64,000 bases of DNA, taken from Parafrankia irregularis. GTDB lineage: Bacteria; Actinomycetota; Actinomycetes; Frankiales; Frankiaceae. The notes under the pieces are model-generated. The model saw nothing but the letters and a program-made list of their open reading frames with translations, did not search any database and was not told the origin of the DNA. The stretch's first letter is position 1. The number at the start of each line of letters is the position of its first letter. Location: the NCBI RefSeq assembly GCF_001536285.1, contig NZ_FAOZ01000001.1, forward strand, positions 124,001 through 188,000, given 5' to 3'. Shown here piece by piece: positions 1-64,000 of the stretch. The position numbers and the translations under genes are program-made.

Positions 1-349
1 TTGTCCAGGGGTCTTCCGCGGGATGGTACGACCGAGATCACCGCCGATGGTGGAGCCTCGGGTACTCGACCGAGGCGGTGACCTGGGATCCTGCGGTCCT
101 GCTCGACGGCGGTAGTGGCGGTTCGTGGTCGCCGACCGAAGATCTGAGGATTCCGGTCGCTCCAGCAACCAGGATCCTCATGCCTTGCCAGGCAGCAATT
201 ACAGCCCGAATCCACGGCGCGGAAGCGGCGCGGAAGGTAGGAGGATTCCGGTCGTTCCAACAACCGGAATCCTCCTACCTTGTCCGGCAGCAGCGGCAGT
301 TCGAAGCTCCGGATCCTGCGACAGGCTCCTCGGAGCCGGACCGCGAGCG
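1..349. other. non-coding region with degenerate hairpin repeats
   Basis: I see no convincing gene here. The stretch carries two related copies of a hairpin-forming repeat about 95 bp apart. The first (145-180) is degenerate and the second (234-281) is a perfect inverted repeat. Both lie 3' of the minus-strand acyltransferase gene, where they could act as transcription ends or be a dispersed palindromic element. Confidence 0.5.
234..281. repeat. 19-bp perfect inverted repeat (hairpin)
   Basis: The arms at 234-252 and 263-281 are perfect reverse complements of 19 bp around a 10-nt loop. There is no T-tract on either side, so it is not a classical intrinsic terminator, although GC-rich terminators without U-tracts occur in actinobacteria. 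A diverged copy lies at 145-180. Confidence 0.75.
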
Positions 350-2011
350 CTACGACGACCAGGCCGGGCGGGCGGCTTCGCCGGCCTCCCGCCGCGCCGC
401 ACCGGGGCGGCGCCGCTGGATGGGCCGTTCGAGCAGGTAGTACGACGCCGAGGCCAGGCCCAGCGAAATCAGCCCGACCACCAGGATCGCCGGCCACCGG
501 CCGACCGCGACGGTCAGATCGCGGCCCCAGTGGGCGACCACGGGGAAATGCCACAGGTAGAACCCGTAGGAGATCCGCCCGAGCCAGGCGAGGGGCCGCA
601 CCGCGAGCATCCGGAACAGCCAGCCGGTCGTCGCCCCCACCTCCAGCGCGAGGATAACGACTCCGGCGAGCAGGGCGATCGCGGTGTACCCGCCGCGGGC
701 GAGCGCTGTCGGCCGCGGGCCCCAACCGCTCGGCGCCGCCACCATCGCCACCGCGAGCAGCACGAACGCGACCGCCCCCACCACCGGCAGCACCGCCACC
801 GGACGCACCGACACCGGCCAGGACGCCGGCCAGGCGAAGGCCGGACGCATCCATACCGGACGCACCCATACCGGACGCGCCGTCTCGGGCAGCGCCGTCT
901 CGGGCAGCGCCGCTTCCGGAGTCACCGCTTCCGGAGGCACGGGCACGGCGTCCTCGGGACGTCGTTGACGGCCAGGCAGTATCGTCCCGTGATCGCCGGC
1001 CTCCCCGGCCGCTTCAGTCGCAGGGGCCTCCCCGGCATCGCGCCGGCGGGCGCGCAGCCAGGCGGCGAGGGCGCAGCCGACCAGCAGGGCGTCGGCCCGG
1101 GTGTCCAGGCCGAAGTAGGTCCGCGTCGCCGACGCACTGGAGGCGTTCAGCGCGTCGCGCCACAGCATGACCACGACCACGCCGCCCAGCAGGACCACGG
1201 GAAGCCGGCGGTCGATCCACGGCCGGCGGCACAACACGAGCAGCAACAGCGGCCAGAGCAGGTAGAACTGCTCCTCCAGCGACAGCGACCAGGTGTGCCC
1301 GAGCCAGCCGGCCCCGGTGTTCTGCTGCACCACCTGGAAGTAGTTGTTCACATACAGCATGGCGGCGGCCAGGGTGTGCAGGAACTCGTCCCGCTCGCCG
1401 GCCGTGCCGATGCCGAGCACCACAACCGCGGTGAAGCCGACGAGGACCAGCATCCAGAACGCGGGCAGCAGCCGGTAGGCGCGCCGCAGGTAGAACCTCG
1501 GCAGGGACACCCGGCCCGTCCGATCCCGCTCGGCCAGCAGCTGCCGGGTGATCAGGAAACCGCTGAGCACGAAGAACACGTCGACGCCCAGGTAGCCGCC
1601 GGGCAGCGCGTCCATGTGGAACACGAGCACGCACAGCATCGCGAGCGCCCGCACACCGTCCAGCGCCGGGTTGTACCCGCCACGCCGGGCGGAGGCCCCC
1701 GCGCGCCGCGCGCCCGCGTCCGGCGGCGCGGCCCGCTCCCGTGGCACGTCCACACCGGTCGGACCAGCAAGGCCAGGCGGGCTGGACGGACTGCGCAGAC
1801 GAGGCACACCGGGGCTGGGCGGACTGGGTAGACGGCCACCCCCGGCACGACCGGCCGGCGGGACGGCCGGTCGCGGCCGGCCCGGTGCCCTCGGTGGCGC
1901 CGGGCCGGCCAGCAGGACGCCCCCCGCGCGATCCGGCGACGCCGGACGACGGCGTGCCGTCTGGCCCGGACGACGCGATCGGTCTTCCAGGTCGTTCACG
2001 TGCTTCGCCAT
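350..2011 (-). CDS. acyltransferase-3 family integral membrane protein
   Basis: This is a 553-aa membrane acyltransferase of the OafA/YrhL type, which moves acyl groups onto extracytoplasmic sugars or lipids. The family signature opens at about residue 120 with LDGVRALAMLCVLVFH, followed by GYLGVDVFFVLSGFLI and the arginine-rich FYLRRAYRLLPAF. WSLSLEEQFYLLWPLLLL marks a later membrane helix. Roughly ten hydrophobic helices are visible. The first ~115 residues are Pro/Arg/Ala-rich and low-complexity. A second low-complexity segment (codons around 826-913) is built from short tandem repeats of the type ALPETALPET and PVWVRPVWMRP and separates the helix blocks. I chose the ATG at 2011 because GGAGGAG precedes it at about 5 nt; an in-frame ATG at 2224 has no support. 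The natural acceptor cannot be read from sequence. Confidence 0.88.
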   Translation of the reverse strand: MAKHVNDLEDRSRRPGQTARRRPASPDRAGGVLLAGPAPPRAPGRPRPAVPPAGRAGGGRLPSPPSPGVPRLRSPSSPPGLAGPTGVDVPRERAAPPDAGARRAGASARRGGYNPALDGVRALAMLCVLVFHMDALPGGYLGVDVFFVLSGFLITRQLLAERDRTGRVSLPRFYLRRAYRLLPAFWMLVLVGFTAVVVLGIGTAGERDEFLHTLAAAMLYVNNYFQVVQQNTGAGWLGHTWSLSLEEQFYLLWPLLLLVLCRRPWIDRRLPVVLLGGVVVVMLWRDALNASSASATRTYFGLDTRADALLVGCALAAWLRARRRDAGEAPATEAAGEAGDHGTILPGRQRRPEDAVPVPPEAVTPEAALPETALPETARPVWVRPVWMRPAFAWPASWPVSVRPVAVLPVVGAVAFVLLAVAMVAAPSGWGPRPTALARGGYTAIALLAGVVILALEVGATTGWLFRMLAVRPLAWLGRISYGFYLWHFPVVAHWGRDLTVAVGRWPAILVVGLISLGLASASYYLLERPIQRRRPGAARREAGEAARPAWSS

Positions 2012-2264
2012 CCGCACTCCTCCGAGAGCAGCCGAGCTGTCGGTCCCTCGCCCTGTCCTCCGCCCCCTTGCTATCCGGCCAACCTTGGTGCCAGCTGTCA
2101 GGGCCACCTGGCAGAAGCGATCGAGATGCCACCAGCCGCGCCCCACGGCGACACCCACCCTGAGTGACGGGAAGTTACCCAGTGCATCGATCGGCACTCT
2201 CCGGCGAGCGAGGCCCACCCTCATTCCGATGCCAGCGCCGGCGGTCCACCCACCAGACGAGAGA

Positions 2265-2333
2265 TCACGATCACCACGGCAAATGCATCACGATCACTGC
2301 GGCAGATGCGTCACGATCATGACGGCAGATGCG
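2265..2333. repeat. three tandem 23-bp repeats upstream of the ATPase gene
   Basis: Units at 2265-2287, 2288-2310 and 2311-2333 start with TCACGATCA and end with GATGCG or AATGCA, and a decayed fourth start follows at 2334. They sit 88-156 bp upstream of the ATPase start. Iterated operator sites are the simplest reading. Confidence 0.8.
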
Positions 2334-2420
2334 TCATATGATCAAGAGAGCGTATGCTGCGAGGTGCAGTTACACCTGAATGATGATCGAACAAAAGGGA
2401 TGGGAGTGGGCGGCGACCAG

Positions 2421-4520
2421 ATGGCCACCGAACCACGTCAGCTCGACCTCGAGCTCTTCCCGAGACACGCCTCCGCACTGGTAGCCTCCGCGCTCGCCGA
2501 CACCCGCGTCGTCGTCATCAACGGCGCCCGCCAGGTCGGCAAAAGCACCCTCGCCCAGGCCACCGTCGACCAGCGTGACGACGCAAGGGCGTACTACCTG
2601 GACGAGGAACCGATGCGGGCTGCTGCGGCGGCGGATCCGATCGGCTTCCTGCACCACGACGGCCTGCTGTTGATCGACGAGATCCAGCGGGTACCCGAGC
2701 TGCTACTTGCGATCAAGCGGGAGGTGGATCGGGATCAGCGCCCCGGCCGCTTCCTCCTCACGGGCTCGGCGCGACTGTGGGGGTTGCGCGGGATTCCCGA
2801 CACCCTCCCGGGGCGGTCCGAGACCGTCGAGTTGTGGCCGCTCTCCCAGGGTGAGATCGGTGGCGGCCCCGACGGATTCGTGGATGCCGTGTTCACCGCG
2901 GACGGTGTTGATCTCAGTGATCTCGGCCCCAACGAACCGCGACGCGACGACTATGTGGGACGTGCGCTGCGGGGCGGCTTCCCCGAAGCCGTCCGCCGGG
3001 CCGATCCCCGGCGACGGGCCCGCTTCTTCGAATCGTACGTTTCGGATCTGATCGCTCGCGACATCCGTCAGATCGCCGAGATCGAACGGACCACGGAACT
3101 ACGCAGACTCGTCCAGGCTCTGGCGGCAAACGCCAGCGGTCTCCTCGTAGCCCGGAGACTCAGTAATGATCTGGACGTGTCCGCCTCCACCGTGAGCCGG
3201 TACATCGACGCGCTTGAGCTGGTCTACCTGGTACGTCGCATCCCCGCCTGGTCCAGCAACCTCACCACCCGGGCCGTCGCCACCCCGAAGCTTGTCTTCG
3301 TCGACTCCGGACTCGCCGGGCATCTGGTCGGCCTGACCCAACGGCGTGCGTCGCACCCGACGGCACCGGTCGGCCCTCTGGTGGAGAACTTCGTCCTCGG
3401 GGAGCTGGCTCGTCAGCTCACCTGGGCCGAGGAGCCGGTTTCGCTCTTCCACTACCGCGACCGCGACCGTAACGAGGTGGACGCGGTTCTTGAGCGGGCC
3501 TCCGGCGAGATTGTCGGTATCGAGGTGAAAGCCACCGAGACTGTCCGTGCCGAGGACTTCCGTGGCCTACGCCGCCTCGCCGAGCAGACCCAGGACCGTT
3601 TCCACGCCGGTTACGTGCTGTATGCCGGCTCGGTCGATCCGGCCGGTCAGCCGTCCGACGGGCCCGCACCGAACGCGACGCGCAGGCCCGCGACGCAGTC
3701 GGCGGGCCTCGTCGCCGGGACCACCACACAGCCTCGGGTGGTCAGCGGCGGGTCCACCGGGAGCACCGCGACCCGGGTCACCTCCGACGTCGGCACCGTG
3801 TCCGCGTGGAGCAGCGCCCAGCCCGGGGAGCCGTTCGCCAGCTCCAGCAGGACGTCCGCCGTACTGCCGGTCGGCCGGCCGAGCCGGGGCTCGAAACCCG
3901 CGTCGCGGCAGGCTTCGAGGACGAAGGCACGCAGCAGCGGGTCGCGCTCCCGCGCCGGCAGCCGTAGCGGGAGGGCGGCGAGATCACGCAGGCGCACAGC
4001 GGACCGCCCCGCGGCCGGGTGCCCGGCCGGCAGCGCCGCCACCAGCGGTTCAGGCCACAGGTCGATCACCTGGAATCCGTCGCCGGGTGGGGCGAGCCGT
4101 AGCAGGGTCATGTCCAGCTCGCCCCGGGCCACCGCCGCCGGCTGGTCGACGACCGGCATGCCGACCAGCTCGAGCTCGACGTCGAAGTGGGAGTGCGCCT
4201 GGCGCAGCCGTTCCAGGCCGCGGTCGAGCCGCGGGCCGAGCCCGGGGTTGGCCCCCACCCGCAGGACGCTCATCGGTGCGGACGTGAGGTCGCCGGCGAC
4301 GGCTGTAACCCGGTCGGCCGCGGCGAGCGTCGCGCGCGCCTCGACGAGCAGGCGATCACCCTCCGGCGTGAGCCGGACCCGCCGCGACGAACGCTCGAAC
4401 AGGCGCAGGCCCAGTTCCCGTTCCAGCCGGCTCACCTGCTGGCTCACCGCCGGCTGGGCTATGTGCAGGCGGTCGGCGGCCCGCCCGAAATGCAGCTCCT
4501 CGGCGACCGTGACGAAGTAA
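2421..4520 (+). CDS. AAA+ ATPase with DUF4143 domain, C-terminus lost into antisense reading frame
   Basis: The first ~404 residues are a typical AAA_14/DUF4143 protein. A Walker A motif (GARQVGKST) lies near residue 33, followed by a Walker B-like LLLIDEIQRVPELL and sensor FLLTGSARL. After these come the DUF4143 helix bundle and an endonuclease-like segment with HYRDRDRNEVDAVLE and GIEVKAT. Family function is poorly known; many members sit in antitoxin-like or defence contexts. Homology stops at VLYAGS (about 3632). Family proteins normally continue for some 20 residues, but here the frame stays open to 4520, reading Ser/Arg-rich antisense of the lysR gene. The natural 3' end therefore seems lost. 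The start is ATG 2421, with GGGCGG seven bases upstream; ATG 2400 is possible. The protein may be inactive or carry a junk tail. Confidence 0.7.
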   Translation: MATEPRQLDLELFPRHASALVASALADTRVVVINGARQVGKSTLAQATVDQRDDARAYYLDEEPMRAAAAADPIGFLHHDGLLLIDEIQRVPELLLAIKREVDRDQRPGRFLLTGSARLWGLRGIPDTLPGRSETVELWPLSQGEIGGGPDGFVDAVFTADGVDLSDLGPNEPRRDDYVGRALRGGFPEAVRRADPRRRARFFESYVSDLIARDIRQIAEIERTTELRRLVQALAANASGLLVARRLSNDLDVSASTVSRYIDALELVYLVRRIPAWSSNLTTRAVATPKLVFVDSGLAGHLVGLTQRRASHPTAPVGPLVENFVLGELARQLTWAEEPVSLFHYRDRDRNEVDAVLERASGEIVGIEVKATETVRAEDFRGLRRLAEQTQDRFHAGYVLYAGSVDPAGQPSDGPAPNATRRPATQSAGLVAGTTTQPRVVSGGSTGSTATRVTSDVGTVSAWSSAQPGEPFASSSRTSAVLPVGRPSRGSKPASRQASRTKARSSGSRSRAGSRSGRAARSRRRTADRPAAGCPAGSAATSGSGHRSITWNPSPGGASRSRVMSSSPRATAAGWSTTGMPTSSSSTSKWECAWRSRSRPRSSRGPSPGLAPTRRTLIGADVRSPATAVTRSAAASVARASTSRRSPSGVSRTRRDERSNRRRPSSRSSRLTCWLTAGWAMCRRSAARPKCSSSATVTK

Positions 4521-4540
4521 CGAAGCTGCCTGAGTTCCAC
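3647..4540 (-). CDS. LysR-family transcriptional regulator
   Basis: This is a 297-aa LysR-type regulator. The N-terminal helix-turn-helix is complete: RQLRYFVTVAEELHFGRAAD, then AQPAVSQQVSRLERELG and LFERSSRRVRLTPEG. A periplasmic-binding-protein-like effector domain follows from residue ~90 (LRVGANPGLGPRLDRGL and LPAGHPAAGR). I took the GTG at 4540 because it gives the standard family N-terminus and has GAGGGGCAGG upstream; an in-frame ATG at 4573 would add 11 residues. It is divergent from the LLM oxidoreductase gene, so by the usual LysR rule it probably controls that gene and itself from the 222-bp intergenic region. The effector is unknown. Confidence 0.9.
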   Translation of the reverse strand: MELRQLRYFVTVAEELHFGRAADRLHIAQPAVSQQVSRLERELGLRLFERSSRRVRLTPEGDRLLVEARATLAAADRVTAVAGDLTSAPMSVLRVGANPGLGPRLDRGLERLRQAHSHFDVELELVGMPVVDQPAAVARGELDMTLLRLAPPGDGFQVIDLWPEPLVAALPAGHPAAGRSAVRLRDLAALPLRLPARERDPLLRAFVLEACRDAGFEPRLGRPTGSTADVLLELANGSPGWALLHADTVPTSEVTRVAVLPVDPPLTTRGCVVVPATRPADCVAGLRVAFGAGPSDG

Positions 4541-4585
4541 GTCCGCCTGCCCCTCCCCCGGCCACCCGGCCACCCGGCCACCAGC

Positions 4586-4621
4586 GCCGATGCCGATGCC
4601 GGTGCCAATGCCGATGCCGGC
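4586..4621. repeat. GCCGAT-type hexanucleotide repeat
   Basis: About six imperfect copies of a GCCGAT/GCCGGT hexamer lie in the divergent lysR / oxidoreductase intergenic region. The tract could be slippage-prone and change promoter spacing. It lies upstream of the start I chose for lysR, and only the longer alternative lysR start (4573) lies nearby. Confidence 0.5.
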
Positions 4622-4762
4622 ATCTCACCCATCGATCATCTTTCCTTATCGCTGCGCGTGGATGCCGGCCCTTGGTCCACGGTGATCCGCCCCGTTGACT
4701 GGACGAACCCGGCCGGACGGACCCGTCCGGCGCGCGGGCGGAACACGGAGAAGGCGGACTAC

Positions 4763-5698
4763 ATGCGGATTGGGCTGTGGCTCGACGACGACCAGCTGTC
4801 GGTCGGCGAGATCACGCAACGGGCACACGAGGCGAGCAAGGCCGGGTTCAGCTCGGTCTGGCTGAGCGAGCGCGGCGGCTGGGACCCGCTGACCCTGCTC
4901 ACCGCCATCGGGCCCCTGCCTGCCGGCACCCCGGTCGGGACGTCCATCGTGCGGACGTACCCTCGGCACCCGCTTGCGCTGGCAGCCCAGGCTCTGACCG
5001 CGCAGGCCGCCACCGGAAACGGGCTCCTCCTCGGCCTCGGCCCGGGCCCGCAGCCCATCCTCGAAGGTCAGTACGGCTACGGCACCGCGAAGCCGGTCGA
5101 GAACCTGCGCGAGTACCTGTCGATCCTGCTCCCGCTGCTGCGCGGGGAGCAGGTGGCCCACGACGGCCCGGCCTGGCACGCCGCCGGCGCCCTCTCCGTG
5201 CCGACCGGCCCGGCCCTCCCGGCGCCGCCGGTCTACCTCTCCGCGCTCGGCCCCCGGATGCTGGCGCTCACCGGAGAGGTCGCCGACGGAACACTGACGA
5301 CCTGGACCGGTCCGCGTTCCATCACCGACTACGTGCTCCCGGCCCTGACCCGCGCCGCCGAGGCTGCCGGCCGCGAACGCGTACCGGCCGTGATCGCAGG
5401 CGTGTGCGTCGGCCTGACGAACGATGTGGACAGCCTGCGCGGCTGGGTTCACGAACAGTTCGGCGCAGCGATCGGCCTGCCCAGCTACCGGGCCGCGTTC
5501 GAGCGCGAGGGCGTCGCCGGCCCGGCCGACACGGTGCTCGCCGGCGACGAGACGGCCCTGGAACGCGAGATCGACCGGTTCGCCGCGGCAGGAACCACCG
5601 AACTGCAGATCATCCCCTGCGGCACACCGGCGGAGAAGGAGCGCACGGTCGCCTTCGCCGCCGAACTGGCCGCCCGGTTCGGTAACGATCGCTCCTGA
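4763..5698 (+). CDS. LLM-class flavin (probably F420) dependent oxidoreductase
   Basis: This is a 311-aa luciferase-like monooxygenase-family enzyme with a TIM-barrel fold. The N-terminus MRIGLWLDDDQLSVGEI leads into EASKAGFSSVWLSE and a strand-helix pattern. GTSIVRTYPRHPLALAAQAL and LGLGPGPQPI match the F420-binding mycobacterial-type members, and PPVYLSALGPRMLALTGEVADG is the late barrel signature. Length is normal. The start has GGAG plus AAGGCGG upstream. F420 rather than FMN is inferred from similarity to actinobacterial members. The LysR gene is divergently transcribed 222 bp away, suggesting induction by the substrate. The substrate is not predictable. Confidence 0.87.
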   Translation: MRIGLWLDDDQLSVGEITQRAHEASKAGFSSVWLSERGGWDPLTLLTAIGPLPAGTPVGTSIVRTYPRHPLALAAQALTAQAATGNGLLLGLGPGPQPILEGQYGYGTAKPVENLREYLSILLPLLRGEQVAHDGPAWHAAGALSVPTGPALPAPPVYLSALGPRMLALTGEVADGTLTTWTGPRSITDYVLPALTRAAEAAGRERVPAVIAGVCVGLTNDVDSLRGWVHEQFGAAIGLPSYRAAFEREGVAGPADTVLAGDETALEREIDRFAAAGTTELQIIPCGTPAEKERTVAFAAELAARFGNDRS

Positions 5699-5796
5699 CC
5701 TCCGACCTTCGGAGCAGCGACACGTAACCATCCGACTGCGGGTAGTCTTGCTATCGGCTGGCCGCTGGGCGCCAGGTCACGGTCCGGGAGGTCGTC

Positions 5797-5933
5797 ATGC
5801 AACGTCTCGACATGGCCAGCGTCGTCCCCGAGGCCTACAAGGCCGTGATGCACCTGGAGAAGCACGTCCGGTCCACCGTGGACGGCACCGTCCTGGAGCT
5901 CGTGAAGCTGCGGGCGTCGATCCTGAACGGCTG
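5797..5933 (+). pseudogene. 5' half of an AhpD-like carboxymuconolactone decarboxylase gene, split by the element
   Basis: MQRLDMASVVPEAYKAVM through LVKLRASILNG is the N-terminal third of an AhpD/CMD-family protein. This family normally continues with a CxxC redox motif. At 5931-5937 the frame passes into element DNA (GWAHSRSS and on to a stop at 6024). The missing part, starting CAFCVDLHSRDA, is at 19461-19766 in the same orientation. The start has GGGAGG upstream. Joining the two halves at the shared CTG gives an uninterrupted reading frame. Confidence 0.88.
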
Positions 5934-5937
5934 GGCG
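5931..5937. other. left attachment junction (attL)
   Basis: Left junction CTGGGCG aligns with right junction CTGCGCG at 19460-19466 when the host reading frame is restored. CTG is identical, then one mismatch, then GCG. A very short core is usual for serine integrases, which cut at a central dinucleotide. The exact crossover base is not resolved. Confidence 0.65.
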
Positions 5938-5978
5938 CACTCCCGATCAAGCCACATCGTACGGCAGGATGTACAGGC

Positions 5979-7826
5979 ATGTCTGCCAGTGCGCCCCGGG
6001 ACGCGCCGAACCTCCACCCGATAGATAACGGAGAGCCCGCATACGGCTACGAAAGGCTGTCGCGGGACCGGGAGGGCAAGAAGCGGAAGGTCACCGAGCA
6101 GCGGGCGGACATCGACGGACACGGCCCGCTGCTCGGTTACAACCTGGTGCAGCACTTCGAAGACAACTCTGTGTCAGCGAGCAAATACGATATCGACCGG
6201 CCAGGGTTCGAAGCACTCTGTGAGGCACTGAACACGTCCGGCGTCCGGAACCTCCTGGTTACCGAAGTCACCCGGATCTCTCGCCAGGACGAAACCGGCG
6301 GGATCTTCATGGGCATCATGACCCGCGCCAAGGGCAAGGTGGTCAAGATCCCGGAAGGGATCACCTACGACTTCAGCACCTCCCACGGACGTGATCAGTT
6401 CCGCCAGGCCCTCCACGACGCGATCCGGGAGTCAGACAAGATCTCCGAGCGGGTGAGAAAGGCACAGACCAAGCTTCGCGAGAAGCAGCGGTGGACGGGC
6501 GGGCCCGCGCCATACGGATTCAAGAAGGACGTCTACCCCGAACTAGTCGATGGTCGTTACGAGACTCGAATCCGTTGGGTCGTCGAGGAATCCGAAGCCG
6601 AGCACGTACGCGAGATGTGCGCCGCGATCCTCCGTGGCGAGTCCCTGTCTATGATCTCCGACCGACTCAACCAGGCCGGAGTGAAACCGCGTCGTAGCAA
6701 ATACTGGCAGTACAGCAGCGTCAGCGCCATTACCCAGAACCCGCGCATCTGCGGACTGTACGCACTTCAGGTTGACGGGGTCTGGGAAGTTCCCGACGTC
6801 CAGCCCGAAGAGCAGCAGTTCCCGCCGATCGTCGACTATGCGACCTGGAACGCGGTTCGGCTGAACCTTAAAGCCCGGGGCCAGAAACCCGAAAGGACCA
6901 CGGCGCACGATGCTGTCACCGAGACAGCCGGACTCTTCCGCTGTGGAGCCTGCCAACAGACGCTATTCCGTCACGCAGCGAATTCGGACAGCGTTTCATC
7001 GTTCATTCGTCACCCCGGCCCCGGTAGGTCTCGCCCGTGCTCAGCCGGTCACAAGCTGAGCGCGTCCTATGACGAGACGTGGGATTACGTCGCAGGCCTG
7101 ATCGACCGATTCATTCTCGCCACCCCCCTCATGCGGCGTACAGCGGAAGTCCGCGACTTTGACGACGAACTCTCACGAGTCGAGCGGGACCTACAGGAAC
7201 TCAACACCGCGCTTGACGCCGGAGAACTCACGCTACGACTCGCCGGGGTCCGAGAGAGGGCGCTCCTACAGAAAGAACGGGAAATTAAACTCGCACGCGA
7301 AAAGGCGCGTACGAGAAACCGGCCGGTGAATAATTTTGGTGTCGCGGCGACCTGGCGGAACCTCCCGCTCACAGAACTCCGGGCCATCATTTTCGGGGTG
7401 TTTCAATACATCGAGATCTCTCCGGGAATTCAGGGACGGGATCCGTGGGACAGTCGCAGGTTCACTCCGCACTTCACCGAGGAAATGAGTCCGGCACTTA
7501 ATGACCTGTTGATCGGGTCCGCCCCCGGGTGGGAAACCGTTGCACAGTGGCTCCGCGCGATGAAAGAGGATGCCGACGCCCCGAAGGATGACGCCGGAGC
7601 CCTACAGCTCTCACAGGCGATGGTGTCGAAGCTCCTGTTCTGGGCACGCGCCGCAGAAAGGAACGGGGTCGAGGATTTCTTCAGGACGCCCACGTGGTCA
7701 CAGTGGGTACTGAAGTCCGGGAACTTCGTCGAGATGCCGGATCTCCCGCCCGCTGACGAAAACACCCCCCATGAAGAGGTTCTGTATTACCTCGACGTGC
7801 CCACCGACGTCTCCCCGTTCGACTGA
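5979..7826 (+). CDS. int: large serine recombinase (site-specific integrase)
   Basis: This is a 615-aa large serine integrase. The N-terminal catalytic domain has YGYERLSRDREG with the nucleophile predicted at Ser28. RNLLVTEVTRISRQ and GRDQFRQALHDAIRESDKIS form the rest of the resolvase core. The recombinase domain (GGPAPYGFKKD; AAILRGESLSMISDRLNQAG; NPRICGLYAL) follows around residues 165-300. A zinc ribbon (FRCGACQQTLF ... CSAGHKLS) lies near residue 320, and then a coiled coil (SRVERDLQELNTALDAGE) as expected for this class. It is the first gene inside the left end and is the obvious integrase for the att sites described. The start was chosen at ATG 5979, with AGGA upstream; longer in-frame extensions run back into host DNA. 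Confidence 0.92.
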   Translation: MSASAPRDAPNLHPIDNGEPAYGYERLSRDREGKKRKVTEQRADIDGHGPLLGYNLVQHFEDNSVSASKYDIDRPGFEALCEALNTSGVRNLLVTEVTRISRQDETGGIFMGIMTRAKGKVVKIPEGITYDFSTSHGRDQFRQALHDAIRESDKISERVRKAQTKLREKQRWTGGPAPYGFKKDVYPELVDGRYETRIRWVVEESEAEHVREMCAAILRGESLSMISDRLNQAGVKPRRSKYWQYSSVSAITQNPRICGLYALQVDGVWEVPDVQPEEQQFPPIVDYATWNAVRLNLKARGQKPERTTAHDAVTETAGLFRCGACQQTLFRHAANSDSVSSFIRHPGPGRSRPCSAGHKLSASYDETWDYVAGLIDRFILATPLMRRTAEVRDFDDELSRVERDLQELNTALDAGELTLRLAGVRERALLQKEREIKLAREKARTRNRPVNNFGVAATWRNLPLTELRAIIFGVFQYIEISPGIQGRDPWDSRRFTPHFTEEMSPALNDLLIGSAPGWETVAQWLRAMKEDADAPKDDAGALQLSQAMVSKLLFWARAAERNGVEDFFRTPTWSQWVLKSGNFVEMPDLPPADENTPHEEVLYYLDVPTDVSPFD

Positions 7827-7858
7827 GCCGAGACAGTGTGAGCCTCCCGTGGTTGACC

Positions 7859-7894
7859 TCCCATGCACCCGACTCCCCCACCGAGTGCATGGGA
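7859..7894 (+). terminator. hairpin after the integrase gene
   Basis: A 10-bp perfect stem (TCCCATGCAC / GTGCATGGGA) with a 16-nt loop lies 32 bp after the integrase stop. It lacks a T-tract, so its termination role is likely but not certain. Confidence 0.45.
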
Positions 7895-8433
7895 TGCCCG
7901 TAAAAATGCCTAGAAACTCCGTAGAACGACGAAACCCGCGCGGTTGGGGAGAGGCTCGGCTCGGCTACCTCGCGGCTCCTGGGGCTTCTGAGCCCGTCCG
8001 CCAGGTCGACCGTCACCAGCTCGGGAACCTGGCGGAGCACCAGGCCGTGAACCACACCGTCAGCGCCGCCGATGGGCACCGACGCCGCCCCGGTAACGGG
8101 AAACGGCTCAGAGCCTCTCAGAGCCACGGCAACCGCACCGCCCGCCCCTTGAGACTAGCCCCGGACACTCTTCGTCGGTCTGTGACGTTTCTGGACACCG
8201 GCGTGAGCCTTCCCCGATACCGAGGACAACCGCGGTTCTCGGATGAAGCCGCGGTGAGCTGGTGGGGGCTGGCGGGTGGCGACCGAAGAGCGCCCCGCGA
8301 GCCGAGCACCACCAGGCGCCGGCGGTAGCCGGCGGAGACTGAGCAGAGCAACCCGCACTGAGCGTTTCCTCGTTTGCCGTTCCTCTCCTCATCGGTTTCG
8401 ACTGTTGATCTTCCTCACGCTCGCGCGCTCGCG

Positions 8434-8459
8434 TCAATAACCACTTCAGTGGTTATTGA
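8434..8459. repeat. perfect 12-bp inverted repeat
   Basis: TCAATAACCACT (8434-8445) and AGTGGTTATTGA (8448-8459) are perfect reverse complements around TC. The symmetric, AT-rich site next to the iteron-like array suggests a protein-binding site or a cruciform near an origin. Confidence 0.7.
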
Positions 8460-8464
8460 AAGAT

Positions 8465-8640
8465 CCTTAAAAACCTTTAGATGCCTTACAAAGCCTTATG
8501 ACTCCTTAGTGGGACATTGGCGAGACACCGGTGAGTCATCTGGCGAGACACTGGCGGGTCACACTTAGTGGGACATTGACGGGACATTCTGAAGGGGATG
8601 TCCCACTGAATGTCCCACTAAGTAAATGTCCCACTAAGTC
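8465..8640. repeat. iteron-like array with phased CCTTA repeats
   Basis: CCTT(A/T) recurs at 8465, 8474, 8484, 8494 and 8504, about one helical turn apart. It is followed by TTAGTGGGACATT in direct orientation at 8506 and 8565. The inverted form AATGTCCCACT(AAGT) occurs at 8609 and 8625, with shorter copies at 8580 and 8598. Related GGCGAGACA(C) half-repeats fill the gaps. Direct plus inverted iterons in an AT-rich patch beside an initiator-like gene are characteristic of plasmid origins or copy control. Origin function is inferred. Confidence 0.65.
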
Positions 8641-8651
8641 AAAGACGAAAT

Positions 8652-8684
8652 GAGACCCCCATCCTTCCCAAGGGCGGGGGTCTC
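8652..8684. terminator. hairpin terminator after the initiator-like gene
   Basis: GAGACCCCC (8652-8660) pairs with GGGGGTCTC (8676-8684), with additional CCTT/AAGG pairing in the loop. It lies 30 bp past the stop of the minus-strand gene starting at 9529 and isolates that gene from the repeat array. Confidence 0.65.
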
Positions 8685-8713
8685 GTCACGCGCTCCACTG
8701 GCGAACTCGGGAG

Positions 8714-9529
8714 CTACTTCCGGCGCCTCTCCCGTTCGATCAGATCCTTCTCGATATCCTGCACTATCTCAGGTCCATAATTCATGAAACTGGTCAAAAT
8801 CGGGCCCTGGTGTATCTCCGTGAAGAATCCGAACCGGAAGATCGAAAGCAGCATCACTTCCGCCGTGTAGCTCCGAATCCAGCGCTCCATCTTGCGTTCC
8901 GCGTCGGCAATGTCAACATCGGATGTGTCGGAATTCTCATCGACGCGACTAATAAACTCCTTCACGAAAAGGGGCGGCAGCTCGTTTTCCGGGATATCCG
9001 GAAGATCCGCGGGCCCGATCGTGGGATACAGATATCTGTACTTCGGGTGCTCGCGACTCATGGGAGCCATGCCACCGAGGGTGACGAAGAAATCAGTCGG
9101 TCGCTTCGCAACAGCGGTGAATTCTCCGTCATGCCGAAGGGCGTACTTATCCAGATCGATCACGTACCGGTTCGACCGGCCACCTTCCCGGAGTCGAGGG
9201 GGCGGCGTGGGCCCAATGTCACGGTAGTCGACGACCTCGAAAACGCCCATCGTGCGGAATTCCTTGACGGCTCGGGAAACCGTTTTACGACTCAGGCCAT
9301 CACCATTCTTCTTCTTCGTTTCCTTTCCGATCGTTTCCGCCCCGGCGTAGCATGCCCCGGTAACGTAATTCATGTGGAACACGAGCTGCTTGAGGATCCG
9401 CCCATTAGTGTGGGAGACGACCCGACTCCAATATTCGCCGTACATCTTCTTCGCCTCGACGAATTCGTCGGGGGTGAGGTGTGACCACGGCAACTCCACC
9501 GACGGCCGCCGGTCCATGCTAAGATTCAT
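8714..9529 (-). CDS. winged-helix protein, candidate replication initiator of the element
   Basis: This is a ~271-aa soluble protein. Residues ~45-100 read as a winged helix: ILKQLVFHMNYVTGACYAGA, then GLSRKTVSRAVKEFRTMGVF with the basic recognition helix, then a wing around RSNRYVIDLDKYAL. This resembles helix-turn-helix initiator or DnaD-like proteins of mobile elements, but I do not recognise a named family. The C-terminal half is acidic then basic (DLIERERRRK end). The repeats and terminator lie directly 3' of it. I chose the ATG at 9529; a TTG at 9535 and an ATG at 9517 are alternatives, and none has a strong ribosome site (GAGAGA upstream). A role in replication is inferred from position and fold only; a transcriptional regulator is the main alternative. 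Confidence 0.6.
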   Translation of the reverse strand: MNLSMDRRPSVELPWSHLTPDEFVEAKKMYGEYWSRVVSHTNGRILKQLVFHMNYVTGACYAGAETIGKETKKKNGDGLSRKTVSRAVKEFRTMGVFEVVDYRDIGPTPPPRLREGGRSNRYVIDLDKYALRHDGEFTAVAKRPTDFFVTLGGMAPMSREHPKYRYLYPTIGPADLPDIPENELPPLFVKEFISRVDENSDTSDVDIADAERKMERWIRSYTAEVMLLSIFRFGFFTEIHQGPILTSFMNYGPEIVQDIEKDLIERERRRK

Positions 9530-9567
9530 TTGCAATCAGTTGTTCTCTCTCGCGTTCGCGTTCGTTA

Positions 9568-9605
9568 AGGACCCCCGCTAAGCTGTCCAGGCCGGCGGGG
9601 GTCCT
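9568..9605. terminator. strong 11-bp hairpin upstream of the initiator-like gene
   Basis: AGGACCCCCGC (9568-9578) pairs perfectly with GCGGGGGTCCT (9595-9605). On the plus side it is followed by CTTTC, on the minus side by a short TTAA. It lies in the leader of the 9529 gene, so it could be an attenuator as well as a terminator. Confidence 0.5.
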
Positions 9606-9660
9606 CTTTCATTGTCCTCCGGGTACGGCCGCACCCCCATGTGATCAAATGCACGGAAAA

Positions 9661-9680
9661 TGTTCCCTTGCTTGGGAACA
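9661..9680 (-). terminator. intrinsic terminator of the RHH operon
   Basis: The inverted repeat TGTTCCC / GGGAACA has a 6-nt loop. On the minus strand it is followed by TTTT, a classical intrinsic terminator 72 bp after the stop of the 10096-9752 gene. The same symmetry could also be an operator for the next gene. Confidence 0.6.
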
Positions 9681-9751
9681 AAACCGTGTCGTAGCCGTCC
9701 GGAGTTGATCGACTCCAGACTCTCCGTGTACTGCACAGAGCCCATCGGCCG

Positions 9752-10096
9752 TCAATCCCACTTTCGGTGGTCCTGCGCTCCGGCCGGAATCTGAAGCTCG
9801 CAGCAGATCGTGATCACCTCGTCCACGGGCATACCGAGTTCCTCAGACTTCCCTTGGAGCCAATCCACCACGCCCCGGGGCAGGCTCACAGTGACGTCCT
9901 GGCGGTCGTCTGTGGCGTCTTCACCCTCATCCAAGGGTTCCAGCTCGGTGACCTCGTAGCCCACGAACGGATCCCGCGTGGGCCTGGTGGTCACCCTCGT
10001 GCCCGGGAACCTTTCGAGGGGCGTGTCAGCCCTTCTCACACCCCCGGGCAAGTCTAGGGAAAAGGCTTCCTCGGTGGAACCACGCCGGCCCCACAT
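9752..10096 (-). CDS. small acidic protein with RHH/CopG-like C-terminal segment
   Basis: This is a 114-aa hypothetical protein. The first half is low-complexity and acidic (VTELEPLDEGEDATDD). The second half, QDVTVSLPRGVVDWLQGKSE then GMPVDEVITICCEL, has the beta-strand plus two-helix pattern of a ribbon-helix-helix DNA-binding unit. The start ATG at 10096 overlaps the TGA of the upstream RHH gene by one base (TGATG), so the two are translationally coupled; AGGGA precedes it. The pair may form a regulator or partition/antitoxin-like module of the element. No named family is recognised. Confidence 0.6.
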   Translation of the reverse strand: MWGRRGSTEEAFSLDLPGGVRRADTPLERFPGTRVTTRPTRDPFVGYEVTELEPLDEGEDATDDRQDVTVSLPRGVVDWLQGKSEELGMPVDEVITICCELQIPAGAQDHRKWD

Positions 10097-10305
10097 CAGT
10101 CTTTCCCTGTCGCAGAGACACCCGTCGCCGAGGCGCTGGCAATCCACAAATCGAGGGCAAGACGCAGAACCTCACTTATGGATGCACCCCTTTTCTCCCT
10201 GACCGCCTCCATGAATGTGATCTGCTCTGGAGTCAAGTCCACCGTGTGGCGCTGCTTGTAGACCCGATACGGGCGAGGAATCTTCCGATCTTCTTCGGTG
10301 ATCAC
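10096..10305 (-). CDS. ribbon-helix-helix (CopG/Arc-like) DNA-binding protein
   Basis: In this 69-aa protein the pattern KQRHTVDLTPEQITFMEAVR followed by GASISEVLRLALDLWIA is a clear ribbon-helix-helix: one strand that inserts in the major groove and two helices. It starts at GTG 10305 with AGGAGA ten bases upstream. It is the first gene of a two-gene minus-strand operon and is divergent from a plus-strand gene at 10429, so the 123-bp gap is its likely operator region. Copy-control or antitoxin-type repression is the usual job of such proteins. Confidence 0.75.
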   Translation of the reverse strand: MITEEDRKIPRPYRVYKQRHTVDLTPEQITFMEAVREKRGASISEVLRLALDLWIASASATGVSATGKD

Positions 10306-10428
10306 GTGCTCATTTCTCCTGGCATCGAAGTGCTTTTCGTTTAGCTTCGCACAGATTTACAGAGAATCATGAATTCGTGCCACGATATAGACAGAGCCCG
10401 AAACGCGGGCAACACAAAAGGAGAAGTA

Positions 10429-10896
10429 GTGCCACGAAAGAAGAATGACGAGCGGCTCCCCCTCGTCCCGGATCCGAGCACGCCAGTACGGATGAAGGAC
10501 GGAAGGCTCCGCACCGAAATGGGAACTCCCGTACCGACTCGTGAAGCAATCGTTCCAGAATATGTCTGGGGCGACGTGTATTCGCCTGAGCTTCGCCCCG
10601 CGAAGACAACCACGGAGCGGGAAAAGCTCGTAGCCGAGTCGAGGTCGGGCCCCTTTGTCGAGGTAGACCAGATGGAATACCGGCCGCTAGCTCAGAAGGT
10701 GACCCGATTCCAGGCGACGATTCGGCAGTCAGGGAATGTGTTGAGCCAACAATTCCCACAGTCGGCTGTGACAGCGGCGCCACGTGACGAGGTTGGGGAC
10801 ATGGGGCTAGATGACCCGTCACCTTCCACTAGTTCGCCGAATAGGAACTTTAAAGGCACCGCGGCGATGTATTGGGAAGGCAGCAGGAATGACTAG
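10429..10896 (+). CDS. hypothetical element protein, 155 aa
   Basis: Function not recognised. The protein is hydrophilic and starts PRKKNDERLPLVPDPSTP, with no membrane segment and few Cys. I used GTG 10429 because AAAAGGAGA lies 5 nt upstream, a far better site than the ATG at 10369. It is the first of two overlapping genes (8-bp overlap with the next). Position right after the regulators, in an AT-richer block with three other small genes and an HNH nuclease, recalls early or packaging-adjacent genes of actinophages. That is only contextual. Confidence 0.6.
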   Translation: MPRKKNDERLPLVPDPSTPVRMKDGRLRTEMGTPVPTREAIVPEYVWGDVYSPELRPAKTTTEREKLVAESRSGPFVEVDQMEYRPLAQKVTRFQATIRQSGNVLSQQFPQSAVTAAPRDEVGDMGLDDPSPSTSSPNRNFKGTAAMYWEGSRND

Positions 10897-11182
10897 TCCA
10901 CTCGCGAACGCTCAGGCGTACATCGCGGGCTACGCGGCTCGTCTACAGCAGAGGACCAATGCGATTCCTCAGAAGGTCAACGAGGGGCGTCGCATTCTGG
11001 AGAAGTTCCGCGAGCCACAGAAATCGGGCCCGCGAGAGCCGAGTAAAGGAACACCAGGACGGATCACCACTAGTCCATCCTCAACACCGAAGTCACCTGC
11101 CCCCGCCCGTGCAAGTAGCCGGTCGTCCGGAGCCGAGAGAAGGCAGGGGTTCGTGGAAGGTGTCCAGGTTCGTGATTGGTAG
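10889..11182 (+). CDS. small basic hypothetical protein, 97 aa
   Basis: The N-terminal half is predicted helical (MTSPLANAQAYIAGYAARLQ, NEGRRILEKFREPQ). The rest is a Ser/Pro/Lys/Arg-rich disordered tail (TTSPSSTPKSPAPARASS). The start ATG overlaps the end of the previous gene by 8 bp (stop TAG at 10894-10896), implying translational coupling. No family recognised; net positive charge is compatible with nucleic-acid binding. Confidence 0.5.
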   Translation: MTSPLANAQAYIAGYAARLQQRTNAIPQKVNEGRRILEKFREPQKSGPREPSKGTPGRITTSPSSTPKSPAPARASSRSSGAERRQGFVEGVQVRDW

Positions 11183-11380
11183 ATGCCGGCGTCGTAGCAA
11201 CTCACCTCCCCGAATTCGGGGATCCGGAAAAGCGGAACTTTTCTCGATCACAGTTGATACGGCACCCACCGAAAACCGGAACTACACGGGGCGGACGAAA
11301 TAGCCCGATTCATCCGGAAAATAAATAGATCCTGGCCGGAGAATGAGTCAGGTGTAGTTGCTACAGCAAAGAGAAAGAGC

Positions 11381-11797
11381 ATGGAAATGAGCATTTCACT
11401 CGAACAAGGCGAACTTTACCGGCGCGCGTCGTCGTATGTAGCCGGGGGCATGCCCGCCGAAAGGGCCCTAGACCAGGCCTACGCGGACGCCATAGCCGAT
11501 CGTCAGGACGTTCTGACCGTCTTCACCGAGGTAAAGGAAGCGGCAGGGCGAGCACCTCACACCGAAATGCCGAAGGGCACATGCCCACGTTGTGGATCAA
11601 CCGAGCTTTTCGTTTTCGGGGAACTTCCGCAAGTTTTCGAGGGCAGAACTCAGGATCCGGCCGCCGCGGCTCTATTGGCTAAGCGAGATCCACGTAGCGG
11701 AATAGGAACCGTCCGGTGCCCCGACTGCAATTACCCAGCTCCTGAGAGCGGATTCACGGGCCCGTCAGGCCGAGGGTCAGCGGGAAGGTTCATGTAA
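11381..11797 (+). CDS. zinc-ribbon hypothetical protein
   Basis: This is a 138-aa protein. An N-terminal helical part (LEQGELYRRASSYVAGGM ... RALDQAYADAIADRQDVL) precedes a two-knuckle zinc ribbon: CPRCGSTELF around residue 68 and CPDCNYPAPE around residue 113, a clear pair of CxxC sites. It is immediately followed by the HNH gene through a TAATG overlap, so both are made together. A DNA- or protein-binding partner of the nuclease is plausible. The ATG at 11381 has AGAAAGAG upstream; ATG 11387 is equally possible. Confidence 0.65.
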   Translation: MEMSISLEQGELYRRASSYVAGGMPAERALDQAYADAIADRQDVLTVFTEVKEAAGRAPHTEMPKGTCPRCGSTELFVFGELPQVFEGRTQDPAAAALLAKRDPRSGIGTVRCPDCNYPAPESGFTGPSGRGSAGRFM

Positions 11798-12252
11798 TGC
11801 CTACGGCTACGCTGACCCGTTCTGAGGGAAGGGAAGTCTCCTACAGCACCGCGTATTACAGGTCTCTGCCTGCCGAGACACGGCGTGAATGGAATCGTGC
11901 AAAAGCGCGGGCTCGACGTGCTCGACTTCGGGCAGGTGGAAGTTCTCTGTCAAACGAGGAGAGAAGACTAATTCGGCTCAGCTCAGGGTGCACATATTGC
12001 GGGGCTACGCTGCCGAACGGGGGCTCTGAGGAAACAGACCATCTCATGCCTCTGTCGAGGTCGGGGGCCGATGTCCACGATAACGTGGTCAGCTCGTGTG
12101 GTTCGTGTAATAAGAGGAAGTCGCGCCGGACACTTCTGGAGCTGGCGGATATCGAGTGGGCTATGGTAGGCCGGGCCCTGCTTTATAGCGAGAAGGTACA
12201 AAATGAATTCGCACGACTGCTAGCAGCAGAGCCCGACCCGATCCCTATGTGA
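11797..12252 (+). CDS. HNH endonuclease
   Basis: This 151-aa protein has a complete HNH/McrA-type nuclease motif: CTYCGATLP (first zinc knuckle), then ETDHLMPLSRSG with the catalytic DH pair, then DNVVSSCGSCNKRKSRR (second knuckle and the N/H region). The N-terminal half is very basic (WNRAKARARRARLRAGG). The start overlaps the upstream stop as TAATG. HNH proteins of this size occur as phage packaging nucleases, homing nucleases and restriction components. In an element lacking terminase and restriction genes its role is open. Confidence 0.85.
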   Translation: MPTATLTRSEGREVSYSTAYYRSLPAETRREWNRAKARARRARLRAGGSSLSNEERRLIRLSSGCTYCGATLPNGGSEETDHLMPLSRSGADVHDNVVSSCGSCNKRKSRRTLLELADIEWAMVGRALLYSEKVQNEFARLLAAEPDPIPM

Positions 12253-12638
12253 CGAGCCGTCCACGTAAATAATACCGCCCTCGGTCATTTCCATTGGTGC
12301 TGATGCCCACCCGTGGAGATGGCCGGGGGTTCTGCCTTTCGTGGCTCCTGTGCCCACTCAGACAGCATGAACGGGCCGCAGCATGAACAGGTCACGCTGC
12401 ACAGCCCGTACCAACTTCCCGGGCGCGGAAATGCTCTCTGAACCTGGCCGGGGCCGGACGATCCGGCCTCCCGCGCGGTGGAAAGTGACGGCCTGGTGCT
12501 CGTGCTCGACGATCCCGGGGTACCTCTCCCCTTGGCTCACTGGTAGTCGCCACGTCACAGAACGTCGACTATCGGGCGTGTTGTGCGTGATTTGGGCGTT
12601 CCCGCTCGACAGCGATGCCTGTTGCAGCCCCTCTCGCC
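12253..12638. other. intergenic region with a doubtful small minus-strand frame
   Basis: No confident gene. A 66-codon minus-strand frame (12358-12558, ending in KLVRAVQRDLFMLRPVHAV) has protein-like composition but no recognisable family and only a weak ribosome site, so I do not call it. The region separates the HNH block from the second recombinase. Confidence 0.3.
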
Positions 12639-12664
12639 GTTACACTTATGCAAGTAGATGTAAC
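12639..12664. promoter_or_regulatory. inverted repeat in front of the small serine recombinase
   Basis: GTTACA (12639-12644) and TGTAAC (12659-12664) are inverted with 14 bp between, 29 bp upstream of the recombinase start. It could be an operator, or a recombination half-site pair for the resolvase-like protein itself. Confidence 0.45.
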
Positions 12665-12692
12665 ACCGCAGGTCAGAGAGGTTGGTCACGCA

Positions 12693-13388
12693 ATGCGAGT
12701 CATCGCCTACATTCGGGTGTCGACTGAGAAGCAGCTCGACGGGTACGGGCTCGACGTTCAGCGTGACGCCGTCCGGGCGTGGGCACGGACCAACGGTCAC
12801 CGCCTTGTCCTGATCTTCACCGAGGAAGGTGTCTCCGGGAAGCTCGAAGAGCGTCCGGCACTCGCGGAAGCGCTCCGGGCCCTGAAGGACGGACAGGCTG
12901 ACGGGATCGTGGTCCCGAAGCTCGACAGGCTTGCTCGTGACCTCGTGGTGCAAGAGCAGCTCATCGCGGAAGTCTGGCGGATGGGTGCGACTGTCTTCTC
13001 TGCTGTCGCCAGCGAGGCTGACTACCTGGTGGACGATCCGGCGGACCCCTCCCGGAAGCTCATCCGCCAGGTGCTCGGCGCCGTGTCCGAGTATGAGCGC
13101 GCGATGATCGCTCTGCGTCTGCGCTCCGGCCGTGCCAGGAAGGCAGCTTCCGGGGGCTACGCCTACGGTGCCCCCGCGTACGGGCAGAAGGCCGTAGACA
13201 AGGAGCTGACGGAAGACACACGCGAGCAAGATGCGCTTGCTCGCATGATCGAACTCGCGGACGACGGGAAGAGCTTGCGGGAGATCTGCGCAGAGCTGGA
13301 GAAGGAAGGCCACCGGCCGAAGCGCGGAGATCGTTGGCACCCGACCACGGTGAACCGCTGTCTCACACGGGCCCGCGCTGCTGCGTGA
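12693..13388 (+). CDS. serine recombinase (resolvase/invertase family)
   Basis: This is a 231-aa protein. The catalytic N-terminus MRVIAYIRVSTEKQ carries predicted nucleophile Ser10. GYGLDVQRDAVRAWA, ADGIVVPKLDRLARD and GAVSEYERAMIALRLRSGR are standard resolvase motifs. A short recombinase/helix-turn-helix tail (GKSLREICAELEKEGHRP ... TTVNRCLTRA) replaces the long C-terminus of the integrase. It starts at ATG 12693 with GAGAGG upstream. It is likely a resolvase, an invertase or a second excision enzyme of the element. Having two serine recombinases on one 13.5-kb element suggests a composite origin. Confidence 0.88.
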   Translation: MRVIAYIRVSTEKQLDGYGLDVQRDAVRAWARTNGHRLVLIFTEEGVSGKLEERPALAEALRALKDGQADGIVVPKLDRLARDLVVQEQLIAEVWRMGATVFSAVASEADYLVDDPADPSRKLIRQVLGAVSEYERAMIALRLRSGRARKAASGGYAYGAPAYGQKAVDKELTEDTREQDALARMIELADDGKSLREICAELEKEGHRPKRGDRWHPTTVNRCLTRARAAA

Positions 13389-13417
13389 GGTATCTCACAG
13401 CTTGAATCGTCAGCTTC

Positions 13418-13448
13418 GTAACCGTCGGTCACCGAGGCTGACGGTTAC
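13418..13448 (+). terminator. terminator after the small recombinase
   Basis: GTAACCGTC and GACGGTTAC form a perfect 9-bp stem 30 bp after the stop and are followed by TTT. An overlapping alternative stem (GTCAGC/GCTGAC) is possible. Confidence 0.6.
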
Positions 13449-13551
13449 TTTGCATTGACCCCCGGTACCCTTAAGTAATCTTCCCTCAAGATCATGTGTC
13501 AGGCATCGCGCACAGGATTTCCGCGATCACTTTGTGACAGTGCAGGCAGTG

Positions 13552-13818
13552 TCAGGCAGTGGCGTCCGGGCTCGTGTCTCCCGGGATCACGTCACCAGGG
13601 ATCGGGGTTCCGTCCCGCGTGAATCGCTCCGACTCTGAGTGATCGTCGCTGACGACGGCGTACCCGATGACACGGTCATCCTCCGCGATCACTCGTGACG
13701 CCAGGGCGTGAAGGTCCACGATGCCCCGGGTGACCTGCCACTCGGGTACGTAGAACGGCACCGACCCGAACGGCGCGTGCTCACCCCGATCACGCTGCAG
13801 GACTAGGTAGGGCGCCAT
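13552..13818 (-). CDS. hypothetical element protein, 88 aa
   Basis: Not recognised. It is a compact soluble protein, MAPYLVLQRDRGEHAPFGSV through GIVDLHALASRVIAEDD, rich in beta and acidic residues. The ATG at 13818 has GGGAGG upstream and lies one base after the stop of the preceding minus-strand gene, so the two form an operon. Confidence 0.55.
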   Translation of the reverse strand: MAPYLVLQRDRGEHAPFGSVPFYVPEWQVTRGIVDLHALASRVIAEDDRVIGYAVVSDDHSESERFTRDGTPIPGDVIPGDTSPDATA

Positions 13819-13819
13819 G

Positions 13820-14053
13820 TCAGGCCCTCCCGCCCAGAGCGCTGATGAGCGACTCGCCATCGTCAGGCTTCGGGAGCCACCACACACCGGGGGCTAGCTC
13901 CACGCTTTCTGTCTCGCTGCCCGCGTCGGTGTAGTCCTCCGAGCTGTCGGTCTCCGTATCGACCGCGCTCTCGTCTGCCTGCTTCTCGTGCGCCTGGTGC
14001 TCGTCTGCCTGCTTCTCGTGCGCCTGGTGCTCGTCTGCCTGTGAGTCGCGCAT
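13820..14053 (-). CDS. repeat-containing acidic protein, 77 aa
   Basis: The N-terminus is built from two tandem copies of QADEHQAHEK plus a third partial one (QADE), encoded by a 30-bp DNA repeat. Then follows an Asp/Glu/Ser/Thr-rich stretch (DTETDSSEDYTDAGSETES) and a short ordered end (VWWLPKPDDGESLISALGG). GGGGAGAG lies just upstream of ATG 14053. The strongly acidic, repetitive character suggests a flexible or DNA-mimic-like protein, but no function can be assigned. It is divergent from the excisionase-like gene. Confidence 0.55.
   Translation of the reverse strand: MRDSQADEHQAHEKQADEHQAHEKQADESAVDTETDSSEDYTDAGSETESVELAPGVWWLPKPDDGESLISALGGRA
13970..14040. repeat. 30-bp in-frame tandem repeat
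   Basis: Two perfect 30-bp units (13970-13999, 14000-14029) and an 11-bp partial third unit encode the QADEHQAHEK repeats. A multiple of three keeps the frame, so copy number could vary without destroying the protein. Confidence 0.85.
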
Positions 14054-14091
14054 CTGCTCTCCCCGTCCGCGTAGTCACCGAACTCTCCGCC

Positions 14092-14117
14092 AGTGTCGCA
14101 TGCAGCACTGTCGCATG
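14092..14117. promoter_or_regulatory. direct repeats in a divergent promoter region
   Basis: TGTCGCATG occurs at 14094 and 14109, spaced 15 bp, in the 86-bp gap between the minus-strand acidic gene and the plus-strand excisionase-like gene. The spacing suits tandem binding of a small regulator or excisionase. Confidence 0.45.
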
Positions 14118-14139
14118 TTCACTGCCTACGGTCGCGAGA

Positions 14140-14436
14140 GTGCCTGAAGTGAAGGACGATCCGGCGGAGAACTCCCCGGGCGACAGTCCGGAGCAAGCCC
14201 CGGTGCAGCTCTCCAGCGTCGGCTACGTGATGCACGCGCTTGGGGTCTCCCGAACCCGGGCGTACTACATCACCGACCGCCACGTGGGCGAGAAGGCCTT
14301 CCCTCTGCCCTTCGGGGTGCTCTACCAGGGAGCTGGAGACACCGACCGGAAGCACGCGCGGGTATGGCTCCGCAGTGACGTCGACGCATGGCTCGACCGC
14401 CACCACGCCGGGTGGCGCGACACCGTGGACACCTGA
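14140..14436 (+). CDS. excisionase-like (AlpA/Xis-type) small DNA-binding protein
   Basis: This is a ~98-aa protein. SSVGYVMHALGVSRTRAYYI is a winged-helix/MerR-like helix-turn-helix. The end RVWLRSDVDAWLDRHHAGW is the typical closing motif of excisionase/AlpA-family proteins, which select an att site for excision. The start is uncertain: GTG 14140 or GTG 14149. As the only such protein on the element it is the best candidate for the recombination directionality factor. Serine-integrase directionality factors are very diverse, so that remains a guess. Confidence 0.7.
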   Translation: MPEVKDDPAENSPGDSPEQAPVQLSSVGYVMHALGVSRTRAYYITDRHVGEKAFPLPFGVLYQGAGDTDRKHARVWLRSDVDAWLDRHHAGWRDTVDT

Positions 14437-14465
14437 GGTCTAACGCCGTCACCCTCGACCGCGCA

Positions 14466-14482
14466 CCCTCCGTAGCGGAGGG
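14466..14482 (+). terminator. short GC hairpin after the excisionase-like gene
   Basis: CCCTCCG-TAG-CGGAGGG is a perfect 7-bp stem with a 3-nt loop, 30 bp past the stop. There is no T-tract. Confidence 0.45.
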
Positions 14483-14678
14483 ACCTGACCGAAGATCCGT
14501 GTGCGGATGAAATTCGCTGGTCGGAGCTGCTTTGAGTGCATTTGGCCGATGCTTACGCTGGTTGCGATCTGTAGTTTTCTGTGAACCGCTTGTGAGGGTC
14601 CTGATTTGCAACTAAAGTCCGTATTGCCCCCGGCCGGGAGCTGATGTTGACTGAAAACTGACTCCTGAAGGGTTCATC

Positions 14679-16070
14679 TTGAACCGAAGAGGCAAACGGC
14701 CCTCAAAGTTTCTCGCTCGGGGCACGCTACTGGCCTGCGCTTTTCTCCTGCCAACCGTCTGGATCACTCCCACAGCAACCGCCGCAACGGCAACGGCAAT
14801 CGCCGCCCCCGAACCGGGTTCTGCAAAACCGGCAGGCGTTAGGGCGGTCTCGGAGAACGTGCCAGACCGGGATGGCTACGTTATCCCAGGTGCGCACTAT
14901 ACGGTGAATGACCAATCTTCTCGGGTCGCCCAATGCACGCCCCAGAAAGATGGGAGCTCTCTCTGCTCTGGCACGCTCGACGTCGATAAGCCGGGCCCAG
15001 AAGAAGCCCAGAAGGCTGCAGATTCTCTCCGGAGGCAAACTTCCCGGAGTTCTCAGGACGCAGGCGGAGCCACCACCTTCTTGGTGCCAGAATACAATCT
15101 GAGCTGTGTATATCTGGCCTTTAATGACACCGGCGCAGCCGTTCAGGAGTGGAGCGGAAACAGAACAAGTACCTGCCGCCTAGAACACCATGTCGTTGAA
15201 CACTACGCCTCGGACGGAGTGATTCACGGGAGTTTCAGTTTCGATCTATATTTGTCTCAAGATCTTGATGGCTCCGGAAACGGTGTTCCCTGGAAAACGG
15301 AGCTAATTGGGCGTTATAGGAATTACTGGCCACAAGGAACTATTCAGTCTGTCTACCTTGGCGATCTTTCGTTGGCCACACTTTCGTATCCGTGCATAAC
15401 TGGATATGGCGGTCAAGTTCCGATTGCGCTAAGTCCAGAGGTGGGCCAGGAAGAAGACGCTGCATTCTGGGGGCCCGCCTGTCCGCTGCCTAATACGGGA
15501 ACTACAATCAACGTTGGGCGGCAGGCGATCAATTACAGAACCTACGCTGGACCTCTTAGTACGGGTGTTCAGAGTGTGCGGGTCTCGGACAATCAAGCTA
15601 TCCGGTGCGACCGCGTCAGAGTTGACTACCCTGGATGCGTAGTACCAAAGGTAACTGGAATTATCCAGTTCGATCGTGCAGCGAAACCCCTCTTGCAAGT
15701 TCCTGCCACGAATTATCTAAACTGGCAGATTCAGTTTCCTAATCATGTCGGCTACTACAACGACTATTACGGCTACGGCGCTCCGCTCACCTACACGAAC
15801 AGCTCGGCGACCTCAGATGCCAACTATGCAGCTGCGTGCGGCCCCAGTAGCGGATGGGTAGCACCGCCGGCTCCAAACAATTCATGCGATGAGTACCCTT
15901 TTGGGAGCACTCTTGAAGGAGCAGCTATGGCAGGGGGCTCCTACGGCGTGACCTGGGGTAGAAATGGGGTCACGCCTCAGGAAAACTCTTCTGGTGGGGG
16001 AACACTCAGCGTTGGGTACAGCAAGCTACATATCCTGAACGGCGACAAGTTCTTGGCGCAGGTCCTCTAG
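14679..16070 (+). CDS. secreted NucA/NucB-type deoxyribonuclease-domain protein (candidate effector)
   Basis: This 463-aa protein has a Sec signal peptide: basic start (NRRGKRPSKFLARG), hydrophobic core (TLLACAFLLPTVWI) and an Ala-rich cleavage region around residue 36. A long middle domain of ~300 residues is not recognised. The C-terminal ~70 residues carry the NucA/NucB signature NNSCDEYPFGSTLEGAAM, then NGVTPQENSSGGGTL and LNGDKFLAQVL, the known layout of this nuclease family (DEYPF with ENS...GG). TTG start with GAAGGG seven bases upstream. Codon use is visibly AT-richer than the chromosome. It lies as an independent cargo unit between two terminators. A secreted nuclease on a mobile element, followed by a partner gene, suggests an antibacterial toxin; a DNA-scavenging role is the alternative. 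Confidence 0.75.
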   Translation: MNRRGKRPSKFLARGTLLACAFLLPTVWITPTATAATATAIAAPEPGSAKPAGVRAVSENVPDRDGYVIPGAHYTVNDQSSRVAQCTPQKDGSSLCSGTLDVDKPGPEEAQKAADSLRRQTSRSSQDAGGATTFLVPEYNLSCVYLAFNDTGAAVQEWSGNRTSTCRLEHHVVEHYASDGVIHGSFSFDLYLSQDLDGSGNGVPWKTELIGRYRNYWPQGTIQSVYLGDLSLATLSYPCITGYGGQVPIALSPEVGQEEDAAFWGPACPLPNTGTTINVGRQAINYRTYAGPLSTGVQSVRVSDNQAIRCDRVRVDYPGCVVPKVTGIIQFDRAAKPLLQVPATNYLNWQIQFPNHVGYYNDYYGYGAPLTYTNSSATSDANYAAACGPSSGWVAPPAPNNSCDEYPFGSTLEGAAMAGGSYGVTWGRNGVTPQENSSGGGTLSVGYSKLHILNGDKFLAQVL

Positions 16071-16087
16071 TAAGAGACTGACCGACT

Positions 16088-16136
16088 GGAGCCCCTCTTC
16101 GTGCGGCACTTTCCAGCCAGTATGAAGAGGGGCTCC
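16088..16136 (+). terminator. terminator after the secreted nuclease gene
   Basis: A 13-bp perfect stem (GGAGCCCCTCTTC / GAAGAGGGGCTCC) with a 23-nt loop begins 18 bp after the stop. It separates the nuclease transcript from the next gene and argues against any start of that gene before 16137. Confidence 0.7.
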
Positions 16137-16187
16137 TCTCTGAATATTCGAAGCCGTATGGCACTCCCTTTTGCTAGACTGCCATAC

Positions 16188-17234
16188 ATGCGATCAAGTG
16201 AGCATGTCGTCATCGCGGACCACCATCAGGTTGTCGTTTACAGTGGAAACTCGCCAGCGGTCACCGAGGACAGCATTAGCGAGTTCGGCGATGGCCTCGT
16301 GGCTGCTAACGACGGCGGCCTAAGGATTTTTACGGGAACTACTTACGGTCCCGTCACGGTCCAGGTCGAGCTACACGATGAAGAACCAGCCCTTCCCTCC
16401 ACAGAGTGGACGGAGGTCTCCGAAATAAGCTTCGGAGTCAGGACTGGACCCGTTGAAATTGGAACCCTCATGGGTGGCCCTATTCCGGAGAGTCCAGATC
16501 TCGCATTTTCTGGCCCTGGCTGGTACAGGATTCGAGTGGCCGCGCAAGGAAGAGACCGAGGGCAAGCCGGCGAGGTTGGTGAGCGATATCTGCTCGCAAC
16601 CTGGCTAGCGCCAGAGGCTGCCGCGAACCCAGTAAGAAAATCGGATCAAATCGGGAAGTCTTTTCGAGGAGAAGAGATCGGGGAAAGGCCCGAAGAAGCC
16701 TCCGAGGCTTCCGCAAAGAACGCTCTTCGAGTTTTGGTTGAGTTGCTGCAAAATGGGGCAGGAAATGTGCCACCCGGGAACGGCGGGATAGGGCTAGAGG
16801 TCGCGATAGAATCGCCGGTCGATCGGGTGGCTGGTTTCGTGCGCAGTCTTCCTGCCTGGCCCTCATGGCTGGGAGACGGAGGTATACCTGACCTTCAGGG
16901 TAAGTGGGTCTCTTGGTTTTCTTCCTTCGACGGCTTTCGGATAGAGGGAACACCTGTCGTCGAGGCGTCTTCCGTGACCACGACCTGGGAGTATTCACAG
17001 CTTTCGGCGCCACCGCCCGGAGAATCCTTCCCGGGATATCGACCGCTACTAGCGGCACCGTCGGTAGTGCGCATTAGTTGGAGGACTGACGCCAATGGAA
17101 CAGTCGTCAGCTTGCACCACAATGATCTTCCGGAGCCACTTGAGGCGCCCATGACGGATCTCTGGCGCTACTACCTTGATCGACTTTCGAAGCTCTGCAA
17201 AACTGGCGCGTTTGCGCAGCACCCCTGGCAATAG
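16188..17234 (+). CDS. hypothetical cytoplasmic protein, candidate immunity partner
   Basis: This is a ~348-aa protein with no signal peptide or membrane segment. The N-terminal domain (VVIADHHQVVVYSGNSP ... FSGPGWYRIRVAAQGRD) resembles a recurrent beta-rich domain of actinobacterial immunity-like proteins. The C-terminal ~150 residues look like an SRPBCC/AHSA1 fold (RISWRTDANGTVVSLHHNDL, then DLWRYYLDRLSKLCKTG). The start is unclear because no ribosome site is present. A -10-like TAGACT at 16174-16179 places transcription initiation at about 16186, so a leaderless mRNA starting at ATG 16188 is the best fit; ATG 16158 is an alternative. An 8-bp inverted repeat GTATGGCA/TGCCATAC (16156, 16180) brackets that promoter. 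Its AT-richer composition matches the nuclease gene next door. Confidence 0.6.
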   Translation: MRSSEHVVIADHHQVVVYSGNSPAVTEDSISEFGDGLVAANDGGLRIFTGTTYGPVTVQVELHDEEPALPSTEWTEVSEISFGVRTGPVEIGTLMGGPIPESPDLAFSGPGWYRIRVAAQGRDRGQAGEVGERYLLATWLAPEAAANPVRKSDQIGKSFRGEEIGERPEEASEASAKNALRVLVELLQNGAGNVPPGNGGIGLEVAIESPVDRVAGFVRSLPAWPSWLGDGGIPDLQGKWVSWFSSFDGFRIEGTPVVEASSVTTTWEYSQLSAPPPGESFPGYRPLLAAPSVVRISWRTDANGTVVSLHHNDLPEPLEAPMTDLWRYYLDRLSKLCKTGAFAQHPWQ

Positions 17235-17279
17235 TCTCTCGATCGGCAGGCCTCACTGCTTTGTGGTGGTCCTCTCGTG

Positions 17280-17921
17280 TTACCGGCGCCGAGGAACTCC
17301 CGCGAGTTCCCGAGCCACGGACAGCACCGCAGGACGGGCAGCGAAGCGCCCCAGCTGCGTCCGTGCCGCGTCGATCGCCCATGCCGGGGGTTCGGGCAGG
17401 GAGGACAGATCAGGCCGTGGCGTCGGCTTCAGCGGGTTGTCCGGGGCGTTGCTCGGTGCCTGCCACGGGTGACGCCATGTCCTCTTCGATGCGATCCCGC
17501 GCGTTCGCGCGGTGTTGTTCTTCCTGGGAAGAGCACTACCAGGGACCGTCCCGGCAGGCCGAACGCTTTCGACTTCATGATCGGTACCAGTCGAGGTACC
17601 CGACGGGCCGGACTGCGTTCGGGTAGCCGGTGCCTGTCCCTGGTTATCCACAGGAGCGAAGAGCAACCGGTAGACAGCGTTCCGCCCCCGGCGTGCCCTC
17701 TCGGCAAGGGAGACCAGGCCCCGGGAGACGAGACGGGCAATCGTGGTGCTGAGCTGTGTCCTGGCGAGTCCGGTACGGGCGCTCAGGAGCTTGTGACCGG
17801 GCGAGGCAACGTCCCTGCCGGTACGGCAGTCTTCCGCCAACGCCAGGAGGACAACCCGTTCCTGTGGCGACAGGACGCCCGGGAGAAGCTCCCACGCAGC
17901 TTGCTGTAGAGCAAAAGACAT
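17280..17921 (-). CDS. winged-helix DNA-binding protein
   Basis: In this 213-aa protein residues ~18-90 are a MarR/replication-type winged helix: LSPQERVVLLALAEDC, SARTGLARTQLSTTIARLVS and RGLVSLAERARRGRNAVYRL. The C-terminal half is Pro/Arg-rich and largely disordered. Similar proteins are common beside Spd/Tra genes of actinobacterial plasmids and integrative elements. ATG 17921 has GAAGGA upstream. It is separated from the upstream DUF2637 operon by the terminator at 17984-18017, so it has its own promoter. Role in control of element transfer or replication is inferred. Confidence 0.65.
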   Translation of the reverse strand: MSFALQQAAWELLPGVLSPQERVVLLALAEDCRTGRDVASPGHKLLSARTGLARTQLSTTIARLVSRGLVSLAERARRGRNAVYRLLFAPVDNQGQAPATRTQSGPSGTSTGTDHEVESVRPAGTVPGSALPRKNNTARTRGIASKRTWRHPWQAPSNAPDNPLKPTPRPDLSSLPEPPAWAIDAARTQLGRFAARPAVLSVARELAGVPRRR

Positions 17922-17983
17922 GACGCGGTATCCTTCGAGGTCTGTGGTAGGTGATCCGCGTGGTGAGACACGCGGTGAGGGAG

Positions 17984-18017
17984 CGCCCCGCCGGAGGATT
18001 CGTCTTCCGGCGGGGCG
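17984..18017 (-). terminator. terminator of the DUF2637 operon
   Basis: CGCCCCGCCGGA and TCCGGCGGGGCG pair over 12 perfect bp with a 10-nt loop, 10 bp past the stop of the minus-strand gene ending at 18027. Confidence 0.65.
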
Positions 18018-18026
18018 TCTTCCGTT

Positions 18027-18398
18027 TCAGGAGCTGGTGACGGCCTGGTCGGTGACGGCCTGGTGGCTGGTCAGGATCCGGCTAGCCATCGGGTGATCCT
18101 GGGGCCGCGTGATCCACTGCGACACGGCGACGTCCACCAGGGGCCGGAGAAGCTCCGGGACGTTCGCCAGGAGGCATCGACGCTTCGTCTTGCCGTTGCC
18201 GGTCGGGTAGCCCTGAATCCCCACCAGGGGCGCGACGTCGGAGCCCACAGGGATGTTCACGACGTAGAAACCGCCCGGAGCCCGACCCACCCACGCGGAC
18301 GCGGTCCGGGGGTCAAGGTCGAACGCCCACCACAGACGCGCCTGCGGACGGATGGCCTGACGTCGGCTGTCGAGGTCCGTGCTGTCGATGGCTGTCAT
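18027..18398 (-). CDS. hypothetical element protein, 123 aa
   Basis: Not recognised. A compact soluble protein with ARLWWAFDLDPRTASAWVGR and GSDVAPLVGIQGYPTGNGK, no motif I can name. Its ATG overlaps the TGA of the DUF2637 gene (ATGA), so the two are translationally coupled and probably work together. Confidence 0.55.
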   Translation of the reverse strand: MTAIDSTDLDSRRQAIRPQARLWWAFDLDPRTASAWVGRAPGGFYVVNIPVGSDVAPLVGIQGYPTGNGKTKRRCLLANVPELLRPLVDVAVSQWITRPQDHPMASRILTSHQAVTDQAVTSS

Positions 18399-19372
18399 GC
18401 CGCAACCGCCACGACAACCGGCTCGTCAGCGGTGATGTCAGCCACCGGCGCGGGCATCGGCGCAGCCTTCTTTGCTGACGCGACGTAGCGACGGGCAGTG
18501 GACGGCGCAAGATCGATCTGAGCCGCGATCTCGCCCACGATCTGAGCCTCACTGCGCCGATCGTCGGGAGAAACCGCAGACCACAGGGCCAGAAGCTGAG
18601 CCTTCTTGGTCAACTTCGGCGCGGGAGTCGGCTTCGTGCCCCTCCTCACGGGTGACTGCTTCGGCGCAGATACGGCCGGCTTCGGCGTTTCGAGGGGCTC
18701 GACAACCGGCTCGTCTTCCGGCGCGGGCTCCGGCTCGGTGGGCTCGACGACAGGCGACTCGTCAACCGGGGCGACGTCCAGGACGACGGGGGCGGACGGG
18801 GCAACGAGAGCCGACTCGTTCGACTCGGTGATCGGCACCGACACCGGCGCGGGGGCGGACTCTTCCAACGCGCGGATCCGCCCACCGACCTCTACCAGGC
18901 AGACGGACGCGACCAGCACCAGGCCGTCAACCGAGATCGGGATCATGTGCGCGGACGTCACACTCTCGCCGTACCGCGCGGCTACGTCCGCCATGTGCCA
19001 GTACGACACCCACGCGGCGATCGAAGCCACCGCGACCGTGCTCACCAGGCGGGCCGTGGCGAGGTACCACCTGTGCACCGGAACGCGGGAGATCAGCTCC
19101 ACCACGACCAAAAGGGCGACAGGAGGCCACGCGGCGATCGTCCGCCCGACGATGTTGGGTTCCGCGTGGAGCACGTTCGCGGCGAGGCTGGCGAACACGC
19201 CCAATGCGAGAGCACCACGGACGCCCCACCGGACTCGACGAAGCCGCCGGAGATCAGCCACCAGGGGCACCGGTGCGGGCACGGGGCTGACTTCTTCGGG
19301 CTGGACTGCTACGGACGGAACCGCTGGTAGCTCAGGCGTTTCAGGGCCCGCGCGTCGTACACTGCTGATCAA
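18395..19372 (-). CDS. DUF2637 (SpdB-like) membrane protein with C-terminal HTH
   Basis: This is a 325-aa protein. Residues ~45-170 carry the DUF2637 arrangement of four membrane helices, with RWGVRGALALGVFASLAANV, AAWPPVALLVVVELISRVPV and PISVDGLVLVASVCLVEVGG. DUF2637 proteins are typical of actinobacterial plasmids and integrative elements and resemble the plasmid-spread protein SpdB. A long Pro/Glu-rich linker follows. The C-terminal helix-turn-helix-like part is AQLLALWSAVSPDDRRSEAQ then LAPSTARRYVASAKKAA. The TTG start at 19372 is supported by GGAGGTCA six bases upstream. It is the last gene before the right end. Presence of a Spd-like protein without a TraB/FtsK translocase is unusual. 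Confidence 0.78.
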   Translation of the reverse strand: MISSVRRAGPETPELPAVPSVAVQPEEVSPVPAPVPLVADLRRLRRVRWGVRGALALGVFASLAANVLHAEPNIVGRTIAAWPPVALLVVVELISRVPVHRWYLATARLVSTVAVASIAAWVSYWHMADVAARYGESVTSAHMIPISVDGLVLVASVCLVEVGGRIRALEESAPAPVSVPITESNESALVAPSAPVVLDVAPVDESPVVEPTEPEPAPEDEPVVEPLETPKPAVSAPKQSPVRRGTKPTPAPKLTKKAQLLALWSAVSPDDRRSEAQIVGEIAAQIDLAPSTARRYVASAKKAAPMPAPVADITADEPVVVAVAA

Positions 19373-19394
19373 GGGGTGACCTCCAGAGTCACTC

Positions 19395-19428
19395 CGCCCC
19401 CGGGGTCTGCCAGGACCAACCGGGGGCG
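19395..19428. other. GC-rich hairpin near the right end
   Basis: CGCCCCCGG (19395-19403) pairs with CCGGGGGCG (19420-19428). It lies between the DUF2637 start and the right junction and could shield element genes from host transcription. Confidence 0.45.
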
Positions 19429-19459
19429 CCTACCCGTTAGTAAGTGATCAGCAGTTCGC

Positions 19460-19466
19460 CTGCGCG
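19460..19466. other. right attachment junction (attR)
   Basis: CTGCGCG at the right junction matches CTGGGCG at 5931-5937. Downstream the host frame resumes at once with the codons for CAFCVDLHSRDA. Confidence 0.65.
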
Positions 19467-19766
19467 TTCTGTGTGGACCTGCACAGCCGCGACGCGCTCG
19501 CCGCCGGTGAATCCAGCCGGCGGCTGTTCTCCGTCGCCGCCTGGCACGAGTCACCGTTCTTCACCGAACAGGAACGAGCCGCCCTCGCCCTGACCGACGC
19601 CGTCACCCGGCTCGGCCCGGACGGCGTCCCCGACGACGTCTGGAACACCGTGACCAAGGTCTGGACCGAACAGGAAGCCGCCAACCTCATCGTGGCCATC
19701 GCCACGATCAACGTGTGGAACCGCTTCGCGGTCACCACCCGAACCCCTCCACCCACCACCGTCTGA
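19461..19766 (+). pseudogene. 3' half of the split AhpD-like carboxymuconolactone decarboxylase gene
   Basis: It starts with the catalytic CxxC (CAFC) and the family motif VDLHSRDALAAGES. It then continues through LFSVAAWHESPFFTEQERAA and VAIATINVWNRFAVTTR to a normal C-terminus at 19766. The N-terminal third is at 5797-5933. Without precise excision this half lacks a start and is presumably silent. Family members use the Cys pair and nearby His for peroxidase or decarboxylase chemistry. Confidence 0.88.
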
Positions 19767-20047
19767 CCAATAGGCCGGCCGGTATCTCGAGGCGCAACGG
19801 GGACGGTGTCGCACGCCGGGGTCATCCCGGCTGATCCGGGCACTGGGCACCGGCCGCACCCAGGACACCGCAGAAGGTCCTCCGCGGCACCTGCCAGCCG
19901 GCCGCGGTCAGCACCGCCTCGCCCAGCAGGCGGTCCGCCCGCAGGTCGCCGCCGCTGACGTCGTACGCGCGCTCAGCCGCCGCCCGGTTCGCCCCGCCGG
20001 CCACATGCTGCCGGCGCCTACCAAACGCATCCAGCTACCTTCAGCAC

Positions 20048-21568
20048 GTGACGGCAACCCGGGGGGCGGCGAGTCCGAACGTGGTGCTCGCCGTGATGTC
20101 GGCGTGTGTCGTCCTGGTCGTCGGCATGGTCGCCGCGGTCAACCTGGCGGTGCCCGACATCGCCGCGAGCGGCCTGCACCCGTCGGCGGCCGCGCTGCTG
20201 TGGATCGTCGACATGTACGTCATCGTCTTCGCCTGCCTGCTGATCCCCGCCGGTGCCGTCGGTGACCGCTTCGGGCGGCGGGGAACCCTGCTGGTGGGCC
20301 TCGCGGTGTTCGCGGTGGGCGGCGCGGTGTCCGCCGGTGCCCCCGTGGTCGCCGTCATGCTCGCCGGCCGGGCGGTCACCGGCGCCGCGGCGGCCTGCAT
20401 CCTGACCAGCACACTCGCCCTGATCATCAGCGTGTTCCCGGTCGAGCGCCGGCAGGCGGCGGTCGGCACGTGGGCCGCCATGACGGGGGTCGGTGGCGTC
20501 GTGGGCAACGCCGCGGGTGGGCTGGCGGTGCAGCTCGGTTCCTGGCGTGCCCTGTTCGCCGCCGTCGTCCCGATCGCGCTGCTCCTGCTGGCACTGGCCG
20601 CGCGGACCACGCCGAATCCGCCCCGGCAGCCCCACCCGCTCGACGTCGCCGGCACGGTCGGCCTCACCGCGTCGTTCCTCGCCCTGCTGTACGGGATCAT
20701 CGAGGGGCCCGACCGGGGCTGGGTGACCGTGCCGGTGCTCGGCGCCTTCGCGTTCGCCGCGGCCGGCCTCACCGGCTGGACCTGGTACGAACTGCGCCGG
20801 GCTCATCCGCTGCTGGACCCGCGGGTGTTCGCCATCCCCCGCCTGCGCGCGGCGACGCTCGGCATGCTGGTCGCCTTCTTCGGCCTGTACGCCCTGTTCT
20901 ATGTCAACGCCCAGTACCTGCAGTACGGAAAGGGGTACTCCGTACTGGTCGCCGGCCTCGGAATCGTTCCGATGGCGGTGGCGATGGTGGTCGTCGCCCA
21001 GGTGAGTGTCGGGCTTGGCGACCGGATCGGCCACCGTGCGGTCGCCGGGCTCGCCCTCGGATCGATCGTGGCCGGACTGCTCCTGCTCTCGACAGCTACT
21101 CCGGACACCCCCTATCGGCTCTACGTGATCTTTCTGCTCGTCGTCGCGGCCGGTTGCGGGCTCGCCCTTCCCGCGCTGTCGAACGGGATCGTGCACGCGC
21201 TGCCGCCCGCGAAGGCCGGGGTTGCCGCGGGCATCAACAGCACCGCCCGTGAGCTGGGCAGCGCACTCGGGGTCGCCGCCGTCGGAACCGTCCTGGTCTC
21301 CCGCTTCACCGGCCAGCTGCCCGCCGTACTGCGCGAACCGGGCGGCGGCGACACCCCGCGCACCGTCTCCGCGGCGCTCGCCCGCCTCGACGCCGAGGGC
21401 GCCGGCACCAGCGCTGGCACTCCGGACGCGCACCAGGCCGTCGTCCATGCCTTCACCTCCGGAATGGACACCGGGCTGCGGGTCGTGGCCGTGATCGTGC
21501 TGGTCGCGGCCATCGCGGTTGTCACCTGGCATCCATCCCGGAACGAAAGCCCGGAAACCGGTGCGTAG
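20048..21568 (+). CDS. MFS multidrug transporter, DHA2 family
   Basis: This is a 506-aa 14-helix drug/proton antiporter of the EmrB/QacA type. DHA2 signatures include the motif-A loop AGAVGDRFGRRGTLLVGL between helices 2 and 3 and the motif-C region TGVGGVVGNAAGGLAVQLGS. A long periplasmic loop before the last helix (PRTVSAALARLDAEGAG) is typical. GTG start at 20048. No regulator is adjacent. It lies just right of the element insertion site in the same orientation as the split AhpD-like gene, so it could have been part of that gene's transcript before insertion. Substrate not predictable. Confidence 0.88.
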   Translation: MTATRGAASPNVVLAVMSACVVLVVGMVAAVNLAVPDIAASGLHPSAAALLWIVDMYVIVFACLLIPAGAVGDRFGRRGTLLVGLAVFAVGGAVSAGAPVVAVMLAGRAVTGAAAACILTSTLALIISVFPVERRQAAVGTWAAMTGVGGVVGNAAGGLAVQLGSWRALFAAVVPIALLLLALAARTTPNPPRQPHPLDVAGTVGLTASFLALLYGIIEGPDRGWVTVPVLGAFAFAAAGLTGWTWYELRRAHPLLDPRVFAIPRLRAATLGMLVAFFGLYALFYVNAQYLQYGKGYSVLVAGLGIVPMAVAMVVVAQVSVGLGDRIGHRAVAGLALGSIVAGLLLLSTATPDTPYRLYVIFLLVVAAGCGLALPALSNGIVHALPPAKAGVAAGINSTARELGSALGVAAVGTVLVSRFTGQLPAVLREPGGGDTPRTVSAALARLDAEGAGTSAGTPDAHQAVVHAFTSGMDTGLRVVAVIVLVAAIAVVTWHPSRNESPETGA

Positions 21569-21674
21569 ATGAGGGACTACCGTGTACGGATGAGGCCGTC
21601 ATGCCGGCGGCCCTGGGCGACAGAGCCGGTTCCGATACCGGTTCGGCGTCCAGCCCGAGGTGAGGAGCGCACAG

Positions 21675-22124
21675 ATGCTGCGTGTCGGCGACACCGTGCC
21701 GGACTTCGAACTCCCCGACGAGACCAACACCCCGCGCCGGCTGTCCACCCTGCTGGCGGACGGCCCGGTCGTCCTGTTCTTCTACCCGGCGGCGATGACC
21801 AAGGGCTGCACCGCGGAGAGCTGCCACTTCCGGGACCTCGCGGCGGAGTTCGCCAAGGTCGGCGCGCAGCGGATCGGTATCAGCCCCGACACGGTAGCCA
21901 AGCAGAAGGAGTTCTCCGACAAGCACGCCTTCGACTATCCGTTGCTGTCGGACGCCGACGGTGTCGTGGCACGGATTTTCGGCGTGAAGCGGTCGATCGA
22001 CCTGCTGCGGGTCAAGCGGGCCACCTTCGTGATCGGTACGGACCGGGTCGTCATCGAGGCAATCGTCAGTGAGCTGAACATGAACACGCACGCGGACAAG
22101 GCGCTGGCCGCACTGGGCGGATAG
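21675..22124 (+). CDS. bcp: peroxiredoxin, PrxQ/BCP type
   Basis: This is a 149-aa thiol peroxidase. The thioredoxin-fold start GDTVPDFELPDETNTPRRLS leads to VVLFFYPAAMTKGCTAESC. Peroxidatic Cys45 and resolving Cys50 are spaced five residues apart as in the bacterioferritin-comigratory-protein group, and FRDL follows. GAGGAG lies eight bases upstream of ATG 21675. It probably detoxifies H2O2 and organic peroxides with thioredoxin as reductant. Confidence 0.9.
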   Translation: MLRVGDTVPDFELPDETNTPRRLSTLLADGPVVLFFYPAAMTKGCTAESCHFRDLAAEFAKVGAQRIGISPDTVAKQKEFSDKHAFDYPLLSDADGVVARIFGVKRSIDLLRVKRATFVIGTDRVVIEAIVSELNMNTHADKALAALGG

Positions 22125-22167
22125 GCGGAGCCCGTCCACGGGACGTCCTGTTCCCGCGTTCCTTTGG

Positions 22168-22202
22168 CTCAGGCGGCTCCGCGTGACTCAGGCGGCTCCG
22201 CG
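22168..22202. repeat. 16-bp direct repeat
   Basis: Two copies of CTCAGGCGGCTCCGCG at 22168 and 22187, between convergent genes. No obvious function. Confidence 0.5.
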
Positions 22203-22228
22203 GCACCCGCCTGGTGGGCGCCGCCGGG

Positions 22229-23743
22229 TCATACGTCCTGCTGGCTCGTCACCGGTGTGCGTGATCCAGCTGAACTGACCGGCAGTGCGAAGAACGCGAG
22301 AACGGCGGCCAGGCCGAGAAGCACGCCGCTGATGCCGACGGCCGTCGCGTACCCGGCGGCGAGAGCGGCAGGGCCGCCGCCGTCGCGCCGGCCGGTCACC
22401 CCCGTCGCCACGGTCGCCAGGGCCGCGAGGCCGATCGAGCCTCCGATCTGCCGGGAGCTGGTGATCAGCCCGGCGGCCATCCCCGCCTCGGCCGGGGCGA
22501 CACCGACCGTCGCGGCCGATCCCATGGGCACCACACACAGGCCGATCCCGACGCTCGTCACGATCGAGGGCCCGAGGATGGACGTGAGGAAGCTCCCGTC
22601 TGCTCCGAGTGCCGCGGCGAACCAGCCGAACCCGACCGCGGCCAGTGCCCCGCCGACCGCCAGCAGGAGACGCCCCTCGACCCGTGCCGCCAGCCGGGAC
22701 GCCGTGGTCGAGCCGAGCAGCATGCCGGCGCAGAACGGCAGGAAGGCGACCCCCGTGGCCACCGCCGAATAGTTCAGCACCTGCTGGAGGTAGAGCGAGA
22801 CGAAGTAGAAGGCGGCGAACTGGCCGGAGAACAGGAGCAGCACGAACAGGTTGGCGACGACGACCAAGCGATGCGTGAGCAGCCGCATCCGCAGCAGCGG
22901 CGCCGCCGCTCGGGTCTCGACCAGGACGAAGGCCGCGAGCAGGACGACAGCCGCGGCGATGGTCAGCAACGTGGTCGCCGACCCCCAGGAGTGCCCGTCC
23001 GTCCGGATGACTCCGAGGACGAGTGCCGAGGTCCCGGCGGTGACCAGCAGCGCCCCGGCGACGTCCGGCCGCGGCCGGGGGGCGGCTTCCCTGGGGTCGG
23101 CGGGGACTTCCCTGCGGTCGGTGGGGATGCCGCGGCGGGCCGCGGCCAGCAGGAAGCCCACGACAGGCAGGTTGAGGAACAGCACGACCCGCCAGCCCGC
23201 CCACTGGGTCAACGCTCCTCCGGCGAGCACACCAACCGCGCCGCCGACGGCGGCGGCCGCCCCCCACAGCCCGAGTGCCCGCGCCCGCGCCGGCCCGGCG
23301 GGCACGTACACCGTGATGAGGGTGAAGGCGATGGGGGCGAGCACGGCCGCGCCGACGCCCTGGGCGGCTCGGGCCGCGATGAGCTCCCCCGGCGTCCGGG
23401 CGAGCCCGCCGGCCAGGCTCGCCACGCCGAAGACGACGAGCCCGGCGAGCAGCGCCCGGCGCCTCCCGACCAGGTCACCGGTGCGGCCACCCAGCATGAT
23501 CAGGCCGCCGAACGCCAGGGAGTACGCGTTGACCACCCAGGTCAGGCCCCCGGGGCTGAAGTCGAGCGCGGACTGGATGTCCGGCAGCGCCACGTTCACC
23601 ACGGAGGTGTCCAGCGCCACCATCGCCTGCACCAGCAACACGACCACGAGAAGCCACTGAAGGGTCCGCCCCGACAGGCCTTCCGGCGGCGCCGGGTTCG
23701 GCGGGGCAGCGGGAGCGGTGGTCCGGGAGCCCGTTCCCGTCAT
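22229..23743 (-). CDS. MFS multidrug transporter, DHA2 family
   Basis: This 504-aa, 14-helix antiporter includes LDTSVVNVALPDIQSALDFS, the DHA2 hallmark in helix 1, then RTGDLVGRRRALLAGLVVFG (motif A) and GAAAAVGGAVGVLAGGALTQ (motif C). The ATG at 23743 overlaps the TGA of the cupin gene (ATGA), so the cupin and the pump are translationally coupled. With the divergent TetR gene at 24318 this is a standard drug-inducible efflux locus; the palindrome at 24209-24218 is the likely operator. Confidence 0.9.
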   Translation of the reverse strand: MTGTGSRTTAPAAPPNPAPPEGLSGRTLQWLLVVVLLVQAMVALDTSVVNVALPDIQSALDFSPGGLTWVVNAYSLAFGGLIMLGGRTGDLVGRRRALLAGLVVFGVASLAGGLARTPGELIAARAAQGVGAAVLAPIAFTLITVYVPAGPARARALGLWGAAAAVGGAVGVLAGGALTQWAGWRVVLFLNLPVVGFLLAAARRGIPTDRREVPADPREAAPRPRPDVAGALLVTAGTSALVLGVIRTDGHSWGSATTLLTIAAAVVLLAAFVLVETRAAAPLLRMRLLTHRLVVVANLFVLLLFSGQFAAFYFVSLYLQQVLNYSAVATGVAFLPFCAGMLLGSTTASRLAARVEGRLLLAVGGALAAVGFGWFAAALGADGSFLTSILGPSIVTSVGIGLCVVPMGSAATVGVAPAEAGMAAGLITSSRQIGGSIGLAALATVATGVTGRRDGGGPAALAAGYATAVGISGVLLGLAAVLAFFALPVSSAGSRTPVTSQQDV

Positions 23744-24123
23744 GCCCGCTGCTCCAGCCGGGATCCGGAGCGCAGCGCGATGCTCATCAGGTCGCTCGGA
23801 GCGTCCAGTTCGAATCGGTGCCAGCGCCCGCGCGGAACGACGAGCCCGGTCCCGGCAGCCAGGGCGACGACGGTCTGTGCGCCGTCCGTCTCCTCCGGCC
23901 GCAGCACGATCCGGGCCCGTCCGGACAGCACACACACGGCCTCGTCGCTTCCGGGATGCACCTCCCAGTGGTCACCGTGGACGTCCTGGTCGGTCTCCGC
24001 GTGTGTGACGGCGACGGTCCAGCCCTCGTCGTCGGCATCCATCCGCCGCGGCTCGGCGGTGACGGTTCCGCCCGGGCGCAGGCGCAGCACTGCGGTGAGG
24101 AGATCGACAGGGATCAGGTCCAT
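23740..24123 (-). CDS. cupin-domain protein
   Basis: This 127-aa single-domain cupin has the two conserved motifs: HWEVHPGSDEAVCVLSGRAR (motif 1 pattern) and GLVVPRGRWHRFELDAPSDL (motif 2 with His). ATG 24123 has AGGAGG upstream. Co-translated with the MFS pump and divergent from TetR. Such cupins may bind or modify the exported compound, but no enzymatic activity can be assigned. Confidence 0.82.
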   Translation of the reverse strand: MDLIPVDLLTAVLRLRPGGTVTAEPRRMDADDEGWTVAVTHAETDQDVHGDHWEVHPGSDEAVCVLSGRARIVLRPEETDGAQTVVALAAGTGLVVPRGRWHRFELDAPSDLMSIALRSGSRLEQRA

Positions 24124-24203
24124 GGGAGTGGCCTCCTGGGCGGGTGCGCGGATCTCCGGCAGACCAGCAAGGGGCTGGAGGTGCCGCCCCACCGGCCGGA
24201 GAC

Positions 24204-24223
24204 TTTAGGAACATGTTCGAAAA
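24204..24223. promoter_or_regulatory. TetR operator candidate
   Basis: A perfect palindrome GAACATGTTC (24209-24218) lies at the centre, extended by symmetric TTT/AAA at 24204-24206 and 24221-24223. It lies between the divergent cupin (start 24123) and tetR (start 24318) genes, where a single TetR dimer pair could repress both. Confidence 0.6.
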
Positions 24224-24317
24224 GTAGCCCGCGCGACGATCAGGGTCGAGAGGCAACCGCACAGCGTGATCCAGGACACATGCCGGGGGCGCCGTACGGC
24301 CCGGGCATGATGAACCC

Positions 24318-25019
24318 GTGACAGCGGCAGAACCGTCGGCCTCGGCACGCGGGCGTATGGGCCGCCCGCCCCGCACCTCCCGCGCGGAGATCATGACCGC
24401 CGCCCGTCGCCTGATCGATCGGGACGGCTGGGAGAAGCTGACCATGCGCCGGCTCGCCGCGGAGGCCGGCACCGCGCCGACGACGCTCTACCACCACGTT
24501 CGCGACAAGGACGACCTGCTCACGCAGCTCCTCGACGACTACGCGGCGGGCATGCCCCGCCCGGCCATGCCCGCTGACCCACGCGAACGCGTCATCACGG
24601 CCGCGACGGTCATCCGGGACACCCTGGCCGCCTGGCCGTGGGTCGTCAGCGTGCTCGTCCAGGACGATCAGGTGGGCCGGGCGGCGCTGTGGATGGTCGA
24701 GACGCTGCTCGCCGGGGCAGTCGAGTGCGGCTGCACACCGGAGCAGGCCGTCGACCTGTACCGGACCATCTGGTACTACACCGCCGGCGAGGTACTCGTC
24801 CGCGCGAACCACGACCGTCAGCAGGCAGAGAAGCCCGGAGCGACCCGGCGCGACGCCCTCATCCGCGCGGTCGACGCCACCGAACTGCCGCACCTCGCGG
24901 CGCTCGCGGAGCGCTGGGCCACCCTGGCCAGCCGGGACACCTATGCCCTCGGCCTCCGCAGCCTCGTCGACGGATTCCTCCGGGCCCTACCAGCGGACGG
25001 CGAGCCCGATCACACGTAG
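24318..25019 (+). CDS. TetR-family regulator (TetR_C-type)
   Basis: This is a 233-aa protein. The N-terminal helix-turn-helix RAEIMTAARRLIDRDGWEKL ... TMRRLAAEAGTAPTTLYHHV is complete. The C-terminal ligand domain is of the TetR_C class (AAWPWVVSVLVQDDQVG, TIWYYTAGEVLVRANHD). Start GTG 24318; the ATG at 24357 is a reasonable alternative. Divergent from the cupin-MFS operon, which it most likely represses. Confidence 0.88.
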   Translation: MTAAEPSASARGRMGRPPRTSRAEIMTAARRLIDRDGWEKLTMRRLAAEAGTAPTTLYHHVRDKDDLLTQLLDDYAAGMPRPAMPADPRERVITAATVIRDTLAAWPWVVSVLVQDDQVGRAALWMVETLLAGAVECGCTPEQAVDLYRTIWYYTAGEVLVRANHDRQQAEKPGATRRDALIRAVDATELPHLAALAERWATLASRDTYALGLRSLVDGFLRALPADGEPDHT

Positions 25020-25076
25020 AAGCCCGTGCGGTCACGACCGCCGACCCGCCCCGTTTCCACGGGAAGGAGGCACCTC

Positions 25077-25166
25077 ATGGCGCTTCGTGGCGGACTATTA
25101 CGCTCGATCCCGATGGCGCCTCATGGAGACGGTGTGCGACGACGGGCCCGGCGGGACGATCGGTGA
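25077..25166 (+). CDS. 29-aa upstream ORF coupled to the kinase-TIR gene
   Basis: The ATG at 25077 has an excellent ribosome site (AAGGAGG, seven bases upstream) and reads 29 codons (MALRGGLLRSIP ... RRARRDDR). Its stop TGA overlaps the GTG start of the kinase gene (GTGA). The kinase gene itself has only a weak site, so translation of this short basic peptide probably delivers ribosomes to it. Whether the peptide itself acts is unknown. Confidence 0.6.
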   Translation: MALRGGLLRSIPMAPHGDGVRRRARRDDR

Positions 25167-27580
25167 TCGTCGACCGGGACCGGGTGGCCAAGGCCCTGCC
25201 TGGTTATGTTCTGGGTGAGCAGCTCGGGTCGGGGGCGTTCGGGCTGGTACTGGCGGGCACGCACCGGCAGATGGGCCGGCCGGTGGCCATCAAGGTGATG
25301 GAGGCCCGGGGCACCGCGGCGGCCGCGGCCGATTTCGCCGCCGAGGCGCGGGTGCTGGCCAGGCTGGATCATTCACACGTCGTGCGGGTCTACGACTATG
25401 TCGAGGACCACGGCCTGTGCATGGTCGTGATGGAGTTGCTCGCCGGCGGCACGCTGACCGAGCGGCGGGCGACGATGAGCCCCGAGGAGATCTGCGCGGC
25501 GGCGCTGGCGATCGCCGCGGCTCTTGAGCACGCACACCGCCACAAGGTCCTGCACCGCGATATCAAGACAGACAACATCATGTTCGCCGGTGACGGCACG
25601 CTCAAGGTCACCGATTTCGGCATCGCCAAGCTGTTCGACGGGTCGGGGACGACCACCAGCGGCATCGCCGGCACCCCGGCCTACATGGCCCCGGAACAGA
25701 TCGAGGGTGGCCAGCTGGGGCCGTGGACCGATCTGTACGCGCTGGGGATCGTGCTGTACAGCCTGTTCACCGGAAGGCTGCCGTTCGATCCGAAGCTGCC
25801 GCTGCTGTCGCTGCTGGGCCGCCAGCTGGCCGAGCCACCGCCGCCGATGACCGGTGTGGCCGCTCCGTTGGCCGAGGTGGTGTCACGCGCGCTGGCCAAG
25901 TCCCCCGCTGACCGCCCCCCGGACGCGGCCACGTTCGCGCTCGAGCTGGCGTCCGCTGCCACTGCCGTGTTCGGTGTCGGCTGGGCGGCGCGCGGGCGGT
26001 CACCGCTGCATCTCGACGCGACGGTTCGTGCCGCTACCGAGCGTCCGCCCGGGTGGGCGCACTGGGACTTCTTCATCTCCTGTGCCAGCGCCGATCAGGA
26101 CTGGGCGGACTGGGTCGCCTGGGTCCTGGAATCCGCCGGCTACCTGGTTCTGCTTCAGGCACGGGACGGCATCGCAGGGTCGCGGTGGACCGCCGACGTG
26201 CGTGCGGGTGTCGGGCACTGTGCCCGCACGCTGGTCCTCCTCTCCGACTCCTACCTGGAGTCGGAGTTCGAGCAGGCCGGGTGGGGCACCGTGCGCGGCG
26301 CGGATGCGGTGACCCTCGCGCGGACGCTGGTGCAGGTGCGGGTCGAGAACTGTCCCTGCCCGGAGCTTCCCGGCACGATGCCGACTCTCGACCTGTTCAA
26401 CAGCTCCGCCGAGGCGGCACGAACGGCGCTGTTGGAGCGGGCGACCGTCGCTCTGGCCGGGCGGGAGGATCGCGCGGGCCCAGGGGCGTCCGTGTCCCTC
26501 CCGCCGACCAGGGCGATCACCGGGTTCGTGCCCCTGGTACCGCCCCGGCTGCCGGGCACGACCGTCGCGCCGCCGTTCCCGGCGGGGCCCGGACTCCCAC
26601 CGCGGCATTCCTGGGACGACCCGCCGCCACCAGCCGCGATGCCGGCGGACGGAATGCCGGCGGAGGCGACGCCACCGGCCGCAGCACCACCGGCCGCCGT
26701 ACCACGGGCCGCAGTGCCACCGGCCGCCGCGCCACCGGCGGCGGAGTCTGGCCCGCCGGCGGCGGACAGCCGGGCGCCGGAGACGTCCGGGCTGGCGGCC
26801 GACGTCATCCCGGGTGCTCCGGAGCCGTCGGCGGACAGTTCGGGCGCCAGGCCGGGGACCGGTCCGCGGAGCAGGCGAAGGCGGCGGCGACGGCGGCCTG
26901 AGCGCAGGGCCGCCGTCATCGGCGTCGTCGTGCTCGTGCTGACGGTCGTGGTGGGAGCGCTCGCGCTGTCCCGGTATCCCGGGACGTCTCCCACTCGTCC
27001 CACGGCACGCATCTCCCCCGCCGCCTCGGCCGACACCACACTCAGGGCCGAAACGCCCCGGTCGCCGTCGCCGGGTCCGAGCGGACCGGTCTCACCGCCC
27101 ACCGAGGCGACCATCTCGCCCAGCGCTTCCAGCCTGTCCGCCACCTCGAGCACCGGGCCGGCGAACACCGCCACGCGGTCCGCCGCCGCGCAGACCGGCC
27201 CGCACCTGACCTCGTCCTCGATCAACGGGATCAACGGCGGCGACGACACGACACAGGTTCCGGGCTCCGAGGCGGACACCTACTGGGTGGGCGACAACGC
27301 GACCTGTTCCGCTTGGCTGTCCGACAACGGCTCCGGCGCACTCGCGGGAGTGCTCAACACGTCGCTGACCCAGTCCTGCGTCGCCGAACTTTTCCGCAGC
27401 GACGGAATCGCGTACACCTTCTCCGCGTCCTGGGGCGCCAGGAAGACGAACTTCATTCCAGTCGCGGGATACACGATGTGGATCTGCGTGTGGCACGCGG
27501 ATCTCCGGTCCAGCACCGAAATGTGCTCACCTCACTTCGGCATGCGCGGCACAACGCCCGCCAGGCAACCCGGCACCTGA
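25163..27580 (+). CDS. transmembrane Ser/Thr protein kinase fused to a TIR-like domain
   Basis: This is an ~805-aa receptor-like protein. Residues ~14-275 are a Hanks-type kinase: glycine loop LGSGAFGLVLAG, VAIKVMEARG (catalytic Lys), HRDIKTDNIMF near residue 131, DFG near 151, TPAYMAPEQ activation-segment end. All catalytic residues are present. Residues ~300-425 are a TIR-type domain: HWDFFISCASADQDWADWVA, then ESAGYLVLLQARDGIAGSRW, then LVLLSDSYLESEFEQAGWG. A Pro/Ala-rich juxtamembrane linker and a polyarginine stretch precede a single membrane helix (AAVIGVVVLVLTVVVGALAL, ~583-603). The outer C-terminal domain (~200 aa) is Ser/Thr-rich, with four Cys in its last 100 residues. GTG start coupled to a short upstream frame. 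Kinase-TIR fusion points to signalling or abortive-infection-type defence. Confidence 0.85.
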   Translation: MIVDRDRVAKALPGYVLGEQLGSGAFGLVLAGTHRQMGRPVAIKVMEARGTAAAAADFAAEARVLARLDHSHVVRVYDYVEDHGLCMVVMELLAGGTLTERRATMSPEEICAAALAIAAALEHAHRHKVLHRDIKTDNIMFAGDGTLKVTDFGIAKLFDGSGTTTSGIAGTPAYMAPEQIEGGQLGPWTDLYALGIVLYSLFTGRLPFDPKLPLLSLLGRQLAEPPPPMTGVAAPLAEVVSRALAKSPADRPPDAATFALELASAATAVFGVGWAARGRSPLHLDATVRAATERPPGWAHWDFFISCASADQDWADWVAWVLESAGYLVLLQARDGIAGSRWTADVRAGVGHCARTLVLLSDSYLESEFEQAGWGTVRGADAVTLARTLVQVRVENCPCPELPGTMPTLDLFNSSAEAARTALLERATVALAGREDRAGPGASVSLPPTRAITGFVPLVPPRLPGTTVAPPFPAGPGLPPRHSWDDPPPPAAMPADGMPAEATPPAAAPPAAVPRAAVPPAAAPPAAESGPPAADSRAPETSGLAADVIPGAPEPSADSSGARPGTGPRSRRRRRRRRPERRAAVIGVVVLVLTVVVGALALSRYPGTSPTRPTARISPAASADTTLRAETPRSPSPGPSGPVSPPTEATISPSASSLSATSSTGPANTATRSAAAQTGPHLTSSSINGINGGDDTTQVPGSEADTYWVGDNATCSAWLSDNGSGALAGVLNTSLTQSCVAELFRSDGIAYTFSASWGARKTNFIPVAGYTMWICVWHADLRSSTEMCSPHFGMRGTTPARQPGT

Positions 27581-27743
27581 TTTTTCCGGATGGCCGTCTG
27601 GAAGAACCAGAACTCCGAATCGGTCAACCGCGAAGAGCCCCGGATGGTAGCGTCCCGCCGGAGGTATATGTGATCATATATTTGGCATTGGATCACCTCG
27701 CGCGGACGGGACGTCCGGTCTGGCGGCGATCGGGAGTGTGCGG

Positions 27744-29546
27744 ATGAGTCGGCAGCAGCCACGGAGAACCGATGACGGCCAGGAACCCGACCCGCGGCCG
27801 ATGAGTCGTCGCGGCGTCCTGCGGGCGGGCGCCGTCGCCGGTTGGGTGGGTGCCAGCGCGGGTGTCGGCTGGGCGCTGAACGCGGGCGCGGTCCGGTCAT
27901 GGGCCGCGCCGCCCTACCCGGACCTGGTGTTCCACTCCCCGCCGCTGACGCCCTATGTGGACGAGCTGGCGATCCCGCCGGTGGTGACCGGCGACCTGAC
28001 GCTGGCCGCGGCCGAGGGCACTCATCGCTTCCACCGGGACCTCGGCACGGCGCGCACCTGGGGCTACGGCGGGCAGCCCTACCTGGGCCCGACGATCGAG
28101 GTCCAGGCCGGGGTCCCGACGAGGATCGTTCACCAGAACCGGCTCGGGCCGCACATCTACGCCGCGGACGTCGACACCACCCTGGACGGTGCGAGCGACC
28201 TCGACCGCACGTCGCCGCGCACCGTTCTGCACCTGCACGGGGCTCCCAGCCCGCCGGGATCCGACGGCCACCCGATGGCGACGTTCCTGCCGGGCCGTGA
28301 CGTCGTCTACGACTTCCCGAACCGGCTCGAGGCCACCGCGCTGTGGTACCACGACCATGCCATGGGGATCACCCGGCTGAACGTGTGCGCGGGGCTCGCC
28401 GGCATGTGCCTGGTGCGCGACCAGTACGACACCGGCCGGCCGGGTAACCCGCTCGGCCTGCCCAGCGGCGAGTTCGAGGTCCCGCTGGTACTGCAGGACA
28501 AGATGTTCAACGCCGACGGAACGCTCGGTTTCCGCGTCTTCAAGCTGGTCGCCGCCGGCACCTGGGAAGGTGGCATGACCGGCGACACGGTGGTCGTCAA
28601 CGGGGTGGTCAACCCGAACCTCACCGTCGCCCGTGGGCTGTACCGGTTCCGGCTCCTCAACGCCGCGAACCTGCGCACCTACCACCTGTTCTTCGCCGAC
28701 CGGATGCCGTTCTGGGTGATCGGCAACGACGGCGGCCTGCTGAACGCGCCGGTGCGCACCACGGACCTGCACATCGCCGCGGGCGAGCGTTACGACCTGC
28801 TCGTCGACTTCTCGGCGTTACCCCCCGGGACGCAGTGCGAGCTGCGCAACGACGAGGCACCGCCGGCCCAGTCGACGGTCATCGGCGTCGACGTCCTGCC
28901 GCGGGTCATGCGGTTCACCGTCGGTGCGGCCCAGGGGGTGACCGGCGGACCGCCCGCGTCACTGCGCGGCGGCACCGACCAGCCGGCCGTCCTGCCACCG
29001 CTGCCGACGCCGCAGAAGGTGCGTACCGTCACGGTCAGCCAGCTGGTCGCCGTCCGCTGGCCACCGGCCAAGATGACGCTGAACAACCTGCGGTTCCACG
29101 ACACCGACATCGACCGGCCCCGTCAGGGCGCGGTCGAGCAGTGGGACATCGTCAACACCACCGACGACGAACACCCGATTCACCTGCACCTCGTCCAGTT
29201 CCGAATCCTGCACCGGCAGGCGTTCGACGCGACCAGCTATGTGCTGCTCAACCCCCGCCCGGCGCTCGGTACCCGGTGGGCGCCGCCCGTCGGTCCGTTC
29301 ACCCTCGGCCGGCCGGCGCAGCGGCCAGCGGCGTGGGAAGCCGGATGGAAGGACACGGTCCGTGCCCCGAGCAAGATGGTGACCCGGGTCCTCGTGCGCT
29401 TTCCGACCGCGGACGAGCTGGGCTTCGACCCCGATTCGCCCTTCCTCAGCCCGGACGGCGAGACCCTGCAGGGATACGTCTGGCACTGCCACGTTCTCGA
29501 CCACGAGGACGACTGCATGATGCTGCCCTTCCGCGTCGTCGACTGA
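27744..29546 (+). CDS. multicopper oxidase (CotA / bilirubin-oxidase-like), Tat-exported
   Basis: This is a 600-aa secreted oxidase. A twin-arginine signal (MSRRGVLRAGAVAGWVGAS) is near the N-terminus. Four copper-ligand motifs are intact: VLHLHGAPSPP, WYHDHAMGIT, HPIHLHLVQF and GYVWHCHVLDHEDDCMM, giving type 1 and trinuclear sites. The spacing matches CotA-like three-domain laccases. ATG 27744 follows GGGAG; GTG 27738 is possible. Probably oxidises phenolics, bilirubin-like compounds or metals outside the cell, with O2 reduced to water. It appears to stand alone. Confidence 0.92.
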   Translation: MSRQQPRRTDDGQEPDPRPMSRRGVLRAGAVAGWVGASAGVGWALNAGAVRSWAAPPYPDLVFHSPPLTPYVDELAIPPVVTGDLTLAAAEGTHRFHRDLGTARTWGYGGQPYLGPTIEVQAGVPTRIVHQNRLGPHIYAADVDTTLDGASDLDRTSPRTVLHLHGAPSPPGSDGHPMATFLPGRDVVYDFPNRLEATALWYHDHAMGITRLNVCAGLAGMCLVRDQYDTGRPGNPLGLPSGEFEVPLVLQDKMFNADGTLGFRVFKLVAAGTWEGGMTGDTVVVNGVVNPNLTVARGLYRFRLLNAANLRTYHLFFADRMPFWVIGNDGGLLNAPVRTTDLHIAAGERYDLLVDFSALPPGTQCELRNDEAPPAQSTVIGVDVLPRVMRFTVGAAQGVTGGPPASLRGGTDQPAVLPPLPTPQKVRTVTVSQLVAVRWPPAKMTLNNLRFHDTDIDRPRQGAVEQWDIVNTTDDEHPIHLHLVQFRILHRQAFDATSYVLLNPRPALGTRWAPPVGPFTLGRPAQRPAAWEAGWKDTVRAPSKMVTRVLVRFPTADELGFDPDSPFLSPDGETLQGYVWHCHVLDHEDDCMMLPFRVVD

Positions 29547-29600
29547 TCTCGCGCGCCCGCCGGATCCGGTCGCCGGGCGGCCGGCGGGACGTCAGTAGCG

Positions 29601-29825
29601 TCAGTAGCGGCTGAGGATCACCGTGAGATCCTGCGGCCGGGTCTCGGGGCCGCGCACCAGCGCGCGCGACTCGACGGCGCTGACATGCCGCAGGACCAGC
29701 TGCTCCGCCCCGTCGGCGTCCCCGGACTCGAGCAGGTTGACCAGAACCAGTCGAGGTATCGACTTCTGCGGTACTCCATACGGGGATGCCACCAAACCGG
29801 CTACTATGCCTGGTATGCGCGTCAC
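29601..29825 (-). pseudogene. possible remnant of a GntR/FCD-type regulator C-terminus
   Basis: A 74-codon frame ends LVLVNLLESGDADGAEQLVL, RHVSAVESRALVRGPETRPQ. The helix pattern resembles the last helices of FCD-domain GntR regulators (DALRAGDADRAEALVR-type). No DNA-binding half is present. It overlaps the start of the divergent GNAT gene, so a live gene is unlikely. Confidence 0.3.
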
Positions 29826-30435
29826 GGCGTTGTCCGATCTCGATCCATCGCAGGTCAGCTCAGTGGAGCGAATTTATCTGGAGGCCTTCCCCGCGGGCGA
29901 ACGGATGCCGTTCGAGGAGATAGTGCGAGATGTCAACGAGGGTGTTCGCATCGCTTACGTCGCACTTGACGAGGGAACTGCACTGGGCTTTGCGTCGGCC
30001 TACCTGCTCAGGTCGGTTCGGATGTTCTATCTTGAATACCTCGCGATCGACGAGAGGTACCGCGGTGGCGGGTTCGGCGGCGACCTCTGGTATCACATCT
30101 GCACCGATGCCCGGCATCATCGGGGGGTGACAGCGATTGTTCTCGAGGTCGAGGACCCCGACGAGCCGGACATCGACCCGGGAACGACCGCCGCACGCCA
30201 ACGGCGTATCTGCTTCTACGAGAACAGAGGCGCCCGCAGGTTACCCACCGCCAACTTCCGGGTTCCACTACTCCAGGGAGACGGCGAACAACCGATGCTC
30301 CTGATGTGGGCGCCGGCCGCCCAGCCCGATCCGCCGACCGGCGACGAGCTGACCAATCTCGTTCGAGCACTGTACGAAGAGGGCTACGACCTCCCACCCG
30401 ACCACCCACTTGTCATCGCGACAGCTGGAAAGTGA
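29815..30435 (+). CDS. GNAT-family N-acetyltransferase
   Basis: This is a 206-aa protein. VSSVERIYLEAFPAGERMPF opens the fold. FYLEYLAIDERYRGGGFGGDLW contains the acetyl-CoA pyrophosphate-binding loop (RGGGFGG), followed by VTAIVLEVEDPDEPD and RRICFYENRGARRL, the late GNAT strand pair. A -10-like TACTAT at 29802-29807 would start transcription at about 29814, so ATG 29815 is probably used as a leaderless start; ATG 29806 is an alternative. Six bases separate it from the next gene, suggesting an operon. Acceptor unknown. Confidence 0.83.
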   Translation: MRVTALSDLDPSQVSSVERIYLEAFPAGERMPFEEIVRDVNEGVRIAYVALDEGTALGFASAYLLRSVRMFYLEYLAIDERYRGGGFGGDLWYHICTDARHHRGVTAIVLEVEDPDEPDIDPGTTAARQRRICFYENRGARRLPTANFRVPLLQGDGEQPMLLMWAPAAQPDPPTGDELTNLVRALYEEGYDLPPDHPLVIATAGK

Positions 30436-30441
30436 CCTCGG

Positions 30442-30930
30442 ATGGAAACCTCGAACATTGTCGCGGTCGTCGCGCTGATGCTTTCCATCGGCGCGACGGT
30501 GCTGTCCGTTTCGGATGCCAGGCAGAATCGGACAGTCACAACCTACAACAGTACAACCGATCTGGCGCTCCAAGTGGACAGGGTATTCATCGAGTACCCT
30601 CAGTGGCGACCCCATTTCTATGAGGACGAGCCGATCCCGACGGATTCGACACGTCAGGATCGCAATCAGGTACTGGCGATCACCGAGTTCTGCCTCGACA
30701 TCCTGGAATGCATCTGGGATCGGAAACCCGAGTACTCCAAGAAGGATCTCGAATCCTGGCGCGCGTGGATTCTGGACCTCTTCAACTCGTCGCCGGCCAT
30801 GAGGAGCTACTTCGCCGAGAACAGCAGCTGGTACCCCACTCTCAGGGGTCTGCACGAAGAGGAACGGTCGGCCTGGTGGCTCGACGGCCCACCTCCGACG
30901 CCCGCACCACCCCAGCCGCGAGCCAGCTGA
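30442..30930 (+). CDS. membrane-anchored hypothetical protein, 162 aa
   Basis: A single N-terminal hydrophobic helix (NIVAVVALMLSIGATVLSV) is followed by a cytoplasmic-type helical domain rich in Trp and acidic residues (QVLAITEFCLDILECIWDRK, SWRAWILDLFNSSPAMRSYF). Similar small proteins with one anchor and this domain occur widely in actinobacteria without assigned function. It follows the GNAT gene by 6 bp. Confidence 0.65.
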   Translation: METSNIVAVVALMLSIGATVLSVSDARQNRTVTTYNSTTDLALQVDRVFIEYPQWRPHFYEDEPIPTDSTRQDRNQVLAITEFCLDILECIWDRKPEYSKKDLESWRAWILDLFNSSPAMRSYFAENSSWYPTLRGLHEEERSAWWLDGPPPTPAPPQPRAS

Positions 30931-30999
30931 GCACTCCGCGGACAGACGTCCGACGTGCTCGCCTGGGCGTCTTCGGTAGCAGCCGGGCTTCGTGTCTCA

Positions 31000-32229
31000 T
31001 CACGGCGTCGCGCCACCGGCGCGACGTGCGGTGACGCTGCTGTCAGCCGCCGGCAGGCGCAGTAGCCCGAACCCGAGGCCGGCGGCGAGTGCTACCGCGG
31101 CGCCGACGAGAAGCGGCGACCGCGCACCATGCGCGTCGAGCAGCACGCCGCCGATCGCCGCGCCCGCCGTGATCGCGACCTGGAACGCCGTGACCTGCAG
31201 AGACATCGCGGACTCGGCGCGTTCCGGCTCGACTCTGGTGACCCACAGCTGGGTGGCGACCGGCACCATGTTGAACGCGAACCCCCACAGCACGATCCCG
31301 ATCACGAGCTGCACGGGAGCATCCGCCATGGCGGTGACCACCAGGCTCAGTCCCAGCAGGGCCGGTCCCCCGGCCGCCAGCGGGCGCAGCCTCGCGGCGA
31401 GCGCGCCGGCGATGACGTTGCCCGCCATGCCACCGAGGCCCCACGCGACGAGCAGCCAGGTGGTGTGGGACGAGGTCACCCGTTCGATCGCGAGCCTGAT
31501 GTAGGGATAGGCGGCGAAGTTCCCGAACGCGACGAGGACGACGCACCCGATCCCCGCCATGAGCCGCCGGTTCCCGACAGCCTCGCGCAGCATCGGCAGG
31601 CCGGCGGACGGATGCGCCGGCACCGGCGGAAGCGTGCACGCCAGCCAGGTCGCGGCGCCGGCGCAGATGACGGTGGCGCCGGCGAACGCGGCCCGCCAGC
31701 CGACGTCGTTGCCGACAAGGGCTGCGAGCGGCACACCCAGCACCGTCGCGAGGCTCACGCCGAAGGCGAGCGCGGTCGACACGACGCTCGACCTGCACGG
31801 GGCAACGGTCACGCCCGCGCCGAAGGCGAACGACCAGAAGCCGGCGAGCGCGATGCCGAGCAGGAGCCGGCCCAGCAGCAGGACCGCGAAGTTCGGGGCG
31901 GCCGACACGGTGATGTTGGCGACCGCGCCGGCGGCCAGCAGGGCGACGAGCACCGTGCGCCGGTCGGCCCGCGGGAGGACGAGCGCGATCGTGGGCGCGG
32001 TCACCGCACCGGCGATCGCGGTGACCGCGATCGCCAGGCCGGCGACCCCGTCGCTGACACCGACGTCCGCGGCCATCTTCGGCAGCACACCGGCGGGCAG
32101 GAACTCGCTGGTCACGAGCACGGTGGTCCCCGACGTGAGTGCGGCCACCGGTGTCCAGGTCGCCGCCGGTGTGACGTCCCCGCCGGTCGGCGAGGACGTC
32201 GGTGGGGACACCGCGATCTCGTTGCTCAT
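31000..32229 (-). CDS. MFS transporter, AraJ / Cmx-like 12-helix efflux protein
   Basis: This ~409-aa protein has twelve hydrophobic helices. VTSEFLPAGVLPKMAADVGV in the first loop is the hallmark of the DHA1 sugar-efflux/chloramphenicol-efflux group (TSEF.P.G.LP). LLGRLLLGIALAGFWSFAFG in helix 4 and RAESAMSLQVTAFQVAITAG in helix 11 support it. I chose ATG 32229; ATG 32328 would add an unlikely soluble leader. No adjacent regulator. Substrate unknown. Confidence 0.87.
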   Translation of the reverse strand: MSNEIAVSPPTSSPTGGDVTPAATWTPVAALTSGTTVLVTSEFLPAGVLPKMAADVGVSDGVAGLAIAVTAIAGAVTAPTIALVLPRADRRTVLVALLAAGAVANITVSAAPNFAVLLLGRLLLGIALAGFWSFAFGAGVTVAPCRSSVVSTALAFGVSLATVLGVPLAALVGNDVGWRAAFAGATVICAGAATWLACTLPPVPAHPSAGLPMLREAVGNRRLMAGIGCVVLVAFGNFAAYPYIRLAIERVTSSHTTWLLVAWGLGGMAGNVIAGALAARLRPLAAGGPALLGLSLVVTAMADAPVQLVIGIVLWGFAFNMVPVATQLWVTRVEPERAESAMSLQVTAFQVAITAGAAIGGVLLDAHGARSPLLVGAAVALAAGLGFGLLRLPAADSSVTARRAGGATP

Positions 32230-32436
32230 GACGCCAACCTGCACCACCGCCGGACGACAGGCGTGCTCCCGTGACACTTCCGGAGATCCCGCCGTTCGCT
32301 GCACGTCCACCTGCGTGGCCACTTTCACCGGCGCAGACCTGCGGCGACGACAGCCGTGACGAACCCGCGATGTGCCGGGTGATCCGCGGAATCCCGTCGA
32401 AGTGGATCTTTCGGGTCTCCCACGCCGACGAGTGCC

Positions 32437-33828
32437 TCAGAGCGGCGTGGTCGCGGTGACCAGCCCCTGGTGGACGAGCACGTCGAACCAGCCGCGCAGG
32501 CTGCCCCCGGATATGAAGTAGGACGCGTCGCTGGCAGGGTCGTAGCTGGGGCCGACCGCGCGGAGGACGGCGGGGCCCCGAAGCCAGCTCCGCACGGCCG
32601 GCGGGGCGGGCGCTCGCAGGTCGAGCAGGTAGTCGGCCGGCGCGGCGGCCGGCGCGAGCGCGGTGTCGGTGAGCTGCGCGGCCGGCGGCGGGACGGCGTA
32701 CCGCTGCAGCGGGTAGCCCGCGTTGACCTCCCCGTGGTCGAAGGTCATGGCGACCGACAGGTACCGGTCGCCGTAGCGGCGCCGCAGGATGCCGCCGGCG
32801 CTCGTCTGCGTCGAGGGCGGGAACGGCGGATAGGAGATGGTCAGCGGGTCACCGCAGGCGCTGTGAACGTTCGAGGCCCAGTAGATCGAGCGTCCGCCGG
32901 TGTACCCGCGCCAGAAGGCGACGGTGTCGGCCATGTAGCGGTCCCGGACGGCCACGGCGGAGGTGGCGTGGTACTCGTGGAAGCCGACGATCGCCTCGGC
33001 GTGCCGCGGGGCGAGCCGTCGCCCGGGGTCGGCGGGAAGGCTGGCGACGAGGTCACGCGCCGCGCGGGCGTGGTCGATGTAGGGCTTCTTGTCCGGCTGG
33101 CCGCGGTACCACGCGATGTGCGGGCCGATGGCGCCGGCCGGCCGGATCACGTCGTAGTGGGCGCTGAGGTCGGCGAGGCGGCGCGGCGCGCGGCGGGCCA
33201 CGTGGTCGGTGACAGCGTCGTAGGCGAGGGCGCGGACCGAGACGACGTCGGCGCCGGCGAACCGCACCGGGTCGGTGGGATGGCGTTCGTTGTACTCCCG
33301 CATCCAGACGAGCAGGTCGAGAATCTCCCGGCACTGCCACGGTGTGCCGGCGTCGGCGAGCAGATCGCGCGGGTCGCCCCGGCCGTGACGGAGGAACTCG
33401 TCGATCTGGATTCCCTTGGTCCAGTCCTCCTCCAGCACCACCGACCGGAAGCCCGCCCGCTCGACCAGGAACCGCACCAGGCGGTGCTTGAGTCCGAGCT
33501 GTTCGTGCGCGCCGTGGGTGGACTCCCCGAGCCCGACGACCGCGACGTCACCGATCATCGTGCGCAGCGGCTCGAGGTCGACGGGCGCGGCGTCGGGCAC
33601 GGTGCTGGCGATGCCGTGCGCGTGACCGCTGATCCACCTGGGGACGGGATCCGGCATGGCGGTCGGCTCGGCCGCGACCGCCGGCCGGGACACACCCGCG
33701 ACGCCGAGTCCCAGGGCGCCACCGCCCACCGCCCGGAGCAGGCTTCGGCGGGACGTGCCGTATGAGTTCGGTTCGGTCGGCACCGGCGTTCTCAACGGAC
33801 GGGTGGCGACGGGACGACGGCAGCACAC
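32437..33828 (-). CDS. erythromycin esterase-family protein with Tat signal
   Basis: This is a 463-aa protein. TSRRSLLRAVGGGALGLGVA is a twin-arginine signal, so it is exported. The family core is intact: VVGLGESTHGAHEQ (Glu102, His105), FRSVVLEEDWTKG and FWRGYTGGRSIYWASNVHSA. The Ere family hydrolyses macrolide lactones by metal-free, His-based chemistry, but most chromosomal members have unknown substrates. GTG 33828 start. It is divergent from a MarR gene, with a perfect inverted repeat between, which suggests repression relieved by its substrate. Confidence 0.85.
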   Translation of the reverse strand: MCCRRPVATRPLRTPVPTEPNSYGTSRRSLLRAVGGGALGLGVAGVSRPAVAAEPTAMPDPVPRWISGHAHGIASTVPDAAPVDLEPLRTMIGDVAVVGLGESTHGAHEQLGLKHRLVRFLVERAGFRSVVLEEDWTKGIQIDEFLRHGRGDPRDLLADAGTPWQCREILDLLVWMREYNERHPTDPVRFAGADVVSVRALAYDAVTDHVARRAPRRLADLSAHYDVIRPAGAIGPHIAWYRGQPDKKPYIDHARAARDLVASLPADPGRRLAPRHAEAIVGFHEYHATSAVAVRDRYMADTVAFWRGYTGGRSIYWASNVHSACGDPLTISYPPFPPSTQTSAGGILRRRYGDRYLSVAMTFDHGEVNAGYPLQRYAVPPPAAQLTDTALAPAAAPADYLLDLRAPAPPAVRSWLRGPAVLRAVGPSYDPASDASYFISGGSLRGWFDVLVHQGLVTATTPL

Positions 33829-33854
33829 GGTGAGGGCACGGCGACTCCTCGATC

Positions 33855-33908
33855 AATAGACACACGTGAACCATATACGAGTGTCTATTATTTTCAAGCT
33901 GTTAGTAT
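33855..33908. promoter_or_regulatory. MarR operator and promoter in the divergent esterase/MarR region
   Basis: AATAGACAC (33855-33863) and GTGTCTATT (33881-33889) form a perfect 9-bp inverted repeat with 17 bp between. A -10-like TAGTAT lies at 33903-33908, seven bases before the marR GTG start. The right arm sits where its -35 element should be. This geometry suits autorepression and control of the esterase. Confidence 0.65.
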
Positions 33909-33914
33909 TCGCTG

Positions 33915-34400
33915 GTGTCCGAGGACTGCGACGAACCGAACCAGAGCCAGGGAGGAGTCGCCTTCCTGCTCGCACAGCTCGGCGCACACGCGGCCGCACG
34001 CTTCGCCGACCGCGTCGCCGAACTCGACCTGACACCGGCGCAGGCCGGGCTGCTGCGCATGATCGCGGTGTCACCCGGGCTCAGCCAGCAGACCTATGCG
34101 GCTCGGCTGGGCACCCCGCCCAGCCGCTTCGTCGTGCTCGTCGACACCCTGCAGGGGCGGAACCTGGTGGAACGGCGCCGCGGCAGCCCCGACCGGCGGT
34201 CCTACGCACTGCATCTCACCGGCGACGGCGAACGCCTCATGGGTGAAATGGGTGCGGTGGGCATGGCACACGAGGGCGACCTGTGCGCCGCGCTGACCGC
34301 CTCCGAGCGTTCGGCCCTGCGCGGCATGCTCGCCCGCATCGCCGAGCAGCAGGGCCTGACCCCTGGGGTTCATCCCGGCTACCGGCGCCCCGCCGGCTGA
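33915..34400 (+). CDS. MarR-family regulator
   Basis: This is a 161-aa winged-helix dimer. FLLAQLGAHAAARFADRVAE is the dimer helix, ELDLTPAQAGLLRMIAVSPG and GLSQQTYAARLGTPPSRFVV give the recognition helix, and NLVERRRGSPDRRSYALHLT is the beta wing with the conserved DRR. Probably leaderless from GTG 33915. Expected to bind the inverted repeat at 33855-33889 and to control the divergent erythromycin-esterase homologue. Confidence 0.88.
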   Translation: MSEDCDEPNQSQGGVAFLLAQLGAHAAARFADRVAELDLTPAQAGLLRMIAVSPGLSQQTYAARLGTPPSRFVVLVDTLQGRNLVERRRGSPDRRSYALHLTGDGERLMGEMGAVGMAHEGDLCAALTASERSALRGMLARIAEQQGLTPGVHPGYRRPAG

Positions 34401-34431
34401 CACCCTCCCGCCGTGTCTCCGCGAATCCTGA

Positions 34432-34839
34432 TCAGGAAACGAGTTGGTCCACGGTGACTCCCATGGCTTCGTAGGTCGCGGTAGCTCGCTGGTCGAGACT
34501 CATCAGGGTCGCCTGGTGTTCGGCCGCGGTGAAGGCGATCAGGGCGTCGTAGGCCGGGCCGCCCAGGATCTGGCTGGCCGCCAGTACAGCCAGGAGTTCC
34601 TGGTAGCCCGTCTCCGACAGGGTGAGGAACGGATCAGTGAACCGCTCGGTGATGAACGTGTGCACGGTTGACGGCTGCGCCCGGTGCGGAGGCGGAAGGC
34701 GGGTCAGGACCGAGTAGGACTCGATCGCCGCGTGTGCGATCAGGCGCGGATGGCAGGCCATGGCCTTGCGCGCGACGGCATGGTGCTCGTGCCAGCTGGC
34801 GAAGCAGGCCACGACCACGCTGGTGTCGACAGCCTTCAT
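34432..34839 (-). CDS. vapC: VapC-like PIN-domain toxin ribonuclease
   Basis: This is a 135-aa PIN domain. MKAVDTSVVVACFASWHEHH gives the first acidic residue (Asp5), ESYSVLTRLP the conserved Glu, GGPAYDALIAFTAAEH the third acidic position and LMSLDQRATATYEAMGV the last. The start overlaps the vapB stop by ATGA, so toxin and antitoxin are co-translated. Typical VapC enzymes cut tRNA or rRNA when released from the antitoxin. Confidence 0.9.
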   Translation of the reverse strand: MKAVDTSVVVACFASWHEHHAVARKAMACHPRLIAHAAIESYSVLTRLPPPHRAQPSTVHTFITERFTDPFLTLSETGYQELLAVLAASQILGGPAYDALIAFTAAEHQATLMSLDQRATATYEAMGVTVDQLVS

Positions 34840-35081
34840 CGCCGGGTTCGCTCCAGCGTGGCGCGTACCAGATCAGCGGTCAGCACCGGCATGTCCGCCT
34901 CTGCGATGGCGACCACGCCGTCACCCTCGTCCACCAGCGTCATCGGTGTCGGCACCGGAACGATCTCGAGCCGCCCGTCTCGCTCGGCGATCTCCAGCGG
35001 CTGACCCGCCGTGAGCCCGAGAGCATCACGCAGCGCCTTGGGGATGACGACACGCCCCGCAGCGTCAATGGCAGTGCGCAT
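34836..35081 (-). CDS. vapB: VapB-like AbrB/MazE-fold antitoxin
   Basis: This is an 81-aa protein. MRTAIDAAGRVVIPKALRDA and LGLTAGQPLEIAERDGRLEI form the swapped-hairpin AbrB DNA-binding fold. The C-terminal tail (MPVLTADLVRATLERTRR) is the usual toxin-binding part. It is upstream of and coupled to vapC. Autorepression of the operon is expected. Confidence 0.9.
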   Translation of the reverse strand: MRTAIDAAGRVVIPKALRDALGLTAGQPLEIAERDGRLEIVPVPTPMTLVDEGDGVVAIAEADMPVLTADLVRATLERTRR

Positions 35082-35302
35082 GCCAGAAATCTACCATCGA
35101 CTGCCCTGAAAGGCTTTCTCCACAGCCAGGGTCAGGACCACGACCAGAGTCGACATCCACGATCACCCGCGCGGTGGCGCCGAAGACGACAGTCCGCCCA
35201 TCAGCCGTCGCGGCCGCACGGGGCTCGTGATTCGATTCTGGTGACACAGGACGCGAGAACAGAGCGACCAGGCCGACGAAAAGTCGCGTGCGCCGCGAGA
35301 CG

Positions 35303-37741
35303 CTAGGCCGCCGGGCGACCGGTAGCCCCGGGCAGTGCGGCCGGTGGTCCGAACAGCTGTCCCTGTCCGAAGCGGCATCCGTGGCGCGCCAGTGAACGTG
35401 CCTGCTGCCGGCTCTGGACGCCGGTGGCGATGACCGTGAGATCCAGGTCTTCAGCGAAGGCGATCACCGCACGGCGGAGCAGGTCGGCCCGGCCCACGCC
35501 GCCAGGGACACGACCGCCGGGCGAGCTGTCGAACATGAGTATCTCGATGGGCAGCTCGTCAAGCGACAGAAGACTGTTGTGGTTGCCGGCGATGCCGTTC
35601 AGCGCGAGGCGCAGCCCACGGGCGGCACAGGTACGCAGGCTGTCGGCGGCCTGCTCATCGAGGCGCTCCGTTTCCGACAGCCTGAGGACCAGCGCCTGCA
35701 CCGGGAGGTCGGACGCGGCCAACGCCGTCTCGATGTCGGCCGGCAGGTCGCGGGTCGGCCGCGCCACCGACACGCTGACGTAGACGGCGACGTTCTTTCC
35801 TGTCCGCCTTCGGTAGAGGCCGATGTCGTGGCAGGCACGGTCAAGGATCGCCTGTTCGAGCTGGTGGCTCAGCCCTGCGCCGGCCGCTACCGCGACCGTC
35901 CGTTCTCCGGTGAGATGCCCGAGGATCGGGTGACGCCACCGCGCCGAGGCCTGGTAGGCCACCGGGTGACCGTGGGTCAGATCGACGATCGGCTGGTAGA
36001 GAACGTCGAGGACGCCACCCGCGGGATCTCCCCGCAGCACCTGGTGCAGTGCACGGTGCGCGGGCAACGAGCCGCTGTGGGCGACGATGCCGGGATCGTA
36101 GACGACCAGTCGGTCCTTGCCCCGCTGCTTGGCTGCGTACATGGCGAGATCTGCCTGCTGGAGCAGACTCTCGGAGCTGATCGGAGATCCCGGCTCGGCG
36201 ACTGCCAGGCCAAGGCTCACCTGGACGGCGTATGGCTGCCCGGCGAGGCGGCACGGCGCACCGACGGCCGCACGCACCCTCCTGCCGGCCGCCTCGGCGT
36301 CCACGGTCTCGTCCTCCAGGAGGACCGCGAACTCGTCGCCCCCGAGACGGGCAACCGTGTCTGACGGCGGGACGCAGCCGAGCAGCCGCCGAGCGACCAA
36401 CCGCAACAGCTCGTCGCCGACGGAATGTCCCTGGGTGTCGTTGACGGTCTTGAAGTCATCAAGATCACAGAAGAGCAGCGACAGCCGGCCGCGGCTCCGC
36501 CGAGCGACCGCGTGTTCCAGCCGGTCGCCGAACAGGGCACGGTTCGCCAGCCCGGTCAGGGGATCATGGAGCGCCTGGTGGCGCAGCTGTCGACGGCTCT
36601 GCTCAACCCTGTCCAGCAGCCTCATGTTGTCCGCCAAGGTCAGCAGCTGACGGATCAGCACAACGAGCACAAGCAGGAGGACACCGAGTAGCACGCTCGG
36701 TCTGACCTGCGTCTGCGTCGCCATCTGGACGGCCACCAGCACGCCCAGGGCGGCCAGCGGAAGGTACGGGAGGAGCAGTCTCGCCCAGCGGGGGCCCTGC
36801 CCGGCCTGCCAGCCGGCCCAGCGGGCACGCCACCGGACCAGGCCCCCGGGAGCGGATCCGAGACCAACGGCGGCGGGACGGACAGCACGGTCGGTCCGCG
36901 GCCGCGACCGCGGCGGCACGATGCAGGCGAGCCCGATCATCATCGTGCCGACGGTGTTGCTGGCCACCAGTTGCAGGGGCTCCGGCCGGCCGCTCGCGAT
37001 GAAGTACAGCGACACGTGCAGAAGTACGGTGATGGAACCGAGCCCGCCCCCGAGCAGCGCGAATGATTCCCTGCAGCGGGGTCGCCGGAACACCCCGACG
37101 AGCAGAACTGTGATCAGCAGCAGGAAACATCCGAGGCCGAACGCCAGCAGGATTCCGAGCGAGGCCGGCGCCGGTGCCCGCGCGCGCACCAACGGGCCGA
37201 AGACGACCACCCAGCCGAGCAGGCTCAGCGAGCCGACGAGAAGCACCGCGTCCAGTACGGTGACGATCTTCCAACGAGTGCCGTGAGTTCCCGCCGGTTC
37301 GTCCTCCGGCCTGAGCGGGTCGGCAGGGAAGGCGAGCACCGCGGCGATCGACGCTGGAATGTAAGCCAGATAGGCGGGCTCCGTCCCCGACAGCGGCGGC
37401 AAAGGGTTCTGCCCCAGGAACAACGCCCTGACGGATGTGATCAGGAGGCCGATCGCCACGCCGATCCATCCGGTGAGAAGGAGCAGCCTCCAGCGTCGCT
37501 CGGCGCCCCTCGCCCGCCGCGTCGACCAGAGCTCGCAGCCACCCTGGAGCCCCATCGCGGCCATGCCGCCGAGGCCGACGGCCAGATCGGCGACGCGCGA
37601 AGGCAGGACGAAGGGGGCGAGCAGGGCTACGGACGCGACCACCGCGCACACAACGACGATTCGGCGGAACCTGGCCGCGCCGCAGTTCGGCGCTTCCCGC
37701 TCCGGTGCGATACCTCGAGTGAGCTCCGCGTGCGACATCAT
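35303..37741 (-). CDS. membrane GGDEF protein with degenerate EAL domain
   Basis: This is an ~812-aa cyclic-di-GMP enzyme. The N-terminal ~370 residues carry about ten hydrophobic helices. RQLRHQALHDPLTGLANRAL starts the GGDEF domain, with the intact GGDEF motif near residue 467, so diguanylate cyclase activity is likely. The EAL part keeps the frame (YQPIVDLTHGHPVAYQASAR) but the EAL tripeptide is replaced by YQA. The DDFGTG motif is NGIAGN, the K in LKID is lost (EILMFD), and AEGVE reads ATGVQ. Phosphodiesterase activity should be absent, leaving a possible c-di-GMP or protein-binding role. The start is ATG 37741 or 37738, with GGAGAGG upstream. Confidence 0.87.
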   Translation of the reverse strand: MMSHAELTRGIAPEREAPNCGAARFRRIVVVCAVVASVALLAPFVLPSRVADLAVGLGGMAAMGLQGGCELWSTRRARGAERRWRLLLLTGWIGVAIGLLITSVRALFLGQNPLPPLSGTEPAYLAYIPASIAAVLAFPADPLRPEDEPAGTHGTRWKIVTVLDAVLLVGSLSLLGWVVVFGPLVRARAPAPASLGILLAFGLGCFLLLITVLLVGVFRRPRCRESFALLGGGLGSITVLLHVSLYFIASGRPEPLQLVASNTVGTMMIGLACIVPPRSRPRTDRAVRPAAVGLGSAPGGLVRWRARWAGWQAGQGPRWARLLLPYLPLAALGVLVAVQMATQTQVRPSVLLGVLLLVLVVLIRQLLTLADNMRLLDRVEQSRRQLRHQALHDPLTGLANRALFGDRLEHAVARRSRGRLSLLFCDLDDFKTVNDTQGHSVGDELLRLVARRLLGCVPPSDTVARLGGDEFAVLLEDETVDAEAAGRRVRAAVGAPCRLAGQPYAVQVSLGLAVAEPGSPISSESLLQQADLAMYAAKQRGKDRLVVYDPGIVAHSGSLPAHRALHQVLRGDPAGGVLDVLYQPIVDLTHGHPVAYQASARWRHPILGHLTGERTVAVAAGAGLSHQLEQAILDRACHDIGLYRRRTGKNVAVYVSVSVARPTRDLPADIETALAASDLPVQALVLRLSETERLDEQAADSLRTCAARGLRLALNGIAGNHNSLLSLDELPIEILMFDSSPGGRVPGGVGRADLLRRAVIAFAEDLDLTVIATGVQSRQQARSLARHGCRFGQGQLFGPPAALPGATGRPAA

Positions 37742-37901
37742 CCTCTCCGCCTGGGCTCTTCGTCGGCTCCGCCGGCGAGGATCGTGCTGCCAGCCGGACC
37801 GGATCACGCCGGCGAGCCCCCGCCACCACCATCTGACTCAAGGTCAGCATATAGATGCGAACAGCAACAACCTCCACGCTAGTGCAGGAGGTAGAAGTCC
37901 G

Positions 37902-39254
37902 CTAATGCGCCGACCACGATCCTTTCGGGCCGGTCAGGCCACCGGATGGTGCACTTTGCACACCGCGAAGGTCCACAGCGGGCCCGGACATCGCCGCCTT
38001 GGCCTCGCGGTGCGGCCAAGAACTGTGCGGCACCAGTCTCCAGCCCGGTAGCGGGCCGGTCAGCGTGAACCTCGGAGCGGGGGCCGCGACCGGGCCGAAC
38101 CCGCGCAGGGCGGCGGCCGTCAGGTCGATCTCGTCCTGCCAGGCTGCCGGGTCCAGGCCGGCGCGCCCGTCGCCCCAGGATGTCCGCTCGCTGCCCGGAC
38201 CACCGCCGACCGGAACACCACCTACCGGACCACCGCCGGCCGGATCACCGCCGACCGGATCACCGCTGACCAGGGCGGAGGTGTAAAGGCCCAGGCAGGT
38301 GCGGACGTGCTCGGTGAAGGCGGTCAGGACCCGGTCCGTGACATGCGCGCGGACATCCCGCTCGTCGGCGCCGCGGTCGACCGCGTCGATGGCCGCCGCG
38401 GCGAGTACCGCTGTTCGGACAGCCTGCGCGGTCCCGGAACCACTGAGCGGGTCGAACCGGGCGGCGTGGCCGCCCACCGCGATCCAGCCGGGCCCGCAGG
38501 GCGGTTGCCGCAACCGTGGCGCCGCGGGCACCACGACGGCGGCCTCGGGCGGTGCCACGAGCCGGCGTCCCAGCTCCGTCCCGTCCAGGAGCCGGCGCAG
38601 CAACGGCACCGGGTCCGCGACCGGCCCAGGCACCATGGCCTGCACCAGCGCCCGCCGCTGTCCGACCGGTGCCAGGAAGATCCAGGCCGGACCGGCGGCC
38701 ACCAGGTGACTCGCGGCGGCGGACTCGCCCGCCACGAGCCCCACCTCCGCGCTGATCATGTGTCGGCGCCCGATGTGAACCGGACGGCCCCCGGCCGGCC
38801 CCGCCGACGGGTGCCCGGCGGCGATCAGCCACTCGGCCGCCGACGGCGCGGGGCCGGCCGCGGTGAGCCGGACCAGGTCCGGATGGGTCTCGGCCAGCCG
38901 CCTGCCCAGCCGCTGGGCCAGTTGGGCCCCGTCGACCGCCAGACTCGGCTGTTCGAGGGGCTGGTCGGTGCTGGAGCCACCCCACCTGACGTACCGGCAC
39001 CGAATCGGCCAGGCGCCGTCGAACAGACCGCTCCCGCCGTCCCAGACCTCCCGCAGCAGGTCGATGGTCAACTCGTTGAGCACCAGCCAACGCGCCGGCG
39101 GGGACGTCTCTCCCGGTGCCTGGCTGGTGCCGGATGCCCGCTCGGGGTCACCCGGACGCCATCCGGTGACCAGAACGCGGCGGCCCTGCCCGGCGAGCAG
39201 ATAGGCGCAGGTCAGGCCCGCCAGCCCGGCCCCGGTGACGACGGTGTCGGTCAC
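37902..39254 (-). CDS. FAD-dependent monooxygenase-like protein (LodB/QhpG-like)
   Basis: This is a 450-aa flavoprotein. The N-terminal dinucleotide fold TVVTGAGLAGLTCAYLLAGQ has GxGxxG and the usual strand after it (RRVLVTG). GWIAVGGHAARFDPLSGSGT is the second FAD motif (GD-type, here GGHAARFDPLSGSG) of p-hydroxybenzoate hydroxylase/halogenase-type enzymes. A Gly/Pro-rich low-complexity insertion (GDPVGGDPAGGGPVGGVPVG) sits near residue 345. It starts by GTGA overlap with the upstream LodA-C/ferritin-like gene. In CTQ enzyme systems, a flavoprotein of this type (LodB or QhpG) hydroxylates the precursor Trp. I infer the same maturation role here; a free small-molecule monooxygenase is the alternative. 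Confidence 0.75.
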   Translation of the reverse strand: MTDTVVTGAGLAGLTCAYLLAGQGRRVLVTGWRPGDPERASGTSQAPGETSPPARWLVLNELTIDLLREVWDGGSGLFDGAWPIRCRYVRWGGSSTDQPLEQPSLAVDGAQLAQRLGRRLAETHPDLVRLTAAGPAPSAAEWLIAAGHPSAGPAGGRPVHIGRRHMISAEVGLVAGESAAASHLVAAGPAWIFLAPVGQRRALVQAMVPGPVADPVPLLRRLLDGTELGRRLVAPPEAAVVVPAAPRLRQPPCGPGWIAVGGHAARFDPLSGSGTAQAVRTAVLAAAAIDAVDRGADERDVRAHVTDRVLTAFTEHVRTCLGLYTSALVSGDPVGGDPAGGGPVGGVPVGGGPGSERTSWGDGRAGLDPAAWQDEIDLTAAALRGFGPVAAPAPRFTLTGPLPGWRLVPHSSWPHREAKAAMSGPAVDLRGVQSAPSGGLTGPKGSWSAH

Positions 39255-41167
39255 CCCTGGGTCCGGGGCGGTGGCGGCTGGGCCGGCGGGGCGATCGTGC
39301 CGCCTGCGGCGATCGTGCCGGCACCGGCGGCCTGCAGCTCGGCGAGCAGGGCCTCGTGCGCCGCGCCGTGCTGGAGGACGAGCCTGCGCTCCGGCGCGCC
39401 GCCCAGCTCGGCGACGGTCTCCTGGGCGCGGCGGATCCCGGCGGCGTGGTCGGCGACCGGGACGGGCAGGGTGACCGGGACGGGCAGCGCGAAGCGCGGC
39501 TGCACACCGCGTGCCGCGAGCAGGTGGTTCGTCTCGTGCAGGCTGAACATCGCCCGGCGGGCCTGTTCGAGCAGTTGACCGCCGGCCCTGTCCCCCAGTG
39601 CGAAGGTCGCCTGCAGGGCGTTGAGCAGCAGGGCGTAGTTCTGGTCGCTGAGATCGGCCAGGCCCTCGGTGAGCGCGTCGACCGGGTCCGCTCGCAGCGT
39701 GCGCAGGTAGCTCTCCGGTGCGAGCCCGGCGAGGTGGCCCTTGACCAGGCCGAACCGGCGGAAGTGCTCACCCCCCTCGTCGATGATCAGCTTGATGAGG
39801 TGGACGAGCCTGTCCCGCTCGGGGAAGAGATCGGGGCGCGCGTCGATCGTGGTCAGCAGCTGGACGTACATCCCGTCGACGCCCGAGGCCGTTCCCTGGC
39901 TCGGCCGCTCGACCTCGATGAACCAGTCCAGCTGCGCCGGGGTGAGCGGCTCGAGCTGGAACGGCCGGTCGAGCTGGCGGTGGATACGACTGGCCCGCCC
40001 GACGTTCGGCGGCTGGCCGAGCATGGCGAGCGCCTCGTTGACCCAGCGCAGGTGCCGCATCTCGTCGACGGCGATGGAGTAGACCTCGGTGGCCGCGGCG
40101 TGCACGCGGCGGGTGTGCTCGTCCGCGTCGTCGGGCAGCAGCCGGGGCGCGTCGAGCGAGTAGTGCGCGAACAGGTACTCCACCGAGAGGGCGTGTTCGA
40201 CGGTGGCCAGGTAGTTCAGCTCGTCGAGCACCTCCTGGCGGGCCAGCTCGCCGGCGGTCGGCCCCGGCGGCGGTGGCGGCGCGACCCCGGCGGTCTCCCG
40301 GCCGCCCAGCACGACGGCCAGGTCGTTCCAGGCATGGAGCATCTCGGCGTAGTCCAGCTCCTGCTCCCGCCGCCCCGCCTCGGTCGGCAGATCCGCGGGC
40401 GGCGGGACGGCGGTGCGGTCGGCGCGCTGGAAGTTGACGTAGGGAACCTGCCCGTCCGCGCTGGTGACGACGTCGGGTTTGGAGGCCGCCCAGTAGAAGC
40501 AGCCGCAGTCCCGGAAGTCGTACTGCCACGGCGCGCACAGGCTGCGGGTCAGCTCGCCGGGCAGGTAGACCTCGGGGTCGATGACACCCTCGGGGTCGAG
40601 GTAGCGGGCCCGGTCGGCGACCAGGACCGCCAGCACCGTGCCGTCCGGGTCGCGTTGCACGACACTGCGGTCACCGCGGCGGAACCCGTTGAGCGAGCCG
40701 TTCACGACGTCCGCGCCGGGCGAGGAGATCCCGGGCGGCGGGCCGAGCAGGATCGCGATCCGCCCCGGCATGAGGTCGTGCACCAGCCTCCAGACGTCCA
40801 GCCCGCCGAGGTTCGCGCAGCTGAACGTCGGGATGTCCGCCTCGGTCTGGTCTACGGTCGTGCGCCCGCAGACGGCCCACAGGTGCAGGGGCAGGTCCGC
40901 GTCGGTCAGGCCGCGCTCGGCGGCGATGCCGGTGGCGTCGACGGCGCGCAGCACGGCACCGTCCGGGCGGTGGAACTCGAAGGTCAGCCCGGGGAAGAAG
41001 GCCTTGTCCAGGTTGCGCTGGTCGAACTCCAGCCCCGGATAGCAGTTGTCGACGCCGCTCTCGGGACGGGAGGCCGCCGGGTTGCCACGCACGACGTGGT
41101 CCGCCCGCGCCGTCAGGTTTCGGGGGAAGATCTTCCCCGCGGGTGGTCCGGTCACGGGTTCCGTCAC
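39251..41167 (-). CDS. LodA-C-like domain fused to a ferritin-like (VioB/RebD-type) domain
   Basis: This is a 638-aa protein. Residues ~35-240 resemble the C-terminal half of LodA/GoxA quinoproteins: NCYPGLEFDQRNLDKAFFPG, then YLPGELTRSLCAPWQYDFRD and CGCFYWAASKPDVV, comparable to the PWQ-D-C and W-P-RPD motifs of that family. Residues ~310-500 are a ferritin-like diiron helix bundle: NYLATVEHALSVEYLFAHYS and YSIAVDEMRHLRWVNEALAM (Glu and ExxH-type ligands), then DEGGEHFRRF. This matches the ferritin-like domain found in VioB and RebD. Cys42 and Trp214 are the residues I would test as a crosslink pair. GTG start with GAGG upstream, 134 bp after the radical SAM gene. The gene may encode both substrate domain and oxidase. 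Confidence 0.7.
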   Translation of the reverse strand: MTEPVTGPPAGKIFPRNLTARADHVVRGNPAASRPESGVDNCYPGLEFDQRNLDKAFFPGLTFEFHRPDGAVLRAVDATGIAAERGLTDADLPLHLWAVCGRTTVDQTEADIPTFSCANLGGLDVWRLVHDLMPGRIAILLGPPPGISSPGADVVNGSLNGFRRGDRSVVQRDPDGTVLAVLVADRARYLDPEGVIDPEVYLPGELTRSLCAPWQYDFRDCGCFYWAASKPDVVTSADGQVPYVNFQRADRTAVPPPADLPTEAGRREQELDYAEMLHAWNDLAVVLGGRETAGVAPPPPPGPTAGELARQEVLDELNYLATVEHALSVEYLFAHYSLDAPRLLPDDADEHTRRVHAAATEVYSIAVDEMRHLRWVNEALAMLGQPPNVGRASRIHRQLDRPFQLEPLTPAQLDWFIEVERPSQGTASGVDGMYVQLLTTIDARPDLFPERDRLVHLIKLIIDEGGEHFRRFGLVKGHLAGLAPESYLRTLRADPVDALTEGLADLSDQNYALLLNALQATFALGDRAGGQLLEQARRAMFSLHETNHLLAARGVQPRFALPVPVTLPVPVADHAAGIRRAQETVAELGGAPERRLVLQHGAAHEALLAELQAAGAGTIAAGGTIAPPAQPPPPRTQG

Positions 41168-41301
41168 GTTCCAGCCCCTTCCTCGCGCGCCACGCCTCGT
41201 CGGGCGGCGCGTCGGTGTCCGCGCGGCGCACCTGATGGGCGACGCGTCCTGCTCACGCGGCGCACCTGTGTGGTCCGCGCGTCCAGCTCACGCGGCGTCC
41301 G

Positions 41302-42780
41302 TCAGCGGGCGACGGTCGTCGGATCACTGCCGCTGCCGCCATACCCGGGAGACGCCGGCAGTCCCTCGAAGTAGTCGGGGCGCACCGCGGACAGCTCGAC
41401 GTAGGCCCGCAGGCAGAAGGCGAGCCAGCCGCGGATGTAGTCGCACCCGGGCCGCCCGCGCCGGGCCACCTCGTGGTAGCAGCCGCCCCCGCACAGGTAG
41501 CGGGCCCAGCACGACCGGCACGGGCTCATCCGGTCGACGTGGCCGCGGGCCAGATGCTCCGCCCGGGCCGCCTGGTCCGGGCCGGCCGTCACCGAGCCCA
41601 TCGCGAAGCCGGGGTCGTCGACGAGCCGGTGGCAGGCGAACAGGTCGCCGTTCGCGGCCGCGCTGAGATACCCCGCACCCGCGCCGCACGGGTAGGGTCG
41701 GTGGCTGCCCCGGTGAATCTGCGCCATGGCCGTCTCGAAGTTGCCGAACGGGTACCGGCGGCCGGCGGCCAGCTCACGCAACGCCACCTCGCCGCATTCG
41801 ACCATGTGCGCGAGGAACTCCTCGAACTGCGGCCCGGTGAACTCCAGCGCCGGGTCCGGCGACGCGACGACCGCGGCGAACCCGACCTCGTCGAAGCCGA
41901 GGCCGATCACATGGTCCAGGACGTCGAGCAGCCGGCCGCCCGCCGGGGTGACGGTGACCCGCGCGGCGAGATGGCGCGGACGCCCGTGCCGCGCCATCAG
42001 GTCGAGCCCGGCACGCACCCGGTCGTAGGCGCTGGCCCCACCGGGCAGCCGGCGCAGCGCGTCGTTGCGGTCCCGGTCGCCGTCGAGGCTCACCGAGACG
42101 GCGAAGGGATACCGGGCGAAAAGGCGGGCGTCCGCGGGGCGCAGCTCGGTCAGGTTCGTGGTGAGGGAGAAGCGCGCCCGGCGCCCGGCGGCCTCGGCCG
42201 CCCGGGCAGCGTAGGCGGTGACCTCGTGCACGAGGTCCGCGGCGAGCAGCGGCTCGCCACCCATGAACCCCACGACCACGTCGGCGCCCGGCCGCGACTC
42301 GGCGAGGAGACGATCGACCGCGGCGAAGGCGACCTCGCGCGGCATCATCCGGGCCGCGCCGCCGAAGCGGCCCTCGTCCGCGTAGCAGTAGGCGCACGAC
42401 ATGTTGCACGCCTGCATGACGTTCAGAGAGAGGGCTGACAGCGGCGGCGGGTCGATCGGGCGGCCGTCGATGCGCCTGGACGCGCCGGGCTCCAGCCCCA
42501 GGGCGGCGCGCGCGCCGGGCCCGAGCTCGCTCGCATCATCCGAGTCCAGCCAGGACCGCACCTGCCCCTCGACGTCACCGGGCAGGTCGTAGACCCGGCT
42601 GCCGTCCACCACGAACAGGTGTGCCCCGTGCGCGCTGTGGAACAGGCGCGCCTCGGCGGCGGCGCCCGGCACCACGCCCGGGACCGCGCCCGGCACGGGC
42701 TGGTCGGCCGGCTCGGAGTGCCCGCCCGGGGTCGGGTCCGGGTCCGGCGGGCGGCGGCCGATCTGCAGCAGGACCGTCAC
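41302..42780 (-). CDS. radical SAM / SPASM-domain protein maturase
   Basis: This is a 492-aa protein. The N-terminal ~90 residues look like a peptide-recognition extension (RLFHSAHGAHLFVVDGSRVY). The radical SAM cluster motif CNMSCAYCYADEG is near residue 125, with GFMGGEPLLA and SVSLDGDRDRNDALRR as expected for anaerobic-maturase-type enzymes. The C-terminus has many Cys (YPCGAGAG, FACHRL, CRSCWARYLCGGGCYHE, GCDY, FC), i.e. a SPASM region for two auxiliary Fe-S clusters. The closest functional analogue by reading is QhpD, which makes intraprotein thioether links in a quinohemoprotein subunit. GTGA overlap with the LodA-N-like gene couples the two, so that protein or the LodA-C/ferritin protein is the likely substrate. 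Confidence 0.88.
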   Translation of the reverse strand: MTVLLQIGRRPPDPDPTPGGHSEPADQPVPGAVPGVVPGAAAEARLFHSAHGAHLFVVDGSRVYDLPGDVEGQVRSWLDSDDASELGPGARAALGLEPGASRRIDGRPIDPPPLSALSLNVMQACNMSCAYCYADEGRFGGAARMMPREVAFAAVDRLLAESRPGADVVVGFMGGEPLLAADLVHEVTAYAARAAEAAGRRARFSLTTNLTELRPADARLFARYPFAVSVSLDGDRDRNDALRRLPGGASAYDRVRAGLDLMARHGRPRHLAARVTVTPAGGRLLDVLDHVIGLGFDEVGFAAVVASPDPALEFTGPQFEEFLAHMVECGEVALRELAAGRRYPFGNFETAMAQIHRGSHRPYPCGAGAGYLSAAANGDLFACHRLVDDPGFAMGSVTAGPDQAARAEHLARGHVDRMSPCRSCWARYLCGGGCYHEVARRGRPGCDYIRGWLAFCLRAYVELSAVRPDYFEGLPASPGYGGSGSDPTTVAR

Positions 42781-44192
42781 GTGCCCTGCTCGATGTCCCG
42801 CCGCAGCGCTGCGCTCCAGGCCCGGAGCAGGTCGTACTGCCGTCGGGTGAGGTGCATGGGATGGCGGTCGGAGCCGCGCATCAGCGCCGGCATGCGGCGG
42901 TCGTAGTAGCGCTCGCTGGTCGCCGGCTCGCGCACAACCGTGGGGAGCAGGTCAGGCCGCTCCCGCAGCAGGTCCTCCAACACCTCCAGAGCCAGGAACC
43001 TGCGGTGGCGTGCCCGGGCCGCCTCTGTCAGCGGGAACGGATGTTCGGTCAACGGCTCGGCCGCCGGGAATGCCCGGTCCCGGGCCGCTGCCTCCGGTTC
43101 CCCCCGGCTGCGCGCGATCGCGAGGTTCTCGAAACGGGCGCGGCCGTTCTGGGCGTCGACGTTCACCGTGGCGACCGTCTCGAGGATCCGCTCGAACAGG
43201 TCGCGGACCTCCAGGGTGGTGCGGGCGGCGTCCGCCACGTACGCGGGGTCGCGGACGTCGGCGCGCCGGACCCGGTCGGTCAGGCCGTCCGCGGCCGAGG
43301 TGAACGGGCGCTGGTCGGGCACGAAGTCCGGCGGACCGACGACGATGCGTGCCACCGCGCTCAGCTCCGCCGGCTGACCCGGGCCCGCCGGCAGGAGGAC
43401 CCGCACCGTGCCGTCACAGACGTCGTCGACGAGCCCGAGACCGGCGTTGCCCTCCGCGCCCGCGAACAGCCCGCCCGGGTTGGTCCGCGGGTCGTCTCCG
43501 CCCAGCGCGAAGCCGACCCAGGGCGACTGCGGGCTGAGGACGAGCCGGTCCGCGGGCAGGACGTAGTCGCTCGTGCGGTTCGGGAGGTCCGTCGGCCCGT
43601 ACACGGCGCCGACGGCCGGGGTGAACCGCAGGCGTAGCTCCGGCAGCTCGGCGCTGGGCCTGGTCAGCTGCACACTGCCCAGCGGGACGCGGCTACCGGC
43701 GGGCACCAGCGGCGCCGCGGACCCCGCGGGCGAGCGCCCGTCGAGCGCCCGGCGCCCGGTGTCGTCCCCGGCGATGCTCACCGTCGCGACGATCCGGTCG
43801 TCGTCGACCTGGGTGTAGTGGTGCGGCTTGAGGTTGGCGACCTCGACCTCCCAGCGCACATCGCCGAGGGCGATGCCGGCGGCGGCGAGGACCTCGGCGG
43901 TGATCGGCCCCTCGTGGGTCACGCCGTCGGCCGTCCAGGCGCCGTGCAGTTCGAAGAACGGGCACACCGGGCGGAAGCCGGCGGCGTCCTTGAACGTCAC
44001 CGTCGCGGGCTGCCGGAGGGTGACCGTCCCGTCCTCGGCGACGTCGAGCGTCTCGGCCGGCTGGACCGTCGTGCGGCCGGTGCCCCGCGACGACAGGTCA
44101 TTGGGCCCCCAGACGTAGTTGTCACAGGGAGTGGGGGACGGGCCCAGCCGCCCGTAGGCGAGCGGCGGATACAACCACAGCCGGTCGATCAC
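42777..44192 (-). CDS. LodA N-terminal-like protein
   Basis: This is a 471-aa protein. VIDRLWLYPPLAYGRLGPSP and DNYVWGPNDL at the N-terminus parallel the opening of LodA/GoxA proteins (P-IGIARVGNSP, then GPE). TFKDAAGFRPVCPFFELHG matches their FKD-G-IKRQAARFRIFG segment. The rest is beta-rich, with a helical C-terminal ~120 residues (RRFLALEVLEDLLRERPD ... LMRGSDRHPMHLTRRQYDLL); RHPMHLTRRQYDLLRAW also recalls LodA (P--LT--QY--L--W). GTG 44192 is supported by AGGAGA six bases upstream; an in-frame ATG at 44396 is not. It is the first gene of the four-gene operon. Splitting of LodA into two proteins is inferred from the partner gene at 39251. Confidence 0.7.
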   Translation of the reverse strand: MIDRLWLYPPLAYGRLGPSPTPCDNYVWGPNDLSSRGTGRTTVQPAETLDVAEDGTVTLRQPATVTFKDAAGFRPVCPFFELHGAWTADGVTHEGPITAEVLAAAGIALGDVRWEVEVANLKPHHYTQVDDDRIVATVSIAGDDTGRRALDGRSPAGSAAPLVPAGSRVPLGSVQLTRPSAELPELRLRFTPAVGAVYGPTDLPNRTSDYVLPADRLVLSPQSPWVGFALGGDDPRTNPGGLFAGAEGNAGLGLVDDVCDGTVRVLLPAGPGQPAELSAVARIVVGPPDFVPDQRPFTSAADGLTDRVRRADVRDPAYVADAARTTLEVRDLFERILETVATVNVDAQNGRARFENLAIARSRGEPEAAARDRAFPAAEPLTEHPFPLTEAARARHRRFLALEVLEDLLRERPDLLPTVVREPATSERYYDRRMPALMRGSDRHPMHLTRRQYDLLRAWSAALRRDIEQGT

Positions 44193-45151
44193 CCGGGTCT
44201 CCTGTTCTCCGTTTCCGCGCTTTCCGTTCCCTGCTGCCACGCGCACCCGTTCGGGTGGTCGATGCCGGTGACAGCGGATGATTCCGTGCATACCACACGG
44301 GAATCCGATGCCGTCACCGGATTTCGGCCATTCATCGATGTTCCCTGATGTTCCCTGGTGATTCCGATGCCCGCCGACATGGCGTGTCCGTTTCATCCCG
44401 AAGGTTCATTCCGCACGTCATCATCCCGCCGGCCACGGCAATCCCGAACTCCGGGCCGGACGACAGTACGGTGGTCTGAAAGCGAGATCGTTCGCGGTCA
44501 CATGTATCACACCGACGCCGTCGGTCACCACCCCGGGCCGCGCCGCCACGCGGGCGGCTGTCGGCTCCCGGACAATGCGTGGTTCCAGCGGTCGCCAGCC
44601 TCTTCCCGTGCGAGGATCAGCCCGCCCCACAGGCGATGTCGACCGGATGAGAGACGCAGGTGCCCGTCGTGTTCGGGCCCCGGCGGTCTCGACGACCTCG
44701 CCTCCGCACCAGGCCACGCAGCCGCCAGGAACACGGCCCTGACGGCTTTCTTCGAGCAGGCAATCGTCCGAGCAGGCAATCGTCAGAACCGAACAGTACG
44801 TCGGTCGCGGCGACAGCCAGTTCTTCAATCCTGCACGCATCGACCCAGCGCCCCGGCGGCCCGGCGGCCCGGGGAGGTCAAAGGCCGTGACGGTTTTCCC
44901 GACAGCCTGCTCGACGGCACACACGGGGCCCAGGGTCACCAGCTGGCCGAACAGCTACCGGGCGGCCTGGTCGGCGACCGCAGGAAGCCACGGGGGGCGT
45001 CCGTGACGCCCCATACTCAACAGACCCGAGCGTCGCGCGGCCGAGCCGTCGAGCTCAGAGTGGCAGCGGTCCGGAGTACACCGCGCGCTTGTCTGTCACC
45101 CCAACCGGCGACAGCGAGGTACATCGACACCCATCCGGATAGGTTGTTCGC
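44193..45151. other. ~960-bp region without a recognised gene
   Basis: Open frames exist on both strands (for example 44421-44939 minus) but their translations are Arg/Pro/Ser-rich, match no family I know, and lack good ribosome sites. It should hold the promoter of the LodA-like operon at its left end and of the membrane-protein gene at its right end. A 16-bp tandem duplication is at 44753-44784. Confidence 0.5.
44753..44784. repeat. perfect 16-bp tandem duplication
   Basis: CGAGCAGGCAATCGTC occurs twice in direct abutment (44753-44768, 44769-44784), in a region without genes. It could be a recent slippage duplication or a paired binding site. Confidence 0.75.
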
Positions 45152-46468
45152 GTGGTAGGCGGTAAAGGGACGAAGCCGGCGCGGCGCGGGACGGCTGTCC
45201 TGTCCGCGGCTGCCATCGGCGGGGTGGCGGGGGCGGCTCTCACCGCCCATCGGAGCCGGCGGGCCACCGCTCTGGGCGCACTGGTGGGCGCGGGCGCGCT
45301 GGCGGCCGGCGAAGCCGTCGCGCGCGCCCGGCAGCGACCGGGCGAGATTCCCGCACTGTGGCAGCGGATCGCCACCAGCGCGGCACTTGTCGCACCCGCC
45401 GGGTGGGCGGCCGGCCGCCTGAGCGGCGCGGGCCCCGTCACGATCGGCGCGGTGACCGGGAGCCTCGGCGGCCTGCTCGGGCTCCGGCCGCAGAAGGTGC
45501 TGCTCGGCCCGCCGTTCGGCGCTGCCGTGGGAGCGGTGCTCGCGGCCCGCGACCGCCCGGTGCCGGCTGCCGCCGTCGCCGGCATCACGATGGCCGCATA
45601 CCGGACCGTGTCGGCGTTGGCGTTCCGGGACGCGCAGGTCGCCCTGCTGGCCGAACGGGTCCCCGCCGAGAGGCTGCCCTTCGTCGTGCCCCGGCAGTCG
45701 CGCTCGCGCGTTGTCGGAACCGGCTTCGTCCGAGAGCTGGCCGAAGAGCTCGGCGGTCGCTACGTCGCGGACGCGACCGACGTCGGAATCGTGGCATCCA
45801 TGGACGATCTGGCCGGCCCGGACGTCGACCCCGCCGCCGTCGACCCGCTCGTCCGGGAGTTCTACGAGCACACCACCCGCTTCTCGCTCGACATCGTGCC
45901 ACGGTGGCGGCTGTGGGTTCGCCCCGGTTATCTGCTCTACCGCAACCTGTTGGCCCGCCCACTGGGCCAGGCGAACGTGCCGATGAACCAGCGAGAGACC
46001 CAGCGGGGCATCCGCAGCCGCATCGACACCATCACCCATGCCGGCACCGGCACCAATTCCGACGTGGTGGCGGTCCGCGGCTGGATTCGCTCGTTCGCCG
46101 ACACCGACGAACCCATCTACGTCGGCATCTACACCACCTACCGGCATGACGGCCGCGGCTACGTCAGCGTCGGTTTCCCCCTCCCCCAGGCCAGTTTCAC
46201 CGCCACCCTGCTGCCACGCACCCGGCCCGACGGCGGGCTGACCCTGACCAGCCGCAGCGGCGACCTGGCGCACCCCGGCCACTACCTCACCTACCGCGAC
46301 CCCGCGGACGGCACCCTCACCGCCCTGGCCGTCCACGGCTTCACCGAACAGCTCGACGTGTACCGGCGGGACGGCGACCTGCGCGCCGACCACGCCTTCG
46401 CGCTGTTCGGGATCCCCTTCCTCGTTCTCGACTACCGCATCAGCCGCAAACCGCCCAGACCCGCGTAG
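45152..46468 (+). CDS. hypothetical membrane-associated protein, 438 aa
   Basis: The N-terminal ~160 residues hold several short Gly/Ala-rich hydrophobic segments ([45 protein letters not shown]). The C-terminal ~270 residues form a soluble domain with [38 protein letters not shown] and [21 protein letters not shown] recall similar actinobacterial proteins of unknown function but no name. GTG 45152 start. It may be transcribed alone. Confidence 0.65.
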
Positions 46469-46669
46469 GCGACGCGGCCCCGTTGGGCCGGCTCGAGTCC
46501 GCGAGCGCGCGGCCGGCAGGTTCCCCGCCTCACCGACGAGCGGAATCCCCCGGCATCCGACAGGCGGGCCGGCAGGCGCGGTGTCAGGATCCGGCTCAGG
46601 GGAGTCGGCCCGGTGCTCCCTGCGGCCTGGCGGGTTGCGACCGTCCCGCCGATCAGGGGCGGCCGCAGG

Positions 46670-48103
46670 ATGAACGGGCCACCGGTCGCCGTCGGCCGGA
46701 TGACGGCCAGCCAGACTCGCGGAGACGGGACTACCGATGACGAGACGGCGGTGACCGGGCGACCGCCCAACGCCGAACAACCCGCCCTGGCGCGCGTCCT
46801 GAGCGGACGGATGCTGGTGTTCCTGGTGCTCGGTGACGTCCTCGGATCGGGGATCTACGCGCTCACCGGGCAGATCGCCGCCGACGTCGGCGGGATGATC
46901 TGGGCACCGTTCCTGATCGCCTTCACGCTGGCGTTGCTGACCGGGACGTCCTACGCCGAGCTTGCCGGCAAGCACCCCCGGGCGGCCGGCGCGGCGCTCT
47001 ACGCCGACCGGGCGTTCCGCCGCCCGTATCTCACCTTCATGGTCGGCTTCACCGTACTCGCCGCCGGGATCACCTCCACCGCCACGGCAGCGCGGGCCAT
47101 CGGGGGCAAATACCTCACGGAGTTCGTGACAGCCCCGGTGGTCGTCGTCGCGGTCGTGTTCCTTCTGCTGACCGCGGTCCTCAACGCACGTGGGATCGAG
47201 GAGTCGGCCCGGGTGAACCTCGTGCTCACCGTGATCGAGCTGGCCGGGCTGTTGCTGATCGTCGGGATCGGCGTGTACGCGCTGCTCACCGGAACCGGTG
47301 AGCCGGGACGGGCCTTCGAGCTGCGTGCCGAGGGCCCTGCGCCACTCGCCCTGCTCGCCGGCACGACGCTCGCGTTCTACTCGATGCTCGGCTTCGAGAA
47401 CTCGGTGAACCTGGTCGAGGAGGCCCGACGGCCGCGCCGGGACCTGCCGAGAGCGCTGTTCGGTGGCATGTGCATCGCCGGCATCGTCTATCTGTTCGTC
47501 GCCTTCACCAGTGCGACCCTGGTCGATCCCGACGTGCTCGCCGGTTCGAGCGCCCCGCTGCTGGAGGTGCTGAAGGCGTCCGACGTGCCGGTGCCGCCGA
47601 AGCTGTTCGCCGCGGTCGCGCTGGTCGCGGTCGCCAACACCGCCCTGATCAACATGGTGATGGCATCCCGCCTCGTCTACGGCATGGCCGCCCAGGGCAC
47701 GATCCCGGCCGTCTTCGCGCGGGTGCTGCCCGGCCGGCGCACCCCGCCGGTGGCGATCGGCCTCGTGACGGCCCTGGCGGTGGCGCTGGCCTGCACCGGC
47801 CAGCTGGCCGGCCTGGCCGACACCACCGTCCTGCTCCTCCTGCTGGTCTTCCTCATCGTCAACATCAGCGCGCTGGTACTGCGCCGCGAGCCCGCCGTGC
47901 CGGGCGCCTACCGTGCTCCCACCTGGGCCCCGGCACTCGGCGCGCTGTCCTGCGCGGTACTGGCCACTCCGCTGGTCCACCGTGAAGGCACGGCATACCT
48001 GCGTGCCCTGGGCCTGCTCGCGATCGCCGCCCTCCTCGTCGTCACCCAGAAAGTCGTCAACGACAGGTTCCGCGCGTGCGCCGCCCGCCCGCCATCGCTG
48101 TGA
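46670..48103 (+). CDS. APC-family amino-acid permease
   Basis: This ~477-aa, 12-helix transporter of the amino acid/polyamine/organocation superfamily includes LGDVLGSGIYALTGQIAADV (helix 1 G-S-GIY motif), LLTGTSYAELAGKHPRAAGA (helix 2), FYSMLGFENSVNLVEEARRP (helix 6 F-GFE motif) and NTALINMVMASRLVYGMAAQ (helix 8). ATG 46670 gives a ~45-residue cytoplasmic leader; ATG 46700 is an alternative. Convergent with the aldo/keto reductase. Substrate not predictable. Confidence 0.87.
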   Translation: MNGPPVAVGRMTASQTRGDGTTDDETAVTGRPPNAEQPALARVLSGRMLVFLVLGDVLGSGIYALTGQIAADVGGMIWAPFLIAFTLALLTGTSYAELAGKHPRAAGAALYADRAFRRPYLTFMVGFTVLAAGITSTATAARAIGGKYLTEFVTAPVVVVAVVFLLLTAVLNARGIEESARVNLVLTVIELAGLLLIVGIGVYALLTGTGEPGRAFELRAEGPAPLALLAGTTLAFYSMLGFENSVNLVEEARRPRRDLPRALFGGMCIAGIVYLFVAFTSATLVDPDVLAGSSAPLLEVLKASDVPVPPKLFAAVALVAVANTALINMVMASRLVYGMAAQGTIPAVFARVLPGRRTPPVAIGLVTALAVALACTGQLAGLADTTVLLLLLVFLIVNISALVLRREPAVPGAYRAPTWAPALGALSCAVLATPLVHREGTAYLRALGLLAIAALLVVTQKVVNDRFRACAARPPSL

Positions 48104-48252
48104 TCGGCGGCCGGCTCCAAACGCGTTCCGGATCACTGTGATCACTGGCGGGCTGCGGCCCGGTCGGCGGTGAGACGCCATGACCGGGCCGCGCGAACCT
48201 GCCGAGCCGGACCCCTGCGCGATGGCAGAACTCGGAGGGCGGACTTCGCCAG

Positions 48253-49248
48253 CTACCAGGCGAAATGCTCGGGGGCCGTCCGGTAGCCCGGGAAAATCTC
48301 GTCCAGCCGGGCCAGCGCCTTCTCGTCCAGGCGTACGTCGAGTGCCCGGACGGCGTCGTCGAGGTGCTGCGGGACGCGCGGGCCGACGATCGGCGCCGTG
48401 ACGGCCGGCTGGTGGAGCAGCCAGGCGAGCGCGACGTCACCAGGCTCGTGACCAAGCTCGGCGGCGAAGTCCTCGTAGGCCTCGATCTGCGGGCGCCTGG
48501 CCTCCAGGGCCGTCGCGGCCCGGCCTTCCAGTCGCCGCCTGCCCTCGCGCTCCTTGCGGAGCACGCCGCCGAGGAGCCCGCTCTGCAACGGCGACCACGG
48601 GAGGATGCCCACGCCGTAGTGCTGTGCCGCGGGCAGCACCTCCAACTCGACCTCACGGGTGAGCAGGTTGTAGATCGGCTGCTCACTGACCAGGCCGAAC
48701 GTCCCGCGCCGGGCCGCCGCGCTCTGCGCCTGGGCAATGTGCCAGCCCGCGAAGTTGCTGCTGCCGACGTAGAGAATCTTGCCGGCCGCGACGGCGACGT
48801 CGACGGCCTGCCAGATCTCGTCCCACGGGGTGCCGCGGTCCACGTGGTGGAACTGGTAGAGGTCGATGTGGTCGGTCTGCAGGCGGGCCAGGCTCGCGTC
48901 CAGGGCGCGGCGGATGTTGAGCGCCGACAGCTTGCCCTCGTTGGGCCACTCCCCCATGGGGCCGTAGACCTTGGTGGCCAGCACCGTGCGCTCCCGGCGC
49001 CCACCGCCCTGCGCGAACCAGCGGCCAATGATCGACTCGGTGTGGCCCGGGCCCTCGCCCTGACCTGACACGCCGGCCGAGCGCAGGCCATAGACGTTGG
49101 CCGTGTCGAAGAAGTTGATGCCGTACTCGTGCGCCGAATCCATGATCTTGTGAGCATCGGCCTCGTCGGTAAGCGGACCGAAGTTCATCGTGCCGAGACA
49201 CAGGCGCGAGACAGACAGTCCGGAACGGCCGAGATGAGTGAACTGCAT
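48253..49248 (-). CDS. aldo/keto reductase
   Basis: This 331-aa NADPH-dependent TIM-barrel oxidoreductase has SVSRLCLGTMNFGPLTDEAD, then GINFFDTANVYG (catalytic Asp and Tyr), KVYGPMGEWPNEG (catalytic Lys) and LQTDHIDLYQFHHVDRGTPW (catalytic His). NFAGWHIAQA and LPWSPLQSGLLGG follow as in the YghZ/Tas-like AKR group. The ATG at 49248 gives the standard N-terminus MQFTHLGRSG. The C-terminus ends GYRTAPEHFAW. A fossil of a paralogue's 3' end lies at 54400-54523. Confidence 0.9.
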   Translation of the reverse strand: MQFTHLGRSGLSVSRLCLGTMNFGPLTDEADAHKIMDSAHEYGINFFDTANVYGLRSAGVSGQGEGPGHTESIIGRWFAQGGGRRERTVLATKVYGPMGEWPNEGKLSALNIRRALDASLARLQTDHIDLYQFHHVDRGTPWDEIWQAVDVAVAAGKILYVGSSNFAGWHIAQAQSAAARRGTFGLVSEQPIYNLLTREVELEVLPAAQHYGVGILPWSPLQSGLLGGVLRKEREGRRRLEGRAATALEARRPQIEAYEDFAAELGHEPGDVALAWLLHQPAVTAPIVGPRVPQHLDDAVRALDVRLDEKALARLDEIFPGYRTAPEHFAW

Positions 49249-49449
49249 CCTGGGCGAAGTCCTCTCCGATGAGGGATCGCTCGGCGCCAGGCTCAGACGG
49301 GCGCCGCGCTGGCCTTTCCAGTCTCCACCTCCACGTGGGCCCCAGGTCAAGCCCAGCACGGCCGTCAGCATCGGTGGCCACGTCAGGAAGGCATTTCCCG
49401 CAGCGGTACGCGGCTTGACCCTGCCGCTCCGGAGGAATTGAGTTGGGCC

Positions 49450-49640
49450 ATGGTCAGGACGAGCGTGGCTCAGACCATGTGGCGGCTGTTCGAGCCCGTG
49501 CACGCCATCACCTGTTTCGCACCACCCCCAGCCTGGCCGCGTGGGAGGACGCGGGGTTGCGGGAGTACTGGCGCGGCTGTTTCGCCGGCCGGGCGGCGCC
49601 CATGGGGCAGGTCGGGGCCGGTCCATCCAGGCCGCCCAGC
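49450..49640 (+). pseudogene. frameshifted N-terminal fragment of an SCO6745-type protein
   Basis: From ATG 49450 one frame reads VAQTMWRLFEPVHAITCFA. The homology then continues in another frame as SLAAWEDAGLREYWRGCFAG and RAAPMGQVGAGP. Together these are the first ~60 residues of a widespread actinobacterial family (W-R-FEPVHAVTYFAPE ... GLRGFWMGYFAGRAAPLG). A one-base indel in the C-run near 49517-49528 breaks the frame, and the rest of the gene is missing, replaced by the 3' end of the FMN reductase gene. GGAGGA precedes the ATG by 12-17 bases. Confidence 0.65.
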
Positions 49641-49648
49641 ACCGGCGA

Positions 49649-50182
49649 TCAGGCGGGCGCGGCGGCCTGTCGGGCGACAAGCTCAAGCACTTCACGCAGG
49701 GCGCCCCGCACCCGTTCGTCGCCGACGAGCCCATCCGGCCCCACCACATCCCGCCCCACCACGATGCGCACCGGGCTGGGCACTGCGACGACCGCGCCGA
49801 CGTAACCCAGCACCGTGGCCAGCGCCGCGTCCGCACCACCCCCTCGGCCCTCGGTAGCCACATTGACCCAGGCAACCGGCTTGCCGTACAGCTCACCGCC
49901 CCCAACCGTCCAGTCGAGCAGGTTCTTCAGGCTGCCCGGCAACGACCCCGCATATTCCGGCGTGCAGAACAGCACCGCGTCCACCGCGTCGAGGTGCTGC
50001 CTCAGTTTCGCCACCGCGGGGTGAACCGGCTCCTGGTCGCCGGGAACGAATGCCGGCAACTGCGCCAGTCCCCGGTAGAGGTCGGCGATGACGCCGTCGG
50101 GGGCGACGGCCTGGGCGGTTCGCAACGCGGCCGTATTCGTCGAGCCGCTACGCGTGCTACCGGAAACGAGCAGGATCCTCAT
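49649..50182 (-). CDS. NADPH-dependent FMN reductase (flavodoxin fold)
   Basis: In this 177-aa protein MRILLVSGSTRSGSTNTAAL is the FMN phosphate-binding loop (GSxRxxS). DAVLFCTPEYAGSLPGSLKN with LLDW contains the TPEY-G-P--LKN-LDW signature of the SsuE/chromate-reductase-like family. ATG 50182 was chosen for the standard N-terminus; an ATG at 50374 would add a meaningless leader. It supplies reduced flavin or reduces quinones. No operon partner. Confidence 0.88.
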   Translation of the reverse strand: MRILLVSGSTRSGSTNTAALRTAQAVAPDGVIADLYRGLAQLPAFVPGDQEPVHPAVAKLRQHLDAVDAVLFCTPEYAGSLPGSLKNLLDWTVGGGELYGKPVAWVNVATEGRGGGADAALATVLGYVGAVVAVPSPVRIVVGRDVVGPDGLVGDERVRGALREVLELVARQAAAPA

Positions 50183-50481
50183 CTGAACGCCCACCCGCCA
50201 CGCCCCTTCGTGCCGCTTGGGACAACACGCTTCCGTACGGCCAACACTCGCACCGAGCCGGTTACACCGGATGGCATCGATCCTGCCCTGTCCGCCGGCG
50301 ACACGCCCCCCGCGCCTCGTTCCGGCCTCAGGCGCCGCTGGTGTCCCTGCGCCCGAGGTTCTCCCGCGGTTCACCGGCCGCGGACAGGGCTCGGAACGCG
50401 ACCGCTTTCCGTGATCGCCGTACTGGCCGATCCGTCGGCTACCAGGAACCAGCGACTCAGGAGACCAGGCGGCTCAGGAGA

Positions 50482-51963
50482 CTAGGAACGCAGGGTGGGA
50501 ACGGTCAGAGCTTGGGCGCGGGCCGCGGTGGCGAGCAGGGCCTGGGCCGTCGACGCGAGGCCCGCGACCATCGCGACGAGGATCCGTGGGTCGTTCTGAT
50601 CGCCCCAATCGTCGACGGCGGTGTGCGCGTGCGCGGTCGTGAGGTCGACCGTCACCGAACCGGGGCCGTCGCCCTCGCCGTTGCCGAACCCACTCGTCAG
50701 AAGGCTTCGCGCGGTGTCGGCGATGCCGCGGGCGACGAAGTCACGGGCCGACGGCCGATCCTCGCCCTCGCCCTCGCCGGCGTTGCCGTAGCGGTCCAGC
50801 AGCGAGCCGGCGAGGCCGTGCGGGCGCCGCGGCGACTCACTCGCATCGTCCGGCGGCATGCCACCGTCATCCCCACCGCCGCCGTCCCCACCACCGCCGT
50901 CCCCACCACCGTCGTCCCCGCCGCCTCCGTCGTCCCCGCCGCCTCCGTCTCCCTCACCATCGTCGCCACCGCCGCCGCCACCGTTTCCGCCACCACCGGC
51001 GTTGTCTCCCCCACCGGCGCCAGCGGTGGAGCTGTCGCTGATCGCCTCGCCGTTCCGGTCGAGAACGGTCGTATGCCGGTAAACGGTGCCGTCCTCGCCT
51101 TTCGAGGTGGTCTCGATGGTTGTCTCGCCGGTGGTTTCGTCCTGGGTGACCTTCGTTTCGCTCTCGTTCTTCCCGTCGGTCGAGTAGGAGCTTTTCTGCT
51201 CCGATGTGACGTTTCCGTTCACGTCGCGGTGGACGTCGGTGCGGACCGTCGTCGTGGTTCCCGAGTCGCGGTCCTTCCAGGTCGTCTCGGTAGCCGTGTC
51301 CGTTCCGCCACCCGGGGACGGCGTGGTGACCGTCTTCGTCGTCCTGTCGACGGTGTGCCCGTCACTGTCGACGTAGGTCTTCGTGTCCGTGTCCTGGCGG
51401 ACTACCAGGTTCCCCTGGGCATCGCGCTGCTCACGGGACTCGCTGACCGAACCGTCCGGGCGCTCGGTCCGCTCCTTCGTGCCCTTCACACCGTTCGGCG
51501 AGACGACGGTGGTACTGGTTCGGACGCTGCCGTCGGGCTGGCGGACCGGACCCGTGGTCGTGACCGTCGGACGGGCGTCGCCCATGGTGACGGCGAGGTC
51601 GGGGAAGGCTCCAGGAGCGGTTCTGCCGGCCACGGCCCAGCCGCCCGTCTCGGCCGTCCAGCTCGCCGTCCCGTCCGGGCCGAACGTCGCCGTGCCACGG
51701 CCCGTCACCCGTTCGCCGCTTCGACGGGTCCAGCTCGTCTCCGTGTCATGCGGGCCGACCGCACGGGCGACGGTCACGAGCGTCGCCGCCGGCGCGCCCC
51801 AGCGGCCCGGAGCCAGCTCGACCTCGGTCTGTGACCAGCCGGAGCCGTCGGTCACTGCCACGCTGACGCCGTGGTGGCTCGTCTCGACGACCGCGTACCG
51901 CTGGCCGGTCCCGTCGGTCAGGACGGCCGTCAGGCGGCCGTTCGAGCGCAGTGCCAGCCTCAT
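50482..51963 (-). CDS. large repetitive hypothetical protein with Gly/Asp-rich linker
   Basis: This is a 493-aa protein. The N-terminal ~300 residues are rich in Thr/Ser/Asp/Gly with a beta-strand rhythm of short self-similar units (GTATFGPDGTASWTAETGGW, VRTSTTVVSPNGVKGTKE, RTTKTVTTPSPGGGTD, QKSSYSTDGKNESETK), resembling YD/RHS-like or adhesin-like beta repeats. A ~65-residue Gly/Asp run (GGGGDDGGGGDDGGGDGGGG) follows. The C-terminal ~110 residues are helical and ordered (LLDRYGNAGEGEGEDRPSAR, DPRILVAMVAGLASTAQALL). No signal peptide. Starts by ATGA overlap with the upstream gene, so both are coupled. Function unknown. Confidence 0.65.
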   Translation of the reverse strand: MRLALRSNGRLTAVLTDGTGQRYAVVETSHHGVSVAVTDGSGWSQTEVELAPGRWGAPAATLVTVARAVGPHDTETSWTRRSGERVTGRGTATFGPDGTASWTAETGGWAVAGRTAPGAFPDLAVTMGDARPTVTTTGPVRQPDGSVRTSTTVVSPNGVKGTKERTERPDGSVSESREQRDAQGNLVVRQDTDTKTYVDSDGHTVDRTTKTVTTPSPGGGTDTATETTWKDRDSGTTTTVRTDVHRDVNGNVTSEQKSSYSTDGKNESETKVTQDETTGETTIETTSKGEDGTVYRHTTVLDRNGEAISDSSTAGAGGGDNAGGGGNGGGGGGDDGEGDGGGGDDGGGGDDGGGDGGGGDGGGGDDGGMPPDDASESPRRPHGLAGSLLDRYGNAGEGEGEDRPSARDFVARGIADTARSLLTSGFGNGEGDGPGSVTVDLTTAHAHTAVDDWGDQNDPRILVAMVAGLASTAQALLATAARAQALTVPTLRS

Positions 51964-54188
51964 GCCGTCCGGCTCCCGTTCCCGAAGGGGATCGCGACGA
52001 CGAGTCGGTCGTCATGGATCGCGGCCACCCGGCCGTCGCGGAGCGTCACGCTGAACGGCGGGGGCTCGGCGCCCGCGGGCGCCTCACGCGGGCCGGCTCC
52101 CGCCACCTCACGGACCTCACCCGTCGGCGACCAGACGGTCAGGCCGCCGTCGACGGTGCGCACACCGACCCCGTCCTCGATGCGGAACAGGCTCGCCGCG
52201 GGCGCGGGCAGCGCGACGACCTGGGTCGGCAGCAGCCAGCGCTGGATCAGCCGGGCCCCGTCCGGGGCGGCCGGCAGGTCATGCTCGAGCGTGAGCTCGG
52301 TGGCGGCATCCGTGACGAGTTCTATCGCCACGGCAGTGCCGTCCGCGGGTGAGAGCGCCGCCAGCCTGCGGTCGTCCGCACCGTCGCGGTGGCCGGTGAC
52401 GGTGACGGTCGCGCCCCCGGGGATCTCGCTCACGGCCAGCTGCCAGTGCCGCAGAGCGTCCACGCCGTAGGTGAACGGAGGCGGGTCGACGAGCCAGCCG
52501 ATCCTGATCCGCGGGTCGCGCCAGTCCCGGCCGAACCGGCGACACTGGTCGACGGCCAGGATCTTGACTCGGACAGGGTCCGGGGCGGGAGGCGGAGCGG
52601 GGACCGGTCCGGTCCCTATCGGTTTGCCGGACGGCGAGCGCAGGTAGCCCGTCAGGTCGTAGCGGCGGATGCCCGCCGAGGTGTGCAGGAACGCCCGTCC
52701 GACGGACCCGGCAGCCGCTGGATTCCCCACGATGGCGATGCGTTGTTCGGGCCGCGCGCTCCACCCGTCGAACTGGAGCTCCCAGCCCTCTGCGGGCAGG
52801 ACCGTGCTGGAGCGGAACACCGCAACCGGGACGTGCATGACCAAGGTGGCCAGGGCCATCGCGTCGTCGGTGACCCGGACGTTGGGAACCTCGAACGTCT
52901 GTTTCCAGCCTCCGCCGTGTTCGCAGGTGACGCCGCCGACCCAGTCGCCCTGCAGCTGTCCCAACGGTTCGGCCGCCGGGGCGAAGGTCGCCCGGTGGTT
53001 GATGCCGAACGGGACGCCCAGCTTTCCCGAGACGACGAGGCCGTCAGGCCCGGCCGACGCGGCCTCGATGAGGGCGGTCGGCAGCGGGGCGGGCAGGCCC
53101 TGGGTTCCCTCATAGGTCGCCGAAGAGTCGTCGCTCGCGACCTCCCGCAGGTCGCCGCGTGAGTCGCCACCCGTCACCTGGTTGCGCACCCCGTCGGCGA
53201 TCATCGAGCCGACGAGGCTCAGGCTCAGTGCGGCGAACGCTATCGCGGGGACAGGGTTGACCACCGCCAGCAGGAGGGTGAGCGGGCCGCCCTTGGCCGC
53301 CCAGCATCGAAACGAGTCCCAGTCCGACGCGTTCGCGGCTATCACGAGCCGCGTGGTCAGGCTCTTCGCCTCGATATCGGGAACCAGCGCCAGCCGCGCG
53401 GTGACGTCGACCGAGAGGTCGACATCACCGAACGGGCCGGAACAGGCCTTGAGCTTCTTGACACCGAATCCGCCGACTACGCCCCAGTCGCCGGTCCCGA
53501 AGGGGCCGAGGGGCTGCCAGGTGGCTACCGGCTGCTCCTCGACGGCCATTCCCGCACCGAAGTCCGCGATCGCGGTCTTCAGCGCGGTGAGCAGCTGTTC
53601 CCGGAACACCTCGCCAGAGATACGGATGCACCATTCGGCCCCGTCGAGCGCTACCACGCGGTCGGCTGTCGGCGCGGTGAGCTCGCCGGGATCGCCGGTC
53701 ACGAACCGGATGGTCACGGCCTGGTCGCTGGCGAGCACCGCGGCGCCGACCACCTTGACGCCGGCGGGCACCGGGAAGTCGCGGCGCGCGATGCCCAGCG
53801 AGAAGGCCGGCTCCGACGGCGGCCGGCCGGGAATCGCGAGCGCGACGAGGTCGATCCGCAGGTGCTGCAGCGCACCTTCGCCGGGGACGGCAGTCACGGT
53901 GAGGGTGGCCGTCCCGGTGGTCTTCGTCATGGCGGCGGGGTCGGCATCCAGCTCGGCGATCGACACATGGCTGATGGTCACGTCCGCCGTCAGGAGGAGG
54001 ACGCCGAAACGCGCCGGCACGCCCGGCGCGGACGAGACGATGGTCGGCAGGCCCCAGTCGAGCCGGGCGATCAGCCGGTCATGACCGAGCACCGCGAGCG
54101 AGCCGGTCGGCAACCCCTCGATCAGCATCAGGCACTGGGCAAGCGCGGAAAACTGGTTTCTTGTGAACTCGGCCTCAATGACGCCCAT
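51960..54188 (-). CDS. large hypothetical protein, 742 aa, partner of the repetitive protein
   Basis: A long beta-rich protein without recognised domains. MGVIEAEFTRNQFSALAQCL starts it; one strongly hydrophobic stretch (PLTLLLAVVNPVPAIAFAAL, then SLSLVG) lies near residue 310-335 and could insert in a membrane. No Cys cluster or catalytic motif is visible. ATG 54188 has GAGGA upstream; ATG 54305 is less likely. The downstream repetitive gene is translationally coupled (ATGA), so they probably form one system. Size and pairing recall secreted or surface assemblies, but no secretion signal is visible. Confidence 0.62.
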   Translation of the reverse strand: MGVIEAEFTRNQFSALAQCLMLIEGLPTGSLAVLGHDRLIARLDWGLPTIVSSAPGVPARFGVLLLTADVTISHVSIAELDADPAAMTKTTGTATLTVTAVPGEGALQHLRIDLVALAIPGRPPSEPAFSLGIARRDFPVPAGVKVVGAAVLASDQAVTIRFVTGDPGELTAPTADRVVALDGAEWCIRISGEVFREQLLTALKTAIADFGAGMAVEEQPVATWQPLGPFGTGDWGVVGGFGVKKLKACSGPFGDVDLSVDVTARLALVPDIEAKSLTTRLVIAANASDWDSFRCWAAKGGPLTLLLAVVNPVPAIAFAALSLSLVGSMIADGVRNQVTGGDSRGDLREVASDDSSATYEGTQGLPAPLPTALIEAASAGPDGLVVSGKLGVPFGINHRATFAPAAEPLGQLQGDWVGGVTCEHGGGWKQTFEVPNVRVTDDAMALATLVMHVPVAVFRSSTVLPAEGWELQFDGWSARPEQRIAIVGNPAAAGSVGRAFLHTSAGIRRYDLTGYLRSPSGKPIGTGPVPAPPPAPDPVRVKILAVDQCRRFGRDWRDPRIRIGWLVDPPPFTYGVDALRHWQLAVSEIPGGATVTVTGHRDGADDRRLAALSPADGTAVAIELVTDAATELTLEHDLPAAPDGARLIQRWLLPTQVVALPAPAASLFRIEDGVGVRTVDGGLTVWSPTGEVREVAGAGPREAPAGAEPPPFSVTLRDGRVAAIHDDRLVVAIPFGNGSRTA

Positions 54189-54399
54189 GCCCGTTTTCCT
54201 CATTCCCCGTTGTACGCGCCCGCCCGCCGGAAACACACGAAGGCAGGCCGAAAGAAAGTCCCGTGACACCGCCGCGATGTCGGCCTCAAAATGCCGGCCG
54301 GGCACCGACGATACCGCTGGAAAAAGTCGGCGACCCCAGCATTGTCGGTATACCGACCAATGTCAGCGAGTCGCGCCTGGCCGCTGACGGTTGACGGCC

Positions 54400-54523
54400 C
54401 GGCCGGCGGTGACGCGGCACGACCGCGTTGCACGAACCTGCCCAGATGGACCGTGCCGCAATGACTGACCCGGAAGGCGACCTTCGCCGGCTACCACGCG
54501 AAGTACTCGGGGGCCGTCCGGTA
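54400..54523 (-). pseudogene. 3'-end fossil of an aldo/keto reductase paralogue
   Basis: On the minus strand 54523-54491 encodes YRTAPEYFAW followed by a stop, almost identical to the end of the live aldo/keto reductase (YRTAPEHFAW, 48253). The similarity continues past the stop codon into 54400-54490, which matches 48159-48252. No upstream part of the gene remains. Confidence 0.7.
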
Positions 54524-54680
54524 CGGCCTGACGACCGACGAACCGCCCCGCAACGGGTTGTTCCGGATCACGCGGGCATCAGGCCGTGTTCCGGCGGCCG
54601 CCTTCTCGCCAACCGCGGGTCAGAGGTCAACAAGTTGTGATGAAACTCGTTCAGCCACACCCCGACCAAAGGAGTCGACC

Positions 54681-55106
54681 ATCGCCACGATCCAGCACGA
54701 AGTCGCTGTCGCCCTGCCTCCGCGGGAGGTGTGGGACGTCCTGCGCGACGTGGGAGCTGTGCATCGGCGACTGCTGCCGGGACGGGTGCTGGACGTCCAC
54801 CTCGACGGGGACGTGAGAACGCTGACCATGCCGGACGGACACCTGGTGCGGGAGCTCATCGTCACCGTTGACGACAGAGCACGCCGGCTCGTCTACGCGG
54901 TCATCGAAGGAGCTCGTCCGCCGCTGTGCCACCATCAGGCGTCCTTCCAGGTCCTGCCCGACGGCGATGGGCACAGCAGACTTCGATGGACCACGGACCT
55001 CCTCCCCGAAAGCCTGGCGAGCCTGATCGAGGCCCGCACCGGCCACGGCATCAGGGAGATGAAGGAGGTACTCGAACAGTCCGCCGCCACCGCTCTGGAC
55101 CGTTGA
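54681..55106 (+). CDS. SRPBCC-family protein with apparent AUC start codon
   Basis: This is a ~141-aa START/Bet-v1-fold (polyketide cyclase/dehydrase-like) protein: TIQHEVAVALPPREVWDVLR, HRRLLPGRVLDVHLDGDVRT, RARRLVYAVIEGARPPLCHH and LRWTTDLLPESLASLIEART. Relatives start MATI-HEV. Here the Met position is ATC (54681), preceded by a well-placed AAAGGAG (54668-54674, six-base spacer). No ATG or GTG exists in frame upstream; only a TTG at 54558 would give a longer protein with an unrelated leader. Either AUC is used as a rare start or a point mutation has crippled the gene. Confidence 0.7.
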   Translation: MATIQHEVAVALPPREVWDVLRDVGAVHRRLLPGRVLDVHLDGDVRTLTMPDGHLVRELIVTVDDRARRLVYAVIEGARPPLCHHQASFQVLPDGDGHSRLRWTTDLLPESLASLIEARTGHGIREMKEVLEQSAATALDR

Positions 55107-55115
55107 CCCCCGAGA

Positions 55116-55268
55116 TCACGCGGGCATCAGACTCGCCGCGACCCTGGCCCCGAGCTCCCAGCACGCCTCACGGCCCGCGGCGTCCACTCTCCGGTGATCG
55201 ACAGTGGATCTCGCAGACGCTTCCACCGCAGACCGGTGGCGATGGCCTCGACCCCACGGATCACGCCC
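55116..55268 (-). pseudogene. C-terminal remnant of a flavodoxin-like gene (copy A)
   Basis: Minus-strand translation begins VIRGVEAIATGLRWKRLRDP, then LSIT. A one-base deletion relative to copy C (near 55176-55180) shifts the frame before DAAGREACWELGARVAASLM and a stop at 55116. It corresponds to the last ~50 residues of the family found again at 61952-62215. Confidence 0.65.
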
Positions 55269-55274
55269 GTCCGC

Positions 55275-55820
55275 CTAGATCACATCGCCCGGCGCCACGT
55301 CTGACGTGGGCGATCCGGGCGATCCGGGCGTCGTCGCCGATCCCGGCGTCGTCGCCGACGCGGCGGCGTCGAGGGCCTCGGACTCCTCCTGGACGAGCCG
55401 CGCGGTCTGAGCCCTGAGGACCTGGATCGTGTTGCGCAGATAGTCGACGATCGCGGCTGTCTGATGCTCGTCATACCGGGTCATGAACGCGCCCATCTCG
55501 CGGCCGAGCTCCGCGAAAATGCCGGTCAGGTCGGGTGCCCGCTGCGAGTCCGCGCGGACCAGCACGCGCCGGCGGTCCGCCGGGTCCGGAGTCCGCTGGA
55601 CGTAGCCGGCGCGTTCGAGACGGTCCACGATTCCGGTCACCGCGCTCGCCCCGACGCCGAGGGCGGGCGCGAGCGCACCGACGGGCATGGGCCCGGTCCG
55701 CACGATCACGCCGAGCGCCTTGTGCTCCGCCGCGCCCAGCCCGAGTCTGCGAGCGATCGCCTCGTGGAAGAGCACCACCGCGGTGCTCAGCTCCCATCCC
55801 AGTGTGTCGCCGTCCGTCAC
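55275..55820 (-). CDS. MarR-family regulator
   Basis: This is a ~181-aa protein. WELSTAVVLFHEAIARRLGL is the first dimer helix. AEHKALGVIVRTGPMPVGAL and ALGVGASAVTGIVDRLERAG give the recognition helix, and YVQRTPDPADRRRVLVRA the wing with DRR. The C-terminal ~25 residues are low-complexity (ATTPGSATTPGSPGSP), encoded by short direct repeats around 55314-55355. GTG 55820 has GGAGGAG upstream; ATG 55868 is an alternative. Divergent from a membrane-protein gene, with a palindrome at 55893. Confidence 0.85.
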   Translation of the reverse strand: MTDGDTLGWELSTAVVLFHEAIARRLGLGAAEHKALGVIVRTGPMPVGALAPALGVGASAVTGIVDRLERAGYVQRTPDPADRRRVLVRADSQRAPDLTGIFAELGREMGAFMTRYDEHQTAAIVDYLRNTIQVLRAQTARLVQEESEALDAAASATTPGSATTPGSPGSPTSDVAPGDVI

Positions 55821-55892
55821 GGCCCTCGACTCCTCCGGCACGCCTCCAGCATGACCTCCGCGGGCCACCCTTGCGCACGCACCCTAAAATAG

Positions 55893-55906
55893 TTCATGAT
55901 CGTGAA
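55893..55906. promoter_or_regulatory. MarR operator candidate
   Basis: TTCATGATCGTGAA is a 14-bp palindrome with one mismatched pair, followed by a further half-site AGTTCACG. It lies between the divergent marR (55820) and membrane-protein (55939) genes. Confidence 0.55.
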
Positions 55907-55938
55907 AAGTTCACGGGGATGAAAGAATGGGAGCTGGG

Positions 55939-56466
55939 ATGGCAACGGGACTCACGGTGAGTGGTCGCGCGCTGCGTTGGGCCGCACGCTGTTACCGCGA
56001 CGACGCGGCACTGCTGCTCGCCCTCGCGGCCGCCGCCTCGCTGCAGCGCTTCGGGTCGATCCGGTACGGCGACGAACTGCCCGCGGCGATCGGCCCGGCT
56101 GGCGAGGCCCTCACCGGCCTGACCCGTATCGCCGTGATCGCCGTCGCCCTGCGCGCGCTTGCCCGGGAGCCCGAGCTGGCCCCGCTGACACCCCGCGCGC
56201 GCCTTGACCTGTTCGGGTCGGCGGCGGGCGCCCGCTGGAGGGTGCTGGTCACGCCCGCCCTGCTGCTCGCCGCCGCTTTCGTGATCTTCGATGTCATCCC
56301 GAACGCCGCGATCACCCTGTGGGTCGAGCCAGTTGATCGCCGTGAGCTCATCCAGGCGATCCTGGTGGCTGTGAAGAATCCGACGGTGATCGTCCTGACC
56401 ATGCTCTGGATGGTCGGCCTGGCTCGCGAGCTCATGACCCAGCACCTTCACGCCGCCGCCCGCTGA
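55939..56466 (+). CDS. hypothetical membrane protein, ~175 aa
   Basis: Three to four hydrophobic segments (DDAALLLALAAAASLQ, TRIAVIAVALRALA, VLVTPALLLAAAFVIFDVIP, NPTVIVLTMLWMVGLARE). No family recognised. ATG 55939 follows GGGAG; ATG 55927 is also possible. Divergent from the MarR gene, so it is a likely target of that regulator. Confidence 0.62.
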   Translation: MATGLTVSGRALRWAARCYRDDAALLLALAAAASLQRFGSIRYGDELPAAIGPAGEALTGLTRIAVIAVALRALAREPELAPLTPRARLDLFGSAAGARWRVLVTPALLLAAAFVIFDVIPNAAITLWVEPVDRRELIQAILVAVKNPTVIVLTMLWMVGLARELMTQHLHAAAR

Positions 56467-56785
56467 AGCTCCCGATCATCGCCACGCTGCCGCGGTTCAT
56501 CGGCACCGAGCCGAGCGGTGTCGGCTCCGACATCGCGGCGATCTCCGTGGAGATCGTGCCGGTACAGGGGGTTCGCCTGGCTGATGGCGCCGTGCTCTGG
56601 GTGGCACAGACCAGCCCGGTCTTCGCGGCGCAGACAACGGCGGGCGGCTTCGCCTACGGCGTCGAGGCTGACGGTGTCAGCACCGTCGCGATCGAGCTGG
56701 CTACCGGCCAGAGGCACGGCCTGGGCATCAGGGCGCCCGTTCTCGCCGCCGGCGGCGGGCTGGCCCTCGCCGGCGGAGGAGAAGA
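56467..56785. other. region with a doubtful gene fragment
   Basis: A plus-strand frame (GTG 56547 to 56801) reads VRLADGAVLWVAQTSPVFAA and GVSTVAIELATGQRHGLG with protein-like composition. The same frame is open further upstream (LPRFIGTEPSGVGSD) without a start, so it may be a truncated gene. It overlaps the end of the next minus-strand gene and I do not call it. Confidence 0.3.
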
Positions 56786-57937
56786 TCAGTGGATCGGGTA
56801 GTTGGACGACTTGTCCAGACCTAGTTCGGGGAAGACGCCGAGGTAGATGGACTCCTGGATGCCGTAGCCGACGGCGTCCCCGTCACGGACCTCGACCGGG
56901 AGGTCGCGGAACTGGCCGAGCCGGGGCAGTTCGGCGAGCACGTCGGGCAGGTACTCGCCGTCGGTGTGGTAATCGCCGCGCCACGCGGCCTGGTGGCCGT
57001 CCTTCCATCTGCCGTACTGGCCGGTGCGCAGGTAGAACCCGGCTGGGCCGAGCGGCCGAACCTCCACCGCCTTCTTCGCACCGTCGGGCATCGTGAAGGT
57101 GTAGGTCGCCCCCTCGAAGCGCCGAGTGGTCGACTCGAAGGTGATGTCGACGTGCAGGTCGCGCAGCTCGGTCTGCCGTACGTCGCCCTTGCCGTCTTCC
57201 TCGTTGAGATGCGCGGACATGTACTGCCAGTGGTCGGTCTGGTAAAGGAAGTGCATCAGCTCGTACTTCGAGCCATCAGGGCGGAGCAGCAGGGCCGGCC
57301 CCCAGAGGGTGCGCATCGTCCTGGTCCGGTTGAGCGAGGGCTGAAGATCGGGCGGCGGCGCGCCGACGGCGCTGCCCCGCATGCCCCAGCTGTGGTCCCG
57401 GGCGCCGAACCAGCCGTCGTCCACAATGTGCCTTTCGCCGTCCACTTCGACCCAGCCAGAGAGCCGCCCGCACTGGTGGTAGCGGACCACGTTCTGGGCG
57501 ATCCGGTTCCCCGAGCGCAGCAGGCTGCGCTTCTCGAAGAACGGGGACAGTTCGCCCTCGAACAGGATGTCGAAGGAGATCGGCTGGGTGTCGTTGGCAT
57601 CGAGCCGGAACCGCACCGCCTTCAGCGGGTCCACGACCTCGTAGCGGATCGGGCCAACGCCCAGATCCTGCAACCCGAGGTCGAGCCGCCGGCTGGCCCG
57701 GACGGTCCACTGCTCACGACCCCGGGAGACGCCGGCGAAGCCGTCGAACACGTTCCGGTTGTGGTATTTTCCGACGCCGAACGCCACAGAGATGCTGCCG
57801 TCCTTGCGGGCGAACGCACCCCAGATCTTCTGGGTCCAGCCGAAGTCCGACTCCACCACCGTGGCGAAGGTGTCGGCGATCTGGTGGTCGAGGAACTCGT
57901 CCGCGGGTGTCAGCTTCCCGATGTCGTCAATGGACAC
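56786..57937 (-). CDS. lipocalin/CrtC-like DUF7064/DUF7065-type protein
   Basis: This 383-aa protein of two beta-barrel-like halves has HIVDDGWFGARDHSWGMRGS, the catalytic-looking DHSWG motif of hydroxyneurosporene-synthase/tocopherol-cyclase-like proteins, then LMHFLYQTDHWQYMSAHLNE. Members cluster with amidohydrolases and APH-like kinases in actinobacterial steroid or aromatic catabolic operons. GTG 57937 with AAGGG upstream. Last gene of the operon below TetR. Reaction unknown. Confidence 0.75.
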   Translation of the reverse strand: MSIDDIGKLTPADEFLDHQIADTFATVVESDFGWTQKIWGAFARKDGSISVAFGVGKYHNRNVFDGFAGVSRGREQWTVRASRRLDLGLQDLGVGPIRYEVVDPLKAVRFRLDANDTQPISFDILFEGELSPFFEKRSLLRSGNRIAQNVVRYHQCGRLSGWVEVDGERHIVDDGWFGARDHSWGMRGSAVGAPPPDLQPSLNRTRTMRTLWGPALLLRPDGSKYELMHFLYQTDHWQYMSAHLNEEDGKGDVRQTELRDLHVDITFESTTRRFEGATYTFTMPDGAKKAVEVRPLGPAGFYLRTGQYGRWKDGHQAAWRGDYHTDGEYLPDVLAELPRLGQFRDLPVEVRDGDAVGYGIQESIYLGVFPELGLDKSSNYPIH

Positions 57938-58024
57938 GTTGCACGGCCCTTCCTTGTCTTCCGTCTGGGGTACCTGCCGCCTGGGGCGCCTTCCGCGGGC
58001 TGATCCCGCGGGTCAGCCCACTAC

Positions 58025-59017
58025 TCAGCCGGCAGCACAGTGCCGCCGCACCAGGTTCAGCGCGGCCGTGGTCATGCGGGGTAGCACCGCCGCGTACTCG
58101 CCGAACCTCGCGTCCGTCGACTGGCCCTGCTCGAACAGCCACGCGCCGTAGGTGACGATGGCCGCGTAACGCGCCCGCGCGGCCGCCTGGAACCACTCCA
58201 GATCGCCGGCGGCGCGCCCCGTCCGCGCCGACCACTCGCTGACGAGGCGCTGACCCGACCAGAAGCCCGGGGCGTCCATTCCCGGCATACCTCGGGAACC
58301 CGGCTGACCGAACATTCCCGCGAGGTTCGCGACATCCCAACGGGGGTCGCCGTTGAACGCCATCTCGACGTCGAGCAGGGCCGTGAGCCGGCCCTCGTGC
58401 CAGAGAGTGTTGGCCAGCTTCGAGTCGCCGTGGCATGCGGCCGGAGCGGCATCAACAGGGGCGGACGCGATCAGCAGCTCAAAGGCCTCCCGCAGGTCCG
58501 AGCCCGCGAGCTCGACGACGGGGGCGTACCACCGCTCGACCTCCTCCCGGGTGGAATAGGCCGGACCCAGGGCGTCGAGTGGTTCGCGGTGCAACTCAGC
58601 GTAGGCATCAACCAGCTGCTCACAGACCGCGGCACGCACCGACTCGGCCGCGGACGCGGTCCAGGCCGGCGCAGAGAACTCCGACCACGGCTCACCCGGC
58701 ACCCGTTCCATCAGGAAGAACTGGTCACCGAGCACGGCCGGGTCAGCTTCCAGCCGTACAACAGCGGGCACCGGCAGCTTCTCGTGCCTGGCCGCCATCT
58801 CTTCGAAGATTCGGTACTGCCCTACAACATCGTGCACCCGGTTGCGCTCCAGCAGCGGGGCCTCCGACGGCGGCAGGCGCAGGACGAGGTCGAGCCCTTC
58901 CACCAGATATGTCTCGTTGGAGTTGCCCGCCGTGAGGGCGCGCACGCCCGTGATGCGGTCGCCGTCAGGTAAGTACTCGGTCAGTACCGCACAAATGGCC
59001 GTCAGGTCACGCGGCAA
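58025..59017 (-). CDS. phosphotransferase (APH/FadE36-like) family protein
   Basis: This ~330-aa protein has a kinase-like fold: VRALTAGNSNETYLVEGLDL (nucleotide loop), VLRLPP (Lys replaced by Arg), ACHGDSKLANTLWHEGR (HGD catalytic loop with Asn) and ALLDVEMAFNGDPRWDVANL (metal-binding D, as D-E-A in family). Members lie in fatty-acid, steroid and aromatic degradation loci; the true substrate is unknown. TTG 59017 has AGGAGA upstream; ATG 59083 is possible but lacks a site. Middle gene of the operon. Confidence 0.82.
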   Translation of the reverse strand: MPRDLTAICAVLTEYLPDGDRITGVRALTAGNSNETYLVEGLDLVLRLPPSEAPLLERNRVHDVVGQYRIFEEMAARHEKLPVPAVVRLEADPAVLGDQFFLMERVPGEPWSEFSAPAWTASAAESVRAAVCEQLVDAYAELHREPLDALGPAYSTREEVERWYAPVVELAGSDLREAFELLIASAPVDAAPAACHGDSKLANTLWHEGRLTALLDVEMAFNGDPRWDVANLAGMFGQPGSRGMPGMDAPGFWSGQRLVSEWSARTGRAAGDLEWFQAAARARYAAIVTYGAWLFEQGQSTDARFGEYAAVLPRMTTAALNLVRRHCAAG

Positions 59018-59152
59018 CAGCGTTCTCCTCTGGTGATAGCTCGCGGTGATGAATGACTCCGCGACTGGTCTGTCCACCATCAATCCCGGCGTCCCGGCCC
59101 TTGGGCGTCCCGGGCCGTGGGCCTGGTCCCTGGTCCCTGGTCCTGCCGGCGA

Positions 59153-60379
59153 CTACCCGAAGGTCAACTCCCGCGCGTTCTCGGCCATGATCTTCCGCTG
59201 GTCCTCGAGCGAGAAGTCGGCCACGTTCGCCAGAAAGTCCCGCGGTTTGGCGACGCCCTCGGCGTGCGGCCAGTCCGAGCCGAACAGGATCCGCTCGACG
59301 GGAACGGATCTCGCGAGTTCGGCGACGCTCTCCTCGACAAACGGCGAGACCCAGACGTTGTCGTGGAACTGGTCGACCGGGCTTTTCGTGAACATCCCCG
59401 GGTTCTGGCCGTGCAGCCGCTGCAGTACGTGCAGCAGGGACGGCACCCAGACGCCGCCGTTCTCGATGGACGCGAAGCGCACCCCCGGGTGTCGTTCGAA
59501 CAGGCCGTGCGCGATCAGCGCGAAGACGAAGTCGTGGATGCGCCGGTCGTGCATGAGCGCGTCGACGAACGGCTCGTAGAACGACAGCGACGACACCGTG
59601 CCCTGGCGGCGACGGCTGGAATAGCCCCAGGTGTGCGCGAGAGCGTCCTCGAGTTCCCGATAGCCCTCGTCGAAGCCTGCATGCGCGGTCATGACGAGGC
59701 CGGCCTCGGCGACTCGGGCCCAGAACGGGTCGAACATCGGGTCGGCGGGCGACTTCATGCCCTCGGGAGTGAACACCGGCCCGGATCGGATTGTCACGAT
59801 CCGGGCGCCGCGGCTGATCACCCATTCCAGTTCCCGCACCGCGCTGTCGAGGTCCGACAGGGTCAGGTAGGGCACCCCGAAGATCCGGTTCTGGTAGGCG
59901 AAGCCCCAGTCGTCGTCCAGCCAGCGGTTGAAAGCGCGGAAGATGTCGATCGATGCCTCGATGTCGGGCTGCATGGGACCTTCCATGCACACGCCCTGGG
60001 ACGGGAACAGCCACATCGCCTCGAGGCCCTGCTCGTCCATGACCTTCAGACGGGCGTCGCAGTTGTACCACTCCGGATGGTCGGCCGGGTTCTCGCACGT
60101 CAGCATGTGGGCGAGGTCGGACTTGGGGGCGCGGCCGGCGAAGTAGTCGTACAGCGCGCCGGGTCTGGGGCGCGGGTTGACGTCGCCAGGGCCGGGGATC
60201 CAGGGGTGCGGCTCGTCGTGGACGAAGTAGCGCATCCGGCCGTCGACCTCCCGCACCACCACGCCGCGGTCGGCGAACTTCGGGCTCCGATGCCGGGTGA
60301 AGGCATCGCTGGGCTCCCAGTAGTGGTTGTCGGTGTCAAAGATGTCTGGCTTGGCGATGTCCGTGGTAGCGCTCGCCAT
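59153..60379 (-). CDS. amidohydrolase family (ACMSD-like) metal hydrolase/decarboxylase
   Basis: In this 408-aa protein DIFDTDNHYWEPSDAFTRH is the first strand of the amidohydrolase-2 barrel, with DxH in a modified form (DTDNHYWE). AGLVMTAHAGFDEG carries the second-metal His, FASIENGGVWVPSLL and RILFGSDWPHAEG give the final Asp. This layout matches 2-amino-3-carboxymuconate-semialdehyde decarboxylase-like enzymes. ATG 60379 has GGAGGG upstream. First gene of a three-gene minus-strand operon, divergent from TetR. Confidence 0.87.
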   Translation of the reverse strand: MASATTDIAKPDIFDTDNHYWEPSDAFTRHRSPKFADRGVVVREVDGRMRYFVHDEPHPWIPGPGDVNPRPRPGALYDYFAGRAPKSDLAHMLTCENPADHPEWYNCDARLKVMDEQGLEAMWLFPSQGVCMEGPMQPDIEASIDIFRAFNRWLDDDWGFAYQNRIFGVPYLTLSDLDSAVRELEWVISRGARIVTIRSGPVFTPEGMKSPADPMFDPFWARVAEAGLVMTAHAGFDEGYRELEDALAHTWGYSSRRRQGTVSSLSFYEPFVDALMHDRRIHDFVFALIAHGLFERHPGVRFASIENGGVWVPSLLHVLQRLHGQNPGMFTKSPVDQFHDNVWVSPFVEESVAELARSVPVERILFGSDWPHAEGVAKPRDFLANVADFSLEDQRKIMAENARELTFG

Positions 60380-60542
60380 GTCCTGCGGCCCTCCGTTTCC
60401 GTGCCGTGGCGGCCCGCCCGAGGCCCGGCCACACGCGCCGTCGGCACCGGCGAGGCGTGCCTGTCGCCGGCGACCGCCAGTAGTCCGACGCCGCCAGCGC
60501 CAAAGGTCACGCGCTCTCCGTGACGACTCGACCAGCGCCATA

Positions 60543-60569
60543 CGCTACATGATCCAGAATTATGTATCG
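60543..60569. promoter_or_regulatory. TetR operator candidate
   Basis: CGCTACAT (60543-60550) and ATGTATCG (60562-60569) are inverted with 7 of 8 matches and an 11-bp gap, in the 256-bp region between the amidohydrolase and tetR starts. Confidence 0.5.
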
Positions 60570-60635
60570 CAATGGCACTCGTAGGATGTTGGATGGATGC
60601 GGCGCGGTCAAGAGACGTCGCGGTCAAGGGACGTG

Positions 60636-61283
60636 ATGCGACGACACGGTTGGGGTGGCTCCCCGCCCACGAGCGAGCACGAGGCCCGCGAGAGGATCCT
60701 CGACGCCGCCGTCCGATGCCTGGACCGGGATGGGGCCTCACACACCAACCTGTCCGACGTCGCCGCCGAGCTCGGCGTGGCCCGACCGACGATCTACCGG
60801 TACTTCCCCGGCCGCGACGACCTCCTGTCCGCTGTGACCGAGCGGGCCCACCGAGCCTTCAAGGGCGAACTGCAAAGCCGGTTCGCCAACATCAGGGAAC
60901 CGGCCGAGTACGTCGTCGAGGTGGTGGCGTATGTCGTCGAGCAACTGCCGAGATCGCCCCACCTCGCCGTCCTGCTGGCAACTGGCCGCACGCAACGGTT
61001 CGAGCGCGACGCCGTGTCGACGTCGGCCGTCGCCCGCAACGTGTCGCTTCTGCGCCGGGACCTCGACTGGGCCGCCATCGGCTATGCCGAGCACCAGCTG
61101 GGCGAGCTGGTGGAGATCATGCACCGCATGATCGTCTCGCTGATCGTCGCGCCGCCGGACAACCCGCGCTCTGGCCCTGAGCTGCGCGACTTCCTGCGCC
61201 GCTGGTTCGGACCGAAGCTGGCCCCACAGTCGGCGGCACAAGGCCGGGCCTCAGAGCCGACGGTAGCTTCCAAGATCGGATAG
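60636..61283 (+). CDS. TetR-family regulator whose 3' end lies in a repeat fragment
   Basis: This is a ~215-aa protein. EHEARERILDAAVRCLDRDG, then TNLSDVAAELGVARPTIYRY and FPGRDDLLSAVTERAHRAF form a standard TetR DNA-binding domain. The ligand domain ends near RDFLRRWFGPKL. The last residues (SEPTVASKIG) and stop are encoded by antisense of the flavodoxin-like repeat fragment at 61257-61320, so the original C-terminus has been replaced or extended. ATG 60636 follows AAGGGA; ATG 60597 is an alternative. It is divergent from and likely represses the amidohydrolase operon. Confidence 0.85.
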   Translation: MRRHGWGGSPPTSEHEARERILDAAVRCLDRDGASHTNLSDVAAELGVARPTIYRYFPGRDDLLSAVTERAHRAFKGELQSRFANIREPAEYVVEVVAYVVEQLPRSPHLAVLLATGRTQRFERDAVSTSAVARNVSLLRRDLDWAAIGYAEHQLGELVEIMHRMIVSLIVAPPDNPRSGPELRDFLRRWFGPKLAPQSAAQGRASEPTVASKIG

Positions 61284-61320
61284 TAGACGCAGCCGCAGAA
61301 ATGCGCCGAACCGTGGTCAC
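61257..61320 (-). repeat. flavodoxin-like gene fragment (copy B)
   Basis: Minus-strand translation contains VYYPILEATVGS, equivalent to IYYPVLETTVGRP in copy C. The DNA similarity continues through GCGCCGAACC.TGGTCACGG at 61303-61321 (copy C 62194-62212). Only ~20 codons remain. Confidence 0.55.
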
Positions 61321-61501
61321 GGCGTCGTCATGACACGGAGTCACTACGGCTCCCCATCGGAGGACCGGACACGATCTTCCTGTCGGCCAGCCGCGACATC
61401 CTGCCCGCGGCGAGGAGGCGGCCGGGCCGCGGCCCGGCCGGCCCACGATCACGGCAAGCGAGCGATCCGCGCTCAGGGCCTCGTCGGGATACCGTGGGTA
61501 C

Positions 61502-61720
61502 ATGGCGGCGCCACGCACCACTACGGTCACGGTTCCGATCACTGTCGAGTGCGACGAGGACGGCGTCTGGTGCGCACATGCGCAGCTACGTCCAGGAGTA
61601 GGTGCCCATGGCGAGGGTGCCACCGAGCAGGACGCACTGGACGATCTGCGCGAGGCGCTCGTCGGCCTGATCGAGGAGTTCGGGGTTCCCCGGGAGTTGT
61701 CCGTCACCGTGGCGGCCTGA
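61502..61720 (+). CDS. hicB: HicB-like antitoxin
   Basis: In this 72-aa protein TTVTVPITVECDEDGVWCAH and GVGAHGEGATEQDALDDLRE are the partial RNase-H-like HicB fold (the DALxNLxEAL motif). It ends VPRELSVTVAA. It precedes hicA, with TGATG overlap. Probably leaderless, since no ribosome site precedes ATG 61502. Confidence 0.85.
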   Translation: MAAPRTTTVTVPITVECDEDGVWCAHAQLRPGVGAHGEGATEQDALDDLREALVGLIEEFGVPRELSVTVAA

Positions 61721-61938
61721 TGCCCCCAGTGCCCTCCGTCCGAGGCATTCGGGTGGTCCAGGCGCTGGAGCGTCAGGGTTTCAAGGTGGCGAGGGTCAAC
61801 GGCAGCCATCACATCATGCGGCACCCGGACGGGCGTGGCACGACGGTCCCGATGCACGGTACGCGGGACCTCGCGAAAGGCACACTGCGCGGCATCCTCC
61901 ATGACGTCGGTCTGACGATTGACGAACTCGCCCCGTAA
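61720..61938 (+). CDS. hicA: HicA-like mRNA interferase toxin
   Basis: This is a 72-aa double-stranded-RNA-binding-like fold: VRGIRVVQALERQGFKVARV, then NGSHHIMRHPDGRGTTVPMH with the catalytic His (His30/31), then LAKGTLRGILHDVGLTIDEL. Start ATG overlaps the hicB stop (TGATG). The order antitoxin then toxin is the less common arrangement for this family but is well known. Confidence 0.88.
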   Translation: MPPVPSVRGIRVVQALERQGFKVARVNGSHHIMRHPDGRGTTVPMHGTRDLAKGTLRGILHDVGLTIDELAP

Positions 61939-61951
61939 CAGCCTTTTCAGG

Positions 61952-62215
61952 TCATGCGGGTATCAGGCTGGCCGCGACCGTCGCGCCGAGTTCCCAGCAG
62001 GCCTCGCGGGCCGCGGCATCCACCTCGCCGACGATCGACAGCGGCTCGCGCAGGCGCTTTCACTTCAGCCCCGTGGTGATGGTCTCGACGCCGCGGACCG
62101 CACCGGTGGTGTCGCTGTTGCCATGGACGTAGAGCGCGTACGGACGACCCACCGTCGTCTCAAGCACGGGATAATAGATCTGGTCGAAGAAGCGCGCCGA
62201 ACCCTGGTCACGGAG
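61952..62215 (-). pseudogene. flavodoxin-like oxidoreductase pseudogene, C-terminal part (copy C)
   Basis: The longest copy. Minus strand reads FFDQIYYPVLETTVGRPYAL, YVHGNSDTTGAVRGVETITT, GLK, then an in-frame TGA at 62060-62062 where copy A has TGG (Trp). It resumes as KRLREPLSIVGEVDAAAREA and CWELGATVAASLIPA to the natural stop at 61952. The N-terminal FMN-binding half is absent. Confidence 0.75.
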
Positions 62216-62218
62216 AAG

Positions 62219-62560
62219 TCACTCTTGGCGACGACTGGTCCGACCAGGCGCCGTATTGTTCAGCGCGGTGACGCACTGCCGTAGCTCGTCGAAGAACACG
62301 ACCTCGTATGAAGGCCCCAACTCCTGTGCTACGCGGACCGCCAGAGCGTAGCCTCGCCCGTTCCAGTCGGCCTGGACCTGTTCATTCGGCCAGTCGTAGC
62401 CGTTGTCACTCAGCGTGCGGGTGTACTCAGCCGACCACAGGGCGAGCTCGTCACGCAGTCCGTCGGTCAGCGGCAGCGCTTCGGGCGACAACATCCCGTC
62501 GCCGGTCCACAACGGAAAAGCGTAGTAGTCGGCCATCACCTTCACCTGACGCATGGCCAT
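62219..62560 (-). CDS. hypothetical protein, ~113 aa
   Basis: A compact soluble protein: VMADYYAFPLWTGDGMLSPE, LRDELALWSAEYTRTLSDNG, GRGYALAVRVAQELGPSYEV, VFFDE. I recall similar short actinobacterial proteins but no function. The start could be ATG 62560 or ATG 62536 (AGGTGAAGG upstream). It is wedged between two flavodoxin-like fragments, and its last codons lie 3 bp from copy C. Confidence 0.65.
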   Translation of the reverse strand: MAMRQVKVMADYYAFPLWTGDGMLSPEALPLTDGLRDELALWSAEYTRTLSDNGYDWPNEQVQADWNGRGYALAVRVAQELGPSYEVVFFDELRQCVTALNNTAPGRTSRRQE

Positions 62561-62647
62561 GTTTGAACCATAACGTCAAGCAGTGTTCTGAGCCCGGGAG
62601 ACGCGCACCGCCAAACGCGCTCAATCCGCCAGATGGGCATCGATCGA

Positions 62648-62755
62648 GCGCATACGGCCGCCCGACCGTCGCGCCCAAGATCGGGTAGGACATGGTGTCG
62701 CGGAACTTCCGGAAAGTCGCGTGCGTCGAGTTGTGACGCTACGTTTCGGATGAGG
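62648..62755 (-). pseudogene. flavodoxin-like gene fragment (copy D)
   Basis: Minus-strand translation reads ATFRKFRDTMSYPILGATVG then RPYALD, matching KFFDQ-YYP-LE-TVGRPYAL of the other copies. The similarity to copy E continues upstream of this segment. No start or downstream part is present. Confidence 0.6.
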
Positions 62756-62823
62756 GCATCGACGACGAGGACCGCGGGGTGCGGATCCACCCGGCTGCGC
62801 GGTGAAGCAGGCGTTCCACGCCT

Positions 62824-63396
62824 CTATGCTCCGTGTCCTTCCGCGCTGTCCTCCGTGACCTGGGCGGTGTTGCGCGCGGAGGCGGCGGACGCGCGCACCC
62901 GCGCCGCGCATTCGAGGATGATGGCAGCGGCCATCGCCGACTCCTGGATGTCGGTCTTCCACGACGAGACGCTGACGCGCATTCCGGTGACGAACGCGAC
63001 GCCGGTGCCGGTCGGCAGCCCGAGGATCTCCACGAGCCAGCGCCGGGCCACGTCGTGCAGCTTCGCCGCCACCGGCGACATCACTGGCAGCGCCGAGTTC
63101 TGGTCCCAGGCGCTGACCAGCCAGGACGCGCCGAGCGCGACGGGGAGCGTGGCACCGTTGACGAAGCCGAAATAGCGAGCGCCGGCCGTAGCCATCGTCG
63201 CGGGGCTCCCGACGTCATGCAGCAGCCGAAGCGTCGCTTCCGCCGCCTCGCCGACCTCAGGCAACGGCTCATCGAAGGCGGCGAGCCCGCGCAACGCGAC
63301 AGCGTCGGGCGCGACCCCGCGGTCGTCGACGGACGCCGCGTAGTCGAGCGCCATCGCCGCCGCCGCGCGCAGTGTCGCGGTGTCGTCGACGTCCAT
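62824..63396 (-). pseudogene. PLP-dependent group II decarboxylase-like gene with large internal in-frame deletion
   Basis: This is a 190-aa frame. Residues 1-~138 are the N-terminal part of a pyridoxal-dependent decarboxylase/aminotransferase: GARYFGFVNGATLPVALGAS, WLVSAWDQNSALPVMSPVAA and RWLVEILGLPTGTGVAFVTG. The next residues, MRVSVSSWKTDIQESAMAAA, IILECAARVRA, are the C-terminal end of the same family (normally C-MRVSVSSWRT). Everything between, including the PLP-binding lysine, is missing, with the join at about 62980. ATG 63396 with CAGGA upstream could still express a 190-aa remnant, but it cannot be an active enzyme. Confidence 0.78.
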
Positions 63397-63475
63397 GGGC
63401 CGATCCTGCCCGTAGCCACGATCGCGGGCGAACGAATTATGCAGTGGTCGCGCCGACGACCGTGATCGCGGGAAT

Positions 63476-63612
63476 CCGGTCGTGTCGCTGTTGCCATGGA
63501 CATAGAGGGCGTACGGACGGCCGATCGCTGCTTCCAAGCAAGGAAGTAGGCTTGATCGAAGAACTTGCAGAAAGTCGCGTCCGTCGCGCGATCACACTAC
63601 GTGCTTCTCGGA
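63476..63612 (-). pseudogene. flavodoxin-like gene fragment (copy E)
   Basis: Minus strand reads DATFCKFFDQAYFLAWKQ in one frame and LEAAIGRPYALYVHGNSDTT in another. A frameshift in the AAGCAAGGAAG stretch near 63536-63546 separates them. It lies directly upstream of the truncated decarboxylase gene. Confidence 0.65.
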
Positions 63613-63639
63613 ACCCTGCGGACCGCGGCCTCGAGAACT

Positions 63640-63661
63640 GCGGGGCGTCCCGACGCCCCGC
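63640..63661. terminator. hairpin after the PIN-domain gene
   Basis: GCGGGGCGT and ACGCCCCGC form a perfect 9-bp stem with a 4-nt loop, 52 bp past the stop of the minus-strand PIN gene. There is no T-tract. Confidence 0.5.
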
Positions 63662-63713
63662 TTCCCGGCCGGCCTCCGGCAGGCAGGACGAGAGAAAACC
63701 CGCCCCGTACCCG

Positions 63714-64000
63714 CTACCGGATGACGATGACCGTCGCGCGGTGTCCGGCAGCATTCTTAAGCTTGGTGTCGCCTGTGAGCAGGTTGCAGCCGAGTGCTTC
63801 GGCGAGCGCGATGTAGGCGGCGTCGTATGCGCCGAGGTTGTGCCGCAGCTGCCACATCCGGGGGTGGTAGGGCCAGACCGGATGACGGGTGATCCGCAGG
63901 CGCGCGTAGTCCGCCAGCATCTGCTCGCCACGATGAGCAGTGATCTTCTTTCCGGCGGAAAGCCCGCGGACTGTCGACGCGACCTCGACGTCGAGATGGT
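63714..64000 (-). CDS. PIN-domain (VapC-like) protein, 5' end outside the window
   Basis: The frame is open to the window edge, so the N-terminus is missing. Visible: HLDVEVASTVRGLSAGKKIT (conserved Glu region), YARLRITRHPVWPYHPRMWQ, LRHNLGAYDAAYIALAEALG (Asp) and NLLTGDTKLKNAAGHRATVI (final Asp). This matches the C-terminal two thirds of VapC toxins. An internal ATG at 63920 is not the true start. An antitoxin is expected just beyond the right edge. Confidence 0.8.
   Translation of the reverse strand, partial: HLDVEVASTVRGLSAGKKITAHRGEQMLADYARLRITRHPVWPYHPRMWQLRHNLGAYDAAYIALAEALGCNLLTGDTKLKNAAGHRATVIVIR

Follow-up and report, generated by a model that had tools for sequence, protein, structure and literature searches.

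Receptor kinases of the PknB/PknA type in actinobacteria combine an N-terminal Hanks-type kinase, one membrane helix and a small outer part. TIR domains, in turn, are either enzymes that cleave NAD+ or protein contacts, and in animals the TIRs of MyD88 and the TLRs relay to IRAK-type kinases. The protein described here has the general layout of the first group, from which it differs in the absence of a PASTA outer domain and in the presence of a TIR between the kinase and the membrane. It resembles the TIR NADases (AbTIR and others) in having a TIR recognized by sequence profile; unlike them, it has Gly in the place of the catalytic Glu and carries, in the same chain, a kinase that looks active and a membrane helix. 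With the MyD88/TLR-IRAK systems it would share a TIR contact module beside a Ser/Thr kinase output, but here the two lie in one bacterial polypeptide and there is no evidence of common descent.

The sections considered here of a TIR survey (PMC7075850) use Ser/Thr63, Tyr/Phe66 and Glu75 as landmarks and state that a subclass of TIRs depends critically on Glu75 for NADase activity; according to the same sections, this residue occurs at low frequency (<10%) in MyD88 and endosomal TLRs, and its frequency need not follow the reported enzymatic activity. One plant TIR group is assigned to protein kinases in the Discussion of that paper and is given elsewhere in it as TIR plus NTPase; it differs from the present protein in belonging to plants, and the sections considered describe no such membrane receptor layout for it. 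Among the listed titles and selected passages of the open-licence PMC literature, we found none describing a receptor kinase of bacteria in which a TIR separates the kinase from the membrane. Within these passages, TIR and kinase domains are treated in bacterial conflict systems (PMC7159879), where the present arrangement was not found, and kinase and TIR-like domains appear among cyanobacterial variable proteins (PMC7517822); TIR as a whole word is absent from PMC11032199.

The window, i.e., the whole stretch of DNA that was analysed, comprises 64,000 nucleotides of the Parafrankia irregularis genome (9.54 Mb in 82 contigs). The features of the gene are the following:

25163-27580, + strand: whole gene, 805 aa, in the order kinase, TIR, linker, membrane helix, four-cysteine outer domain (open reading frame, Pfam; start kept in relatives)
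25205-25966, + strand: Hanks-type Ser/Thr kinase domain, aa 15-268 (Pfam E 1.8e-50; all catalytic motifs; nearest solved chains PknA/PknB)
25553-25576, + strand: catalytic loop HRDIKTDN (motif reading)
26063-26464, + strand: TIR domain, aa 301-434 (TIR_2 E 1.8e-21; alignment of Frankiaceae TIRs)
26465-26872, + strand: Pro/Ala-rich linker (translation)
26873-26896, + strand: eight arginines, a membrane-proximal positive charge (sequence reading)
26909-26968, + strand: single membrane helix, aa 583-602 (hydropathy maximum)
26969-27262, + strand: Ser/Thr/Pro-rich stalk (translation)
27263-27547, + strand: outer domain with four conserved Cys at 715, 739, 775 and 788 (alignment; 19 loci in 13 of 35 Frankiaceae genomes; no Pfam family)

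The start codon of the gene is GTG. The reading frame is open upstream as far as 24638, and the GTG at 25163 was preferred because relatives share the start-codon position there, the family members beginning at the same (V/M)I(V/F)D position. Just upstream of it, at 25100-25162 (+), the in-frame reading resembles that of the relatives L032 and L034 and contains no in-frame start codon; this stretch may be a leader or promoter that has been conserved.

An intact Hanks-type kinase, a TIR-like domain, one membrane helix and a Cys-containing outer domain had been recognized in this polypeptide by a previous sequence-only reading, and Pfam, motifs and hydropathy agree with that description. The kinase scores above the Pfam cut-off (Pkinase, aa 15-209; PK_Tyr_Ser-Thr, aa 17-252), possesses all the expected motifs (GSGAFG, VAIK, HRDIKTDN, DFG, and APE) and is thus a Hanks-type Ser/Thr kinase, its best solved-structure matches by sequence being PknA/PknB with E about 4e-34. 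The protein does not belong to the PASTA receptor kinases (PknB/Stk1), scoring 216.5 against a cut-off of 450 with the NCBIfam model PknB_PASTA_kin. The TIR_2 match covers aa 303-422 with 77.3 bits (cut-off 28), and the domain is accordingly a TIR. The helix corresponds to the one strong hydrophobic segment (best 19-residue mean hydropathy 3.0); since the basic residues of the arginine run precede it on its N-terminal side, the kinase and the TIR should be cytoplasmic and the C-terminus should lie outside. The four Cys of the outer domain are invariant in the nine aligned sequences, the window protein included. None of the three outer domains searched matched a Pfam family up to E 10, and the short alpha-amylase matches obtained among solved structures (E 0.14-0.16) were rejected as an identity for the domain.

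The search with the outer domain, which retrieved the 19 Frankiaceae loci, did not find it in any of the 395 other sampled Actinomycetota genomes (11 candidates scored per genome). Five loci contain a TIR and 13 lack it, the remaining one (L094) being truncated at a contig end ahead of the expected TIR position and therefore left out of both counts. The TIR-less relatives, one of which (L091) comes from the same genus as the window gene, retain the kinase, the helix and the outer domain. We refer to these proteins, defined by a kinase, a helix and an outer domain with four Cys, as the Frankiaceae four-cysteine receptor kinase family, to which the window protein belongs. Two of the five TIR-bearing members are encoded by the window genome (G000), two by a genome of the same genus (G020, apparently Parafrankia sp. 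EUN1f) and one by a third genome (G017). The EUN1f orthologue (L032) is 93% identical to the window protein over the full length, and a paralogue in the window genome (L016, the same locus as L104) has the whole arrangement, with 52% identity over kinase and TIR.

The sequence-only reading had suggested looking for this architecture in other actinobacteria. Among the matches listed, it occurs in three of the 35 Frankiaceae genomes, all from one genus, of which these are three of six genomes, and in none of the 395 other Actinomycetota genomes sampled, where the 6 best candidates per genome were considered at E 1e-52, a setting at which other spacings, such as that of L105, would be missed. In the phylum sample, at a strict threshold, the fused pattern was seen only in the window genome. 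Five partial-span matches in other genomes, among those listed, are TIR frames in which the kinase profile of the family found nothing at 1e-3, and two scans of viral contigs for further TIR relatives confirmed none. Of 72 distinct TIR domains in the fetched loci, most of which reach 1.5 kb on each side of the TIR and would therefore miss more distant kinases, six share an open frame with a kinase: those of the five family members and that of L021/L105.

This sixth protein, encoded on contig C34 of the window genome (L105:1466-4294, +; also L021), likewise embeds a TIR, an active-looking kinase and an outer domain; there, however, the TIR is N-terminal and is followed by the Hanks kinase, a membrane helix and an outer domain of the NMT1_3 solute-binding type. 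A separate TIR gene (L102:5898-6827, +) is located about 1.9 kb downstream of the G017 kinase-TIR gene. The window genome harbors 32 TIR_2 matches; in a sample of the class, the number is 11-28 for 10 of the 11 Frankiaceae listed and at most four for every other genome listed (27 best candidates scored).

Three positions of the TIR deserve attention:

26162-26164, + strand: BB-loop Arg334 in place of Trp, which is found in 41 of 43 TIRs (alignment column)
26270-26272, + strand: Glu370, three residues before the catalytic position (alignment column, motif positions)
26279-26281, + strand: Gly373 (codon GGG) at the TIR catalytic Glu position (alignment columns; PMC7075850 landmarks)

The alignment was built from 58 matches, of which 43 Frankiaceae TIRs were kept (distinct, at least 110 aa, E 1e-30 or better). 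The catalytic column of helix C contains Glu in 38 of them, Gly in two (the window protein and L032), Ser in two (L017 and L019) and Gln in one (L012). Both Ser-containing sequences are TIR proteins from the same genome as the window gene. When the 72 distinct TIRs were aligned to a profile, Glu was found in 61 and another residue in 11, the Gly assigned to L021 in this set depending on the alignment. Counting from Ser361 and Tyr364 of the window protein, position 75 of the survey (in the sections of PMC7075850 considered) again falls on Gly373. The profile of the 43 TIRs matches, across the catalytic stretch, the PDB chains of the NAD(+) hydrolase AbTIR, of the TIR protein 3h16 and of TLR TIRs; the residue-by-residue view covers the five best chains, with AbTIR outside these. 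In AlphaFold predictions, the isolated TIR, modelled without an alignment, had a pLDDT of 37.7, and the full protein with six relatives had a mean of 44.2, nearly all of the TIR being below 50; both models of the TIR are thus too unreliable to show an active-site geometry.

The sequence-only reading had placed the candidates for the catalytic Glu in the segment SYLESEFEQAGW. The glutamates of this string occupy survey positions 68, 70 and 72, the last one being Glu370, and the catalytic position is the Gly of the string rather than any of its Glu. Conservation of the putative catalytic Glu, on which the same reading had made its proposal depend, does not hold for this protein, whose Gly373 contrasts with the prevailing Glu of the alignment. 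The window protein thus lacks the catalytic Glu in helix C that marks a TIR NADase, and its TIR has probably lost the ability to cleave NAD+ in the usual way. Out of the two possibilities raised earlier, a signal-triggered NADase or a scaffold, the former is not supported, given the missing Glu, and the latter may hold.

One may still suppose that the kinase or the outer domain activates the TIR, which would then deplete NAD+ or produce a cyclic ADP-ribose signal, possibly through Glu370. The strong TIR_2 match would be in line with this, as would the Glu kept at the catalytic position in the paralogue L016 and in the relatives L033 and L040. Moreover, the canonical YGxxEW reads FEQAGW in the window protein, so that a Glu lies about one helical turn earlier; the corresponding column contains Gly in 34 of the 43 TIRs, and Glu only in the window protein and in L032. 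This Glu could conceivably replace the lost one, which would speak against a non-catalytic TIR. On the other hand, the two orthologues share both changes, having Gly instead of the catalytic Glu and Arg instead of the BB-loop Trp, and we know of no recorded rescue of a TIR NADase by a shifted Glu. An NADase output hence appears highly improbable, and weaker than the idea of a leftover TIR discussed below.

As to the origin of the fusion, trees were built after the removal of five duplicate loci. The kinase tree (18 rows) places the five members with a TIR in both main clades; a single clade for them was rejected (AU p 1.4e-5), and the tree requires three changes or more. In the tree of the 43 TIRs, the five kinase-linked TIRs form one clade (95/92). 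The ratio of TIR to kinase distance ranges from 2.4 to 3.4 over all ten pairs (point values without intervals), being 2.9-3.4 between the two clades and 2.4-3.0 within them (3.0 for the window protein and L032, 2.4 for L016 and L033). A recent swap of TIRs between paralogues is disfavoured, since the TIRs would then be relatively closer than the kinases, which these ratios do not show.

Traces of the domain were also sought in the TIR-less relatives. In L096 and L097, a stretch of DNA closely following the kinase region can be aligned with the last part of the window TIR, and a multiple alignment sets the same piece of L034 (the same locus as L096) at the TIR end. The 13 TIR-less linkers were then compared with the tails of 25 other TIRs, picked by eye from 46 and excluding kinase-TIRs, out-of-register tails and near-duplicates; the p-values were 0.0025 for L092, 0.012 for L096, 0.037 for L089 (whose match does not lie at a GR motif), 0.055 for L097 and above 0.1 for the other nine, and only L092 survives a simple correction for the 13 tests.

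The single TIR clade, the steady TIR:kinase ratios and, with weak statistics, the TIR-tail-like pieces favour an old kinase-TIR fusion that would have been repeatedly lost and retained in three of the six genomes of the genus. Alternatively, the TIR might have been acquired separately by the two kinase clades through recombination between paralogues inside Parafrankia, without any ancestral fusion. All five TIR-bearing members, among the matches listed, do come from one genus, and their kinases fall in two clades while their TIRs fall in one, as this alternative would predict. Nevertheless, a recent transfer should bring the TIRs closer than the kinases, and the between-clade ratios resemble the within-clade ones; the tail-like pieces in L096, L097 and L092 (of which that of L092 withstands the correction) point to loss as well. 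We therefore regard separate acquisition as rather unlikely, although it retains some weight beside the old fusion.

In the light of these data, the window protein is probably a receptor-type Ser/Thr kinase whose output would be phosphorylation, with the TIR acting as a non-catalytic contact module. According to this model, the four-cysteine outer domain would bind, or be altered by, something outside the membrane; this event would cluster the protein through its single helix, and clustering would switch on the inner kinase, the motifs of which are observed and the activity of which is presumed. The TIR between kinase and membrane would represent an old, co-inherited contact surface that may pair receptor chains or recruit other TIR proteins; possible partners exist, as judged from the 32 TIR_2 matches of the genome. 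The kinase output finds support in the intact motifs and in a strong constraint, the omega value between the window protein and L032 being 0.14 for the kinase, against 0.52 for the TIR, 0.63 for the linker (taken over aa 435-699) and 0.32 for the outer domain. The essential output of the family cannot lie in the TIR, since the 13 out of 18 assessable members that lack it keep kinase, helix and outer domain. The loss of the Glu, the persistence of the TIR and its dispensability in relatives together argue for a contact or regulatory role; the Gly of the window protein and of its EUN1f orthologue, set against the Glu of L016, L033 and L040, supports a non-catalytic domain in particular.

The main rival explanation is a plain kinase receptor whose TIR would be heading for deletion, a fate that it apparently met in relatives. 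The frequent absence of the domain from the assessable members agrees with it, and so do the tail-like remnants in L096, L097 and L092, the joint loss of the catalytic Glu and of the BB-loop Trp, and the TIR omega, whose point value is near that of the linker. This omega, however, derives from eight nonsynonymous and seven synonymous codons, with a 5-95% range of 0.19-1.44 that does not separate constraint from drift; the value for the Glu-bearing pair L104-L033 is 0.30. We then counted the departures from the majority residue at 41 conserved columns (at least 85% one residue), read for eight of the 43 rows. The window TIR departs at five of them (alignment columns Tyr7, Trp34, Glu73, Ala77 and Leu103), L016 at seven, L033 and L040 at eight each, and three standalone TIRs at none. 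Taken together, the kinase-TIRs have diverged from the standalone TIRs, and the drift of the Glu-less one does not exceed that of the others, which argues mildly against a leftover TIR. Furthermore, the window TIR has no stop and no frame break, and the TIR:kinase ratio of the Glu-less pair (3.0, without interval) is not clearly raised over that of the Glu-bearing pair (2.4) and falls within the overall range. The domain, with its 77.3 bits, thus exhibits no visible decay, and a leftover TIR seems unlikely to us.

A bolder possibility is that the protein is a one-chain bacterial counterpart of the TLR-IRAK relay. In such a scheme, a signal would cluster the receptor, the dead TIR would nucleate a membrane TIR assembly drawing in catalytic TIRs (including that of the paralogue L016), the kinase would gate the assembly by phosphorylation, and NAD+ would be cleaved in trans. 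We consider this scenario very unlikely.

Glu-bearing and Glu-less TIRs occur in the same kinase frame, and this small receptor family may represent both TIR roles, cleavage and contact. The TIR-less relatives are natural deletion controls, with which the contribution of a TIR to a bacterial receptor kinase can be tested directly.

Concerning the neighbourhood, the kinase-TIR gene is preceded by a TetR regulator (24318-25019) and followed by a multicopper oxidase (27738-29546). None of eight neighbours matched the PADLOC models at 1e-5, so the genes around the receptor do not constitute an anti-phage defence system known to these models. Over the 19 loci, compared with unequal flank lengths, an ABC transporter ATPase group was found in five, seven groups in three (some of them overlapping frames) and 89 groups in two, and no neighbour gene is consistently shared outside the receptor gene. 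A defence island was rejected on both grounds, and the locus is without sign of a defence operon. The kinase-TIR protein has 38 PADLOC matches of its own (PD-T4-6, mad6 and others); for the 25 listed, the best stretch falls between aa 6 and 325, in nearly all cases inside the kinase, and the matches were discarded as a sign of defence since they reflect the kinase.

Elsewhere in the window, on the minus strand, the region 39251-54305 embeds a ferritin-like protein, a radical SAM protein and four large ORFs, and is possibly a biosynthetic cluster. The four ORFs, some of which may not be genes, are the following:

42777-44396, - strand: large ORF without a Pfam match at 1e-5
45017-48181, - strand: large ORF without a Pfam match at 1e-5
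50482-51963, - strand: large ORF without a Pfam match at 1e-5
51960-54305, - strand: large ORF without a Pfam match at 1e-5

The same strand harbors a gene for a GGDEF-EAL protein of cyclic-di-GMP signalling (35303-37807) and one for a predicted protein of the Erythromycin-esterase family (32437-33828; Pfam 1.4e-55).
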